A stretch of DNA of 64,000 bases from Datnioides undecimradiatus. Lineage: Eukaryota > Chordata > Actinopteri > Lobotiformes > Datnioididae. The notes under the pieces are model-generated. The model was not told the origin of the DNA. It saw nothing but the letters and a program-made list of their open reading frames with translations, and made no database searches. Location: contig WARS01000029.1 in assembly GCA_008933995.1 (NCBI GenBank), positions 16,739,131 to 16,803,130 on the forward strand. Direction: 5' to 3'. Both the position numbers and the translations under genes were made by a program. Shown piece by piece: positions 1 to 64,000 of the stretch (within the stretch, counting starts at the first letter, position 1; every line of letters starts with the position of its first letter).

Positions 1-696
1 TAAGCAAGGAGGATGAACACTGTGTTGAAACCACAGCCAGCCCTTTGTGCATGCACTCATGAGCAGAAACACACACAGACTCACACACACACGCACTGAG
101 CTTATACTTTTAACTCATTAATGTTTCCACCATCACACCTTATTTTTGCAAACAACACTGTAGCTGATAAGCTAATTTCTAATTAGATGTCATACTGTGC
201 TATATGCTAGCAGTTACATGTGACACCTCATAAATGAACTGCAAAATAAACTGTCACTGATAATTTCACACATGAGAAACTGAACTGTAGCTCTTTTAAG
301 CACAAACCATAACTTCACAGTCTATTACTTCAAAATTGTCCTGCAGTGTCCTCTTTAGTTGTAGGTTCTTGATCTAATTTTTGCTCTCTGCATTTACACT
401 CGGCTTATAGTTGTATGTTGACGTGCCAGTCAGACTGTGAAGCAGAGGCATCATAGTTTCAAAAAGACCAAGCACCCTGTGTGGTGGTGGTGAGAGTGCA
501 CATCAGGTTAAAAGAGTGCACATCAAGTTAAAAATATTCAAGCATGTGCCCAATGAGAGCATAGACACGAAGCCCGTGTTTGTTTGTCTGAGGGAGAGCA
601 CGCACACCTGCATATATGTGTGATACAAAGACTAAGCGTTGTGTACTCTGTGCTTGTAAGCCCCAAAACAGCAACAGCAGGAAGATAATCATACAG

Positions 697-697
697 G

Positions 698-761
<64 letters not shown>

Positions 762-784
762 GAGACAGAGAATAAAGAAAGAGA
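697..784. repeat. (AG)n/(GACA)n microsatellite
   Basis: An uninterrupted AG dinucleotide run from about 703 to 744 passes into several GACA units and then mixed GA. It explains the Ser/Leu and Arg/Glu low-complexity open frames on both strands here, which are not genes. Confidence 0.95.
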
Positions 785-3700
785 GGGTTCCTGAGTGAAA
801 TCTCTCTTGAGGCCAAGCCTGCTCACTACTCTGCTGCACATTTGCACCTGTTTCTTATAGACTAATTATAGCCAGCCTGCTTTTTAGTAAGGAACTCTCA
901 AACTTCTTCTTTTTGTGTCTATCTGTTTTCTCATTCTCTACCATCTGCTCCTGTGTTGCTGTGGGTCCTGCCAGCCATTGTTAGTATTGTTAGCCATTGT
1001 TAGTCAGTATTTTGTGGCTTTTCACCTCAGTGTCACCGTTGTTTCTCTTGTAAACTGCCGTTGTGGAAATTAGAGTGAATGAATGCTCTCTTGGGAGAAT
1101 CAAGAATTTGCCACAGCTCTTGGCTTGAACTTTCCGTTAACGCACAAATTCCTTGAAGGGCAGCGCTCATAACACATTGGACCATCGTTCCTCCTGTATT
1201 TGTGTATAACATAAATGGGCAGCAGTATAAGAATATAACTTTCACAATACATGGAAATTAAACTGTAAACAAAGTATTTAAAGCATCATAGACACCATAC
1301 CATCATAGACATCATACACCCACCAGACACGTCTTCTGGTACATGTAAACAATCTAGTTTGATTCAATACAACAGCTCTGCCATAAATTAATCTTTTAAT
1401 TAGCTTTTAATTTCTGAGTTTTCGTTGATGCTGTTAGGAAGATAATAATTCAACTTTGTTCATTACTGAGCTCATAGTAGTTGGCGCTTCATTTTATGGA
1501 ATGGTGTCTGTAATACTTTGGCCCTCTCATGCATATGAATGGGATGGGCAAAATATCATCTCAATATAACCACGGCAAACAACATTGGTCACAAATACGT
1601 TGTTAAAATAATACGTTAAATTAAAACTTAATATTATTGTGTTTGTAAAGGAATAATTTATGGCAGAGCTGTTGTATTGGATCACAATAGATTGGGCAAG
1701 TGTGCCTAATAAAATGGTCAATAAGTGTTTATATGTATACAGTGCTTCCCATTGAGCTCATGTAAGATTCTTTCTCCAATCCAATAACCTTTGCAAGAGG
1801 TTTATTTATTCTTTATTTTGTGGAAGTTTCTCATAAAGATAAGATTTGACATACTAAAAGCTCCTGAGCTCCTGATACTAACTTGTCCGTCGGACCTGAT
1901 TTGATGATTTTCAAGGAGGACAAACTCCATGAAAACAATAGAAGAGTAAATAAAGTTTACAACAAGAGTTATGTTTCTCTGTTTGAATACATGTGGCAGT
2001 TGCAACAAAAGTAAGCAAAAAGACATTAAACACATTTTCTCATGTGGTGCTTGTAGCCCATCAAAGTCTCCAAATTCATATATGTGTACCGTGCAACCGG
2101 GACCAAATATATGCATGCAAAATGATTCCCCTTTTATACATTTCACAATAAGTAGAAACGTCTGTGCAATGAAGTGCAGTACAACACATTAGCACAGCAG
2201 TAAATACCACCATATATCTATCTATCTATATCTGTATCTACATAAATAGATGGCTAGAAAAAAGAAAAAAGGCAGAAAGGCAGCAGCTGAACGTTATCAG
2301 CTTTATAAAAAAATTCTTGCAGTGCTGTTTCACTGAAAAAACATTTCTACTTTTTTGGTCACTCAAAAAGATCAAATAGTAATAATATTGTGTAGGTGAC
2401 AGAAATGTTTACGTTAAGCCTAAAATATCTACCACTTGTGGGATCATAAAGAAGCTATACAGTAATTTGCATCAAATGCAGATAAACCAAGACCACTAAA
2501 CTCACACTCTACCCCACGGTCGTCATAATTTATGGCTCTTTACTACTTTTGTAAAACATCCTCTACCTCCTTCAAGCAACAGTCTGTGCTTCCTTATTAT
2601 GAATGAATCTGACATTATTTCGGTACATATGATTTGAAAACTCTGGTTACTTAACTCCCTTGTTTGGCCAGTTTATGAAAAATATTATCATTACTTTACG
2701 GTGAAGATTTCTACTTTTACACTGTACTTCTAAGTTATCTTGCAGATATTTACTATGCAGTAATAACTTCCTCTTCCTCAAACAATCCTTGACCTGTAAT
2801 AGAGTAACACGGTAAGATAAGATATTCCGACTGAATTGATAATTGAACAAGTGTTTGGTCACTTATTTTGATATTTTTGCCACTAACAAAAAAGAACAAT
2901 TTCAAAAGCCAATAGTCGATTCTACCTCACACAGCGTAATGTCAGGAAAAGAGAGCAGTAGCTGTACATGCGTTTAAAAAAAAAAAAACAACAACCCAAA
3001 ACACATCTATCATTTGGTCACTAACACCTAAACCATTTCCTCCCCTGAATCCATTGGCTGTCAAAAATGTGCTTCAGGCCTTACCTTCAACTTCAGAGTC
3101 TCCACTGCTACAGAAGTGCATCAGCCTTATTCACAGATATCTGGTTCTCACTCGCCACTAATACACACCTTCGAGCGACGAACTCTCCTTTGACACTGCG
3201 TCATGAGATTGATGCACGTTTAAGCGTAGGGGGCTGATAGTGCCTTATTACTTTCAGGCCTACCTACCTCTCATCTCCCTCCTTCTTTGCTTTCTCTCGG
3301 TATTTATGTGTTGTTTTCTCATCTTCAACTCAAACTGTCCATAGCTGTTGTCACATGAAAAGTGTCTGACTGGGCCCCTTGATCTTGATAGTATTGTGGT
3401 GTTAGTGGCTTGCCCACACAGGGGCCTCGCTTGTATGATGTTCGCTGTCAATTTTGGACATATTGTGTGAGTTTGCTTGCTGGAATTGCAGAGTGGTTAC
3501 CCATTCAACACCCAGAGCAGAGAAATGCCTCAGTATAAGTTCATTCTTTTTCTAAATCCATGACATTTGTTTTGTCTTTGTGGTGTATTGCAGCATTGTT
3601 CTTTGTCCTGAAGCGTCATTATGATGTGTTGCGTAGCATTCAATCACATTTTATCCACACAGATATTTTATATATCAAGCCTAATCATGCCTCTGTACAG

Positions 3701-4958
3701 AAAACATTGAACACACCAGTAGTAGTAGTAGGATTCATAATAGTAGTGCAAAAGATAGAATATGTAGATACCACCTTTGTTATGTGTATTAATTTTTTAC
3801 ATAATTTATAACTGAGAGGAGTAATCTGTAGTGTTGAATAAATATTTGGCACCTCCGATTCACAGAAAAAAGAGAAATGTTTCTCTCAGATTTTGAAGGT
3901 GTGACTACATTTCTCCATGTTTAATGTCCTCTCACTGATCTGCTTTATGCAAGGCACTTTGCCCATTGTAGAAGCACTTACGTGTGTACATGATTACGTG
4001 ATACACATTAGCTTGGAATAATAGCACATGCTTTTGTCGTGGCTGTAAATTTTACCTCAACCCCATTTCTATGAATAGACACCGTCACATGTAGACAAGT
4101 AAGATTTTTGCTTCCTGTTGTGATGTTCTTAAGCTGAGAATATTAAAAAATATAAGACAGAGGGCCTCATGGACACGAAAGCGCTTTGCTGTTGTCATGT
4201 AGCCAAGAAGATGCAGTGTAACCTGCACGTCTATCAAAGTAAGTTTCAATCTCGAGACATCTCTGTATGTTTGGCCTTCTTTAAATCTATTTGTTGCGTG
4301 TGTGTGTGTGATGGACAAAATTGTGCCAAGTTTCTCTTGTTGAAAACAAAACATCTCTTACATCAACATTCAAACTGCACATCATCTGACATTAAGCAGA
4401 GCTGAAGATATGTTTGATTGTTAATTCAATTAAGGATTTAATGGACATTTTTGAACCAGCAGACACACAGAGTTACTTTCCATAGATACGTTGGTTGAAA
4501 AATTTAAATGAGCAAAGTTTCTAGCACAGCAAAAATGAATGAGTCATTTTCGTTCTTGTTATACCTGTGAAAACAAGTTGTCCCTGTCCACAAAACACAG
4601 TAGACTTTTTATAGAAGACCTCAGTACCTTTCTGAAAAATGAGAACTTCCTCTACAAAAGGGTCAGAAATATTTTTGGTTAAACAATCTCATTAATACAC
4701 CAGATTACATTTAAAAACGTATTTTCTTTCAAGGCCTGTGTTTTCATTGCTGTAAAACCAGTGTAATCGTTACAACAAATATCAGTTTTTACTTTGTTTA
4801 CTCAGTAATTTTAGCTTTTTGGCACTTAATAAATACATACATGCTAGAGAGACAGAAAATCAATTTAAAAAATCGTTTTGGAAGCAAAAGTCTAATGGTT
4901 AAACCATTTAGATCTTGCGTCGTCCCAAAAGAAGCATCTCTACTAATATTGTGTTGTG

Positions 4959-4972
4959 GCGCCCTCTGCTGG
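4959..4972 (-). promoter_or_regulatory. CTCF-like core motif
   Basis: The plus strand reads GCGCCCTCTGCTGG. Its reverse complement, CCAGCAGAGGGCGC, fits the published vertebrate CTCF core (CCASYAGRKGGCRS) at every position. It lies about 1 kb beyond the nfil3-like 3' end. The match is directly visible; binding is inferred. Confidence 0.5.
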
Positions 4973-6011
4973 TGCCCTCTGGTGCACGTGCTTGCAGGCT
5001 TTGGGGCACCACACAGTGAGATGCCAGTACACCTTATTACCATTACAACAAGGAAAAAAACCGTTTTGAACAACTCTTTTGCTAAATTATTAATATACAT
5101 TACTAACTAAATGCTGGAAAAAGTTGAGCTTGAAGACTGTTTTTAGAAAACCTGTCATAAAAAGTAGAAACAAACATGTTGACACAGTTGATTGATTGAA
5201 AATTGAAGGAGGCCTGGTGAACGGCGAAAACGTACAGGGTAAAACTTTATCAGCCTGGCCTCCTATTTCATTTGAGGGTATATATTGTGATAAATATACA
5301 AAAAAAGATTTTCGCGACGTTGACCGTCATTTACAATGTTGCTGCGCACGCTCCCATAAAAAATACAATAAGCTGCAAAAATTGTAATAAATTGATTATC
5401 ATTGTGTTTTAGATCATTTCTATTTTAAATCAAACTTTGGGGGTAACTTTAAATGATTTTTTTTCTGAAATTTAAAGACCCCTGCCCACATTTTGCAGGG
5501 AGATTTGAAAAACTATTATTATTATCATTAAATATTGAAAGTTGTTTTTCCCCCTTTTATTCCATAGTGTATCGTGAGTCATCTGGTTTTAGGCATTTAG
5601 TAACTGCATTCATAACTTGACGGGTGGCATCAGCGCAGTTATGCAGTGGACAATGTTATTTACAGAGCTGCAAGCACACACATAAACAGTTCAACGTTTG
5701 GTTTTCCATTGAATCACAGTCTGCAGGGAAATCACGCAGTGGGGAATAAGGGAAATACCAAGTCGACAAGCACCCAGTTTCGCTGGTACAGTTGCCGATG
5801 TTTTTCACCGCAGATAAACGACAAAAAAACAAAACAAAACACACACACAATGAATCCTAACCCCCCCCCAACAATCATATCAACCAAATAATGAAATTTA
5901 TTCCACTAATATCCCAAAACATGAAAAAAACCCCGCAATGAATTTTTGTATTATCTCCCACTACATTTTTATAGACAACTGCTTTATGATAATACAATTG
6001 AAATAAGCTGC

Positions 6012-6017
6012 TTTATT
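6012..6017 (-). terminator. candidate polyadenylation signal of the nfil3-like gene
   Basis: TTTATT on the plus strand is AATAAA on the minus strand, about 360 bp beyond the stop codon at 6380. A second AATAAA occurs near 5898. Either would give a 3' UTR of about 0.4-0.5 kb. No transcript evidence is available. Confidence 0.4.
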
Positions 6018-6379
6018 AATGTTCATTTCCTACAGTTAGAGGGTTTAAGGACCTCTGGCAAAAACTGATCCGTTCAATGTTTCATTGTGATGTACACATT
6101 TGAAACCACAGGAAAAATTCACATTTAAGGCTGCATTAAAACGCACACACTACATCATAAAATATAGTGACATACATATCATCAGCTTTTTCATCACAAA
6201 GTCCAGCACGTTGGATTTAGGCTCGTCATCTAATTTATAAGACTCTTTTGTATTCATTAGCGATTTAAATCTTCCACAGCTGTGATTACATTTTAAAAAA
6301 CATGAATGCAGCATCAGACATAACCAAGGAGAGTTGTTCGTCTCTTCATAATAAACGACGTGACACTCAAATTGTCGTG

Positions 6380-7477
6380 TTAGTGTCCATAAGGACTGAT
6401 GTGCATCCCGAGTTGAGACAGCCCTGCCGGTGCGCTGTTGAGCCGGCTCCAGTATCCCCTCTGAATGTCTGCCTCCACATCGAGACCCTGACCTGGTCTC
6501 TCCCGCATGTAGAGAGGCAGGCCCGGGTAGACGGCCGATGGGGCCAGGTAGGAAGATCGCCAAGGCAGCAGAAAATTATTACACACTGCAGAATGATTGA
6601 CATGTGGCACCAGCCAATTTGGAGGCGGATATGAGAGGATAGAGGCATGACGAAGCGTGTCACCTGTGGGCAGAAATGAACGGATGGGGGACACGGTATG
6701 GGAAGAAGCGTCGGTGGAGAGGGGCACGTCGTCGCTTGAGGACACCTGTCGCTGAGCATCCACCTCTGCCTCCGCTAACCTACCGCTCGCCAGGACATCG
6801 CGGGGAGAGCGGGCACTGACGCCAGAGAGGGGGAAGAGGCCTTGCTGCGTGCTACAGCTTTGAGAATTTTGTAGCTCAAAATCACCTCTTGTTGAGCTAA
6901 AACAAGGGATCCTGGCTTCAAATGGCTGCATCGCTCTTTCTTGTTGCCCCACACCCAGGGTAGAAGAGCTGCTCCTGTTGTTGCCCCACACTCTTGTCTG
7001 AAAGAGCGCAGGACTCTGTGCCAGTCTAGGTCTCGATGATAGAGGCAAAGTTTCACCAGAGGCAGCTTTGTCCTTCTCTGCGCTCAGCCTGCTGTGATAC
7101 TGCAGACTGAGCACCTGAGCTCGCAGCTGCGCGTTCTCGTCACTGAGAGCCAGCAGCTGACCCTCCAGCATCAGGTCATTCAACCTCCTTTTCTCCCTGG
7201 ACCGCTTGGCTGCCTCGTTGTTCTTGTGTCGCTTGTCCCAGTAGGCGGCATCTTTCTTGTCGGCGGGGATCATCTCCCTCTTGCGGCGCGTAACGGGACT
7301 CAGGCTGCTACAGGCCCGCAAACGCAGGAGACGTCGAGCCAGCAGGGAGGATCGTGTCACCGGGAGTAGGAGTGCCGCGTCCGGATCAGGCTCCATGTAG
7401 CTACTGCTCTCGTCTGAGGAGGAAGGTTGACACTGAGCAGCGGGCCCCGGACGGTCAGGGCTCCTGGAGGTGGACAT
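6380..7477 (-). CDS. nfil3-like: NFIL3/E4BP4-like bZIP transcriptional repressor
   Basis: A single open coding exon of 365 codons plus stop. The basic region (about residues 64-101) contains the NFIL3 signature [13 protein letters not shown], preceded by a block starting [11 protein letters not shown]-type relatives (DBP, HLF, TEF) differ at these positions. A leucine zipper follows at about 102-130. NFIL3 proteins bind D-box-like TTAYGTAA sites as homodimers and usually repress, acting in circadian and immune programmes; that is family knowledge. The rest, rich in Ser, Pro and Arg, shows no domain I recognise. The start is set at 7477 because the open frame further upstream begins with GTG, and an intron acceptor (CATCCAG, exon from 7481) lies just before AGCCATG. 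A single coding exon behind a non-coding exon is the usual NFIL3 structure. It is shorter than human NFIL3 (462 aa), as expected for one of the several fish nfil3-like paralogues; I cannot say which. Confidence 0.88.
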
Positions 7478-7481
7478 GGCT

Positions 7482-8268
7482 CTGGATGAATGAAAAGTTT
7501 CAGTCACACAGCTTTTTATTTAATCCAAAAACGAATCAATGTATGAACTACTTTTAATTTCAGTTTTCGTTTAATTTAAGGAACTTGCTAGAAATAATCC
7601 CACTCCTTATGTAGCCTGTACTACTCTAGATTCAGATTATTGCCCACATACCAAACAAGGCCATGCGTTGAACGATTATAGCTTACTACCCAATAATACA
7701 GAATATGTAAAATCACTGACAAGCCGCAATATTAAATTCTGCAGAGGCTTTATGTTAATACGTTAGTAACAATAATTCAATAGTACGTACAGCCCAAAGA
7801 CAGGGGTCATCTTCGCTAAGTTACTTTTAAAAGTACATATTACATTTGAGGTAAAGTAGTTAACTTTTGAACGCAGGTTTCTAACTCATAGAGGAGTGTT
7901 TTGCATCGTAGTAGCGTACTTCAATAAGTAAATCATTATTTCCGTTTATAGCAAAGTGTAAAATGAGTTTAAAAGACGTTTAAATGGATCCCTTAAGTAC
8001 ATGTACAGACCGACTGATAGCTCTGGTGTCTTTTAGACCAAGTCAAACCTGCTGACTGAACAGTGTTACAGTATTTAAACTCACCGCACTGAGTAAAAAG
8101 ATGACACCTGTGGGTTGATTTGGAGGACAGGATCAACTGTGGGACAGCTTGCTGTAATCCTGCAACACGCACAGCAACGCGCACCTCTCGACGGTGCGTT
8201 TAATCATTTACTTAATTATATGGTCAAGTGTGAGGATGTTTAGTTTGCGCGGAGAAGGCTGCGCTTAC
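7482..8268 (-). other. nfil3-like: predicted 5' UTR intron of the nfil3-like gene
   Basis: On the minus strand a strong donor (GACAG then GTAAGC) ends a putative non-coding exon at 8269, and a pyrimidine-rich acceptor ends at 7482, four bases before the ATG. The 787 bp between are AT-rich and hold no open frame of note. The donor and acceptor are visible; the pairing is inferred. Confidence 0.6.
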
Positions 8269-8480
8269 CTGTCAATCACACTCAGCGGGTGCTGAAGAGA
8301 GCGAAGCTGCTGGGCGGCGCTAACACAGACCCGTGGGCATGCAGCCAATCGGCTCTTGTCCTCGTGCTGACTGTTGTCTGCTGTGGAAACCGATCAGGCA
8401 GCTTCCTCTGGAGCGCAGAATCCAAGACAATAGTGTGGTCACGTTCAAACCAACAGGTAATACTGAAATGAGTCACTTTG
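8269..8480 (-). promoter_or_regulatory. nfil3-like: probable promoter and non-coding first exon of the nfil3-like gene
   Basis: This stretch is more GC-rich than its flanks. It carries an inverted CCAAT box (CCAAT on the plus strand at 8345-8349) and an AP-1-like TGAGTCA at 8469-8475. The non-coding exon should start somewhere here and end at the donor at 8269. No TATA box is evident, so the transcription start cannot be fixed from sequence. Confidence 0.45.
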
Positions 8481-11218
8481 GATCAACTGCTCTACTTATT
8501 GTCCTTGTTGGGCTATTGCACATCGATCCACACCATAATTTGCACGTTGCCTGCAGTACATATATCACAGTATAATAACAGTAAATAGTATTATAAAACC
8601 GTTTGGAAATAAATTAGTTTGTATAAAGATTAATTAACCTGTTTGTGCCATAAGCATCCAAACCCCTCCCAGAGTTGCACTCAACATAAGATAAGATAAG
8701 ATTTCCTTTATTAATTAATATTACTCATTCCTCCTACATGTCATTACATGAAAATTTGTGGTAGTTACTCAGCAAAATAAAAGGGTGCCACAAGCCTTTT
8801 ATGAGGATTTCCAGTTCAACATGGAAATGATTTTTGCTCAATATGCACGCACATATTGCTGTAAATTGCTGCCCACAAGTGCATTTGAGGATGAATAAAG
8901 GATTGCATTATTGTTTTCACAAAATTTTCTAAAAAAGACGCGAGTCCCTGTTGGTCAAACACAATGTGCATTGGGCAATGCATGGCCTCAATTGTGAAGG
9001 AATAACTCCTGCTCATGTGGGTTTAATTAGCTTACTCCACTTTAGGGTGACAGGCAGACAACTAGTCTAGTAATGATGATATACCTGAAGTTTAACTGTT
9101 AAGATCACATAAAAGAAATCATCATTGCAGTTAGTTTTCTCTCTCAACTGTTTAAGAGGCATTATATCTTGCTTTCCCAATTCTCATTCATCTTCACTGG
9201 TCCAGATACAGGCTATTGCATCCTTAAGTTTCTGAACTTAATGTGTCTTTAACTGATAGATAGATATAGCAGTTGCAAGCCGGCCCATTGTGGTTATCTC
9301 CTACTTTTTATTTATCTTTTTATATGTTCCTTTAAGAAATGACACTCAGGCATGAAAACAGCCTCTCCCCTACAAGTAACGAATCACAACCGCACAAAAC
9401 AACACCACCAAACTGCAAACTTTGCCAGATTGCATTGTACAACATTGGTCTTCTGCAGATTTCATTGTGTTGTGCTGAGTATGGGGGCTGTCCAGATCGG
9501 GAGGGGGATGTCCTCTGAGCTACGAGATCTGGGTTTGTAGAAACTCCAGCAGATTTTTCTCTCTGACTCACTCTAACCACAGCAGCCACAGTCAGCCATG
9601 TTCCAACAGTCAGGTTAGTCTTTTAGTAAAAGGTTAGTCTCCAGATTTTTAAAGAGATAGCGACATATCAGATTGTATTGATTCTCTGCTGGTGAGTCTG
9701 AAGGCTTTGGTGCGAAACAAACACAAACGTGGTCACACATAAACACACAAAGGAAAGACACAAACTCAACAGCACCTTGCTGCAGTAACAGAATGCTGTA
9801 TTTATCAAAGTTAGGTCATCAATACAGGTATCAAATAATAAAATAAAATAAAATAATAAATAAAAGCTACACTGATATATTGTTGGAGCAGGGATTATTT
9901 AGCTTTGATTGAGCGCCGACTGCTCCGTTTGAGGAAGATTTATTGTCACTGTTTAGATGAGAAAGCTCACAAAGCACTGTGGTGTATCATGGTGGGCCTA
10001 CATAATTTTTACCACTGCTACTTTCTCATTGTGTGGCAACACCCACATCCTGAGTGCAGTGTTGCAAATGATCTCTCCGTATGCAGGGGACTACTCTTGA
10101 GCATTATAAGTCCTTTTCTAACGATACATCGAACAGTTTAGTCTCCGGGCTTATCTGTGAGGGAATCACACAGTCTTAAAGTCCTGCACACATTTCTCTC
10201 ATATGGACGATTGTGTGATTAACACCTTGCTGCTTCTACCCAAAATATGGATGCAGTAGCCCTTCCTCATGAGCCTGGTTTTAAATTCTGTCCTACGCAT
10301 TATCTAATAAGAACAGACCAAAACCAAGAATGTGTTAATGTTGTACTAATTAGTTTCGACACTGTCAACACTCTCAGCCTGCTTTTAACACTCAATCCTG
10401 AGTTCAATTGTTCCAGATGAAGACATAAATCTTGCTTCATACATCACTTAAACGGGAGGAAAGAGTGCATTTTGTTTTGTTTTGTTTTGGGACTTCTATC
10501 GGCTGTGGATTAGTACATGTTTGGTGCTTGTGATAAAGTGGATGTGACAACACAATTTGTCTCTTTTACAATTTTATCTATTTCTGATTCATGCATGACA
10601 TTTGTTTGTTGTGTTTGTTTAGCCAGTAGCCAGTAGTTTGTTTAGCATTATTAAGGATAATAAGTGTGCTTTCAAGGCGTGTTCTGATGTCATTTATGAT
10701 ATTGTGTTTATTACAGAGTATGGGGGAGTTGTATTGGATTGAATATTGTCTTGGGTTGGGTTGTGTTGATAAGTATTTATGGGGTTACTTTTGATATGGT
10801 TGCAAAGTTTAAAATTTGAATGATACAAGTAGTAATCTACCAGTTTGGGTGAATGTATGGTTCTGTCTAAGCTTCAGCTGACTGAAGGGCCTTTTTAAGA
10901 GAGATGCTGTGTGTCATGGAAAAGGAAACTATGTTTGCGTCATTAATATGAGTTGAGTTTTCCATAGTTTTACCAAGTCATCTATTTAGCCGTCTTCATT
11001 TGTGTCATATGTCATCAGGTTGATTAAATGTTCCAGTGATTTATAATATCTAATATCTATTTTTTCATATTCTTTGTATCATTCCAGTTGTGTTGATATA
11101 ATATGAATGGCTTTGTTGTCCTCCAGAAGACTCCATAGTCTTACAAATATCCTCTAAACCACAGTTTTGGCTCCGCTGACATAAAAAAGGGTGGAAAATG
11201 AAAGATAAAACAATAATG
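8481..11218. other. intergenic, no gene seen
   Basis: AT-rich DNA without a recognisable coding exon. It holds a repeat-tail fragment at 8685-8720, an AAATA-type run near 9839-9862 and a short TTTTG run near 10471-10490. The remainder shows nothing I can name. Confidence 0.55.
8685..8720 (-). repeat. fish retroelement 3' tail fragment
   Basis: The plus strand shows three GATAA units followed by TTTCCTTTATTAA. Read on the minus strand this is AATAAAGGAAA followed by repeated TTATC, the kind of 3' tail shared by many teleost SINE/LINE-derived repeats. Only the tail is recognisable. Similar tails occur at 15331-15371 and 22091-22125. Confidence 0.45.
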
Positions 11219-11900
11219 TGTGTCTTAGTAAGGTTTTGGGCCACAACATGCACAAATAACTGCTTCACTGTTCCTTGGCATTAATTCCATGAGTCTCCAA
11301 ACTCAACTGGAGGGATGAACACCATTCTTCCAAAAATGTGTGGTCTTTTGCTGATGGTGTTTTAGACAAGGGTCCAAAATCTGTACTAGATGTTCAGTTG
11401 GGAAGAAATCCAGTGACTGCCACAGCATATGATTCACATAATTGTCATACTTGTCAAAGGATTCTTGAGGCCCCATGGATGGGGAAGTCCTAAAGGAGAC
11501 CTCATCATTGACTCTCAGCAAGATAGAAATGTTTCCTCTAGGGATAAAGGTAATCACTCTGAACAACTTTGCATTGATTTGCAAGTGATCTGTCCCTCAA
11601 AGGGTAAAAGTGGATCCAAAACATGCCAGCAAAATGCTGCATACAACAAAATAGCACCACTTGCTGCCTTTACGGTAGGGGTCAAACATTCAGGCCTGAC
11701 CTCTTCTTTTGTTGGATGCCACACATGCAGATGTAGGATGACTCAGCCAACATCTGACCATGTAACTTTTTTCCTCCCTGTAAACCAGGGTCTGCAGTTT
11801 TTTGCACCACTGAACTCTCAAATGTACATTCAATGGACTGTTCTTGCTGACAGTCTGATCACACTGTGCACTTTCTCAGTTAGCTGCAGAAGAGTTTCTC
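11219..11900 (-). mobile_element. decayed Tc1/mariner-like transposase remnant
   Basis: On the minus strand, pieces of a Tc1-like DDE transposase can be read across stops and frameshifts. The clearest is around 11375-11430, where NHMLWQSLDFFPTEHL resembles the family's C-terminal catalytic stretch (LPWPSQSPDLNPIEHLW). The open piece 11303-11584 also contains a GGAGGGATGAACACCATTCT match (plus strand) that I recall from a common fish Tc1-type repeat. Several internal stops mean it cannot encode a working enzyme. The borders are approximate; no terminal inverted repeats were found. Confidence 0.6.
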
Positions 11901-13218
11901 TTTTGTCCTTACATATTGCTCTAATGCTCAAACATCATGGTCATCAAATGTGGACTGTCAACCACCATTTGCTTCCTTATTTACGGATGTCATTCCTGCA
12001 GATCTAAATACAGATAAAGGATGTCACATTGTTCTTATTGAAGCACTGGCCTCTTGCAGCAGCCTTTGTGACAATCTTCATCTGTATCACAACAATGAAC
12101 CATCTTTTAAGAGGTCTTTTCCTCTTGCCATCTTGATACAAAATCAGAACCGACTGGGCCTGTTCCTCCTCTCATTTGTTCAGGTTTCTCCTTTAATTTG
12201 TCACCTGCACCCACACATTTCACTGAGCAAAAGATTGCCACTCTTTTCAGGTGAAAGTGACGAGGTGACTCATCGGTGGGGGTTTGTCTAATCAGTTGGT
12301 TCCCGTAAGCTTTGATGTTGTTATGTCACTCCCACTCCTCACACACAAACACACACTCCCACTCAAACCCCACCACCGTGTTCTACTTTCAGCAAGCCTT
12401 TACACATTCAAAGTCCACTTCAAGAGAAGTACCGCCACTTTGCTTTGGTTACATGTTAACCTATTTAACGTCTGTTTGTATGTCAAGTCAAACCCAATTT
12501 ATTTTACAACCTTCGTGTGGAGGGTTGTGTACTTATTGGGTTGGGGGTCTGCTGGCCTGATTCCTGCTCCTTAACTCACGTCTGAGCTATAAACCACTTT
12601 GTACAGGAAGTTCCACCTCAGCAAGCACAGAGGGTATCACCTCTTCATAGTCTGCTGCAGTGTGATTTTTGTTCAGGGCCACATGAAAACCTTACAGTAG
12701 TGGTGAAGGCTCGGGCACAATGAGAAGCTTCCCACAGCCAAGCGCTTTCTCACAGTCATTGTACTGAAGTCAGGGGTGGTCGCGGGTCATGGCCTGTACA
12801 GATCCTGTGAGATACAGACCAAGATGAGAACAAACATGCTCACACTGGACACGTGGTGGAAACTTGGCCTGCATTTTTGGCAGTGTGATAAATTGCAAGG
12901 ACATAATGAATAAGTCTGTTTTAGGGTGGCTTTCACAAATTGTGGTTTGTATTGTCAAGTGTAAGGGTTGCTTGAAGTGATAATTATGAGAGAGTTTAAA
13001 TAGATGTTTCCTTAACTTGACTGTGCTAAATATTGTCTTGTGTGTCAGTTTTGATGAAATTTCACAAAGCTACCATGTGTTGTTGTGCATTTCTGAGATA
13101 TATATATATTTTTTGGTGTTACTGCTATGGGTATTGTGGTTTTTAAGATGTTCCTGGTTCACAAGTTTTTTAAAATTTCCATTTTGTTATGAAAAAACAT
13201 GATGTTAATGTTAACGTT

Positions 13219-13373
13219 GGTTTATATATGTATATTGTGTGTGTGTGTGTGTATATATATGTGTGTGTATATATATGTATATATATATACACACGTATGT
13301 ATGTATATATGTGTGTGTATGTGTATATATCTGTGTGTGTATGTGTATATATATGTGTGTGTATGTGTATGTG

Positions 13374-13407
<34 letters not shown>

Positions 13408-13417
13408 TATACACAAC
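13219..13417. repeat. compound (TG)n/(TA)n microsatellite
   Basis: About 200 bp of alternating TG, TA and CA dinucleotide blocks. All five overlapping Tyr/Ile/Val/Cys/Thr/His-rich open frames here are translations of this repeat and are not genes. Alternating purine-pyrimidine DNA of this length can adopt Z-DNA or cruciform structure. Confidence 0.95.
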
Positions 13418-14906
13418 AAGTGATATATATAACAACAAGTGACGTATCTGTCAATTGGTCAGTTCCAAGAATTTGAAAGGTGTAAAAATAAAGAAGAAGT
13501 GTTACTAATATTTGCAACACTTGGTTTCTGTTGGCAGCTGGCCTGTTAACTTGCATGAGTAATGTCATATTATCTTTAGCTGTTTTTGACATTACATTAT
13601 CTTAGTTCACTATTGCAGGGAACAAGTTGTATCTTTGTCCTGTCACAGATTAATTACATTTTATATTTATTTGGTTTCATCTTTAGCTATAAGTGTTTAA
13701 GACCTAAGAAAACATTCCTTTAAAGAATAGGTTCATATTTTCAAGTCTCAAAACATTAGTTTCATGCCCATATGTGCTTTAATATTAAACGCAAAATTTC
13801 CACTGTCATCTTTTCATGCAAAAGCACCCTCTATTGTTAAGCTTAAGATAATATGAGGGTTCAGCAGTCTAAGTTAGACAAATCAAGTGTTACTTCAAGG
13901 TTACTATCTTCATGGTATCAGAAAAAACATTATGTTCTTCCTGTTATCATTTCCTTGGTAACTGGCAAAGGAACATTAAAACAAATAGGATGTATTATAC
14001 TTAAAAGATCATAACTTTGGGATGATTTGTTTAGGTCAGATTGTTGAAGCCTCCTATTAGCTTTAGCCTAAACTTTAGCTAAAATGTATTTTTGCAGAGA
14101 ACCATGACTGTTGATTTTGTTCCTTCATCTCATAGATTTGAAAAGCTTTGGGAAGAGATGTCCTTGCAGTCATTATGGCCAGGAGGAACAACTGTTTAAA
14201 TTGACAGAGCGGCATGAGAGAACGTATTTGAGACTTGAGAAAAATGTAATCCTATTCTGATGTGTTTTATCTATCTTCCATTTTTATTTGCATCCTTCTA
14301 TTTATGAAAATAATTAATATTTGACTCTTTTATTGACACATTTTTTGTATTTTATTTTTGATATACTGAGCATGATTTGGAAAGCATTATAAATGTGTGA
14401 TGTAGCCTGATCCTCTTTCCGTATATATGTGCAAAGCAGTAAATTGACAAGAACACACAGACCACAGATCTACATGTTCATGGTTTGGCAGCCGTGATGG
14501 GCAACGGTTAAACTGTGGTGGAAAAGCCTGGTGTATTGGCTGTTCTTGAGGGCCTGAGAGTACCTATGCTACGCCACCGGCACATCACCCTAACCACTCT
14601 GCTGCACAGCCCAGCTGTAAAAATAGATAGGAAAGACTGCCCCAGATATATACCAGCACCCACATACACAACTATACAAGACATAAGATGCAGACACCTT
14701 CAGGTGTTGATATGTGGCATTTGTGGGGAAGACCTCACTTACATAGGGAAGAGAAATGAGACAATGAGATATGAAACCACAAATAGTACATGCAACTGAC
14801 ACTGAGTGAATGAATTCAGTGACCTGCCTGTTCAGATGTGCTATTGTTGTCAAATGCAGTCTTTTTTCCCTTCATCTGAAGGTTAAACTGTAGTATGTCC
14901 TTGCCT

Positions 14907-14919
14907 CCACCAGGTGGCA
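14907..14919 (+). promoter_or_regulatory. CTCF-like core motif
   Basis: The sequence CCACCAGGTGGCA fits the CTCF core CCASYAGRKGGCR at every position, on the plus strand. It lies about 0.9 kb before the presumed atp8b3-like promoter and is oriented opposite to the motif at 4959-4972. Confidence 0.4.
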
Positions 14920-15330
14920 TTAGACACATGAAGAAGACAGGCTGGTTAAACTAAAGCCCTTGAATAAACAATGTGTTGCTTGTCTTCTGTTCAGAGGCGA
15001 AGAGTAGTTGGAATACACTCAGCCATGTGAACAATACACAAATATTTTCTGAATTAGTTACTGAGTCACTACGTTAACCACCTTTTAACTGAATTCAAAT
15101 ACTTCCAACATAAGAACCTGTTCCTTCTTTCTTTTTGAGGACATTTAAATAAAAAACTGCTGTCAGTTTTAAAATGAAGGTTCAATGTCTGATTGTAATG
15201 TGAAAGTATATGGATTCTTTTAAGGCAAGAGGCCAAGTTGTATTTCATTCTTTATTCTCTATTTTACATGCAGTAACATATAAGCTACAAATGTGACCAA
15301 AATGTATTGATGTGCCTGTCAGAAATTGTA

Positions 15331-15371
15331 AATTTTCCCACTGTGGAGTAAATAAAGTATTATCTAATCAG
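15331..15371 (+). repeat. fish retroelement 3' tail fragment
   Basis: The sequence TTTTCCCACTGTGGAGTAAA, followed by TAAAGTATTATC, matches the typical 3' end of teleost LINE/SINE repeats that finish with CCCACTGTGGGAC..AATAAAGG..TATC. Only the tail remains recognisable. Confidence 0.5.
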
Positions 15372-15829
15372 ATAGTACAATATCACACTTTTGCTCATTC
15401 AAACAACAAGCATTCAGCCACCGTAGCAAATAGAAACTAGACTGGAAAGAAGATTTGTTAAATATCATGCTGTGCAAGTTTATTCTTATTTTTAGTTAGA
15501 TTTGATTTTTATGATAATAAAAAGTGAGAAAGAAAAAAATCAGTAAATGACAATTGGAAATTGTTGTTGGCCATGCCAGTTAAGTCTGCGCACAAAGTAT
15601 TACTGCTTTCACATTCCTGTAAACCAATACTCCCAAAGTTTCATGGTGCCAAAGCATGATTACCACACTGTTATAAAGGCCTTCTAGGACACTGAAGTTG
15701 TTTAGTATAAAGAAGTTTCAGTCAGTTAGTGTTCCTAGATTTGTAGTTTGTGCTGGTTTATGCTCAATGAGTAAAAATGTTTCTGTATTATACAGTTTAA
15801 ATCTACAGAAAGCGAGACAAACAAGGCAG

Positions 15830-16139
15830 TCATTTGATACGCTTACACTCCTACAGGTGCCCCTCCTCCACTCCCCTTTCTTTCCTCACGTAAGGTGCAC
15901 AGGGAGCACAGTCTATGTCACCAGAGCCTTCACCTGGGAGCGGGAGGAGGGGCTGGGCTGGGCTGGCAACAAGTTGCACCAGGATAAGCAGAACGAGAGA
16001 GGAGGAGGATGGATGAAAAGCAGCTGAGGAATGGTTATGAAAACAGTCGTGTTGGTGTCTAGCTGCGGTCAGCAGGGCATCGTGATTGAAGGCTGAGTCA
16101 TGTCACCTGGCTACAAGACAGTACTGGCAAACAATGCAG
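15830..16139 (+). promoter_or_regulatory. atp8b3-like: candidate promoter and non-coding first exon of the atp8b3-like gene
   Basis: A GC-rich patch with CTCC/CCCC and GGGCTGGGCT boxes (about 15850-15975) stands out from AT-rich flanks. It is followed by a strong donor, AATGCAG then GTAACT, with the last exon base at 16139. A 5' UTR exon ending there could splice to an acceptor near TCCATAG just before the ATG at 17092. This is an inference from splice-site quality and position; no TATA box is obvious. Confidence 0.3.
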
Positions 16140-17091
16140 GTAACTGACTTTTTCTGAAGTGTTTAGGTTGTTCATATGCTGCCGCTCACAATTTATCTCA
16201 ACAACAAAGTTATTATTTGCAGCTTTACAAACAGGATTCATTAATAGTCAAAGCAGAATTTTCTCTCAGCCTCGCTCTGTGTTTATTAATTTGTTGACAA
16301 ATGTGGTCTTGGTACTAATTGCTCAGGGACCAGTAAAATATGGTGTGACAGTCATTAATTACAGTTCTTGTGCTTGTTAATCTGCACATTAATTCTTGCA
16401 GGTTTGATGCAGGTGGCTGGATCTGAGCAGCCTCGAGTCCCCTTGTGCAGATTCCAACAGAGGCTGAGCCAGAACAGTTTGTATATTTTTCAGCATTTCA
16501 GCATGTGGAAAACAAGCCGAGATTTGTTTAAAAATCACATTACTAGCATTTTGCTTATGCAATCAAGTGGTTAATGGAGGTTGGGAAAGGTTTGAAGAGC
16601 TCCAGCTAGAAGTCCTTACAGATCAGCAGCAGGTATTTATAACACTGGGGAACACAGTTTTTGCTGAGTTTGGTCTGACAGCTGTTTTTAACTAATTTTT
16701 GGGTGTGGAATCCAAAACTGATCTCAGTTTTTCTCTATCACGTCAAGTTTTTGAACTATAGGATCCCCATTTTCTTAAAACATATGAAAAATACTGTACT
16801 TAACAGATATGTGCTTGTTTTATAAAAATTTTCAAATATAGACATACAAATCAGCATGCCAATTTTAGTTTTAATCAGCATAAAAATCTAACTCAACAGA
16901 AATTTTTTTCTAATTGTTCCCCAGTGTAATATATGGTCTGTGGTGCTGTGGTGTAGCTAAGCATGGTAACGCAGTGTAATGAGTTACAAGATTGGTAAAT
17001 GAATCTGAGAGGGCGATAAAAACATTTCACTCTGTTGTCTCACTCATGTAGCGTAAGTGGAGTCTACAAACGTCTGAGTCTCCATAGCATC

Positions 17092-20000
17092 ATGGCCAAG
17101 GAAAGTGTTGAATCTGGTACGTCTTCTTTTTATTTTATCCATTTGTTTACCGACTGCTCACTGCCTCTTTATCTTACTTTCTGAGATGCATGAGGAGTTG
17201 AGTGTTTTTGATCTTAAATGAAACTTACTCTAACATTCGTACAACAGAAACTGGTGTCACATGTAACAGCCTCAATGTGAGATTTAATCTGCAGCAGATG
17301 CTGTTAGTCACTTTTGCCTTCTTCGGCTCTGAATGGGCAATGCAAGAATCCCTTTGCGATCTGGTTCACAGCAGTACACTATACACACTTGCATATTAGT
17401 ACACATTCACACAAACATGCTCGTATCTCCATCTGCTGTCTGCTGATGTAAATGCAAGATTAAATCACTGTGTGTCAACGGTCTCTGAGAGCTAAGAGTC
17501 AGCCTTGTGTGTGTTTCACAGGCCTCACATGGGAGGTGAGGGCAAACAGCCCCCACTACCACAAACACAAACAGAAAAAATCCTTTCTTTGCTTCCGCTG
17601 GGGGAGATACGCAGTGAGTCAGCCTGTGTTCCCTTCCCTCCACACCTTATGTGACATCTGTTAGCATGCTGATACACCGGAGAAACAGGTTAATATGTAT
17701 GTTGATGTGATCTCCCTTGTTGCTTCTCTGTCTTTCTCTCGTTTGCACCTTGTGTTGGTTGCCAGGACAATGTAGTGCGCAGCTACAAGTACTCCCCCCT
17801 GACATTCTTGCCCCTGACGCTGTTTGAACAGTTCCAGCGAGTGGCCAATCTCTACTTCCTCCTCATGGTGGTGATGCAGGTCAGATGAAAGCTCTGCTGG
17901 TCTCTGTCACTCTCTCTCCTCATGCTTTGACTCTGGACTTGGTATTTGATTTCTTTTACATTAGTCTTGCATTAGTCTTTTCTTTATCATGATATCTATC
18001 TATTAATAGAGTAATAAAATGCATTAATAACTTAGCTGTCTGGAGTGACAGGCTTTATTTTCTTTTTGTGCAGAACTAATGGAAATGAAGCTTTTAGATT
18101 CAATTCACCAAACATCACGGTGCATCAGGAGCTATTTTGGATAATAACCCAAAATATTCTTTTGTTTTATGGATGCAAAGGAGGGTAGACAAGCAAAACT
18201 TGCCTATAAGTCAGCTGCATCTCAGGAATTTAAAATAACAAATTCTCAATTAATGTATTAACAGGATGTAGTGACCACATTGCTACTGTCATTGAACATT
18301 ATAATTACTTGCGCTTGTCGTGTGCACAGTGTGTGTGACTCTGTGTCCCTTCTTCTTTTTCATGTCTAACTATCCATGCATGTGGTCTCCAGTGTGTGCC
18401 TGCCATTTCATCCATTCCTTGGTACATCACCATCATCCCGCTCTTCACTGTACTTACTGTGAGAGGCCTTAAAGACCTTGTCAGCGATATGGTGAGACCA
18501 CCCGTCACTCCACAGTCTCCCCCCCCCCCCCCCCCAATCTCCTCTTGCTGTCTCTTTTAGCCTGGTGGAGTGATGGAGGATGAATGCCCCTGCTCACACA
18601 TGAATGCATGAACTTAAACACAAATATACGACCGGCCTCCCGCATTGCATTTATGCGCCTGGCACTTAAGCATGTACACACTCTTTTCTCTCCTTCATTG
18701 TCCTCATTGACTCCTTGTCCTCTCTGCACTGACAAAACCAGTCATCCCAGTAGCATTAATTTTCCCTGCTATCATTAAAGCTTTTCCTTTTAAATGCAGG
18801 CGTGATGTTTTGCATGGAGAATTCTCTGGTTAAGTGCATCACTGAGTTACGGTCGTTAACAGCTCTGGGTGAAACGCTTGCCTGACCCCTCTCTATTGAC
18901 TAATCATTTAGTGGAGGGTGTAAATCTCCCAGCTGGTGTCACTGTAGAGCCCCATAATGGCGTTTCTCCTCTCTCTGTTCCCCTGCTCAACCTTTCATGG
19001 CCACCCTCACTCTCTCTTGCACGTTCCCTGTCCATCACTGTTTTCCATCCTTATCACGCATCTCAAATCTATCTCGTTTCTCTTCTCTCCTACTCTTTTT
19101 TTGGCCTCTGTCTCTCTGGTACAGGCAAGGAGACGCAGTGACACCCAGGTTAACTCCCGACCCTGTGATATACTCATCTCTCAGAGGTGAGGACAAAGAC
19201 AGTGGGTTAGTCTCTGAGGATTCAGTTTCAGTTCCAGGTTGAAACAGCCCTATAATGAAGCTCTAATGAAGTGTGAATGAGTGAATCCCTAGATGGTCCC
19301 TTTGTGCATTAGAGCAGGGTGAAAACAGAGCATCTTCTCCTGTCTTTAAGATAATTTTACTTCGGTGCATCTCTGTTGTATGTTGTATTCTATGACATGT
19401 AAAATAAAAAGTGTGTTTTTCTTTTAGCAGTTTTTGTCAAAGGCCCTACTTTAACATTTTGCTATAGTCACCAATATAAAAACTCATATAAAGGGGTTTT
19501 CATACATGGAAGCTGAGAATTTAGTATGGACCTGCTCTGCTCTTGTTTTCATGAAAGCAAATCTCTCACAGCATCAGAAAATTTGATGAAGGAGATGTAG
19601 TTGTGTGTTTTAAAAGACATTCATTTTGGGAAATTTCCAGCCAATCTTTTAAAGTTTTTGGTTTTTTTTTTAACATTTGGATTGGCACTCACTCCTCATC
19701 TGTCCTCTGTTTTAGTTTTAGCACAGCAAAGTGGAAGGATCTGTTTGTTGGTGATGTGCTGCGGATCCAGAAAGATCAAATCATCCCTGTGAGATTCTCA
19801 ATTTATAAAAAAAAATTAAAAGCAAAATGGTTAACAAATGGTTGATTAATTATTTCTGCAACTAGGACAAGAATGCATTTATTAGTTACCCTACAGACTT
19901 ACTCAAGTATTTTCATGAAGTGAAACATTTAATCACAGCAACAAACAGCAGTTGAGGTTTGGAGTATTTGAATAAATGATTTGTAGCTCTGTTTGTTTTT

Positions 20001-21313
20001 CCAGTAACTTTCCACTGAGCTCACTTTCTCTTAATTTTGAATTTTCTCTCCCTCTCTTCCTAGGCTGACCTTCTCCTACTGTGTAGTTCAGAGCCCCACA
20101 GTCTGTGTTATGTAGAGACAGCGGATATTGATGGGTAAGAGACCAAATCAGCCCCATTCTGTTGAATAATTCAATAAAACATAATCAAAAAATCATCATA
20201 CATGTGTTTGTATGTATTAACTTTATGATGATTATACTAATATGGTTGAATTAGTGCAAGAACACAAGTTAAGTACAAAGAGATAATAAAATAGGTACTA
20301 CAACATAAACTATGCATGTGGCATGACATTATAATACTAACTTAAAGCACAAATAGGAAGCAAAAAAGTAGTTTTAAGATGTAATTTTAAAGGTGATATT
20401 GATTTCAGAGGTCCAAGCTCTGGAGGGCGTTCTGTAGCCACAGGGCCTTGATGACAAAAACCTTTCACCTTTAAAGGTCTAAAATCATTTGTACACTGTG
20501 GGTCACCCAGAGCCCCAACTTCACAACTTAGGCTTTGTGGCAGCTCATTGAAGGCTACAAGATGTAAAATACATTTTGTCTCAGATTCTGCATAGCTGGG
20601 ATCAGTGTCAGTTTTCACAATGTGTGTTTTGTCTTTCTGTTACCTGTTTAAAACCTGTTTGAACCAGTAAGAGAGGAAGGAACAACAAATGGTTTATGTA
20701 GAGTAAATGGCTTTTAATGTGTCTACGTGTTGGATTCAAATTGCTCAAGTTCTTATTTCTTGGCTGATAAATAACATGGAGAACTCCTGACTCGGATTCT
20801 TAACCAATTAAATCAATAGCACATAAGTCTCTATTTATTATTATTAATGTTATGTATTCAGTGTCAACTTTTGAATTATTTTTTATCTGTTTAACTTGTT
20901 GGTGTGGTCTTTTCTTCATACAGAGAGACAAACCTCAAGTACCGACAGGCACTGAGTGCTACACACAATGAGCTGACCTCTCACCCCTCGGAGGAAGCCC
21001 TCGCTGCCTTTGATGGTGAATAAATGTTTGGGTTTTTTAAATGCAAATTCAGACATACTCATTTTATAGTAGAGAAGGACGGCACAGTGAAGACTTTTGA
21101 CAGAATTGCATTAGTCCTAAGTAAGTGCAGCAAATGTAGCCTTTCATTTTACAGGTGTCGTGCTCTGTGAGGAGCCCAACAACCGCCTGTACACCTTCAG
21201 AGGCCAGCTGCACTGGAGAGGAGAGTGTTTCCTGCTGGACAACCAGAACATCCTCCTGAGGGGAACAGTCCTACGCAACACAGAGCGTGCCTATGGCCTG
21301 ACCGTATACACTG
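17092..21313 (+). other. atp8b3-like: atp8b3-like exons 1-9: N terminus, TM1-TM2, actuator domain
   Basis: Exon 1 contributes only 25 coding bases (eight codons plus one base); its phase fits the acceptor at 17522, which is the main argument for this start. Exons 3 and 4 carry TM1 (motif [13 protein letters not shown], about residues 56-77) and TM2 (about 87-103). The actuator motif DGETN is split by the intron between 20134 and 20924. The usual P4 ETAELDGET appears here as ETADIDGET. Exon 6 has two in-frame acceptors six bases apart (exon start 19716 or 19722), so two residues (FS) may be optional. A poly-C run (18521-18536) lies in the intron after exon 4. Confidence 0.85.
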
Positions 21314-24300
21314 GTACGTGGAGAAGAATTTATTCAGTTAAGAGAAGGGGATGTCAGCATTGATTTGTGTGTGATTTCAATACAGAGGGAGGATTATACA
21401 GCTTTTGTCTGTAAAATGAGTGTGAGCTGCCGTCAAACCAGTCTGTTGAGTGTAATAATGAGGAAAAGAAGTTTACACCGAAACAAAAATATGGGATAAA
21501 GAGAGGAGAGATAAAACTATCACAGAATGTTTTTGTGTCCACCTATCCTTATTTCACCTTCTACTTTGGTCTCCACTTGTTTCAATGACAAATTTTATTA
21601 TGTGGAATACATTATACTGCTAATTATGGACGGTACTTAACTCTTGCAGCTGTGTCTTAAATGTGGGTCTGTTAACGTCTGGCAGATTGCAGGCTCCTCT
21701 TGTCTTTTAAGTGATCATTGATCGGATATTACTGGACCAGGCGGAGGTGTCATGGATCTCACTGCTATGACCCTTTCAGTTCTGGTAAAGCAGATCAATA
21801 GATCAAATTCTTCCAGAGATGGGTTTTATACCGTTCATCAGAGACTGTCTAGTGGTGTGACCCCAGTTTAGCCTGATTATAACTCTAACCCTCCTGACAC
21901 ACTTGACACAGTCTATTTTGAACTGTGTACAATCAAGGTTGACATATTGTTGTTCTAGTGAGACTTGGAATCAGTTTTTGTCCTTGAACAGTTTAAGGAT
22001 TTGGCGCACATTCTCAGTCATTTTTTACACATGCAGCTCAACGTCCCTCAACAGTCTATGTGAGAATGAGATAACATCACTGGAAAACATAATGTGATAC
22101 TTTATTGATCCCTGCAAGGGAAATTCTCTCTTCCCACTGACCTCTCGGCAGCGGGGTCAGACACCCCTGGAACTGGTAGGGATTCAGCATCTTGCTCAAG
22201 GGCACATCAGCAGATACTTACTGACACAAGGGCTTGAACTTTCACACTCTTGCTGCGGGATGGACTCCCGACTTCGCTCAGCCAGGCCACTGGAGCGATA
22301 GCATTTAATAGTTGTCTGTTCTGTGCCAGGCGCTGACACTAAGATCCTGAGGAACTGCGGGAAACTGAGAGTGAAGACGACTCAAACTGAAAAAGTTTTC
22401 AACAGAGTGGTGATCGGGGTGAGTGGGTAAAGGGCAGAGCGATGACAAGTGTTGAGGTATCATGTAGAGTTATTGTAAACTGTGCGTTTGGATCTCTAGA
22501 TAGTCCTGTCTGTGCTGCTGACTGCTCTGGTTCTTGCCATCTGCGCCGGTGTGTTTTCCGGTTGGGTCATGAGCCACACAGGTGTTCTGACTCCTTTGGT
22601 GGTGGATGGAAACCCCATCTACACAGCGTTCCTCATCTTCTGGAGCTACATCATCCTCCTCAGCCCGGCCATGCCCATAGCTCTCTACATCACGTCGGTT
22701 CCATCTACACGATGCACTTGAGCAAAGGCAGGAAATACAGCTGTGTTTATGTGTATGCTGTCTAACTTTGCATGTATTCTCTGTGTCCACAGGTTTGAGC
22801 TGATCCACACGGTCCACAGCCTGTTTATTGGCTGGGATCTGGAGATGTATTGGCAGCACGCAGACAAACCGGCCCAGGCCAGGAATACTTCATTGAGTGA
22901 GGACCTCGGCCAAGTGGGATACTTACTGAGTGACAAAACTGGGACACTAACACAGAATCGTCTGCTCTTCAGACAATGCTGCATAGCTGGGGAGATCTAT
23001 GGTAACAAAAATATGATATCAATATATTATGTGGTATTTAAATTTTCATTCTTTGAAGGAAACAACAACCTGATGCCGGATCGTTTTGTAATAAGAAAAC
23101 ATATTATCTTGTTTTGACTTCATACCATGTGTTTGCTGGAAATGAAGACTTCCTAAACCCAGTTCAACAAATACAATCAACCTTTTCTCCTATTTTTATT
23201 TCACCTCAGCATTCACTTCCAACAGGGTGCATCAAAACATGAATGCAACAAGCTACCAAAATGCATATTTACAGGAACATTAAATGCCATCTTTGTAGAC
23301 ACATCAGAAATTGGACATGTTGACCCTCAAGTTCAGACAAATAACTTAAATATCTTTCCTCAGTTTGTTAAAATTGACACACCATTATCAAATCAATTAA
23401 TTATAGACAATTCAATAAAAATAAGTGTTCAATAAGTGTTCAAGATTTTGTGAAGTTACAAAACTGTATCCTGTTTGTCAGCAATGTAATTTTATTTTTT
23501 TAAATGTGAGTTTCATAATTACCATAGAGCAAAGTTTCCTCGCTGGATTACAGTGGAACAAATATCCCTCTGGGGATGTTACTTCATATGAACCTTGAAT
23601 GAGATAACAGGAAATACTCAAAATGCTCATATCCAGCAGCCACATGTCCATCTACTAAATATTTAACATTAGATCTGCCCACTGAAGGCAAGCTGTAATT
23701 AAAACCTTGTCAGAATCACATCAACCATATGTTGTATGTCTGAACCACTTCCTGGTCTAACCCACATCTGTTTTGTCTTTCTTTCTACCATATTCTTATC
23801 ATCCATGCATTTGAAAGTCATTTAATATAATTACTTCTCTTTTTAGGTGATGCATCGGTCATAGCAGAGGACACAGAGGTACCATATAATAGCTCTAAAA
23901 TCTGCATCTTTGAACTGCATTTTGTTATTTTTTTCAACTTTTCCTTGTATTTTTCAAACTAAATTCCTTCAGGTTAAATCTTTTCTTATCTATGTGCCTG
24001 TTTTGTGTCACATTGTCTACTGCCATCAGTATATTAAGACTCTCTTTGTGTATAAATGCAAATGCGTACAATGTCAGTGCACATGGTGTACCATCTGTTA
24101 CCCTCTATGTGTGCAGCCCATGGACTTAAGCTGGAATCCCTACTCCTGCGGTGGTCTGTTCATGTCAGCCCCCAGGCTGGTTGAGAAGCTCAGAGGACAG
24201 CAGTGTCCACTCAGCAGACAGTTCTTCACAGCGCTGTCTTTATGTCACACTGTCATGACAGATTGGAAGGAAGGTTGTGTGTTTGTGTGTTGAACTTTTG

Positions 24301-27300
24301 TGGTTCAGCTCAATCGTCATCTGATAAAATTACCAGAAGCAACTTATCTAATAAAACTTGAAAAGATCTGCTAGTTATTTTCCCTGCACCTAATCATAAG
24401 TCTGAATCTGTTATAATCTTGTCACTATATTAAAAATACATGGTTAGTAATTTGCCCAATGCACCATTCCTAGAGGACGACATGTTTACTTTCACCTTGT
24501 CTGTTGACCGCATTCCTCCAGAGGCGCCGGTTTACCAGGCTGCGTCCCCAGATGAGGAAGCTCTTGTTGGTGCTGCCAGGGAGCTAGGCTGGGTCTTTCT
24601 TTCCAGGACAAGAGACTTTGTTGTTGTCTCTGAGCTGGGTGTCACTCGCAAATATCAGCTGCTGGCACTGCTTGACTTTACCAGCCAGAGAAGACGCATG
24701 TCTGTGCTGGGTGAGACTAGCTCTCTAAATACACACTAACAACAAGCTCTTCAGTCTCACAGTCTCTTGTATCCTTTACACTCATTTTACTTCTTTTGCA
24801 CTTATGCTAAGTTCTCCCATGTCAACTTCTTTTCTGGATAAATTATCTGGTTTACTGGTTTTGTTTTCTGTCTCAGTGCGGGAGCCGGAGGGTGGGTTAA
24901 AGCTGTACTGTAAAGGGGCGGACATAGTGATCCTGGAGAGATTGCAGAAGGACTACCCATATCAGGAAAGGACTGAAAGTGCCTTGGAGGTGAACTGGAG
25001 TTTCTAATGAACCATTAGTGTGTGCTGTTATTGATTTTAATATTTAAATGACACTATTAGTATCCTTCGGTTTGTTAAGTGTTAACTACAACATGCCAAC
25101 ATGCTCACAGTGACAGTGCTAACATGCAAATACAGGAATCATCTTTAGCGCATTAGCATGCTTATACTTGATAAGCAGCACAAAACATGAATGGCTAATT
25201 AATGCCTATGGGAATGTCATTAGTTTTGAAGGTCATTCAGCCTGGAGTTAATCTATCGTCACCCTCTTAAAATAATGGCCTATGTCATATTTTCAAGTTT
25301 TTTTCAAAAAACAGAAAAAACAGAACCAAATATAGAGTATATGATATTCATTAATCAAAAAACATTTTTGTCAAAAAATGACTTAGGCCATTATTTTAAG
25401 AAGGTGACGTAGAATATTTTCAGTTTGTTCGTCCCAAATCACAAGAACACAATATCTTAGAACTGTATTGAAGGAATATCTTCAAATTTGGTACAAAAGT
25501 TCACCTGGACCTAAGGATGAACTGATTAATATTTGGTAGTACAAGGTCAAATGTGACTGTGACCAGACCTCAGGAATTCATATGCTAACTGTTACTCATT
25601 GGATAAAATGCTAAAGTGATGATATTTTATATGCTAAAGGCCAAAGATCAATTTTTTTAAATCTTGTGCAACAAGTGAAGACAGCGTATTTCTCATTGGA
25701 AATCATTTACATACACATGTCAATGCAGTGATGATTTCCATTTTACCAAAAAATACAAAACTAACTTTAACTTTCTTCAAATTCTCGTCTACATATTAAT
25801 AGTCTTGACTGAAAAGGATGTATACTACAACTACTACTACTACAACTCAAGTGTTTATCTCGTGTTTTCTTTGTCAATTTTTCACTTCTGCCCGAATGAT
25901 TGCTCAGACAATAATGTGTAATCTATTAAATAATATGTTCACTTATCATCTGTCAGTTGTTTGCCCAGGCATGTCTGAGGACCTTGTGTGTTGCGGTTCG
26001 ATCTGTTCCCGAGGCATCATGGGAACAGTGGAGTAAAACTCTGGCACAGTCTGCTGCCATGGCGACCTGTGACCGTGAGGCACTGCTCGAAAAGCTATAT
26101 GATCAGATGGAGAGAGAGCTGCAGGTTGGCTTGACTTCAGTGTGATTTTTACAGGCTTACTGTCAGTCCTCTATTTAAAGTTGTATAGCTGAGCACAGTA
26201 TGACTAACACACATAACTTTTGATAAAGCTTGTGCTTTATGGTTTCTGCCATTCGTTTTTCCCCAAATAAAATTTTATATTTGTAGACCAAAAAAGTAGT
26301 TCTTTATCCTGTAGGAATGCGGAAAACAAACTTAACATTCATGTTTTGTAGCTTCTGGGGGTGACAGCAATAGAGGACCGGCTTCAAGAGGGTGTTCCTG
26401 AGACTATTGCTCTACTTCAGCAGGCAGGGATTAAAGTATGCGTTCTGACCGGGGACAAAAAAGGTACTGTGACATATTGTAGCAGGATGTGTGAAATGCA
26501 CCATGTTGAATGCTGTACTGTAGTTACATGAAAAAACGCACTGTGGTTTCTGTCTTCTCCCCTCTTTTTGGCTCCCTTGTTCTTCATGCAGAGACTGCAG
26601 TGAATATTGGATATTCTTGCAAACTACTAGATCCTGACACCAGATTATTGGAATGGCAAGAGCTGAGGTTAGAAATGATCAAAATACAGTACATAAGCGC
26701 ACACACGTAAACTGTACTCACACTATCTCTGTGTGTTTACATTTGCAGACAGATACTGCAGTCGCCAGACCCAGAGGTCAGTTTCTTCAAGGCCCAACAG
26801 ACTGAGGTTTGGGCTGTCGACAAGGACAGGGCTGGAGCTAAGACTGCTATGGTACTCACTGGACCTGAGCTGGTAAACACGTGGACATATAGGAAATAGG
26901 TTATTGATAAGTTTTCACATCGCCACGTAAACACGTGACATCAAATAGTTTGCAAACGACAGTGTATCATGAGATATACCGACTGAATTGGACGATGGAA
27001 AGTGGAGATGACTACTGTTTACATTAGCTGCTTTTCCAGCGTTAGAGAATCATTGAGTGACGTATGTGTACGGTGATTGGTCCAGACTTAGATGTACGTT
27101 AATTGGTCGAACACGTAGGCCAATGGGGACAGATGCAGTAGCGGAAACCGCCATTTTTAAAAAATAAATTCCCATGTAAAACGCTAAACGTGTAAACGAC
27201 AGGTTGGAACTTAAAAATGGAACAAAACACGAACAATTTGAGTTGCCGTGAAGGCCAGGCGTCTTCTTGTTGTTGTCTGTCGCGCAGAGGGAATGTTTTT

Positions 27301-30300
27301 ATACCAATGAAGCCTTGAAGGTATGTAGTTCTTCGCAGCGGACAACTCTTGCCAGGAAGTCCCCGGTCTGGTCCGAAAACACGCAGCCAAATTTGCTGTA
27401 TTTTTTTTTTTTTATACAAGTTATTCATTTTTTCCTTAGACTTACAATAATTTTGTATCTTCGGAGAGCAGAAACACAGCACTCTCAAACTAGTTAGCAA
27501 AGAGCTGCGTCCTTGCCGATGTTTTTCAGTAAGGAGCGGCATTAGAAATCATTTTGAGTCACGTTTGTACATGGACATATCATTCTGTTTTTCTCTCTAT
27601 TTTTGTTTTCCGCCAACTCCTGAGGGAAATATCCCTTCTCTCTGACTGCTACATGCTCCAATGTGTTCACCGATTCGTTGCAAAATTTGTGTCTGCTGTT
27701 TGAGTAAGAGCTTTTTCCCCATTAAAAACAGCTGCTGCATCTAAACACGACTAATGTGAGCAATGAGACTGAACCAAACGGCAAACTAATGGTCTGTGAA
27801 AGCAAAACAATGAGCTGAAACACCATTGTTACTATCAAGCCATTGATAGTATCAAACTATAGCAGCTTTAAATTTACCTTTTAGCAAAGTAAATACAAAA
27901 ACACAAGATTAGTCCAATGTCAAGTCTGCCAAGAGGACAACTGAAACTGTAAGGCAAATGCAAAGACTCCTCTGAAGGTCTTCTATATAACTGACTCTTT
28001 GATGGTGATGTATTATAGGCAGAGTTCGACCAGAGGCCTGAATGGGGGTCCAAATTCATGAGGCTGGCAGAACAGTGTCAGTCGGTGCTATGCTGTCGTG
28101 TAACACCTGGGCAGAAGGCTGATATCGTCATGTTGGTCAGGAAATACACCAGTGCAGTCACCCTGTCCATCGGGGATGGTGCCAATGATGTAAATATGAT
28201 CAAGAGTAAGTGGGGTTGATTAAATGAGGGTAGAGAAAATGTGTGTTTGTAATTCTAGAAAAAATCTACTGATTAGTGTAGTGTCCTTTCTGGCCTCATG
28301 TTTTTTCAATTTCTTCCTCTTTTTTTTTGATCTGTCTCTTTTCTTAATCTTATCCTTCCTCAATACCAGCGGCTCATGTTGGTGTGGGAATAGCAGGAGT
28401 GGAGGGTGGTCAGGCTGTGCAAAATGCAGACTTTGCATTGTCCCAGTTCAGATTTCTGCAGAGGCTGCTGCTGGTTCATGGGCGCTGGTCCTACAGGCGC
28501 ATTTCCTTCTTCTTGCGATACTTCCTGTTTAAGACCTGTGGCTTTGCTCTTGTTCACATATGGTTTGGTTTCTTCAATGGCTTCAGTGCCCAGGTGAGAT
28601 GTGAATTGATAAAGTTCAGTCATAAAAACTTTATTAACTGAGGTCAGAAATGGAGGAAAAAAATCCAGAATTCATTTAAGTGTCTGTTTCTGTCTTGCAG
28701 TCTCTATATGAGACATGGTTTATTGCTTCCTACACTGTCTTCTACACAGCGTTCCCCATTATGTTTTTGGCCTTCTTTGAACAGGTGAGACTGTGTGTTA
28801 ACTCAGTAGTCATATATTGTCATAATATCAACTCAATAGTCATATACTGTCATTATATCAACAGGACGTGCATCACTTTACTATATCATTTAGATATTTA
28901 AGAAATAATGCCCCACCCTGCGTCTTTGTGCTGTAGGACGTGAGTGCAGAAGGAAGCCTGAAATGGCCACAGCTGTACAAGTCTGGGCAGAGACAGGAGC
29001 TCTCCAGCCCTACCATGCTGTCCGTGTCGCTGTTATATGCTGTCTACACATCGCTTATCCTCTTCTTCATCCCACTGGGAGTCTTCCACGACACAGCCTT
29101 TGACTACCAAACCATGGCAGTCACTATCTCCATGGCAGCCACATTCACTGCCACCATTGAGGTCAGAATCACATGTTTCGATCTTGTGAAGTGAGTTGCA
29201 GAATTTTATAATCACAAGTTGAAAATAAACCTAATAAACATGTGGAAACAGAAAAACAATATTAGAAATGGTTATCATTGGTTTTACATCAGACAGACAT
29301 CAGACAGTATTACACCCTCTATGAAACGATCCCAAACTATTGATATCATAATGTGGTATTATTATGACTCCTGATAGTTAATTACTATGACTCCTGTTCA
29401 CATAATCATATGTAATAAACAAAATATTTTTAAGTAGATACTTTATTTATCATATTCATAAAAAAGTGAAGCTTCAACAGCAAATGAATAATTAAATTGC
29501 ATAGTTTTTTGGCTGGCTTTGTTCTTAAGACATATTGAATCATGAGCAACAGAAGTGTGCAGTAATACAATATCACAGCATGGTTTGGTAACCTAAACTG
29601 TAAATATCATCCATTTCATGTGGTGGCCAGTAAACTAATCAGAAGGCCTGCTGGGGGTCTCAGAGAGTGATGGAGGAGGCTCTGTGTATCGCAGAGAAAC
29701 CTATATATCCTTCATATCATTCATAATTTAAAAAGGCAATATACCTCCTGTAATAAACAACATTCCTCCCATCCATTAGGTGTTTTCTAAAATCAGCTGT
29801 GTTGTATTTGCTTAAACACTAAATATTATTAGTGCTTTTTGTTTACTGTGTGTTTATGTTGATTAGAGATTTTACTGTTGCTGTTGGATGCCTATAGAGA
29901 GATTTATAATGAAGACCACACAAAATAGTGCTAACACATTCTTTTTGTTATTACATGAAAGAAAAGTTTCAGTCTCGTAAACAAAAATAACATTAATTGC
30001 ATTTTTACGGTTTCCCCACCCACAGCTACTGAACAGTATACCAGGTTTATGTTTGCCTCTATGTTTTTTGATTGACTTTCAGATCGTGCTGGTGACCAGA
30101 TACTGGACGAAGTTCAATATAGCAGCCATCTGTCTATCTTTGTTGTCTTTCTTCATCTGTACCAGGATCACCCACAACACCCGACTCTTTCAGAGCGCAC
30201 CCAAAGACTATTACTTTCTTGGTACACTTCTTCTCATCTCAGTGTCACTTAAGTGATGTTGCTCCTGGCTGTGGCCATTTCAACAGCCATTACTGCAATA

Positions 30301-31078
30301 ACTGCTGGATTTGATTCACTTGGAGACAAATAATATCATTACATAGATGCAAACATGTTTTTATTGTGTTGGTATGATGATGTGTTATCATCCCTGTGAA
30401 CAGGTTTGATTGCTCTGTGTGTGTCCATCAGGTGTGTCTGACAAGGCCTTCATCGATCCAGTTGTATGGTTCACAGCTCTGCTCAGTGCCTGGATGGCTG
30501 TTTTGCCATCTGTGACAGCCCATGCTCTCAATGTTATCCTCAACCTCCATGACAAACGAAAGGTGAGACAGCTGCATGAAAAGAAACTAGAAAAAGGTGG
30601 AGAAATCAATTTAAAAAGGAATAGTAAAAAACAAAAAGGTGGAAAGAGTGCTTGTTGCTGCTGTTTTTTGCATGAAGACTAAGTATGGTAAATAGTTTGA
30701 TTAATGTTTTGGGTTTTTTTGTGGCTAAGCTTGTATGCCAACTGTAGCTTTTCTAATAACAAACTTTTCTAATAACAAACGCTCAGCTGGAGCGTTAAAT
30801 GTCACTGATGTCACTCTGACCTGCCTGTGACATAGGTCCACAGTGCATCCCGTCAGCCAGTGGAGCTGATGTCAAAGTTGACAAGAGGAACGTCTCTTCG
30901 TCGTTCCTCTTATGCCGTCTCTCAGGGAGCAGGGCCTGGACGCCTTATCACTTCAGGGACCTGCATCCGCAGCACAGCGCCACTGGTGGATGACAAGGTG
31001 ACTCCAAGTAATAACCCCACTGTCTCACGAGGCCAAACTCACATGATGGACAATGGTAATGCACCAAAGAGCACATGA
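17092..31078 (+). CDS. atp8b3-like: ATP8B-family P4-ATPase (phospholipid flippase), ATP8B3-like, 27 coding exons
   Basis: P4-ATPases use ATP to move phospholipids from the outer to the cytoplasmic leaflet, normally with a CDC50 partner. Coding exons, all in phase: 17092-17116, 17522-17613, 17766-17879, 18393-18491, 19125-19186, 19716-19788, 20064-20134, 20924-21015, 21155-21313, 22330-22418, 22500-22693, 22793-23001, 23847-23878, 24117-24273, 24474-24710, 24877-24989, 25957-26124, 26352-26463, 26592-26667, 26749-26872, 28019-28205, 28370-28593, 28701-28784, 28937-29161, 30083-30221, 30432-30562, 30836-31078. They sum to 1176 residues, normal for ATP8B. Visible motifs are DGET (178-181), PIAL in TM4 (351-354), DKTGT with phospho-acceptor D404, ASPDE (513-517), KGAD (581-584), TGDK (695-698) and GDGAND (818-823), plus ten hydrophobic segments. 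The subfamily comes from overall similarity; ATP8B3 rather than ATP8B4/5 comes mainly from the onecut3 neighbour. Confidence 0.9.
18521..18536. repeat. poly-C tract
   Basis: Sixteen or more consecutive C residues lie in the intron following exon 4 of the atp8b3-like gene, about 30 bp after the donor. Length at such runs is often assembly-sensitive. Confidence 0.9.
22091..22305 (-). repeat. teleost SINE/LINE-derived repeat fragment
   Basis: This lies in the intron before exon 10 of the atp8b3-like gene. Reading the minus strand ends in AATTTCCCTTGCAGGGATC then AATAAAGTATC, the shared fish retroelement tail. The adjoining 22135-22300 contains CTTGCTCAAGGGCAC and a GGGCTTGAAC block (plus strand) that I recall from a very common teleost dispersed repeat. 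It is degenerate and non-coding. Confidence 0.6.
22330..23878 (+). other. atp8b3-like: atp8b3-like exons 10-13: TM3-TM4 and phosphorylation site
   Basis: Exon 11 (22500-22693) encodes TM3 (about residues 294-314) and TM4 (about 336-357). Its donor is AC followed by GTCGGT, a weak 5' splice site, but only this choice gives the family-consistent junction LYIT-FELIH, aligning with LYVSVEVIR of ATP8B1/B4. Exon 12 (22793-23001) holds the P-type signature [10 protein letters not shown] with phospho-acceptor D404. Exon 13 is only 32 bp. Confidence 0.85.
24117..26124 (+). other. atp8b3-like: atp8b3-like exons 14-17: nucleotide-binding domain
   Basis: Exon 14 encodes the [13 protein letters not shown] segment typical of P4 enzymes, exon 15 the nucleotide-binding motif [15 protein letters not shown], exon 16 [14 protein letters not shown] and exon 17 LRTLC through an acidic helix. 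All these elements are where ATP8B1 and ATP8B4 have them. The intron between exons 16 and 17 (24990-25956) carries a short inverted-repeat element at 25257-25409. Confidence 0.85.
25257..25409. mobile_element. MITE-like inverted-repeat element
   Basis: The first about 31 bp (CGTCACCCTCTTAAAATAAT then GGCCTATGTCAT) are nearly identical to the reverse complement of the last about 31 bp (CGTCACCTTCTTAAAATAAT then GGCCTAAGTCAT). The 153 bp element has an AT-rich centre and no open frame, and lies in an atp8b3-like intron. A TA flanks each end (left TA-T, right TA), in keeping with a Tc1/mariner-type non-autonomous element, though the left boundary has one extra base. The inverted repeats are directly visible; the family is inferred. 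Confidence 0.7.
26352..28205 (+). other. atp8b3-like: atp8b3-like exons 18-21: phosphorylation domain, ATP hinge
   Basis: Exon 18 encodes [17 protein letters not shown] and ends in LTGDKK, exon 19 continues [13 protein letters not shown], exon 20 encodes a variable linker, and exon 21 encodes [15 protein letters not shown] and the magnesium-binding [11 protein letters not shown]. The variable linker after LTGPEL is shorter than in ATP8B1. The 1.1 kb intron 26873-28018 holds no exon I can recognise; a GTAAACACGTG 11-mer occurs twice near its 5' end. Confidence 0.85.
28370..30562 (+). other. atp8b3-like: atp8b3-like exons 22-26: TM5-TM10
   Basis: Exon 22 contains [16 protein letters not shown], the strongly conserved lead-in to TM5 (about 877-897). 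TM6 is exon 23, TM7 (about 959-981) and TM8 are in exon 24, TM9 is in exon 25 and TM10 is in exon 26 (about 1056-1085). Exon lengths 224, 84, 225, 139 and 131 keep phase throughout. The 921 bp intron 29162-30082 shows nothing recognisable. Confidence 0.85.
28800..28860. repeat. two-copy tandem duplication, about 30 bp
   Basis: Within the intron after exon 23, a block starting AACTCAGTAGTCATAT is followed at once by a second copy starting AACTCAATAGTCATAT, with three or four substitutions between them. It is intronic and probably neutral. A smaller case, CTTTTCTAATAACAAA twice in tandem, lies at about 30748-30779. Confidence 0.8.
30836..31078 (+). other. atp8b3-like: atp8b3-like last coding exon (read-through form)
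   Basis: The exon encodes the ATP8B C-terminal tail: [15 protein letters not shown] and GRLITSG match the RRSxYAFSHQxG..LIxSG block of ATP8B1, B2 and B4. The stop is at 31076-31078. An internal donor, GACAAG then GTGACT (last exon base 30997, phase 0), could splice to a downstream exon at 32921 and replace the last 26 residues. Confidence 0.75.
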
Positions 31079-31193
31079 AGAATGACAAATGATAAATTTA
31101 AGGTGTTGACAAGGGGAAATGTGTGATTATATAGACTGTTTTGTGGACAATTCTAAGTAGAGCCGGCACTAATGTTTTGTGCTACTATTTTCT

Positions 31194-31199
31194 AATAAA
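31194..31199 (+). terminator. atp8b3-like: polyadenylation signal of the atp8b3-like gene
   Basis: AATAAA lies 116 bp beyond the stop at 31078 and would close the read-through transcript with a short 3' UTR. It is a canonical hexamer in a sensible place, but unconfirmed. Confidence 0.5.
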
Positions 31200-32920
31200 G
31201 TAAACAATATATTGTACAAAATATATTATGTACTATACATCTGGTTTATAGTTTTTACATAGACAGTTTACCTCTACATGAATATCTTTGATCTTTGCTG
31301 TTTGAGACTGTTGTGGTAAAAAAAAAAAAAATCTAATTTCTCTCTGCTGGGGTCACAGGGGGTTTCTTTTGAAAATCAAACAAAACACAATAAACCAACA
31401 GCACTGCTTTGTTTTACAATTGTTTTATTTGTTAATTTATTTCAAAACACGCAATTTTACCCATATTATCCTTTTAAGTTTTTATTTTTCTGTAACAGTT
31501 ATTACTCAGATTTTTTTCCTTCTCCAAAGTCTCAACTAGAGTGAAACTAAAAGTCCTCCACAGGCTCTCCGGCTTCTGTAGTGGGAGGAGGGAAAAGAGG
31601 CTTTCTGACCAGACGTGGTGAACGGGTTTATCCCTCGTTTCTGTGTGGGTGGAGGTGTGTGTGTGTGGGAGTTTACACCAGGATCTGTATATGTATGCAT
31701 GTGTGTCTGTGTGTACGTTTAAGTGCAATTGGTGGAATGTCCACACGGCCGGTAAATCACAGGACCCGTAGAGCAGCCCAGAGAGCTGAACATTGTCTTC
31801 TAGGTTTGGTAGCCAGATTGTCATACCTCTGATTTCATCTTTGGTTTCAGCAAACACTCTCAAAAGGCAGACTCACCCTTTCCAGCATGTGCCTGTGTCT
31901 GTATGTGTTGTCTATCTGTATGAGTGCAATATAAGCCACCATCTCCAGACGACTTTGTAAACTTAAGTAAATACAATGTAAGTGTCTTTGCATTGATTGT
32001 GGCCCTTCCTTGGCGCTGGGGACAAAGACAGTCAAACATTGTAGTATAATGGAGCCATGAGCGGGGAGGATCAGCTTGCAAACATCAACATGGGCTCCAT
32101 TTTGATGTCAATGGCAGTTTGGGGCATTCATGTAAAGCTGTATGACATCAGTCTGGTGACACATGGGGCGCTGTAGTGCTCTTCTCTCCCCAGCCACTCT
32201 CTACTGTATCCTGAGTGACTGGGGGTTACTCTGCCCTCTCTGGGCTCAGGAGAGGTGTGTAGGGGTTGGAAAAGGAAAAGGAAGTATGAGCAGGAGTGTT
32301 TAAATGTGGAGGGATGGGAGGGGAGGTTGAGGGTTGTACACTCTGACCCAGCAGCAACGATTAAGATTGGGGGGGGTCAGGTGTTTGCATAGTTCTCTGT
32401 GCAAAAGCCACCAACCGGAGCCATTTTTATTCCTCGCGGTTGGTTACATCATCATTAGATTAGCAGGAAATTGTGGTGGGTGATGAGAAATATGGTCTTT
32501 GCACCACAGGTCTTGTTTTCTACTCCTGCAGCACACTCCATTGTGGCAGTAGGAGTGCAGGAGGGTGAAATGTGACAAGGGATGAGGGAGTAAATTTAAA
32601 ATGGATGATGAGTTTTGGCTTGGAGTGTAACGTAACCGAGTCATGTCGAGCTTGGACATTGCAGTCAGGTTTGGCCGCGATGAGTTGGATGATGGATGTT
32701 TTAGAGAGTGGATGGGGGGTAGTGGTGGTGTTGGGGCAGTCGTTTGGCAGTAGCACACTACAGCTCATCACAACTCAGAGAGCCTCTTTTCCCTTGATTT
32801 TGTTCTTCCATCCTCCCCTTCCTCCTCCCCACTGGCCTGCCCTCTCTCTACCTTTTTTCTTGTTTTGAAACTGATTGTCTTCTACCATCACAAAGACACT
32901 TGGTTCTGATTGATTAACAG

Positions 32921-33022
32921 GTAACAGAAGAGGGAGAGCACAGTGTGACTGGGGGTGTCTACATCAGTCCCATCGGCAACGTCCAATCCCACGGTGAAAT
33001 GACACACACACGTGCTGTTTGA
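32921..33022 (+). CDS. atp8b3-like: possible alternative last exon of the atp8b3-like gene
   Basis: After a good acceptor (TGATTAACAG) the frame reads 33 residues and a TGA: VTEEGEHSVTGG, VYISPIGNVQ, then SHGEMTHTRAV. It is in phase with the internal donor after 30997, giving an 1183-residue product ending DDK-VTEEGEH instead of DDK-VTPSNN. The composition is protein-like rather than repeat-derived. It might instead be chance, since a matching phase has a one-in-three probability. I do not recognise the tail from any named protein. Confidence 0.35.
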   Translation, partial: VTEEGEHSVTGGVYISPIGNVQSHGEMTHTRAV

Positions 33023-33415
33023 CAGTAAATGCTGACGACATTTCGGGTCAGGTTATCAGTTGCCGAATGGTACTGCAGTTGGTTGGTCGGTCAGTCAGTA
33101 AGAAATGGTTTCAAATTTTTGCATGACAAATATTGCAACCCATATTAAAGGAACATAAAAAGAAACACTTTGTCTTCCACATAGGTACAAATGAGCACAC
33201 ATACACAGATCGAAGAAAAGCATGTAGACAGACAAACAGGTATATTCAAGGCCGCTCGGGCCTGTGTGTGTCCCTCTGATTAACTCCAAGTAAACAGCCC
33301 GTCTTTGGAAAAGCAAGACACACATTTCAGGACCCGAGTGAGGACCACAAGCTGAGGAATGAAGATTGAATGCTATTGATTGGGAGGAGAGGAGTTTGAC
33401 CTCCCCCAGCACACA

Positions 33416-33429
33416 CTGCCCCCTACTGT
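33416..33429 (-). promoter_or_regulatory. CTCF-like motif, imperfect
   Basis: Reverse complement ACAGTAGGGGGCAG fits the CTCF core except for the first C. It lies between the 3' ends of the convergent genes. Confidence 0.25.
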
Positions 33430-36400
33430 CTGGATTTATATACATCAAAGAAACATGGGGAAAGGGGAAGGGTTGCAACAACACATGCACACAACCAGTG
33501 AATCCAACAGTGACGGAAATTCTAAAAACAAGGACCCCTCCAACGCCTAAAACCCAAATCCTCCCACCCTTTTTTTGTTGTTTTGATAACCAAAATATCC
33601 CCCACCCCTTCTCCACCCACTCCCAAGTCTTTCCATCCTCCTCCTCTCCCCACAAAATCACAGGTCATTCCTGTTGGTTTCTATACAGTTATACAATATC
33701 CATGCACAAAAGAAAAAAGCGCACCTTCTTTTCAATAGGAGGTGCTGGTCTTTAATATTCTAAGAACATCAGGAGCACTTGAACACACCCAGGAACCTTC
33801 AAAAGTAACTGTGAATTTTTTTTTTTTTCAGAGAAAAGACAACTTAAAGGCAGAAGAAAGCTTACAATGAGTAAAAGGTTATTCCTCCTCTGGTTTAACA
33901 TCAAATTTTTGGTTTAGAATACAGCCCAAATCATATTTTTGTAATTTCTTTGTTTTCTTTTCTTTTTTATTCCTTTAAATGTACCCACCTTTGAGAGAGC
34001 TTTGAACTAAACATCTGAATTGAGTAGCTCTAGCCGCTCTCCTGCTAGTCTAGCCTTCTCTTCTGTCTCTTCTTTTCTCATGTAACCCTCCACAGAAACA
34101 TTCACAATGTCTTTTCCTTTATGAAAACAGTAAGTACATGCCGTAGCAAAAACAAACGAGAACGTACGAGAAAAATGAGCAAACAAATAAAAGGAATTTA
34201 ACAGTATAAAGCTTCAAGTCACAAGTTCCAAAACTAACTATCATAGTATCATAGTTTCATAATCATTGTTATCATTAGCAGTATTATTTTCAGTCTAAAT
34301 TACATAAAGTTTACATGAAAGGTTTTTGAGGTATTTCAGAATTAATTGTCAACACATGCCTACCAAGTCTTAACACTAGCCAGGGGGAGAGGTCGACTGA
34401 ACAGACAAGGTGGAGGGAGGAGAGAATTTGTGTCTATAAACTGTCAGTGAGCCTTCCACACTTTTCTAGTGCAGCCTCTGTGCTTGCACGCAGTGGAGAG
34501 AGGGGAGAGAGAGAGACACATTTAGTGGTAAGATTTTACAGGTACTGCCCTCCGAGTGCCTAGAGCCTCGGCCTGTCTACCCCCCTCTTTTCTCTGTTAC
34601 ACAAAAATATCTCTGATGTGAGAGAGGTAAAGTGGCTGAGAGTCTAAGCACACCAGGAGAGAGAGGGGGAAAAAAATCAAAACACAAAGGCTGTGAGCTA
34701 CCAGAAGATCAACAATACAGTAACAAAGACTGAAGGAGTAACATATAATTTTGTTTCAAATAAATAGTGTATAGAAAATGTTTTATAGACTTTCTACATG
34801 ATAAAGTGCTTGTATTCTAGTGTATCAAGATGGAAAGTCAATATGGGAGAAAATGCTGACACAGCCCCCGCTCTGTGTCCCTCTCTTTGCCCCCCTTTCT
34901 GTCCATCCAATTATGGGTGCATTGTCTGAATGTGAGTGCATGTTTGTAAATGAGTGTGCAGCTATATGCACGCATGGCTGTGTTTGTGTGTGTGTGTATG
35001 TGTGTATGTGTGTGTCCAGTGCAGTCCCACCCGTGGTTGAAGGGAAAAGGCACTCAACTCTGTCTGCAAGGCAGCCACCTCCTCCTATGTGGCACGATGC
35101 AGTCCGACTGCGCTGTTAGTACGAGTGTGTGTCTGTGTGTGTAATGTGTCTGTCTGTAATGGTTTTGGGCAAAGGGTTTGTTTTTTTGTTTTGTTTTGTT
35201 TTTTGGAGGGGGTTTTTTGTGGTGTGTGTGTCCCCCTAGGCAGTTTGGGACTGGTAGGCTGCAGTATCTTTGGTATTAGTGGCGGTTTCACAAACCACTC
35301 AGCTTAGTGAGGTAGCCACATTGGTTCTCACTACAAACAAATGTCATTTTGTCAGCCTAATACCTAGAGCTGAATCTAGCTATTTACCTATGCTCACTGA
35401 ACTGTATACCACAAATCGATTTTAGCTCATCATCCTTTGGCGACGTTAACTCACTGCTTACAGCAACGTGAAGTTAGTACCTCTCAATCAGCTCCTCTAC
35501 AATGACCATCTCTTATCTAATCTGCACTGCTAATCTGACTACATTGTTGGAAATGCTACAGTTGCATCTTAAGACCATACAGATAACTATTGAGTCCCGA
35601 GTTTCACCCCCACCCTTCCTCCATTAAAACACACCAGGACATTTGGAGGTCATGTTTTGTCCCCCTCTGTTTTACCCCATTCTTGGGGCTCAGCTTAAAG
35701 GGGGCTGAGAGTACCACAGTTCTGACATGAAATGCCAAAAGAGAGAGAGCGTCCGTCGTTCATTCTTCTCTTCAGCAGCTCCCTGTTTTTCTTTTTTCTC
35801 TTTCTCATGGTAAATGTCTTGTTCGAGTCTATATTCACACAGAATGCAAAAAAAAAAAATACATCCTTCATTGGCCTCGGTCCTTGCATCCCTCTTTTTT
35901 CCCTTTTTAAAAAGTCCTTCCTTTTTTTGTTTTTGATTTATCAACAAGGTGCCTTACTTATGCACAACAGAGCACAATAGTAACAAGAAATAGAAACTTT
36001 GTGTCTATGGTACTAATTAAATACCCGCATCAATATAGAGAGGAAGAGAGAAAGACAAGGGGGCAATGGGGTTAGAGGGATAGAGGAGGTAGAGAACCAA
36101 AGATAGAATGAGAGATTTTCTTCTGCTTCAGAATGTGTCCAGTTATGTGTTGGAGACATTGTTTTGTATTTGTAACACATACTGTATGTGTGGTATGTTT
36201 GTTGTTTGAGGTTTGGTTATTGTTTGCCTTAAAATCTGATTCTTTTTTCATTTTTTTTACTAAAAAAGTATATCTTAATTCAGTTAAAAGCTGATTGTTG
36301 GTTGCTATGGCACACACCGCCCATCATCAGTGGGGCGCACTGTAGCTGTGTGTGAACCCTAGTACCATATTCTTTGATTCGCATTAAGGCAGTAAGCATT

Positions 36401-36978
36401 GGCACTAATTACTGTAGCATTTTGACAGCTGAGTATGGTGGTTAGCTTCAGGTTAGCTACTGATAACCCTTGTGTGGGAATAACCAGGAGAGTTGGTTTA
36501 AATCACATCTGTTGAGAGCCTTTTTTGCATATGGGGTGGAAGAGTGGAAGAATGATTAAACAAAATATGAAGCCTCCCAAAATGTAAAATTAACCTCCAC
36601 TGCACCTCAAATGTGTCTGTGTCAGTAAACCTTTCTGTTACTTTTTACTCTGTTGTACTTTCCTGTCGCCTCTTTGTGTAATTTCGGTACTTGTATTTAA
36701 TGGATTCTTTAAGGTTTGGATTGGCTAAATAAATCCCTGCCTTTGCTAAATCCCTGCGTTTTCAGCATTCAGTTTAACCATCCCCCTCCTCCGGCTTCAC
36801 CAGTGCTGGTTGGATGAGGAACAACAATAGGATAATGGTTAGCTATTGATCTGCCTTCAAAGAGCTGTGAGGGCTGAATGTGTTGTGCCATGACTTCTCC
36901 TCAGCATCTAGTGGCTCTCCCTTCTCTCTCCTCCACTCTGAGCCCCATTGCACTGCTGGGTACAGGTTGCTGCAATTG

Positions 36979-36992
36979 ACAGCAGGGGGCAC
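36979..36992 (+). promoter_or_regulatory. CTCF-like motif, imperfect
   Basis: ACAGCAGGGGGCAC fits the CTCF core (CCASYAGRKGGCRS) except for the first C. It sits 45 bp before the CTG/CAG repeat. Binding is only inferred. Confidence 0.3.
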
Positions 36993-37034
36993 TGTTGCTC
37001 TGCCAGCACAAGAAGTGCTAGGGAGGGAGAGGTG

Positions 37035-37091
<57 letters not shown>
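37035..37091 (-). repeat. CAG trinucleotide repeat (CTG on plus strand)
   Basis: Nineteen near-continuous triplets, of which about 11 (37057-37090) are pure. Read in the onecut3 sense they are CAG. The repeat is about 1.1 kb past the onecut3 stop, so if the 3' UTR is long it is transcribed as CAG RNA. The poly-Ala, poly-Gln and poly-Cys frames over it are repeat translations and are not genes. Confidence 0.9.
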
Positions 37092-37093
<2 letters not shown>

Positions 37094-38216
37094 TGAGGCC
37101 TTTGTGTCCCCATCTCCAGTGGGTTCCATGTGCTCCTCTTACACTCTGCTTTTCATATGCAGCTGTAATGTAGTTGGCTGGATGCCCGAGCGTGTTGTTG
37201 TCGCTTGGTTCTCAGTTATTGATCATAGGAAAAGCTCCCAGCAGAACAAAGAGCATGTCCAGACATCTCGCCCGCCTCTCCTGTTGGTCAGTGAAACACA
37301 GACTCGAAGCTCAGGCTCAGAGTAACAATGACACGTCTCCCTACAGGCCTCCAACATCTGTGCAAAAATATAGACCTGGGCCTGGAAGACCTGAGTATCT
37401 GCTGCCGAGCGTCTTGAGTTTCACCTTCAGGAGGGGTCAAGGCCCCGCTCTCTCTGTCTGCATCGATTCATTTTTCAATTCATTAGTTTGCCGTATGATC
37501 AGGCTGAGCTGCTCTCTGAAATGGCTGGCCATCAGGGAATACCTTTGGCCGAGGAATGAAGGAGACTACAGGAGGAGGGGGAGGTAGAGGCGGAGAACTG
37601 GAAAGCCTTGTTGTTTTTTTCATAGGCTGCGTTGTTTTCTTTATGACGGCCTTGTGTGTGCAGGATGGGGCTTGGATAATAAGGCTATGTGCTGTTCCGT
37701 TGTCAGATTTATTGCCGTTCTTTTCGCCCTTGTTGCTTCCTTGTGCCGGCGTAGAGGGGATGAAAGAGAGACTAAAGAGGCAGACACAAAGGAGGTGAGT
37801 AGGGAGAGAAAGTAGAATCAGTGGCTACTTGGTTGGTGGTGGAGGCCGGCATATATGTCTGGTACCGTCCAACAAAAACATCAAATCTTTGGTGTCTCTT
37901 TACTTTGTCAGATGCCATAAAAATGATTTTCTTTCAAAAAAGACAGAATCAATGATTGTCCTTATGTGAGTAATGCAGAGTGGACCTGACTTCACTATTC
38001 ACCTTTTTAGATTATGCTTGTTTCAGGTGATCGCTTGAATATCTGACTGACAAAAAAGATGATTGCATGGCACAAAGGATTCTTTTTCCAGGCAGAGGAC
38101 ACATTCAGATGGTCCAGGCCAGGTGGCATTGTTATAGATAGGTTTCACAGCCAATTCTCCATGTTGCCTGTTGTTCCAACCTGGTTCCCTGGCCCTCTGA
38201 AGGTCCTCGCCTCCTC

Positions 38217-38509
38217 TCAGGCCTTGGAGAAGGTGGTTGCGGATGTGCCCGGCTGCCCGGGACTGGCACCGTGGTCATCGTGCCAGCGGTCCACACAGCG
38301 GCGTCGTGCATTCATAAAGAAGTTGCTGACGGTGCTAAGCTCCAGGCCAAGCTGCTGGGAGATGGTGATCTGCATTTCCTTGGATGGACGCTTGTTCTCC
38401 TTGAAGATGGCGATGAGTGTGCGGCGCTGCAGGTCAGTGAAGACCAGACGTTGTTTCTTGGGCGCCGTGTTGCGGTCCTTGTGTTGCTCCTGTTCTTTGC
38501 GCTTGCAGG
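38217..38509 (-). other. onecut3: onecut3 exon 2: homeodomain and C terminus
   Basis: The acceptor (CCACACCAAG) follows a pyrimidine-rich stretch. The first two bases complete an Ala codon begun in exon 1, giving the invariant LRLAACKRKEQEQ junction of all ONECUT proteins. The exon encodes the linker, the homeodomain and a short tail ending ATTFSKA, with TGA at 38217-38219. Confidence 0.93.
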
Positions 38510-39097
38510 CTTGGTGTGGATGGCAGCGGTGGGAGGGATGGGGATGAGAGTGGGAGGCAAAGAGGGGAAAGAAAACACAAAGCAAGGTAAATATACAAAA
38601 GTGACTTATTTTCATGACTGAATAACAAAGACAGAAAGTGGAGGGAAGTAAAGTAACTAAATGTATCATTAGCCAATACTTAAACACATAAAAACTAGTT
38701 TATACACCAGCAGAGATTCTACAGCTCCATCTCTATTGCCATATTAAAGTTGATTTAAAGCTAATCCATGCCTCCTGCCCAGTGGGAATATTCCTTCCAT
38801 CCTGCAGAGTGCAGACAGGGAGCCAGCCTGCGGTGAGAGAAAGATGGGGTGAGGAGAGGGGGGTCGGGGGAGGAGGTGGGACTGGCTGTTGCCTGCTAGC
38901 TGGAGACACTGCTGTTTGATTCAATATTAATGCAGTTTGAGTCGCAATGGGGGACTGAGTGACTGTTGCACAAAAGTAAGCATTTTGTGTGTGTGTGTGT
39001 GTGTGTGGAAATGAGAGATAGAGGAGGGGCAGACACAGGGAAAGAAAAGGTTGGAGAGGAGAGAAAAGAACAGAAAAGGTGGAGGAGGAAGACAAAG

Positions 39098-39141
<44 letters not shown>

Positions 39142-42100
39142 GGAGCCAAAGAGAGGAGCTGAGAAGAAGAGGGAGGGGCCGGGAATGAAGGAGAAAGAGA
39201 GAGATATTGACCGACTTTGCTGTAGGAATTGGGGGGTTCTCTGTAGGGACTGAGGTCAGAATCCCCCCCCAGCAGGTCTACAGTCTGCTACTTCAAACAT
39301 AGCCCACTGGAGCCCACTCTATTGAGCTCTGAGAGGGTATTTATAACCCACTGCCCCCCCCCCATCCCCAAACACAAACACTCGAGAGGAGCATGCACCG
39401 GCTGCTATGAGCCCCTTCCCATACGCGGAGCAATTTTCAAAAGAAAACACACCAAGTGTACTCTTTTACGTTTGGGAGGGGGTCGGAGGGGGTGGTGGGG
39501 TTGGAGGCAGCGAACACAGAAATTAATAGTTAATAGAATGTTGTATTGTGGGTAAGTGTGTTGTAACTCAAAGTATTTGTAGGAGACGAGTGGGAAGCAG
39601 CAGACAGGTGCAGTGAGAAAAAAGGCAGAAACGGTGCCCAGAGATGATGTAGCAGGAGTTGTGTGTGTGTGTGTGTTTGTGTGGAAGGTTATGGCACCAC
39701 CTCTGCAGCCACATGTTCCCCTGCTGGCTGAGGATCGAAATCCTGCCTGAACGGACTGTGTGTCCCTCTCAGCTTCCCTACTGTCTCAATAAAACGAGAG
39801 CAAATTGGAGAGAGAAAGAGAGAGAAAGATGCCATCCCTGTGGGGTCTCCACCTGCTGCCGTTGGTATTGTTTGATACTTTCATACTCGCCTTCAATAAT
39901 GTCTCACTCTCACGCTGTGTGTGTGTGTGTGTGTGTGCGTGCATGTGTGTCTTGATGCATTTAAGAACACACTTTTTTATGCTCTACTTGCACGTGTGCA
40001 TGAGTGTGTGGATGTGTGTGTTTGAGGGGGAGGTTGTGATTATGCTGAAGAGGCTGGAGCCAAGCAGTGGCGCTGTGTGTCTAATTACAGTGGAACGGAG
40101 CCCATTGATCAGCCATTGCAGTCCAATCTGTTTACTACAGATGTCTAACCTGCACACAGGCCTATCCATCATGTTCATATTTCACATCAACACTGCAGCC
40201 ATACATGCATCACACGAACGCACACATGCTAATATACCACATACAAATTTGTCTAAATGCATGTTTGTAGATCCAGTGTGTCTGTTAACATATATAATGT
40301 TCTGATTTATTGCAGGACTAAGGGAAGTCATGACGATGGGGGAAAAACAGGAAGCTGATGTCTTTATTATTTGAACTTTAAGCTGAAATGATTCATAGTG
40401 AGCGCAGTCTCAGTAGGATGAGCAGGACAGACCATCAGAGCTTTAGTTTGAGCCTGATTAGGCCTGCAATCACAAAAGCATTTATTGCATCTATTTTTGA
40501 CTTTTCATGAAACATTGTTGCTCTAAATATAGTGTTATAACAAGAACTTGCATGTCTTCAAGTCCTTACAGCCACATACCAAGAAAGATGTTACCCCGCA
40601 TTTCCAGGGGTAAACATTAGCAGACCAGTTCATGTGATGGATTCATTAGAAAATAGATTTGTCAATATGAGAACTGCATGCGCAAAAAAACACATTCTGA
40701 GTCCAAGAAATGTTTATAATTAGTTTTAAAAAAATGCAGTTTGATCTGTTCTCACTACTCATTCAGGCATATATTAATCAACTGAATGACATCCAACTTT
40801 TGAGGAAAAACTAGATATTAGACTTTTTCCAATCATCATTCGCTGAGGTTTTCTCAAACACTCAACAGCAAGCTTTCAGCTAACATCTCCTGACGAGTAG
40901 TGTGAATTGTTTAGCTCATATAGCCACCTATAAAACAGACACTGACCTGATTAAATTGTCAAATACTTTACATAGTGTTTCAATGTTGATACAATACTGT
41001 GTTTTTTTTAATCATAAAAGTTTTATTATGTTTTCCATTTTTCCAGAGGAGATTAAATCAACTGGTCTGTGGTCAAATTGTTCTCCTGAATGTTAAAAAA
41101 AAGGACTTTAACATTTATAATGTGTTGTTCCTAGGCAAAATGAATCCACACTCTAGTCTGTTTGCTCATCTATAGTGACCATGACGTTTAACCAGTGTAT
41201 TAACCAATGTATTTACCTCACATCTTTACATCCACATCCAAGAAGTAAAACTACCCCAACAAATCACAAAAACTTTAGTAAGTAAAACACAGTCATAAAG
41301 TTGCTGGGAATGTGCAGCCTTGATGGGGGACTGACTGTTTTCAAACCGTTTCTTCAACAACAAAGCAAGTTGAACATTTATCATTTCCCGAATAAAACCA
41401 ATTCATGTTAACTTGTCAGTTTTAACTTTATGGTTGCAAACACAAAGATTACAAAATCAAATGTCCACATGTGAGGATTCCCTACTTTTCCCAGATTTGG
41501 GGCAACTTGCACTGCATCAGCTCCCCACTGACCACAGACAACTACCACATCTACTCAGCGGCGATGTGCCATCCCCTGTGGCTTTAACCTGTGTGGACAA
41601 GGATTCATTTCCCAGCAGGACGACAAGCCTGAACATGCAGTCAAGGCCTGTTTGAAGCCAGAGGATGAGCAACAAGCACTGCTTTTACCTCCACAGTCAC
41701 CAGACCTCAACCTCACTGAACATCTCAGGAACATCAGACCCTCAGATCTCCTCCATGGGATGCTCTAAAGCATTCTATGATTATTACAAAAGGTGAAACT
41801 ACTAAATGTTTAAGGCATTTTAAGGTTTTTTGTTTTCAAGTATATATAGTTGTTTTTTTTTTTACTTGTATGACAAATGTCTATCTAAAATATTACTTAT
41901 TTACAAATGTGTTAGAGTACAGTAACTGATGCCACAGCATGTTCTCTGTCAGACCATGCTTTTACAATAACCTGCCCTGTCTTTCTTGCTAGAGAACTGC
42001 AGTTAATATTGTCATCAATATAGATTTATTGCTATCTCAATATCGAAGTCCATGCTGAGTTTCCATTTATTTTACGCAGCTTTCAGTTGGCTGGAATACG

Positions 42101-45100
42101 TTTACCTCCCGTCAGTGTGTGACCTTTGCCATCTGTGATTTATCAAGATGTGTGACCTTGCACAGGTATGCATTTGATCTCACACTCTTACTTACACACA
42201 ACATGTTTGATTTTGCATAATTAGACTGTTTTTCTTAAAAATTAAATGAATCAAAACGTTGATTAGAGGTGCAACCATTCTGGATTATTTGAACTTTCAT
42301 AGTAAAGAACATTTTACTTTTTGCAAATACTGTTGCTATCACTGTGTATTTTCAGGCAGTAAGATCAACAACGATCTATCTAATTACAGAGAGAAGCTTC
42401 TTCCAAAATCCATGAATTGAGTTGTTTCGAAGGAGCCAAGAAATCTGAGGGGTAAGTACCTGGTGAAACAAACAGTGGTTTGGTATTTCTAATTATATTT
42501 TTCGTACTCTGTTTAACTAAATTAACTTAAAGAGGGGGAAAATGACTTGATATTCATAAATTCTGTCTTTCTTTTTTTTAAACAATAAGCACACAAACAG
42601 TGAGCCAGTGTTTCTGTCTTAATGTGCCTACACGACTAGCTCAGAGTGTCCCAGCTTCTCTCACCACCTCTCTCCACCGGCGAGTCACGTACTGCCACCT
42701 CATCGACCGCTTGCTTTGTGCCGTTTCGGTCGGCAGGTGTCGCTCTCGCCGTGGCCCGGCTGCACGGGGCGCCATAGTGCGCTGCCTTTGCTACAGGCGC
42801 TGGATTTAGTAATCAATATCGATCGATCGGTGAGGAAGGGGGCCCTGATTACTGAACCAAGCTCAGCGTAGAAAAGAAAAAAAAATCGATCATTGCAGCT
42901 TTTAGAGCTACAGTAGGCACCGAGCAGAGAGACGGACATAAACTCATGCACAAAGAGCAACCGGACAAGAGCAGAAATCCCGGTGTTTTCTGAGGTGTGC
43001 ACCTGCTGCTGCCACACGGGCGGAGAGAAATGTGATTTCTATTACCCGCTATACGGAGCTGTGAACGAGACGCTGACCTACTTTGAATAGATCCCTTAGA
43101 CTCTTTACAAACCATGCAACGGCTATACGCTCGTCTTGAATTTCGTTTTTTCACTTACTAGTTTTACATTTTCGTTTGCTATAATATTGTAATATTAGTC
43201 CCCATGAATACAAAGCAGACGCCCAGTTAATCTCCATGAATGTCAAGTCAAGGGCCTCCTGGATCGACTTTAAGGGCCGCGCAGTCTTTTTCTCTTAAAC
43301 TATCAAATTCCTTAATGAGTGATTTTTCAACTTATCCTTTCTGCTCGGGTGAAAACGGTCTAACTCGGCCCTATTTCTCCTCCACTGATGACATTAATAT
43401 TCTTTGCTTCACGACAAACCAAGCGAGGTTAAGAGAAAGGCCCTGGGTGTTCAATATCGATCGATAGATTCGTGAATAATTCGTGTGTGAAATTCAGTTC
43501 GTCCAATTAATTATGCCTCGGAGGTGGGGGGGTGGTTGGGTGGTGGAGTTGGTTAGGGCCAGGCCTGGAGAGGAGATTCATGACGGGGTGGAGACGCGGA
43601 AACACACCAGGAGGGATGCGTGATGATCCGGTTTTCTTTTTATGGGCTAAAAATCCGAGAGAGGTTTGTAAAAGAGGAAGAATATGAAAGTATGATCACC
43701 ACCTTGTCTGTGTGTGTGTGTGTTCCTCACAGCTGTCTCAGGCCTCCTCTGTCCCTGCAGGTGTGAGTCCATCTTCGGCATTAATCATTTATTGATCATC
43801 ACTGCCCTTCCTGCTCATAATGAGAAAGTCAAACGGCCTAATATTGCGCCTGTAGTGGTTTATGAAACCATGATTACACATCTGCATCTGAAATTATTCC
43901 TGCTCCCCGCTCTCCAAACTCTCCTCCCGCTTTGCAATGCACTCCTGGAGCCCCGTGTGTAAAGCGAACGGGGGTCAACGTCTGCTGATTTAATTAATTT
44001 ACCAATAAACATGTTTACCGGTTACGGTTCGGCGCGTTTATCCACACGCACACACGCACGCGCACACACACTGCAGCGCGTTTATTGTTGGAAAGCAGTT
44101 CTGTCCTCACCAATAATCTAAGCGGGGCCGGTTTGCTTGTAGTTGCACTCTTCTCCAGATTGTAAGAAGCATGATTGGGCAATTTGATGTTTGGGCTATT
44201 TATTAAGTAACGTCTGTGCTGTTTCTCATGGGCTGTTGCCCTGAAGATTGATAGCAGCGTGTGTATCTGCGCGGCCCTTCTCTGTATACTGTGGCATTTA
44301 TTTCATTCTGGCTGCAGGGCAGTGCCAAGCTCTCCCTCTCTTTCTCCCTCTCCCTTCCTCGCCAAAACACTTCCAGCTCAATACTCAATAATGTAATGAG
44401 TGAGAATTGGTGTTAATATACTGATAAAGCGACACAATTTGTTTGTTTGCCTTCTTCCGCGACTGAGCTGCGAGGCATTTCTTCTCCAGCACTTCAATAA
44501 CACTCAACCTGAACTCAGTTACACCCTGAACCAGTTCGCCCACATCCCGCCTCAGCTAAGTCTCAGCCTGGCTGCCTGCAACATTTTTACTTTCACCTTT
44601 TGATCATCTGCACCGGAATTTACATTTAGATTTTGTTAAACATATATATTCATATATGTTAAAAAAAAAAAAGAAAAGGCTGTAATTTTGATGCACTCTC
44701 AGACAGTTTGAGATGCACAAAATGAACATCATAAATATAATTTTATTCACCTCTTTTCACACCAACGTGTTAATGGCAACCCGGTGGTAAACCTAAGAAA
44801 TTGCATAGTGCTAAAAAAGAAAATCAATAATCAGTAAAGGCTGCTCCCTGTGATGATCACGCTCCTTATGAGGTTTTAGATAATTAAATGCAGTGAGCCA
44901 TTGAGAGAACCGTATGACTGAAATTTAACGTGCATTATTATTATTATCATTTGCCAGCTTAATAGCAGCCTTTGTCTGCATGTGTCACTTATTTGTAGGA
45001 GTGGCCCCATTGTTAGACTGATACTCTTATCTGCGATTATCATTGATTTTATTCATAATTGCTTTGACCAGTTATGCGTGATATAGCGGTAACGGTAATG

Positions 45101-46799
45101 ATGCTTTATTTTGTGGGGACAGGCGGGCCTACGGTTTCATTTCCCACAGACAACAGGTGTGGGCCCGCTGCTTGTGTTTTTCTGTCATTTATGAATTTAT
45201 TATAGGAGGACTTTTTAGAAAATTATGCTCGAATTGGATTCTGATGGCACCGGCTGAGTGTGCATGGAATTTTAAATAAATAAAATGGAAAAAAAGAATA
45301 ATACTCACATAACTTTTTTTAAAAAAACCCTCAATAAATAAACAATTTAATCGCTCTAAAATTCAATGCAGCTCATAAACAATTAATTAAAATCAATTAA
45401 AATTTAAAGTCCTGACCCCTGCTTGTGCTGAGGGTTTGGTTTTTTTTGGATAGTGTGCATGAGCGGAGGGTGGAGGGGCTCTCTGGCCGGGCACTAGTCC
45501 CTCCTGTCCGGGGTGCATGCAGGTATGTAACCGTTGTCAGGACTCAAACCCCCACTAGGCTTCTTCTCGTTTGCCAAACAGAGTTTTCGCACTTTTTAAA
45601 GCTGTGTAAGTCTGCCAGTGGCTCATTTAGACTAAAACACGTTGAAAACAAACAGAAAGGAGGAAGATTTTTTTTTTTTTTAAAGCAGCAAATTGACTTT
45701 TCTTTTCTTGTGAGTATTTCTCACAATTTACACAAAATACATTTACACCACAAATGTCGAGGTGTAAAGATTTATCAGAGTTACGTCGCAGGCTTTCATC
45801 GAAACGTGTTCATATTCTTGAAATGTCAGCTGTCACTCCTCTGCTAATTTCTTATTTGTCGCAGGAGAATCAGCCAAACTGATCTGCAGTCAGAAGATAC
45901 TGTTTACTCTCTACGGGGAGACAGACAGGTTTTCAATATGCAGGAATTTTCCAGATTCAATTCAATACAGTCCTCACTCAATCATGTGAAGACAGAGTCA
46001 ACAGATACATTTCTAAACCAACCCTTATTGCGTCGACATAATTGCATTTATATGGTCTATTTCCCCAATGCTAAACAAAGCATATTAGACTGAAGTGTGT
46101 TTATGATTCTGTAGCACGTTAGTCTCTTTTACTTTAGGGTTATTTTCATTTGTGTTTATTTTGAAAGCTATTTTCTCGAAGGGCCATTTGTTGAATTTTG
46201 CAAGTTAGTTTAAAAATCGTTTTACTGCCCAGAGGATTTATATAGGCGCTCTGTATCCGTTTTATTTATTTATCTATTAATTTATTTTTAAAAGATTGTT
46301 CCAGATAATCGTGGTAATTAATTAGTGCGCCACATATACAAATAATGACAACAAAGTCTGTTGTAGTACAGACCAACATTACGTAAATAATGGCTACTAA
46401 TTTTAGATTATATATTTGATTGAAATCTCATTTTTAAACTGCAGTAAGTAATTGTTTTCAACCAAAAAGAAAAATCAACACACACACACACACACACACA
46501 CACACCTTGCAGTGTATTTTTTCTAAACATTTAAAATCCCGAATAACTAAAGAAACAGTCAAGTCAGCGTTTTTATATCGGCTCAGTAACGCATCAAATT
46601 AAACAAATTATTAATTGCAGAATAACCCGCAGCATGTTCGTTATATTTAATAACATGTAATATAAAGGCTGTGCGCGCTGACATCGATTCATTCATCAAT
46701 TGATTTCACAGTCGTTTTGTTCCTTTGTTGATCTGTGTGGGGTTGCCCAACCGGAGTTTCGGGTTGCATCTGTGGGTACGATAAGCTGTGCGTGCGAGC

Positions 46800-46857
<58 letters not shown>

Positions 46858-48311
46858 GGTTTTGTTGTGATCGACCCTGTAGAACGACTTACAGGGGTTC
46901 CGTACAAACCATCTGTAGGCTCTCATTTCAAAGGGGGCCCGGTGAGCTCTTTACCTGCTGTTTTGGTTTCCACGTGACTCCGGTGGATATTAATCCGTGA
47001 ATTCAAAGAGTGACTAAACGACTGTAACTTAACCTTTACTGTCTCAAAAATGTCTATTTGAAGACCACATCTTACTGTGTTTTGACTGTTTTCAAAATCA
47101 TATACGAGTAAAGCAAATTTGCAAAGAACGGCTTTGTTGCATAAAGAAATGATATTGTTTTTCTTTTTAACCCAAAACATTGCCACTTTTTTTTTTTAAA
47201 TGAAGAAATAAGTGTAATAATCTGTCTTCATATACAGAGATCTTCACCTCAGTTTAAGAGATTTCTTGCTTTTATAGAAATCTTACAGTGTTCAATTGGA
47301 TTCGTGCCTGCTTTTCTCTTTAATTGCGTGGACAATGTCCTTGCCTTGTATTCTTAGGCGGCGCATTAAACAAGCCATTATCGGGCCTTTAATAACCGAT
47401 GGCCTGTCAGGGCTTCAGATAAGCGACCAGTGTGCAGGACACATCGCTGTCTCGCCACTGGACACCGATTTATAACAACACCTCTTTTTAAAAAAGTACT
47501 TATTTCCCATATTGTCTGATTTATGTGACCGACGGTTACCTGAATGTTGAAACCTGGGGTAACTGTTTGCTCAGTAAAAATAGAAAGTTGGTAGATTCAT
47601 CAATGTGTGTGTAGTATTTCGTAACCGTCAGTGGTTCAAAAGACACTGTATTACGCTGAATGAGTTGCAGATAACACAGTGGTACTTGTGCATGCGCGCA
47701 GGACGCACGGAGACAGACCCAGTTTTTTGGGGGCATCCCGGCGTTACATAACAGCGGGCTGTGCTCCACTCACATGGCGCTGATGTGCTCCGGTCAACAT
47801 TTTAATTGCACAACAGCCTGCTCTTTGGAACCGTCATCTACTTTGGGCTTTTATGTAAACCACTGCAGATTGTGGCAGGTCAAAAGCCACCACAGTATGA
47901 TTTGTTTGTTCATGAGGCGCCTTCACACACAGACACCGACTCTGCGTTCAGCCCACACTGTAAAAATCCTATTTTCTTGTGCAGGTGTTTGACCGTAGAG
48001 CTCAGGGACGAATGGCATTTAATTATGATTATTTTAAATTTGGACCCTTTTTTTTGTATTTTCGCCTAGAAAAGGAGGGGGGTACCATTAACCCTTTGAT
48101 GCTAGCCGCGTGCATTCAGTCGACTCTGCCAGCAATTTGATTTAAAGGTCATTCTCTCCTATCGATCCGGTTTGGCGAGGGGGCGACGGAGTAGCGTAGG
48201 AATTGATCATCTAAAATAGAAGAGACGGTATTCGAGACTGTACAGAGTCCAGACCTCTACTGCATTTATAATTGCTAAGCACGCACCCCGTGTGAATTGG
48301 AACGAGGTGTA

Positions 48312-48358
<47 letters not shown>

Positions 48359-51300
48359 AGAGAAATGGGTGAAGATGTGGGAGACAGAGCGAACTGCTGC
48401 TTCTGTCGCTAATCTGATTTCTATTAAAATTACATTATTTTGAATAATAAGGTCGACTTGGTCAGAACAGTGTGGGTGGGATGTATAATGAGCGAAAAGA
48501 GGTTAACAGTCTGTGAACTTTAAGTCGTCTCGCGCTACCAAATCAGTCTCCACTACAGAAACCGGGTGGTAGCTGTACCAAAACCCTCCCGATTTTAAAG
48601 TCAGCGTTTGACTGTTTTGACCGGAGCACGCGGCGAGGTGTGCACCGGGCCAACGCGAGAGCACGCGTTTATTAGTCATTCTGTTGTGTGTTTTTTGAAG
48701 GGTGAGCTGTTAATGGGAGAAATGGTGTTGCATGGTGGAGATGGAGAAGTGGGGGTTGCATGGCTGCATGGCGCAGCTCCAGAGATGGAAAGCAGAGGCC
48801 GGGGAATGGAAATCGATACAGATTCAGGGCTCGCCAGATCGGCCTTAACAATGTGGCGCAGACGCACTCTATATCCCGATCACATACACACAGGAGAGAA
48901 GGAACTGGGATGCGACACGTATGCAGGCTGTAGCTGCTGCTCTCATGTTGTCCTGTGTTATGCAGCCATGCAGTGGTGAATATGAACCTTACAGGAAGCA
49001 CGAGCCTCTAGTTGCAGTCATGTTGATGAACAAATTCACATTTTAGGGTGCATGTGTTTGTTAAAACCCTACATCCCTGTATGACTGCATTCTGATGATG
49101 CATTCTGTTATGAATATTCACAGCAGCCGACTACGTATAAGTTTATGCAGATTTTAAAGAAGGATTCATTGACTTTACCCTCCACCACATACAGCCAGCC
49201 TCTTCATAGCCGGGTTGCAGATAATGATGCAAGGCGTGAGATGTCATTTCATCTGGAATGAGCTACACTGAACCCGGGAGTTAAACAAAATAGCCTCGAG
49301 GTATAACCTCAAGAAAATGGCTGTTGCTCCCCCACCAGAGGATTTCAAAGGCGATGCTTGTACATGCGTGTCTCAATACTTACAGCACACGTTGCTGTGC
49401 TTAACGAACAACGAGTCTCTGAAACCACAGCTGCACTGTTTACCCCCCTATCTTCCCCTCACACATCAATTATTAAAGTACCAATCGATCATTTCGCAGG
49501 CAAACATCAAGCCATCTCTTCATGAAAAAAAAAAATCCTGTTTTAGATTAACCCGCATCAATCACATCTTAATGCCCTATCCAATTAAACCCATTATCCT
49601 GGCTTAAATGACCCAAAAGAAGCACCACTCCTGACTATTTTTGTTGCTGTGGGATATTTTGGTGAGCATCCCAAAAATAAAAATGACCTCCAGTTTGTAT
49701 TCTGCAGCTCAATAAAAAAAAAGCCAGAGATGTGATTTAAATAGAAGCCCCGGTTGGCTTCGTGCTGCACTGGAAAGTAGGGTGCAGGGTGGTGTGATTG
49801 ACGCGATCGTGGATTGTAATATTGATCGATGGGTGGAAGCTGTTGGATGAAATAATGGTGTTTAGGGCCTACAAGAATACTATTAAGTATGTATTGGTGA
49901 AACTCCAGTTCGCCACCTTGAACTGCCCTCACTGTGGACGTGGACCCATATTTCAGCACTCTGGACAGCGCCTTGAAACTGACCTGCAGGAATAAACTAG
50001 TGCCTCTTCATAATGAATGTTTTGTAGAGGGAAATAAAAAGCAGGTTGTAACAAACACATGCGGATAAATCTATTTCACTTGGACGAAATCAATCATTCA
50101 TACCTTCTTCTCAAAGATTCTACCTTTTTGATGCAAACAAACAAGATAAAAGCCCCAAATCAACTGCGGACTAAAATGAAGGGCACAGACCGTGGAAAGG
50201 AAACTGATCGAAAAAATATTTTATCAAGGAACATGAATGTAGGCATTGCAGTGATGCACGCGTGGAGGGGAAAGGGCGCAGTGTGACGGGGATGGGGGAT
50301 GGTGGATGGGGAGGAGTATTGCTCCAGGATTAGGCCTGTGTAAACGGCGTGTAGTCCATTGAAACATGAATAGGGGCCTCTCACCCTCGTTCTCGGCAAT
50401 GTTTTTCCTCTGTGTCCTGGGGGTCTTGACCTGCACACACTGGCACGTGCTCTGGCCATTCAAATGGTAATAAACCAACTGTGCTTTTTTTTTTTTTTTT
50501 GAGGGATGCCATGGCACCTAATCACTGTCATATGGAAGAATGAGGGGAGAGGGTGTCTTTTACCACACTGAGAAATAGGATCTTGTGCCTCGTGCCGCTG
50601 CAGCACACAACGCGCCATTTGCGGGGATGCACCGGACGTTTGATGATATAATAAAATATTCCCTGTGTAGTCCAGCTCCTGTCTGGAGAGGCGTGTTGTG
50701 CGTGAATATTACGCTAATTTCTCTATAACCCAAGCCCCAGAAGGACGAACGAGTGAGAGTGCATTACAAGCAACAAACAGATCATGATTACAGCAAGGAA
50801 AAAGGTGTGCAAAAGCGCTTTTTTAAATAACAGCTGTCCTATTTCCCCCCTTTTCCGGCTCCTGCCTCCCCCACACTCTGCTCCAGGGGAGAGACCAATG
50901 GGAGAGAGTGCTGAGGCGGGATAATTGATAGATGCACTGGCTATCCTTATCGATCAGGGCTGTATTGACCCGACCAAATACATTGAGATGGAGTGTGGAA
51001 TTCAACACAGATGCAAAGACGAATTGTTTTCATCGTTAATGCGATCTTTAAATGCCTCCCAAACCTCACTTTGCCCGCGTCTTTCTTACTTGTGCAGCTT
51101 TACAATGAAGCTACCTATTTATTTATACAGCAGTGGACTCGTGCATTGAGATGTTCTGAAAATGTATAAAAAGACATCTAAAGGTTAAAGCTTTTTGCAG
51201 GGCCTGCGTGTCTGTGGGTCTGCATATGAAGAACACAATAGGTGGGAAAGCCTGTGGGTCTTTGCCCTCGTTGCATTAGGAGATGTTAAGCGTGAAGGGC

Positions 51301-54300
51301 ACGCATTCCCCCCTAAATGGGCCTATCTCTGCTCTGTTTTTCGTTCCAGGGGTGGATTGTCATGTGTGTGTGCAGACAGTGGCATTTTCACATTAGCTAA
51401 GCAGGGCAGCAGCATTGATTTGTGTGACTGTGATGAATTTGGAATAGTAATTTGAATTTATTGATTGATGTGGCCGAGCGAGTATAGCCCAGCCTCACTT
51501 TCAGTACCACCCCACCACCCACCCACCCCCAACTCCCACTCCCAGCCCACATGCGCACCGAGGATAATGGTGATTTTAAATGCAATAAGTAAAATGTTGC
51601 TCCGCGCATTTACATACAAGTCATTTGTCATTTTGCCCAACTGGATTTTACTCTGAGACCTATTGTGACAGCATGCACGACACACAATAAGCGCTGGAAA
51701 TCTGCTGATTCAAGGAAGAAAAATAAACATGTTTCATGAAGATGTAGAATAAATGTATTTACAAATTAAATAATTAATACCATCTATCACTACTGGGACA
51801 AATTAAGATAACATTGCATCCTTAATTTCCATTATTCAACCAAATACACACACACAGATACACACACCTCACACCTATCGGCTGCTCTGGGCCTGACCAT
51901 CGTTAAAATATGCAGTAGGTGTGCACTGCACAGGACTGTGCCACTCCAACATGTCAATTGGATTGGAGGGGGGGGTTATCCTGATGCCGGGTGTGGAAGA
52001 TATAAAACCCCACAGCCCAATTAGCTTTAACAGCAGTGGCACTTAAAGAGACAATTGTGGAGTGTTTAAATCTTTATTTACCAGAACCCCACTAAATGCG
52101 CAAAGGAACAATTTACATGCCATTAAGTGCTTTTCAATAGGGCATTGACTGGAACTAAAATATGCCACTATATCTGCTTAATTGAACTGTTCGCTGAAAT
52201 ACGACACAGAAGCGCTGATTGACGTTTGGGAGCGCAGCACGTCTAAACAGGGCCTTTACACAAACATCAATGAGAGGGGACCTCTCACTCACATCTCTGT
52301 TTAAACCCCACTGCGACGCCTCTCGTTTTCACTTGCGTCCTGTTAATCAGGTGGGAAGTGTTAAGGGGTTTAGAGGTGGCGCGAATCTCGGTCCAAATCA
52401 CATCCTTTGCGATGGAAATCAAACGGTGGATGAGAAATGAACCATTTCGTGTGTTACTGATCAAAAGGGATGTCGAGTTATCTTATATCGTGTGCACACA
52501 TACAGTGTAACTTCACAAGCCACAATAAACGCCATTCCTCACTCTCAGAAAACAGGCCCTAAACCAACTTTTGAAACCAGACAGCACAGAGTGCAGAGGA
52601 GACAACGCAGGCCAGAGAAAGACGCATCTGTTTGTGTCTCCGTCTTTCAGATCCAAATCGATCATTTATCAGTGTGCTACTCTGAAAGGGGACGCCTGGA
52701 CCTGAAATATTGATCCATACGAAGTCACGCTCCTCCGATTCTTTGGCCAGGCCTCAGACGATCCTTGTTTGCGACGACGCGCTTATTTGACAGGGGGGAG
52801 TAACAGGAGTATCGCATCAAGTTTGTTTGGAACAAACTGGAGATTTGAGTCTCAGTGATCTCAAAAGTGTAGATTTGTTTTGCTTTTAAAGTAAAAGCCG
52901 CAAGATGTAATCAATTTTAGTGACATCTTGCTTTGATTTCCTTTGTTTGGTCTCTTTCCCTGTGTTTTTGTTTGTGTGTGACTTGGAGAGAGAGAGACAG
53001 GGAATGAGGCATAGACAGTGGGACGTGTACATCCATGCTGTGCCCGTGCGTAAAACCTCCACATGTGCGTAAGAACAAACACATCTGTGCAGACTGCGTT
53101 TGCACGTTATCTGCCTTTGAGAGATGCTTCCTCTCTTTTGTTTGTAACACATCCAGTGTTGCACAGCGTCTGTTTATACTATCATGGATTGTAGCATCAA
53201 TCAAAATATAGATTTCCCCCCAACATTTAACACCCCAACTGTCATGATGAAGTTTTACTCAATACAATCGACTAATAACTTCTAGTAATGTCTGTTTGAG
53301 CAGCTATTGACAGTCTCGCCACATTGACTTCAAATTGATCCCTCCACATCACTCAGGTTGGGAGCTGTCTCCTCACTCACCTGCAAGCCTGAGAGCCGAC
53401 ATCCGCTGGAACTCGGGCTCCTGGAGCCACTTCCACATCCTCCTGAACGTCTCCCGGCCAGACTTGAGTTTACTCCACGGTTTAGGATTCCGCAGCAGGT
53501 CAGACAGAGTTCCCTGGGACCGGCACAAGATCCTCTGAGCAAAGATGGCCTGGGGGATGCTGTAGCGCTTGAGCTCTGCCGTTATTCGCTGTGCCACCTC
53601 TTTGGTGTTTATCTCCTCCACCTGCCCTGACCCAGCTCCCTGCCCGCCTCCCACCACCGTCTGCCTGTCCCGGTCTGACAGCATGGACCCGTTTGCCTGA
53701 GAGTGCGGATGGCTGTGATGGTGTATGCCGTTCAAGGATGTCATGAGCCCGGCCCCGTGGCCACCGAGACCCCGGGTGAGGTGCTCCTCGCCCCGGGACA
53801 GCATAGCTGCGTGGGACTCGAAGCCCCCCGAGGAAATCATCTTGTCGTTGGAGAGGTGAGCTCCGGGGCCGTAGGCGCTGAGAGTCTGCTGGGAGCTGTG
53901 CAAAGACCCCAGACCGTTAGACAGAGGGGATAGAGGCTGCCCCATGCCGGACATGTCTTTGGGGTAGTGGCCGTAGAGGTTACCCATTGAGGCGAGGCTT
54001 CGGTCGTCCCTCATCAGAGTGAAGCTGCCGCTGACGTTCCCGGCTGCGAGTCGCTGGTGCGCCGGATGATGGTGAGCATGTGGGTGTGGATGGTGAAATT
54101 TCTCCGAGACTGTGGATATGGGGGGCAGGTGCTGCAGCGGCGTCAGCGTGGTGTAGGTGCTGCTCAGGCTCATCCCGGAGTCGCATGACATGGTCATTGC
54201 CGGATGCAGGGGACCAGACAAAGCGTGGTCTGTGCGGTAGTCCCCTGCTCCCTCCAGTATCGAGGCCATGGACACCATGGCTGACCGCCCGTGCGACACC

Positions 54301-54416
54301 AAGTTCCGATGCGACGCCGACGACTGGCGCGCGTGTGGGGAGTTCATTAAGTCGCTCGTTTGATGGGAGTGAGATACACCGTGCAGATTTCCAATGTTTT
54401 CCATTGTAAGCTCCAT
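38217..54416 (-). CDS. onecut3: ONECUT-family CUT-homeodomain transcription factor (ONECUT3), two coding exons
   Basis: CDS is 54416-53381 joined to 38509-38217, 442 residues. ONECUT proteins are nuclear activators that bind ATCGAT/ATTGAT-type sites through a single CUT domain plus a divergent homeodomain, in neural, retinal, liver and pancreatic development. The CUT domain is about residues 267-346 (begins EEINTKEVAQRITAELKRYS); the homeodomain is about 362-422 with the family's diagnostic NFFMNARRR (Phe48, Met50). The N terminus MELTMENIGNLH aligns with ONECUT3 MELSLESLGGLH, whereas ONECUT2 starts much earlier; the C terminus ATTFSKA matches ONECUT3 ATFSKA. The protein is shorter than human ONECUT3 (494 aa), which is rich in Ala/Gly/Pro runs. 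I cannot tell whether this is the a, b or another fish copy. Confidence 0.93.
39102..39138. repeat. (TG)n microsatellite
   Basis: A near-pure TG run of about 37 bp; a shorter one precedes it at 38985-39007. Both lie just inside the onecut3 intron near exon 2, within purine-rich DNA. Confidence 0.9.
41560..41780 (+). mobile_element. Tc1-like transposase fragment
   Basis: From 41604 the plus strand reads FISQQDDKPEHAVKAC and then LPPQSPDLNLTEHL (ending near 41726). These match the second catalytic Asp block (FQQDNDPKHTAK) and the Glu block (PQSPDLNxIEH) of Tc1/mariner DDE transposases, at slightly less than the standard 34-residue spacing. Upstream parts are in other frames and interrupted, so this is a dead fragment. 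It is unlike the 11.2 kb remnant in sequence and strand. Confidence 0.65.
42676..42830. promoter_or_regulatory. CpG-dense intronic patch with ATCGAT sites
   Basis: I count about 16 CpG dinucleotides in roughly 125 bp from 42676 to 42800, far above the surrounding intron. The patch runs directly into two overlapping ATCGAT sites (42818-42827). It could be an unmethylated enhancer, an internal promoter of onecut3, or a non-coding RNA start. There is no supporting ORF. Confidence 0.4.
42813..43465. promoter_or_regulatory. cluster of five ONECUT-type ATCGAT sites
   Basis: ATCGAT occurs at 42818, 42822, 42885, 43456 and 43460. The one at 42885 reads AAAAATCGAT, close to the in-vitro ONECUT consensus. 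The sequence TCAATATCGATCGAT is present twice, at 42813-42827 and 43451-43465. The hexamers are directly visible; that ONECUT proteins bind them is family knowledge, and enhancer function is inferred. Confidence 0.5.
46801..46853. repeat. (TG)26 microsatellite
   Basis: A pure TG run of about 53 bp in the onecut3 intron. A (CA)n run of about 27 bp precedes it at 46479-46505. Confidence 0.95.
48315..48355. repeat. (TG)n microsatellite
   Basis: About 40 bp of pure TG in the onecut3 intron, 150 bp after the ATCGAT site at 48161. Confidence 0.95.
53381..54416 (-). other. onecut3: onecut3 exon 1: N terminus and CUT domain
   Basis: The open frame extends upstream to 54452 but begins there with GTG, so the first ATG, at 54416-54414, is chosen; it also matches the ONECUT3 N terminus. 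Conserved blocks visible are SAMVSMASILEG, TYTTLTPLQHLPPISTVSEK, a His/Pro-rich stretch (about residues 100-118), NVSGSFTLMRD and the CUT domain. The donor follows LRLA plus one base. Confidence 0.93.
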
Positions 54417-54860
54417 CGTTGAAAGGATCTTTATTTCCACCCCTCTCGCCACTCTCTCGCTCTCTCCCTCGCTGCTCTCCCTCTCTCACTGTCGCTCTAT
54501 CTCACACTCCTTTCCAATAAATTTTGAACGATTTCAAAGCCAAGCCATTGATTGTAGTTGCCTCTCTGCAGTCAATCCAGCATGGTTTTAAAAGATCGGG
54601 TCCCAGCCGCCACACAAACTGCGCCGCAAACCTCTGCTCGGTGTGTGTGAAGGTGCGCCTGCCTGGATTTCTCTCGCTGTAGAGCACCTTCCAATATACC
54701 CAAAGCGCTGCTCTGCTCTCTGTGTGTATATTGACGCGCCCGCGCTCATGTTAAGATGAGACCGAGCCTGTGCGCATGTGCGCGCCCCCGTGGTGTATCC
54801 TCGCACTCGCGCACTCTGTCTGGGGCCAATCTGACGTCACTTGCCCCTATGTCATGGGTT
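54417..54860 (-). promoter_or_regulatory. onecut3: onecut3 5' UTR and promoter
   Basis: This stretch is GC- and CpG-rich, forming an island with exon 1. At its far end a CCAAT box (54826-54830) abuts a perfect palindromic CRE, TGACGTCA (54832-54839). An NRF1-like TGCGCATGTGCGCG lies at 54771-54784. There is no clear TATA box, as expected of a CpG-island promoter. The transcription start is probably between 54500 and 54770. Confidence 0.55.
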
Positions 54861-56325
54861 GTTCGTGTTGCACACTGAGCCTCAAATTCCTGAAAAAGAT
54901 TGCATTAGACACTTGTTAAGATAAAACACAGAACTGTTATCCTCTGCAATGTGTGCAACATTTACACTCAGATGGATAAGGAGCACTAGCGCCTTGGTTT
55001 CTCTGATAAACCGCCTGACACGGCGCCAGCAGCATGTGATGCCTCTCTTGAAGGTTAAATATTAATTGACATGTGTCACATCAGGCCACGTTTTTTTGTG
55101 ATGAAAAAAACCGCAGCTTCTCTTGAGGTAGAGGTCATAGCTTATAGCCAGCGCCTTTATTCTTTTTTTTCATACATTTCAGATGCTTCTTGGTGCCTGG
55201 AGAGAATTATTTGTAGATGTAAATGAATTCTTTTTCAGCGTTTAAAACGTGAGATTCACGGCTTCAGACTGCGTGGTTTGACCTTTGACAAGTTTAAATG
55301 ATAACCAGCTTCCCAGCAAAATTACATTTGTGTCTCTGCTTTTACAATCTTAGAAGTAAACGGTCAAATCCTTCTGTCCAATGTCTTACGTTAAGCATTC
55401 ACTCACAACTTTTCCTTACAAGTGCTTTTTTTTCCTCCAGCAAATGTTACTGAATAATTCTGCCGAGTTTCATTTCATCATAGCCTCTAGGCTTTGACCC
55501 CTTTGGTATCTTTGCTCCTCGGATTCGGGCCACGAAAATCAAACTCCCTCACCATAATGTTTTTACAAACTTCTGTATAAAAACTTGCTGCTCGCTGACG
55601 TCAATCCAGGTCAGCAATCCATCAATGTCAAACTATGTATGGATCAGGAGATGCATCGATAGGTTGGTGCCTATTGCAGGAGCCCGCAATATGGATGTGA
55701 TATAGCAGCACGTTCAGATCGAGGGATTGGTTTCTGTAAAGGGCTAACGAGTAAGTCACACGTTTTGGGGTTGAAACTGACTGTTTAAAGCTGCCGTAAA
55801 GTTGTCAAAAATAAGTTTTCCATCCCCTATAAACATCGAGTATATAGCTTTATTGCTTCCTGTTATGGGGTGAATGTAAATGTCATGCGCGAGCCCAGAG
55901 TGGTATAGCCAATATTCCAGTATTCAGTTTGTTTAAACTGATAATGTTGCATTAGATCGCCAGCAATATACTTTAGTGAATGAGGAGTTTGTGGTGATAT
56001 TATATATAGTTTGCGTTTTAATGTGAGGTTTTATTGTGTCTCTGTGTGGGCGCAAAAATATCTAGAGATTTTAATCAACACCCGCTCAGACACGCCTAAT
56101 CAAAATCCGATCATAATAGGTTTCACAAATATAAAGCATTTACTGCAGGAAAGTTATATACTGGATTATTTTATGTCATATTTCTGTGTTTGTATCTTCC
56201 AGTTGTCTATAGGGTGAGATGTAGTGAGACGAGCGGCACATGTAAGTGCTGGAAAAGCGTAAAAATCACAACATCGACACCTTTTTGACGTGTTCAGACG
56301 TGTTTGAACACAGTGTTGAGTCTGC

Positions 56326-56327
<2 letters not shown>

Positions 56328-56379
<52 letters not shown>
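56328..56379. repeat. (TG)n microsatellite
   Basis: A pure TG run of about 50 bp, 1.9 kb upstream of the onecut3 start codon. Confidence 0.95.
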
Positions 56380-56382
<3 letters not shown>

Positions 56383-57509
56383 ATCCCACCGATAACCACA
56401 ACAGCAGCACCCCAGCAGGCCTTCAGATGCTCTGTAAACTATGTGAACATTGTTACTAAGTGAGAAGCCTTGGCATTTACACCGATGTTATGTAAAATGA
56501 GGCCATTAGGATTTCGACCCGGAGCTGGAAAAAAAATAGTCTAACAATCCAGGAAGTGGCATCACTAATCATTTACAAATTGCATAAAATAATTTCCCTG
56601 ACCAGTGTTTACCAACAGTTAGGTCAAGGCCATCCATAACTCCACTGATGAATTGTGATATCAGTGGCCTTGGCACACTGCTCCTCTCCCCCCAAAATAA
56701 TGACCCTAAAAACTGTGTCTTTGCTGATTGCCAACGGGGGATGGTGGCTTTTGGCTTGTGCCATCAGGAGAACAGCAGTGTCCGCTTGGGTTAATGTCCC
56801 TGTATTGATCCCAGCAACCACTGCTATCGAAAATGAATTACCGAAGCCCGCACAGCAGCGAATCCGTCATCTGTGCTCAGCCAGCCGGCCAGAGCAGCTT
56901 ATTGGTCGCGGTGGTGATGGATGTTAACTTTCATTGCTGGCTCCTTGCTCCTAATTCACCAGGGTTTACAACCCAAAACAACGAGTTGAAAAGTTTTATA
57001 CTTTCACCACGAACTTGTAAACTTCATACCAGTTCACCTCCCCCAGTGATTTCTTTTATTAATTTCTACCGGCTCCCCTGCGCCATGGCTGGTCATGATA
57101 AACTCCACTCAGATAAAAGAGCAGGGTGAACAGGGCGCGAACTGATCAGTGTACTTTTCACATTTGAAATCAATGCTGTTCTTTTTTTATTTTATGCAGC
57201 TTGGTCAAATCGTTCATTCAGTAAACCAAAATAAAATTTGAATGCAAAGTAAACACAAGTTACCCCCTCCCCCATTAAAAAAGAGAAAAAAATCTATGTA
57301 CACGCCTAGAGCTCAGTTTTAATTTGTATTTTAATGTACTGTTTTCGAATACTTAAATAAGCATATCCTATGGCAAATACAATATGAAATATTAACAGTG
57401 TCGATATCTGCGGTGTGACTGGGGCGATGCCGCAGAGACCCAGTGATTTATTTCATATTAATAACAGCGGGCGAGGCGGTGGCCTCAGCACCACGTTGGC
57501 ATCGACTTT

Positions 57510-57582
57510 ACACACACACACACACACACACAGACACACACACAGACACACACACAGACGCACGCACGCAAGCACACACACT
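57510..57582. repeat. (CA)n microsatellite with CAGA interruptions
   Basis: CA repeats are interrupted three times by CAGA and end in CACG/CAAG units. The Thr/His-rich frames over it are artefacts of the repeat. Confidence 0.95.
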
Positions 57583-58517
57583 GCAGCGATTGTGTTTTAG
57601 TTTATTTGTTAATAAAATGCAATCTCATTCCAGAAAAGTTGCAACATATTTTATAATATTTTGAACATGACTTACGTTGATTCAGTACAATTCGTTTTAA
57701 AAGTCACCGGAGCTCAACGTTAAAGTCTTTTATGAGGCCCAGAGCATTTTGTTTTTATCTTTAAGCACCGCTGTCGTTTGCTGATCAGCCAATCAATGCT
57801 GAACCCGGAGCTCCGCTCAATGCATTTTCAGAGGGATCGATGGGGCCAAAAATGCATTCTGCTAAAATGGTTTAAGTCCTGTTATGTGTTTGACCTGTCT
57901 CAACAGGCAGTTTCATTGCAGGAAACGACCACATAGCACTCAGCTGAAAAGTTTGAGCTGAGCTTTTCATTTGGCTGAGTGCTGCAGAGTTTGAGTGAAA
58001 ACACATTACGTTTAATTTATATTTCGCTTTTCTAAATTTTAGCTGTATTCGAAATTATTATTATTATTATCATTATAATTATTATTATTATTATTAGAGT
58101 GTTGTGTATTTTAAGAAATAATTCAAAACCATTTTAATTTTTAGATTTACGACATATTTATATTTGCACCAGGTCGACGATATATTGTTATTTTAATAAT
58201 TTTTTTATTTGATCGTATTTTATATAAAACTCGGTGTGTTAACTGGAGGTATTTCTGGTGGGCCAGCTCTGCCGTATAAGCTTGTCTATTTTCCCAGGAA
58301 TCACTCGATAGAGAGAGACTAATCTTTTCATGACTTCTTGAATGACTCCGTGGCTGATGCATCACGCTTAATGTATTCTAAAGTATATTTACTTGAATCT
58401 GGCTATTGGCAAAAGTTAAGTAGCAGTGTTTAGTAATGTCGCATTGATCAGGCCTCTGAGCAAGTCAGCGGGACGGGGGGCTGCTGCTGCTCTCATCCCA
58501 ACACACACACATACGCT

Positions 58518-58550
<33 letters not shown>
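58518..58550. repeat. (CA)n microsatellite
   Basis: About 33 bp of pure CA, followed by a short TG/GA run at 58628-58660. Confidence 0.9.
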
Positions 58551-58552
<2 letters not shown>

Positions 58553-59814
58553 ATAAGGCCTTGTTTGGGGAAAAAAAACTTACACAACATCTGCCTTGTT
58601 TGCCTATGGCTCCACTTTAAGTAACCCTGTGTGTATGTGTGTGTGTCTGAGAGAGAGAGATATAGAGAGGAATATACTGGGCTATTTTTAACATCTGTCA
58701 TTCCCATTGCAGTCAGATAACATGTTTAAATGTGTTTTATATAAATCACTGTTTTACTAAAGCGTGAATTGTTTTGCCGTGCAGCGGGTATTTGTTGTGC
58801 TGTTGTTGTTTGAAAGGCTAAATATTGTTTATTTCTTTTTTTTTAAAAATCCTGTCACTACAGCTTTTAACGTGTCGCCTCGGCTTCAAACATTTTCTAC
58901 AAAGTTTCAATAGGCTACAGGCCAAATCAATGCCACCCTGCATTTTGAATGTTACCTGTTTGTCCTGTTAAATCTTTAAACGGCAGCCTACTGTTAAAAC
59001 TGCTTGGTTCACAGTCAGAGCTCTGCGGCCACTTCTAAAAGGCCTATAATGATAAAAAAAATAAATCACTTGCTCATTGAATCGCTGTGTTTGTAAAGCG
59101 TTTGCCTGCAGTTTGTTAAGGAATTAGTGTGTTGCCGCAGATTATTATTTAGGTAGGCCTACATTTGCATTTGAAAGGGCCCAGCAATAGAGGACTGTAG
59201 TGATCAATAGCCCCGGTGCCATATCGATCTATCCGCAGCCTGATCGATTGACAGAAAGAATTGGGCGCACATCTCTTCTCTGCGCTTGGTTTCATTCAAA
59301 ATGAAAGTCAACTTCTGTAGAAAGAGACGCTGTTTATTACAGTAGACCTCTAAAATATTATGACAACAGGTGCCAAATAAGCCTGGCACGCCCACCTTAG
59401 GAAGACTGATGGATCAATAATCAACACACACCTCAAGAACCTCAAGCAAGTCCAGTCGCCTTCGTACAGCAACTTCAAATATCACCAAGACTAAGAATCT
59501 GCATATTAGCAGTAATAACGAACGTATGTTAATGTTTGCTGAAAAATGCCCAACTTAGATAATTGGTATATATAAAAATGTGGATATTCGTAAAATATGA
59601 AGTTCAGGTCAAGGAGGAGCGAGCGCATGTTAAAACCTCATTTGCTGTTATAAGAAGAATAAGGTTGTAAGTGGCACTGCTTTTGTTTTGTCAGTTTAAT
59701 GCGTGAAGTCATTTTCTTGTGGCTATTTTGCTTGACTATTCTGACATTTTTCTATTTTATCGAATAGAAACTCAAACAATTGAAATTATATTTGTATATC
59801 TTTTAAATCTGTTA

Positions 59815-59861
59815 TATATATGTATATCTATATAGATCTATATATAGGTCATCTACGTGTG

Positions 59862-59911
<50 letters not shown>

Positions 59912-59976
59912 GGGAGAAAGAAAGATGCCATATATATATATATGTATATGTATGTATGTGTGTGTATATATGTGTG

Positions 59977-60022
<46 letters not shown>
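59815..60022. repeat. compound (TA)n/(CA)n/(TG)n microsatellite
   Basis: A TA-rich lead is followed by a pure CA run (59864-59908), a short unique spacer, then TG/TA units and a long pure TA run ending at 60022. The TA part could extrude as a cruciform. Tyr/Ile-rich open frames here are repeat translations. Confidence 0.95.
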
Positions 60023-60023
<1 letters not shown>

Positions 60024-62219
60024 GCATTAAGTGTCATTGAAGCCCCACAGATTTATTTAGATTGTGACAAGCTGTTGGCAGAAATAACCATCGCTCCAGG
60101 TGCGTTCACATGATGTCACTACCCAATCAATAGAGCTACTAATCACAAACACATTCAATAGAATATTGATCCGATTGGGCTGGATTACTAAATGTTTTAC
60201 GGATTAACTCGCTTTTTCACTTTCTTTCGGACACCTCCAACTTCAGCTGGCGAGGCCTCAAAGTGTTAATGAGACGGATTTATCGTGCTGACAGCAAAAG
60301 GGTATAAATAAGTTAAACAATACCTGAGAATCAGACCTGAAACCGGAAGCTTTGTAGTCTCAGAATTAAATACCACTAATTATTTAATTTAATAAAAATT
60401 TTTTGTCTGTTTTTTTTATTTTAACTTCGGAGCATTTAAACATATTTTTTAACTTCCAAAAATTAAAAAGTAAGACAAAGATAAAAAATTCTAAACACTA
60501 TTTTTTAAAGATATGGAATTATATTACTGTGTGTGTGTGTGTGTGTGAAGAGAGAGAGTGTGTGAGAGAGAGAAGCGATAGAGAGAGAGTGTGTATTAAA
60601 GTAGGAGACTGTGTGTGAGCATGTTAATTTTAGTCGTTGCAGAATTATATTTTGCTGTCAGTGCTTTTGTGCTATTGTATGTGATGGGTTGATGGATGAA
60701 TGGATAATGCTTATATTTGACAAAAGCTCTCTTATAAATTGATCAGAAAGCCAACTGACCTGAGCCGAAAAGCTGATCAGATGCAAATGAAGCAAAACAG
60801 CTGTGGACTAATTCTAATGTTTTATTTTGTGTTTACGAGCTTGCTGCTGTTTGTGTTTGACTGAGGACATCAGTGCCCAGCATAACTGTAGTGACCTATT
60901 ACAGGCATTTAGGTAAATGCTTGGGTGTGTGAGCCTGTGTGTGCAGGATTGCAACTATGCGTGTGTGTGTGTGTGTGTGTGTCTGAATGCGTTTTAGTGA
61001 CAGCCATCACACAGCAAAATAACTCACAATGTATATTAATGTGTATTTTTTAAATTTTTGATTAAATTTTACCTTTTACACACCGTCTGACACTTCTGTG
61101 TGTTTTAGATTCTGGATTAAAAGTGATCATAGGTTGTAATGTGTGGATGTATATGACTCTGGCTCTGAGCCTTCATATCCTTACATTTATTACTGCCTCA
61201 TAGATTGTGAATTAGAATGATTATAGATTATGTCATTATGTGTTATCTTACAAGCCTAGTTAAGAGCATTATTCATTGTTAGGCTCCCCTGCCCTCCTGG
61301 TTTTAAACCTGTTTTTTCCTTCTTAAGCACTGCCACTAGCAGCTGGTTATTGGGCTTAAAGAATAGCCTACACATCATCTTCCTCAAAGGGATCAGACAT
61401 TAGGGTGTAAGATCAAAAGGATAAGGTCTTAAGAAACAGAACAATGCCTCATGCACTGTAGCTTATTCTTATTCCTCGCATGTTAATCAGGGATTGTACA
61501 TAGACCACTTTAAACAGCTTTTTTGTTTTGGTATATTCATGCATCCGTGCACAACACGGTAATTCCCATAGCCTGAGGTTTAGAATATATCCTCACTTGT
61601 TATTGTTTTAATTTTGTACCAAAATCGCATTACTTGTTCCAAATGGTGTAACACAACACACAACACATAATTGTTTAATATAATTTTTGTATCTTTGCAA
61701 AGAAGTCACAGTGTTAAAATCAGAAGGTACAGCAAAATAACAGCATGGATGTTGTTTTTACTGGAAATATCTTGGAAGTTTTTGCTTTTTTGCTCTTGTT
61801 TTTTTTATCTCTCCATGTTGTGGAGACAGAAAAAAAGGCGTGGGTAAATTTAAAGGAGTGCAGGCTCCACGGTAGCGCTTTATTTTCTGAGGCGACTACG
61901 CTGTGAAACAGTGACACAGCTTCAGGGGTGTGATGGACCGCTCAGCTGGATTAAGTAAGACTCACATACAAAAACAGAGCCAGTGACCTACTGATCATCC
62001 TGGCTCCTATATCAAACATTTTCTAGGTGTTCTACAACTGCAGCACTTTTTTTTTTTTTTTTTAGAGGGAATAAACGGTGAAAAATCTCTTTGCCAGTAC
62101 CGTTTTGTTATCTTGTAAATCTTTTTTTATATTCATCAGCCAAGTAGTGAAACCTCACACACAGAGTATGAAAGGGAAACATGTATCGGTCAGAATAAAT
62201 GTGGAATCAAGTACAATTG

Positions 62220-62530
62220 GCTTTTGCTTAACCCCCCCACCACCCACACACCCATACATGCCCCCCCATCCTACCCCTCTTCCTTCCACCCACCCACCCC
62301 TCCCCTAGTGAAACTCCCACCCTCCACACCCGATAGAGCACCCGTTGCTAAGCGACAGAGGGAGAGATGGATTGAGGAGACATAGTCGATCAATTCTACA
62401 GAGAGAGAGGGAGAGAGGAAGGGAGGCAGGGGGGAGAGAGGGAAGGGAGGGAGGGAAAGGGGGAGGTAAAATAAAGAGGGAGAGAAGAAGAAGGAGAGGA
62501 GAAAGAGAGAGGAGAGGAGGGGAGGACAGA
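62220..62530. repeat. C-rich tract followed by polypurine GA/GGA tract
   Basis: The stretch 62225-62315 is dominated by C and ACCC units. From 62355 to 62525 the same strand turns almost purely purine (GAGA, GGGAGG, GAAGG). Such tracts can form G-quadruplex or triplex structures. No gene is supported by the Arg/Glu- or Ser/Leu-rich frames here. Confidence 0.8.
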
Positions 62531-64000
62531 ATGCAGAGTGATTGCAGTCGTATTGAGGCTCCAGTTCGGGCTGAAGACGATCTTTTGAAACATCTATCTT
62601 TGTTAACTGTATCGTGCCGCCGAAAATAAATCCATCTCTGCAGCTGTCCACCCTTCCATCTTTGTCCAAGTGCTTTGCTTTAATACTTTTATCACTACAA
62701 ATTACAGTCCGCACAAGCAGCCTGTGTTTAATATTCCCACACTCAAAAGAGAGTTAATTGTATATTGCATGCACTCTTTCTCTCCGGGCTCCCTCTCTTT
62801 CTCCATTAGTCACTGCTAGACACACACGCACACACACAAACATGCAGATGCCCGGCAATACCACATGCCCCTCTGTGTGTGTGTGTGTGTGTGTGCAGAG
62901 CTGGGTGTTGAGCGCATCGACTGAGTATCGATCCCACCACTCACCTCCCTGCAGTCAGCTCTTGTCCTACATAGCATGCCCTGTCTGATTTCTCCCTTAA
63001 TGGCTTTTATCCAGCTCCAATCTTTATTTAAACTGAAAAGTAGGAATTAGCACCCACTTCTGTCCTAGTCTCTCTTACCTTTTCTTTTCACTGTCATCTC
63101 AGAGCAAGTATCGGCAAGTATCGGTCCATTGACCCTTCTCCCTTCCTCCCCTGGCTATGATTGCTTTCCCACTCAGAAATATGCAGTGCAGTGTGTTACT
63201 TCCATTCCTCCTGGTTTCTCAGTGTGAATATCTTCATCCCCATCGTGTACAATCAAGGTGCTGTACGTTGGGATGCACCTAAAGATTATTTCACATATTG
63301 ATTAATCCTTCGAATACTTTGTCGATTCACTGATTAAGAGGTCAGCTCATAAATGTCAGAAAATAGGGAAGAACGCCGATCACAAGCTGCAACGTTGAAT
63401 GTCTTGTTCTGTCCAACCAATAGTCCAAAACCCAATGATGTTCAAATTACAATCACATAATATAAGGGAAAGCAGCAAATCTTGATTTTTACGAGACTGC
63501 GAGTAGCAAGCGTGAAAATTGACTGAATTGTTGCCTGTTACTCTTCTGCAGATCACTAAACAATTGTAGGACAGGCTCACTTTTTTCAAGTTTTTCTTAA
63601 AAACACTAATCACCTGCCCGTATGTGTTTTTGAAGTGTTCCCAATGCAATTTTATTGCACCTGAAATCTGCAGTCCTCATTCTGTGCAGAAATGCCTCCT
63701 AAAGTTAAGCCAAAGCTAACACGAGGCTTCAGCTCTCTGAATTGTTTTAAACACAAAATGCACAGAGAATTTGTTCATGTGGGTCTAAAGGAAAGGCTCT
63801 AACCTTGTCCTGTAACAGCTGCAGCTCTGAGCTGTATGCACACCGTATTTCTATGTTATTTGATTTAAATGCCATCAGTCAATTGTAAAAGGGATCAGGA
63901 GACAACTCAAATTATGTTTATGTCCTCACCCTGGATTGTCATGGCAACAGGGCAGACATCTCAGTCTTCAAATGAGCGACATTTATTCTGCGCAGACTAC

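Follow-up and report, generated by a model that had tools for sequence, protein, structure and literature searches.

In the fish Datnioides undecimradiatus, the hexamer ATCGAT is densely clustered across the onecut3 intron and the DNA upstream of the gene; the enrichment recurs at a second onecut3 copy in the same genome, and in the few noncoding blocks that align between the two copies the degenerate form ATCRAT is selectively conserved. We consider it probable that these sites constitute a homotypic CUT-homeodomain array spread over ~20 kb, through which ONECUT proteins would feed back on the gene, although the identity of the binder, the regulatory effect and the sign of that effect are what we infer rather than observe. 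The window, by which we mean the whole stretch of DNA analyzed, comprises 64,000 nt (assembly GCA_008933995.1, contig WARS01000029.1, positions 16,739,131–16,803,130, forward strand).

ATCGAT density at the onecut3 locus

The original prediction had placed onecut3 in the window, and the gene call holds. The first coding exon, comprising a long N-terminal region and the CUT domain, occupies 53373–54485 on the minus strand (Pfam CUT, 3.3e-34; PDB matches to ONECUT2, 8t11/8t0f, and HNF6, 2d5v), and the homeodomain exon lies at 38217–38699 on the same strand (Pfam Homeodomain, 7.2e-11), with a frame ending at the stop at 38217; the 5′ part of this homeodomain open reading frame is presumably intron. 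The RSQG motif of the CUT domain and the NARRR motif of the homeodomain were matched by eye to ONECUT2 residues S364/Q365 and N476, R479/R480, respectively, and the locus is predicted to encode a ONECUT protein whose DNA-contact residues are intact. Between the exons, the intron (38700–53372, minus strand, limits approximate) holds 12 ATCGAT and 25 ATCAAT/ATTGAT. The CUT exon was scanned once against viral contigs and once against prokaryotic ones, and no relative emerged; a structured RNA search gave no Rfam match within the window at gathering scores. Conserved blocks at 32.9–36.0 kb were considered as exons of a neighboring ATPase gene, a reading that we rejected; four were translated and none gave a convincing frame. 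As they look like the onecut3 3′ UTR, which we presume them to be, they were dropped as evidence of synteny.

Every one of the 21 ATCGAT positions previously counted in the window is exact, as is their division into 17 within 42813–62932 (hereafter, the region) and 4 before it. Two overlapping pairs (ATCGATCGAT, at 42818/42822 and 43456/43460) are included; counting independent clumps instead reduces the window total to 19 and that of the region to 15. Genome-wide, ATCGAT occurs 46,998 times in 581,297,614 bases, or 1.63 times per 20.12 kb, such that the 17 occurrences in the region, against a genome mean of 1.6, represent an about ten-fold enrichment. This genome-wide count, which the original prediction had offered as a possible refutation, did not refute it, the comparison being one of mean density over spans not matched for composition. 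Dinucleotide shuffling of the whole window gave a mean of 6.84 and a maximum of 12 (100 shuffles), and shuffling in 1-kb blocks, which preserves local CpG and GC content, gave an expectation of 2.84 ± 1.71 in the region with a maximum of 10 (500 shuffles). Sampling 10 kb every 1 Mb through the initial 13.5 Mb of this contig gave 14 stretches, which together contain 9 ATCGAT in 140 kb, and the cluster stops with the window, the following 60 kb holding 1. The local excess of the ATCGAT core over genomic background is thus significant against both the genome mean and the block shuffles. A Poisson p-value would not be meaningful, because the genome is overdispersed: in the first 1.02 Mb of contig C2, one 20-kb span holds 8 ATCGAT.

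Within the intron, the overlapping pair at 42818–42827 is accompanied by ATCAAT at 42812, and the second such pair lies at 43456–43465. Further sites (all listed without strand) are found at 46683–46704 (ATCGAT 46683, ATCAAT 46695 and ATTGAT 46699), at 48161–48166 (ATCGAT), in a local cluster at 49465–49830 (ATCGAT 49484 and 49825, ATCAAT 49465 and 49557, ATTGAT 49821) and at 50924–50954 (ATTGAT 50924, ATCGAT 50949). Upstream of the gene are two ATCGAT at 55655–55660 and 57836–57841, a cluster at 59203–59248 (ATCAAT 59203, ATCGAT 59223 and 59243) and the final ATCGAT of the array at 62927–62932.

A second onecut3 copy and variant sites

The second onecut3 copy is diverged from the first (44% identity at fourfold sites). 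With its aligned exons set aside, 17,975 bases of this locus hold 10 ATCGAT and 39 ATCAAT/ATTGAT. Its ATCGAT frequency per CpG, 0.026, exceeds both that of random stretches (0.0038; Fisher p 7e-5) and that of the sequence read at the onecut1-like and onecut2-like loci (0.0046; Fisher p 0.004). An ATCGAT triple lies 2.4 kb upstream of its exon, for which no alignment to the upstream cluster of the first copy was found. The parts read of the other loci are unenriched, with 2 ATCGAT in 20 kb of the onecut1-like stretch and 1 in 8 kb of the onecut2-like stretch, and therefore do not support general cross-regulation among onecut genes; an additional onecut-like locus (on C307) has 1 in the 3.3 kb read. 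Of the auto- or cross-regulation by ONECUT proteins originally proposed, this general form fares poorly, while a CUT-homeodomain array at onecut3 is favored by the ATCAAT excess, the second-copy excess and the retention of aligned ATCRAT sites.

The ATCAAT/ATTGAT variant, absent from the earlier count, occurs 35 times in the region versus ~15 times per 20 kb in random stretches. Less favorable to the array are 500-bp local shuffles, under which ATCAAT alone is only modestly high (35 versus 17.0, maximum 32 in 200 shuffles) and the 14 leading degenerate hexamers are microsatellite-like and do not include ATCRAT. When the two onecut3 loci together (52 kb) are compared with 246 kb of other sequence from the same genome, the top hexamers below the two AC-repeat words are ATCGAT (28 observed, 3.4 expected), GATCGA (34 versus 5.9), ATCAAT (96 versus 37.7), TATCGA (21 versus 3.6) and TATTGA (83 versus 32.6). 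Of 10 flank variants counted in both sets, TGATCRAT is the most enriched, with 24 in 52 kb versus 17 in 246 kb. ONECUT matrices prefer an A on the 3′ flank; no such preference over background shows in the array, A standing at +1 of ATCAAT in 36% of cases at onecut3 versus 34% in background.

In ONECUT structures (PMC11490551), a conserved serine reaches N7 of the purine, whether A or G, and both C and T are tolerated at position 8; we infer that these positions correspond to ATYGAY. The rates per 10 kb weakly favor such a reading: ATTGAC occurs at 7.9 in this copy, 7.8 in the second and 3.9 in random stretches, and ATCGAC at 4.1, 1.1 and 0.43, respectively, with 1.8 in other onecut stretches. 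The ATYGAY prediction is nonetheless borne out only partly, as ATCGAC is no lower in the other onecut stretches than in the second copy, and words that should not be sites are elevated too (values for this copy, the second and random stretches: ATTGAG 7.0, 7.2, 4.2; ATCGAA 2.5, 2.8, 1.2; TTCGAA 3.3, 2.2, 1.0; ATAGAT 8.3, 18.4, 4.4).

Site conservation between the copies

The conservation proposed as a check was assessed between the two onecut3 copies of this one genome. In noncoding aligned blocks (E ≤ 0.1), 8 of the 9 ATCRAT sites in this copy and 8 of the 11 in the second are kept, two of the 8 sitting just beyond the window end and two being ATCGAT/ATYGAT swaps; among 6,144 one-degenerate hexamers, whose mean rate is 0.23, ATCRAT ranks first for co-conservation. 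At E ≤ 0.001 the fractions are 6/6 and 6/7, and ATCRAT ties for first with the overlapping GATCRA. In a control that held ATCRAT fixed and shuffled the rest, no more than 3 blocks or 2 kept sites arose in any of 200 trials, versus 10 and 8 observed. The 8 kept sites refer to a set in which microsatellite-bearing blocks were retained and the repeats alone masked; dropping the 3 of 12 blocks that bear microsatellites, including 48808–48892, leaves 7, and a microsatellite mask that also covers ATCRAT sites leaves 2 (E ≤ 0.001) or 3 (E ≤ 0.1), versus 6 and 8 when that mask is not applied.

A conserved noncoding element at 42821–42903 is inverted in the second copy (79% over 84 columns) and keeps the ATCGAT at 42822 and 42885, the latter (42885–42890) within a 22-nt stretch identical between the copies. 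The 19-nt core of this element is found only twice genome-wide, once at each onecut3 copy, and the element has no third genomic match at E ≤ 0.001. In the block at 48808–48892, ATCGATA at 48812 corresponds to ATCAATA in the second copy; the block at 62338–62405 keeps ATCAAT at 62389. Two weaker blocks lie at 52641–52715 (E 0.005–0.008; ATTGAT 52709 kept, ATCGAT 52657 not in register) and, adjoining exon 1 upstream, at 54527–54586 (E 0.06–0.1; ATTGAT 54547 kept). Outside aligned blocks stand 12 of the 17 ATCGAT in this copy and 7 of the 10 in the second. The presumed 3′ UTR blocks also keep ATCRAT (2/2 sites of this copy, 2/5 of the second), which counts against an enhancer reading, as enhancer binding is less expected there. 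Taken over these few aligned sites from one genome, with most sites outside blocks, the ATCRAT sites appear to be under selective constraint.

Candidate readers of the array

Under the mechanism that we favor, the array motif would be ATCRAT (equivalently, ATYGAT), a predicted CUT-homeodomain site bound by Onecut3 itself, plus Onecut1/2 where co-expressed. The resulting feedback on onecut3 would most likely be positive, holding its expression in differentiating neurons. Selection appears to preserve site number even as most single positions turn over, a minority persisting in conserved elements. The ATCGAT palindrome is centered on a CpG, whose decay from C to T yields ATTGAT or ATCAAT, depending on the strand; either product should remain a site, which would explain the ATCGAT/ATYGAT swaps between copies.

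Many sites of one factor near a target, in homotypic clusters, are found at developmental genes. The onecut3 locus likewise has many copies of one factor's predicted site, but whereas such clusters form compact enhancers, here the sites span ~20 kb of intron and flank, with an excess in both copies and most positions unshared. A onecut gene in a self-sustaining loop has a counterpart in Ciona, where Onecut acts in an autoregulatory loop with Neurogenin (Pezzotti 2014, as cited in a review, PMC10515288); that system is a tunicate one, whereas ours is a fish onecut3 known from sequence alone. Among the titles and abstract openings that our literature search covered, none reported a cluster of ATCGAT or ONECUT sites at onecut3. 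More tentatively, the array could be a distributed autoregulatory one, in which the total site dose over ~20 kb, rather than a single enhancer, has been selected in both copies since an ancient duplication, ATCGAT and ATCAAT being two strengths of one evolving site buffered against CpG deamination in a methylated genome, and the array marking onecut3. If true, this would provide a vertebrate case of dose-based autoregulation, testable site by site in a fish with two natural copies, and would show a CpG-centered motif persisting very long in a methylated genome; self-sustained Onecut expression would also become testable in a vertebrate.

The strongest competitor, which we nevertheless regard as rather unlikely, is that CUX1/CUX2 instead of ONECUT read the sites and that onecut3 is a Cux target. 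The array has the exact ATCGAT core described for CUT-homeodomain (ONECUT/CUX) proteins, with the purine tolerance known from crystal structures (PMC4077741 and PMC11490551); PMC4077741 describes the core as common to most CUT-homeodomain proteins and Cux1 as repressing reporters that carry it. The flank preferences at onecut3 do not favor ONECUT either. Presence of the array on both onecut3 copies is, however, what self-regulation would give, while being compatible with CUX as well.

Compared with binding by CUX, it is less probable that weakly methylated developmental chromatin simply retained its CpGs, ATCGAT rising along with them in the absence of specific selection. CpG observed/expected is indeed 0.67 in the region versus 0.37 before it, some other CpG words, TTCGAA and ATCGAA among them, are up two- to three-fold, and dropping the 19 clumps onto CpGs brings 15 together in some 20-kb span in 88 draws out of 5000. 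Against this, ATCGAT per CpG exceeds that of random, neighboring and other onecut stretches (17/611 in the region versus 4/655 before it, Fisher p 0.003), and among the 16 NNCGNN palindromes in the region ATCGAT is the outlier, with 17 versus 6 for the second highest. The CpG-free ATCAAT is enriched as well, and ATCRAT is selectively conserved in aligned blocks. Higher CpG content accounts for part of the ATCGAT excess, not all of it, and the retention explanation is already weakened.

A shade more doubtful is use of the sites by another factor with an overlapping core, such as Miz-1 zinc fingers or a PBX/TALE-type or PAX-type homeodomain. In vitro binding to ATCGAT is documented for Miz-1 zinc fingers (PMC4077741), a PBX motif is enriched in opened regions of low ONECUT score (PMC6582315) and the extended TGATCRAT leads the flank variants; on the other side, the PAX-type word TAATYGATTA occurs 0 times in both onecut3 loci, TGACAG shows no increase and TAATTA is less frequent. 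A chance cluster with limits picked after the fact is very improbable: an earlier reader did set those limits in an overdispersed genome (witness the C2 span), yet independent excesses exist at the second onecut3 copy and for ATCAAT, neither of which entered into the choice of region, and the second copy already contradicts the chance reading.

A repeat origin of the sites was also considered and rejected: the 14 direct-repeat families listed across 42500–63500 are mostly microsatellites, and none contains ATCGAT (of 613 inverted pairs, the 25 longest were taken in). Separately, dispersed repeat-like sequence with ATCGAT triples occurs elsewhere in the genome, among the matches listed, which reach as far as contig C20 and do not bear on C312.

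ATCGAT clustering at the onecut3 locus

The assignment of this locus to onecut3 holds up: Pfam places a CUT exon at 53373-54485 (minus strand), whose top PDB relatives are ONECUT2 and HNF6, and a homeodomain exon at 38217-38699 (minus strand). On recount, all 21 ATCGAT hexamers of the window are exactly where the original prediction had listed them, and 17 of the 21 again fall within 42818-62932, with 12 in the onecut3 intron, 5 upstream, and none in either of these exons. Because two pairs overlap (each ATCGATCGAT), the 17 sites form 15 independent clumps. ATCGAT drops to a single occurrence within the 60 kb past the window end; ATCAAT/ATTGAT is still high in the first 20 kb there (30 in 64001-84000), despite 1 ATCGAT. 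Elsewhere in the window, 6380-7519 (minus strand) contains an extended open reading frame that encodes a bZIP domain (PF07716), and we take it to be NFIL3-like.

The clustering of ATCGAT at onecut3 is confirmed and strengthened. Dinucleotide shuffles of the whole window gave a mean of 6.84 (maximum 12, n = 100) against the real 21, and shuffling the region 42813-62932 in 1-kb blocks, which preserves local CpG and GC, gave 2.84 ± 1.71 (maximum 10, n = 500) against 17. The genome holds 46,998 ATCGAT in 581,297,614 bases, a mean of 1.63 per 20.12 kb with all compositions pooled, again versus 17, and 14 stretches of 10 kb, taken at 1-Mb steps across the first 13.5 Mb of the window's contig, hold 9 in 140 kb. 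The genomic distribution is overdispersed (on contig C2, of which the first 1.02 Mb was covered, one 20-kb span at about 637-657 kb has 8 ATCGAT), which is why we put no weight on a Poisson p-value. We note in addition a dispersed repeat-like sequence (on C4 and others among contigs C2-C20) that carries near-identically spaced ATCGAT triples at several listed places.

Retained CpGs account for part of the excess: CpG observed/expected is 0.67 in the region versus 0.37 in the preceding sequence, and placing ATCGAT clumps at random on CpGs produced clustering as strong as the real one in 88 of 5000 draws. Per CpG, ATCGAT occurs at 17/611 in the region versus 4/655 in the preceding 42.8 kb (p 0.003), and among NNCGNN palindromes in the region it reaches 17, with every other at 6 or fewer.

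The variant ATCAAT/ATTGAT, which should also be acceptable to CUT-homeodomain proteins, provides an independent test, since the original prediction did not use that word. It occurs 35 times in the region, 35 times in the preceding 42.8 kb, and 104 times in the 140 kb of random contig stretches (14.9 per 20.12 kb). In stricter, local 500-bp shuffles (n = 200; with masking of simple repeats, at the cost of 2 of the 17 ATCGAT), ATCAAT alone showed a modest rise (35 versus 17.0, maximum 32), and the combined word ATCRAT reached 50 versus 19.9 ± 4.8 (maximum 37); the same test on window 1-38216 found 36 versus 38.2 expected. ATCRAT is not among the top 14 degenerate hexamers of this shuffle test, which are microsatellite-like.

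A second onecut3 copy and its shared sites

Searching the genome with the CUT exon revealed a second onecut3 on contig C476 (81% protein identity) and matches on C495 and C464. Further hits were a less closely related onecut-like locus on C307 and, at lower strength, C328 and C463, which we take for cux/satb genes. We call C495 onecut1-like (best PDB match HNF6) and C464 onecut2-like (best PDB match ONECUT2), each by a small margin and from the CUT domain only. The onecut3 copies are old, as just 63 of 143 fourfold-degenerate sites (44%) are identical between them, and we infer that they stem from the teleost genome duplication.

In 17,975 bases of the second copy, with the aligned exons excluded, there are 10 ATCGAT and 39 ATCAAT/ATTGAT; the onecut1-like (20 kb) and onecut2-like (8 kb) stretches, whose CpG density taken together is similar (23.5 per kb versus 25.6 and 21.6 in the onecut3 copies), carry 3 and 21 in 28 kb. 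Set against 246 kb of other sequence, both onecut3 loci together have 28 ATCGAT versus 3.4 expected and 96 ATCAAT versus 37.7 expected, and behind two AC-repeat words their highest-ranking hexamers are ATCGAT, GATCGA, ATCAAT, TATCGA and TATTGA.

Alignment of these two copies from one genome yielded, outside the aligned exons, 12 short blocks at E ≤ 0.1, 8 of them at E < 0.01 and not microsatellite-dominated. Six of those 8 are collinear with the exons in order and orientation, and the other two are inverted, consistent with one inversion of the intron segment at 40.1-42.9 kb (40119-42903). At E ≤ 0.1, 8 of the 9 ATCRAT sites in this copy and 8 of the 11 in the second are kept, which ranks the word first of 6,144 one-degenerate hexamers (mean rate 0.23); at E ≤ 0.001 it is kept at 6/6 (6/7 in the second copy), tied with the overlapping GATCRA. 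As a check on whether motif richness common to both copies would by itself seed such blocks, all ATCRAT were fixed in place and the remainder shuffled; across 200 trials the maximum was 3 blocks and 2 kept sites, versus 10 and 8 in the real sequence.

Among individual sites, block 42821-42903 keeps both of its ATCGAT, one within a 22-base identical stretch; the site at 48812 reads ATCGATA here and ATCAATA in the second copy; ATTGAT 52709, ATTGAT 54547 and ATCAAT 62389 are all kept; and, 1.3 kb beyond the end of the window, a further block (1320-1474 of the adjoining stretch L001) keeps one ATCAAT and pairs one ATTGAT with ATCGAT. The sole ATCRAT site of this copy not kept in register is ATCGAT 52657. 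Beyond the two onecut3 copies, nothing in the genome matches the 42.8-kb element at E ≤ 0.001, and its 19-base core occurs twice genome-wide. Outside the aligned blocks lie 12 of the 17 ATCGAT here and 7 of 10 in the second copy: the excess is common to both copies, and the individual positions mostly are not. A weak match (E 0.011) links 63274-63335 to a stretch of C464 that lies upstream of the onecut2-like exon; the two share TTAATCAATA, possibly as an older shared element.

Motif form and candidate binders

An ATCGAT core is described as common to most CUT-homeodomain proteins (PMC4077741), and the account of the ONECUT1 and ONECUT2 crystal structures with DNA (PMC11490551) has a serine touching N7 of A or G at the variable position and position 8 tolerating C or T. 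By our own alignment of positions, these tolerances predict ATYGAY, with a mixed outcome. Expressed per 10 kb in this copy, the second copy and random stretches, ATCGAT (7.0, 5.6, 0.64) and ATTGAT (16.1, 21.7, 7.4) are among the strongest of 20 words compared. The predicted words ATTGAC (7.9, 7.8, 3.9) and ATCGAC (4.1, 1.1, 0.43) are up and ATTGAA scarcely so (7.9, 7.8, 6.4); also up are ATTGAG (7.0, 7.2, 4.2), ATCGAA (2.5, 2.8, 1.2), TTCGAA (3.3, 2.2, 1.0) and the control word ATAGAT (8.3, 18.4, 4.4), the last above all in the onecut3-locus stretches L033-L035 and at 11.1 per 10 kb in other onecut stretches.

ONECUT matrices carry a 3' A, a preference not seen in the flanks here (36% A versus 34% background); the top extension among the flank variants counted is TGATCRAT (24 in 52 kb of both onecut3 loci versus 17 in 246 kb). 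CUX proteins, which share the ATCGAT core, could bind the array in place of ONECUT, and flanks with no 3' A preference do not point to ONECUT. The onecut3 protein of the window retains its DNA-contact residues. Auto- or cross-regulation by ONECUT proteins, as originally proposed, is the most likely reading, unproven and with a putative binder.

Under ONECUT regulation, the predicted sites of the array would mediate direct feedback on onecut3, more likely of positive sign. Overexpressed ONECUT factors are described as opening chromatin at their own motif (PMC6582315), and Ciona Onecut as part of an autoregulatory loop (PMC10515288). The onecut3 array would add a case to a known class, that of homotypic autoregulatory clusters, and its spread is unusual. 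The palindrome ATCGAT has its CpG at the center, so deamination of either strand would leave ATTGAT or ATCAAT as decay products, each still a site. The two ATCGAT/variant swaps in aligned blocks fit this route, and such buffering against deamination is a testable idea.

The presumed onecut3 3' UTR

Seven blocks at 32864-36035 (minus strand), 79-92% identical between copies and located 2-5 kb beyond the stop codon, look like a long onecut3 3' UTR, and ATCRAT is also kept in them (2/2 here, 2/5 in the second copy). One block contains ACCAAAG and CTACCTC in both copies, and another GTGCCTT, presumably matches to the seeds of miR-9, let-7 and miR-124, respectively. The presumed 3' UTR also includes, at 37035-37091, a TGC repeat with about 19 units (92% matches).
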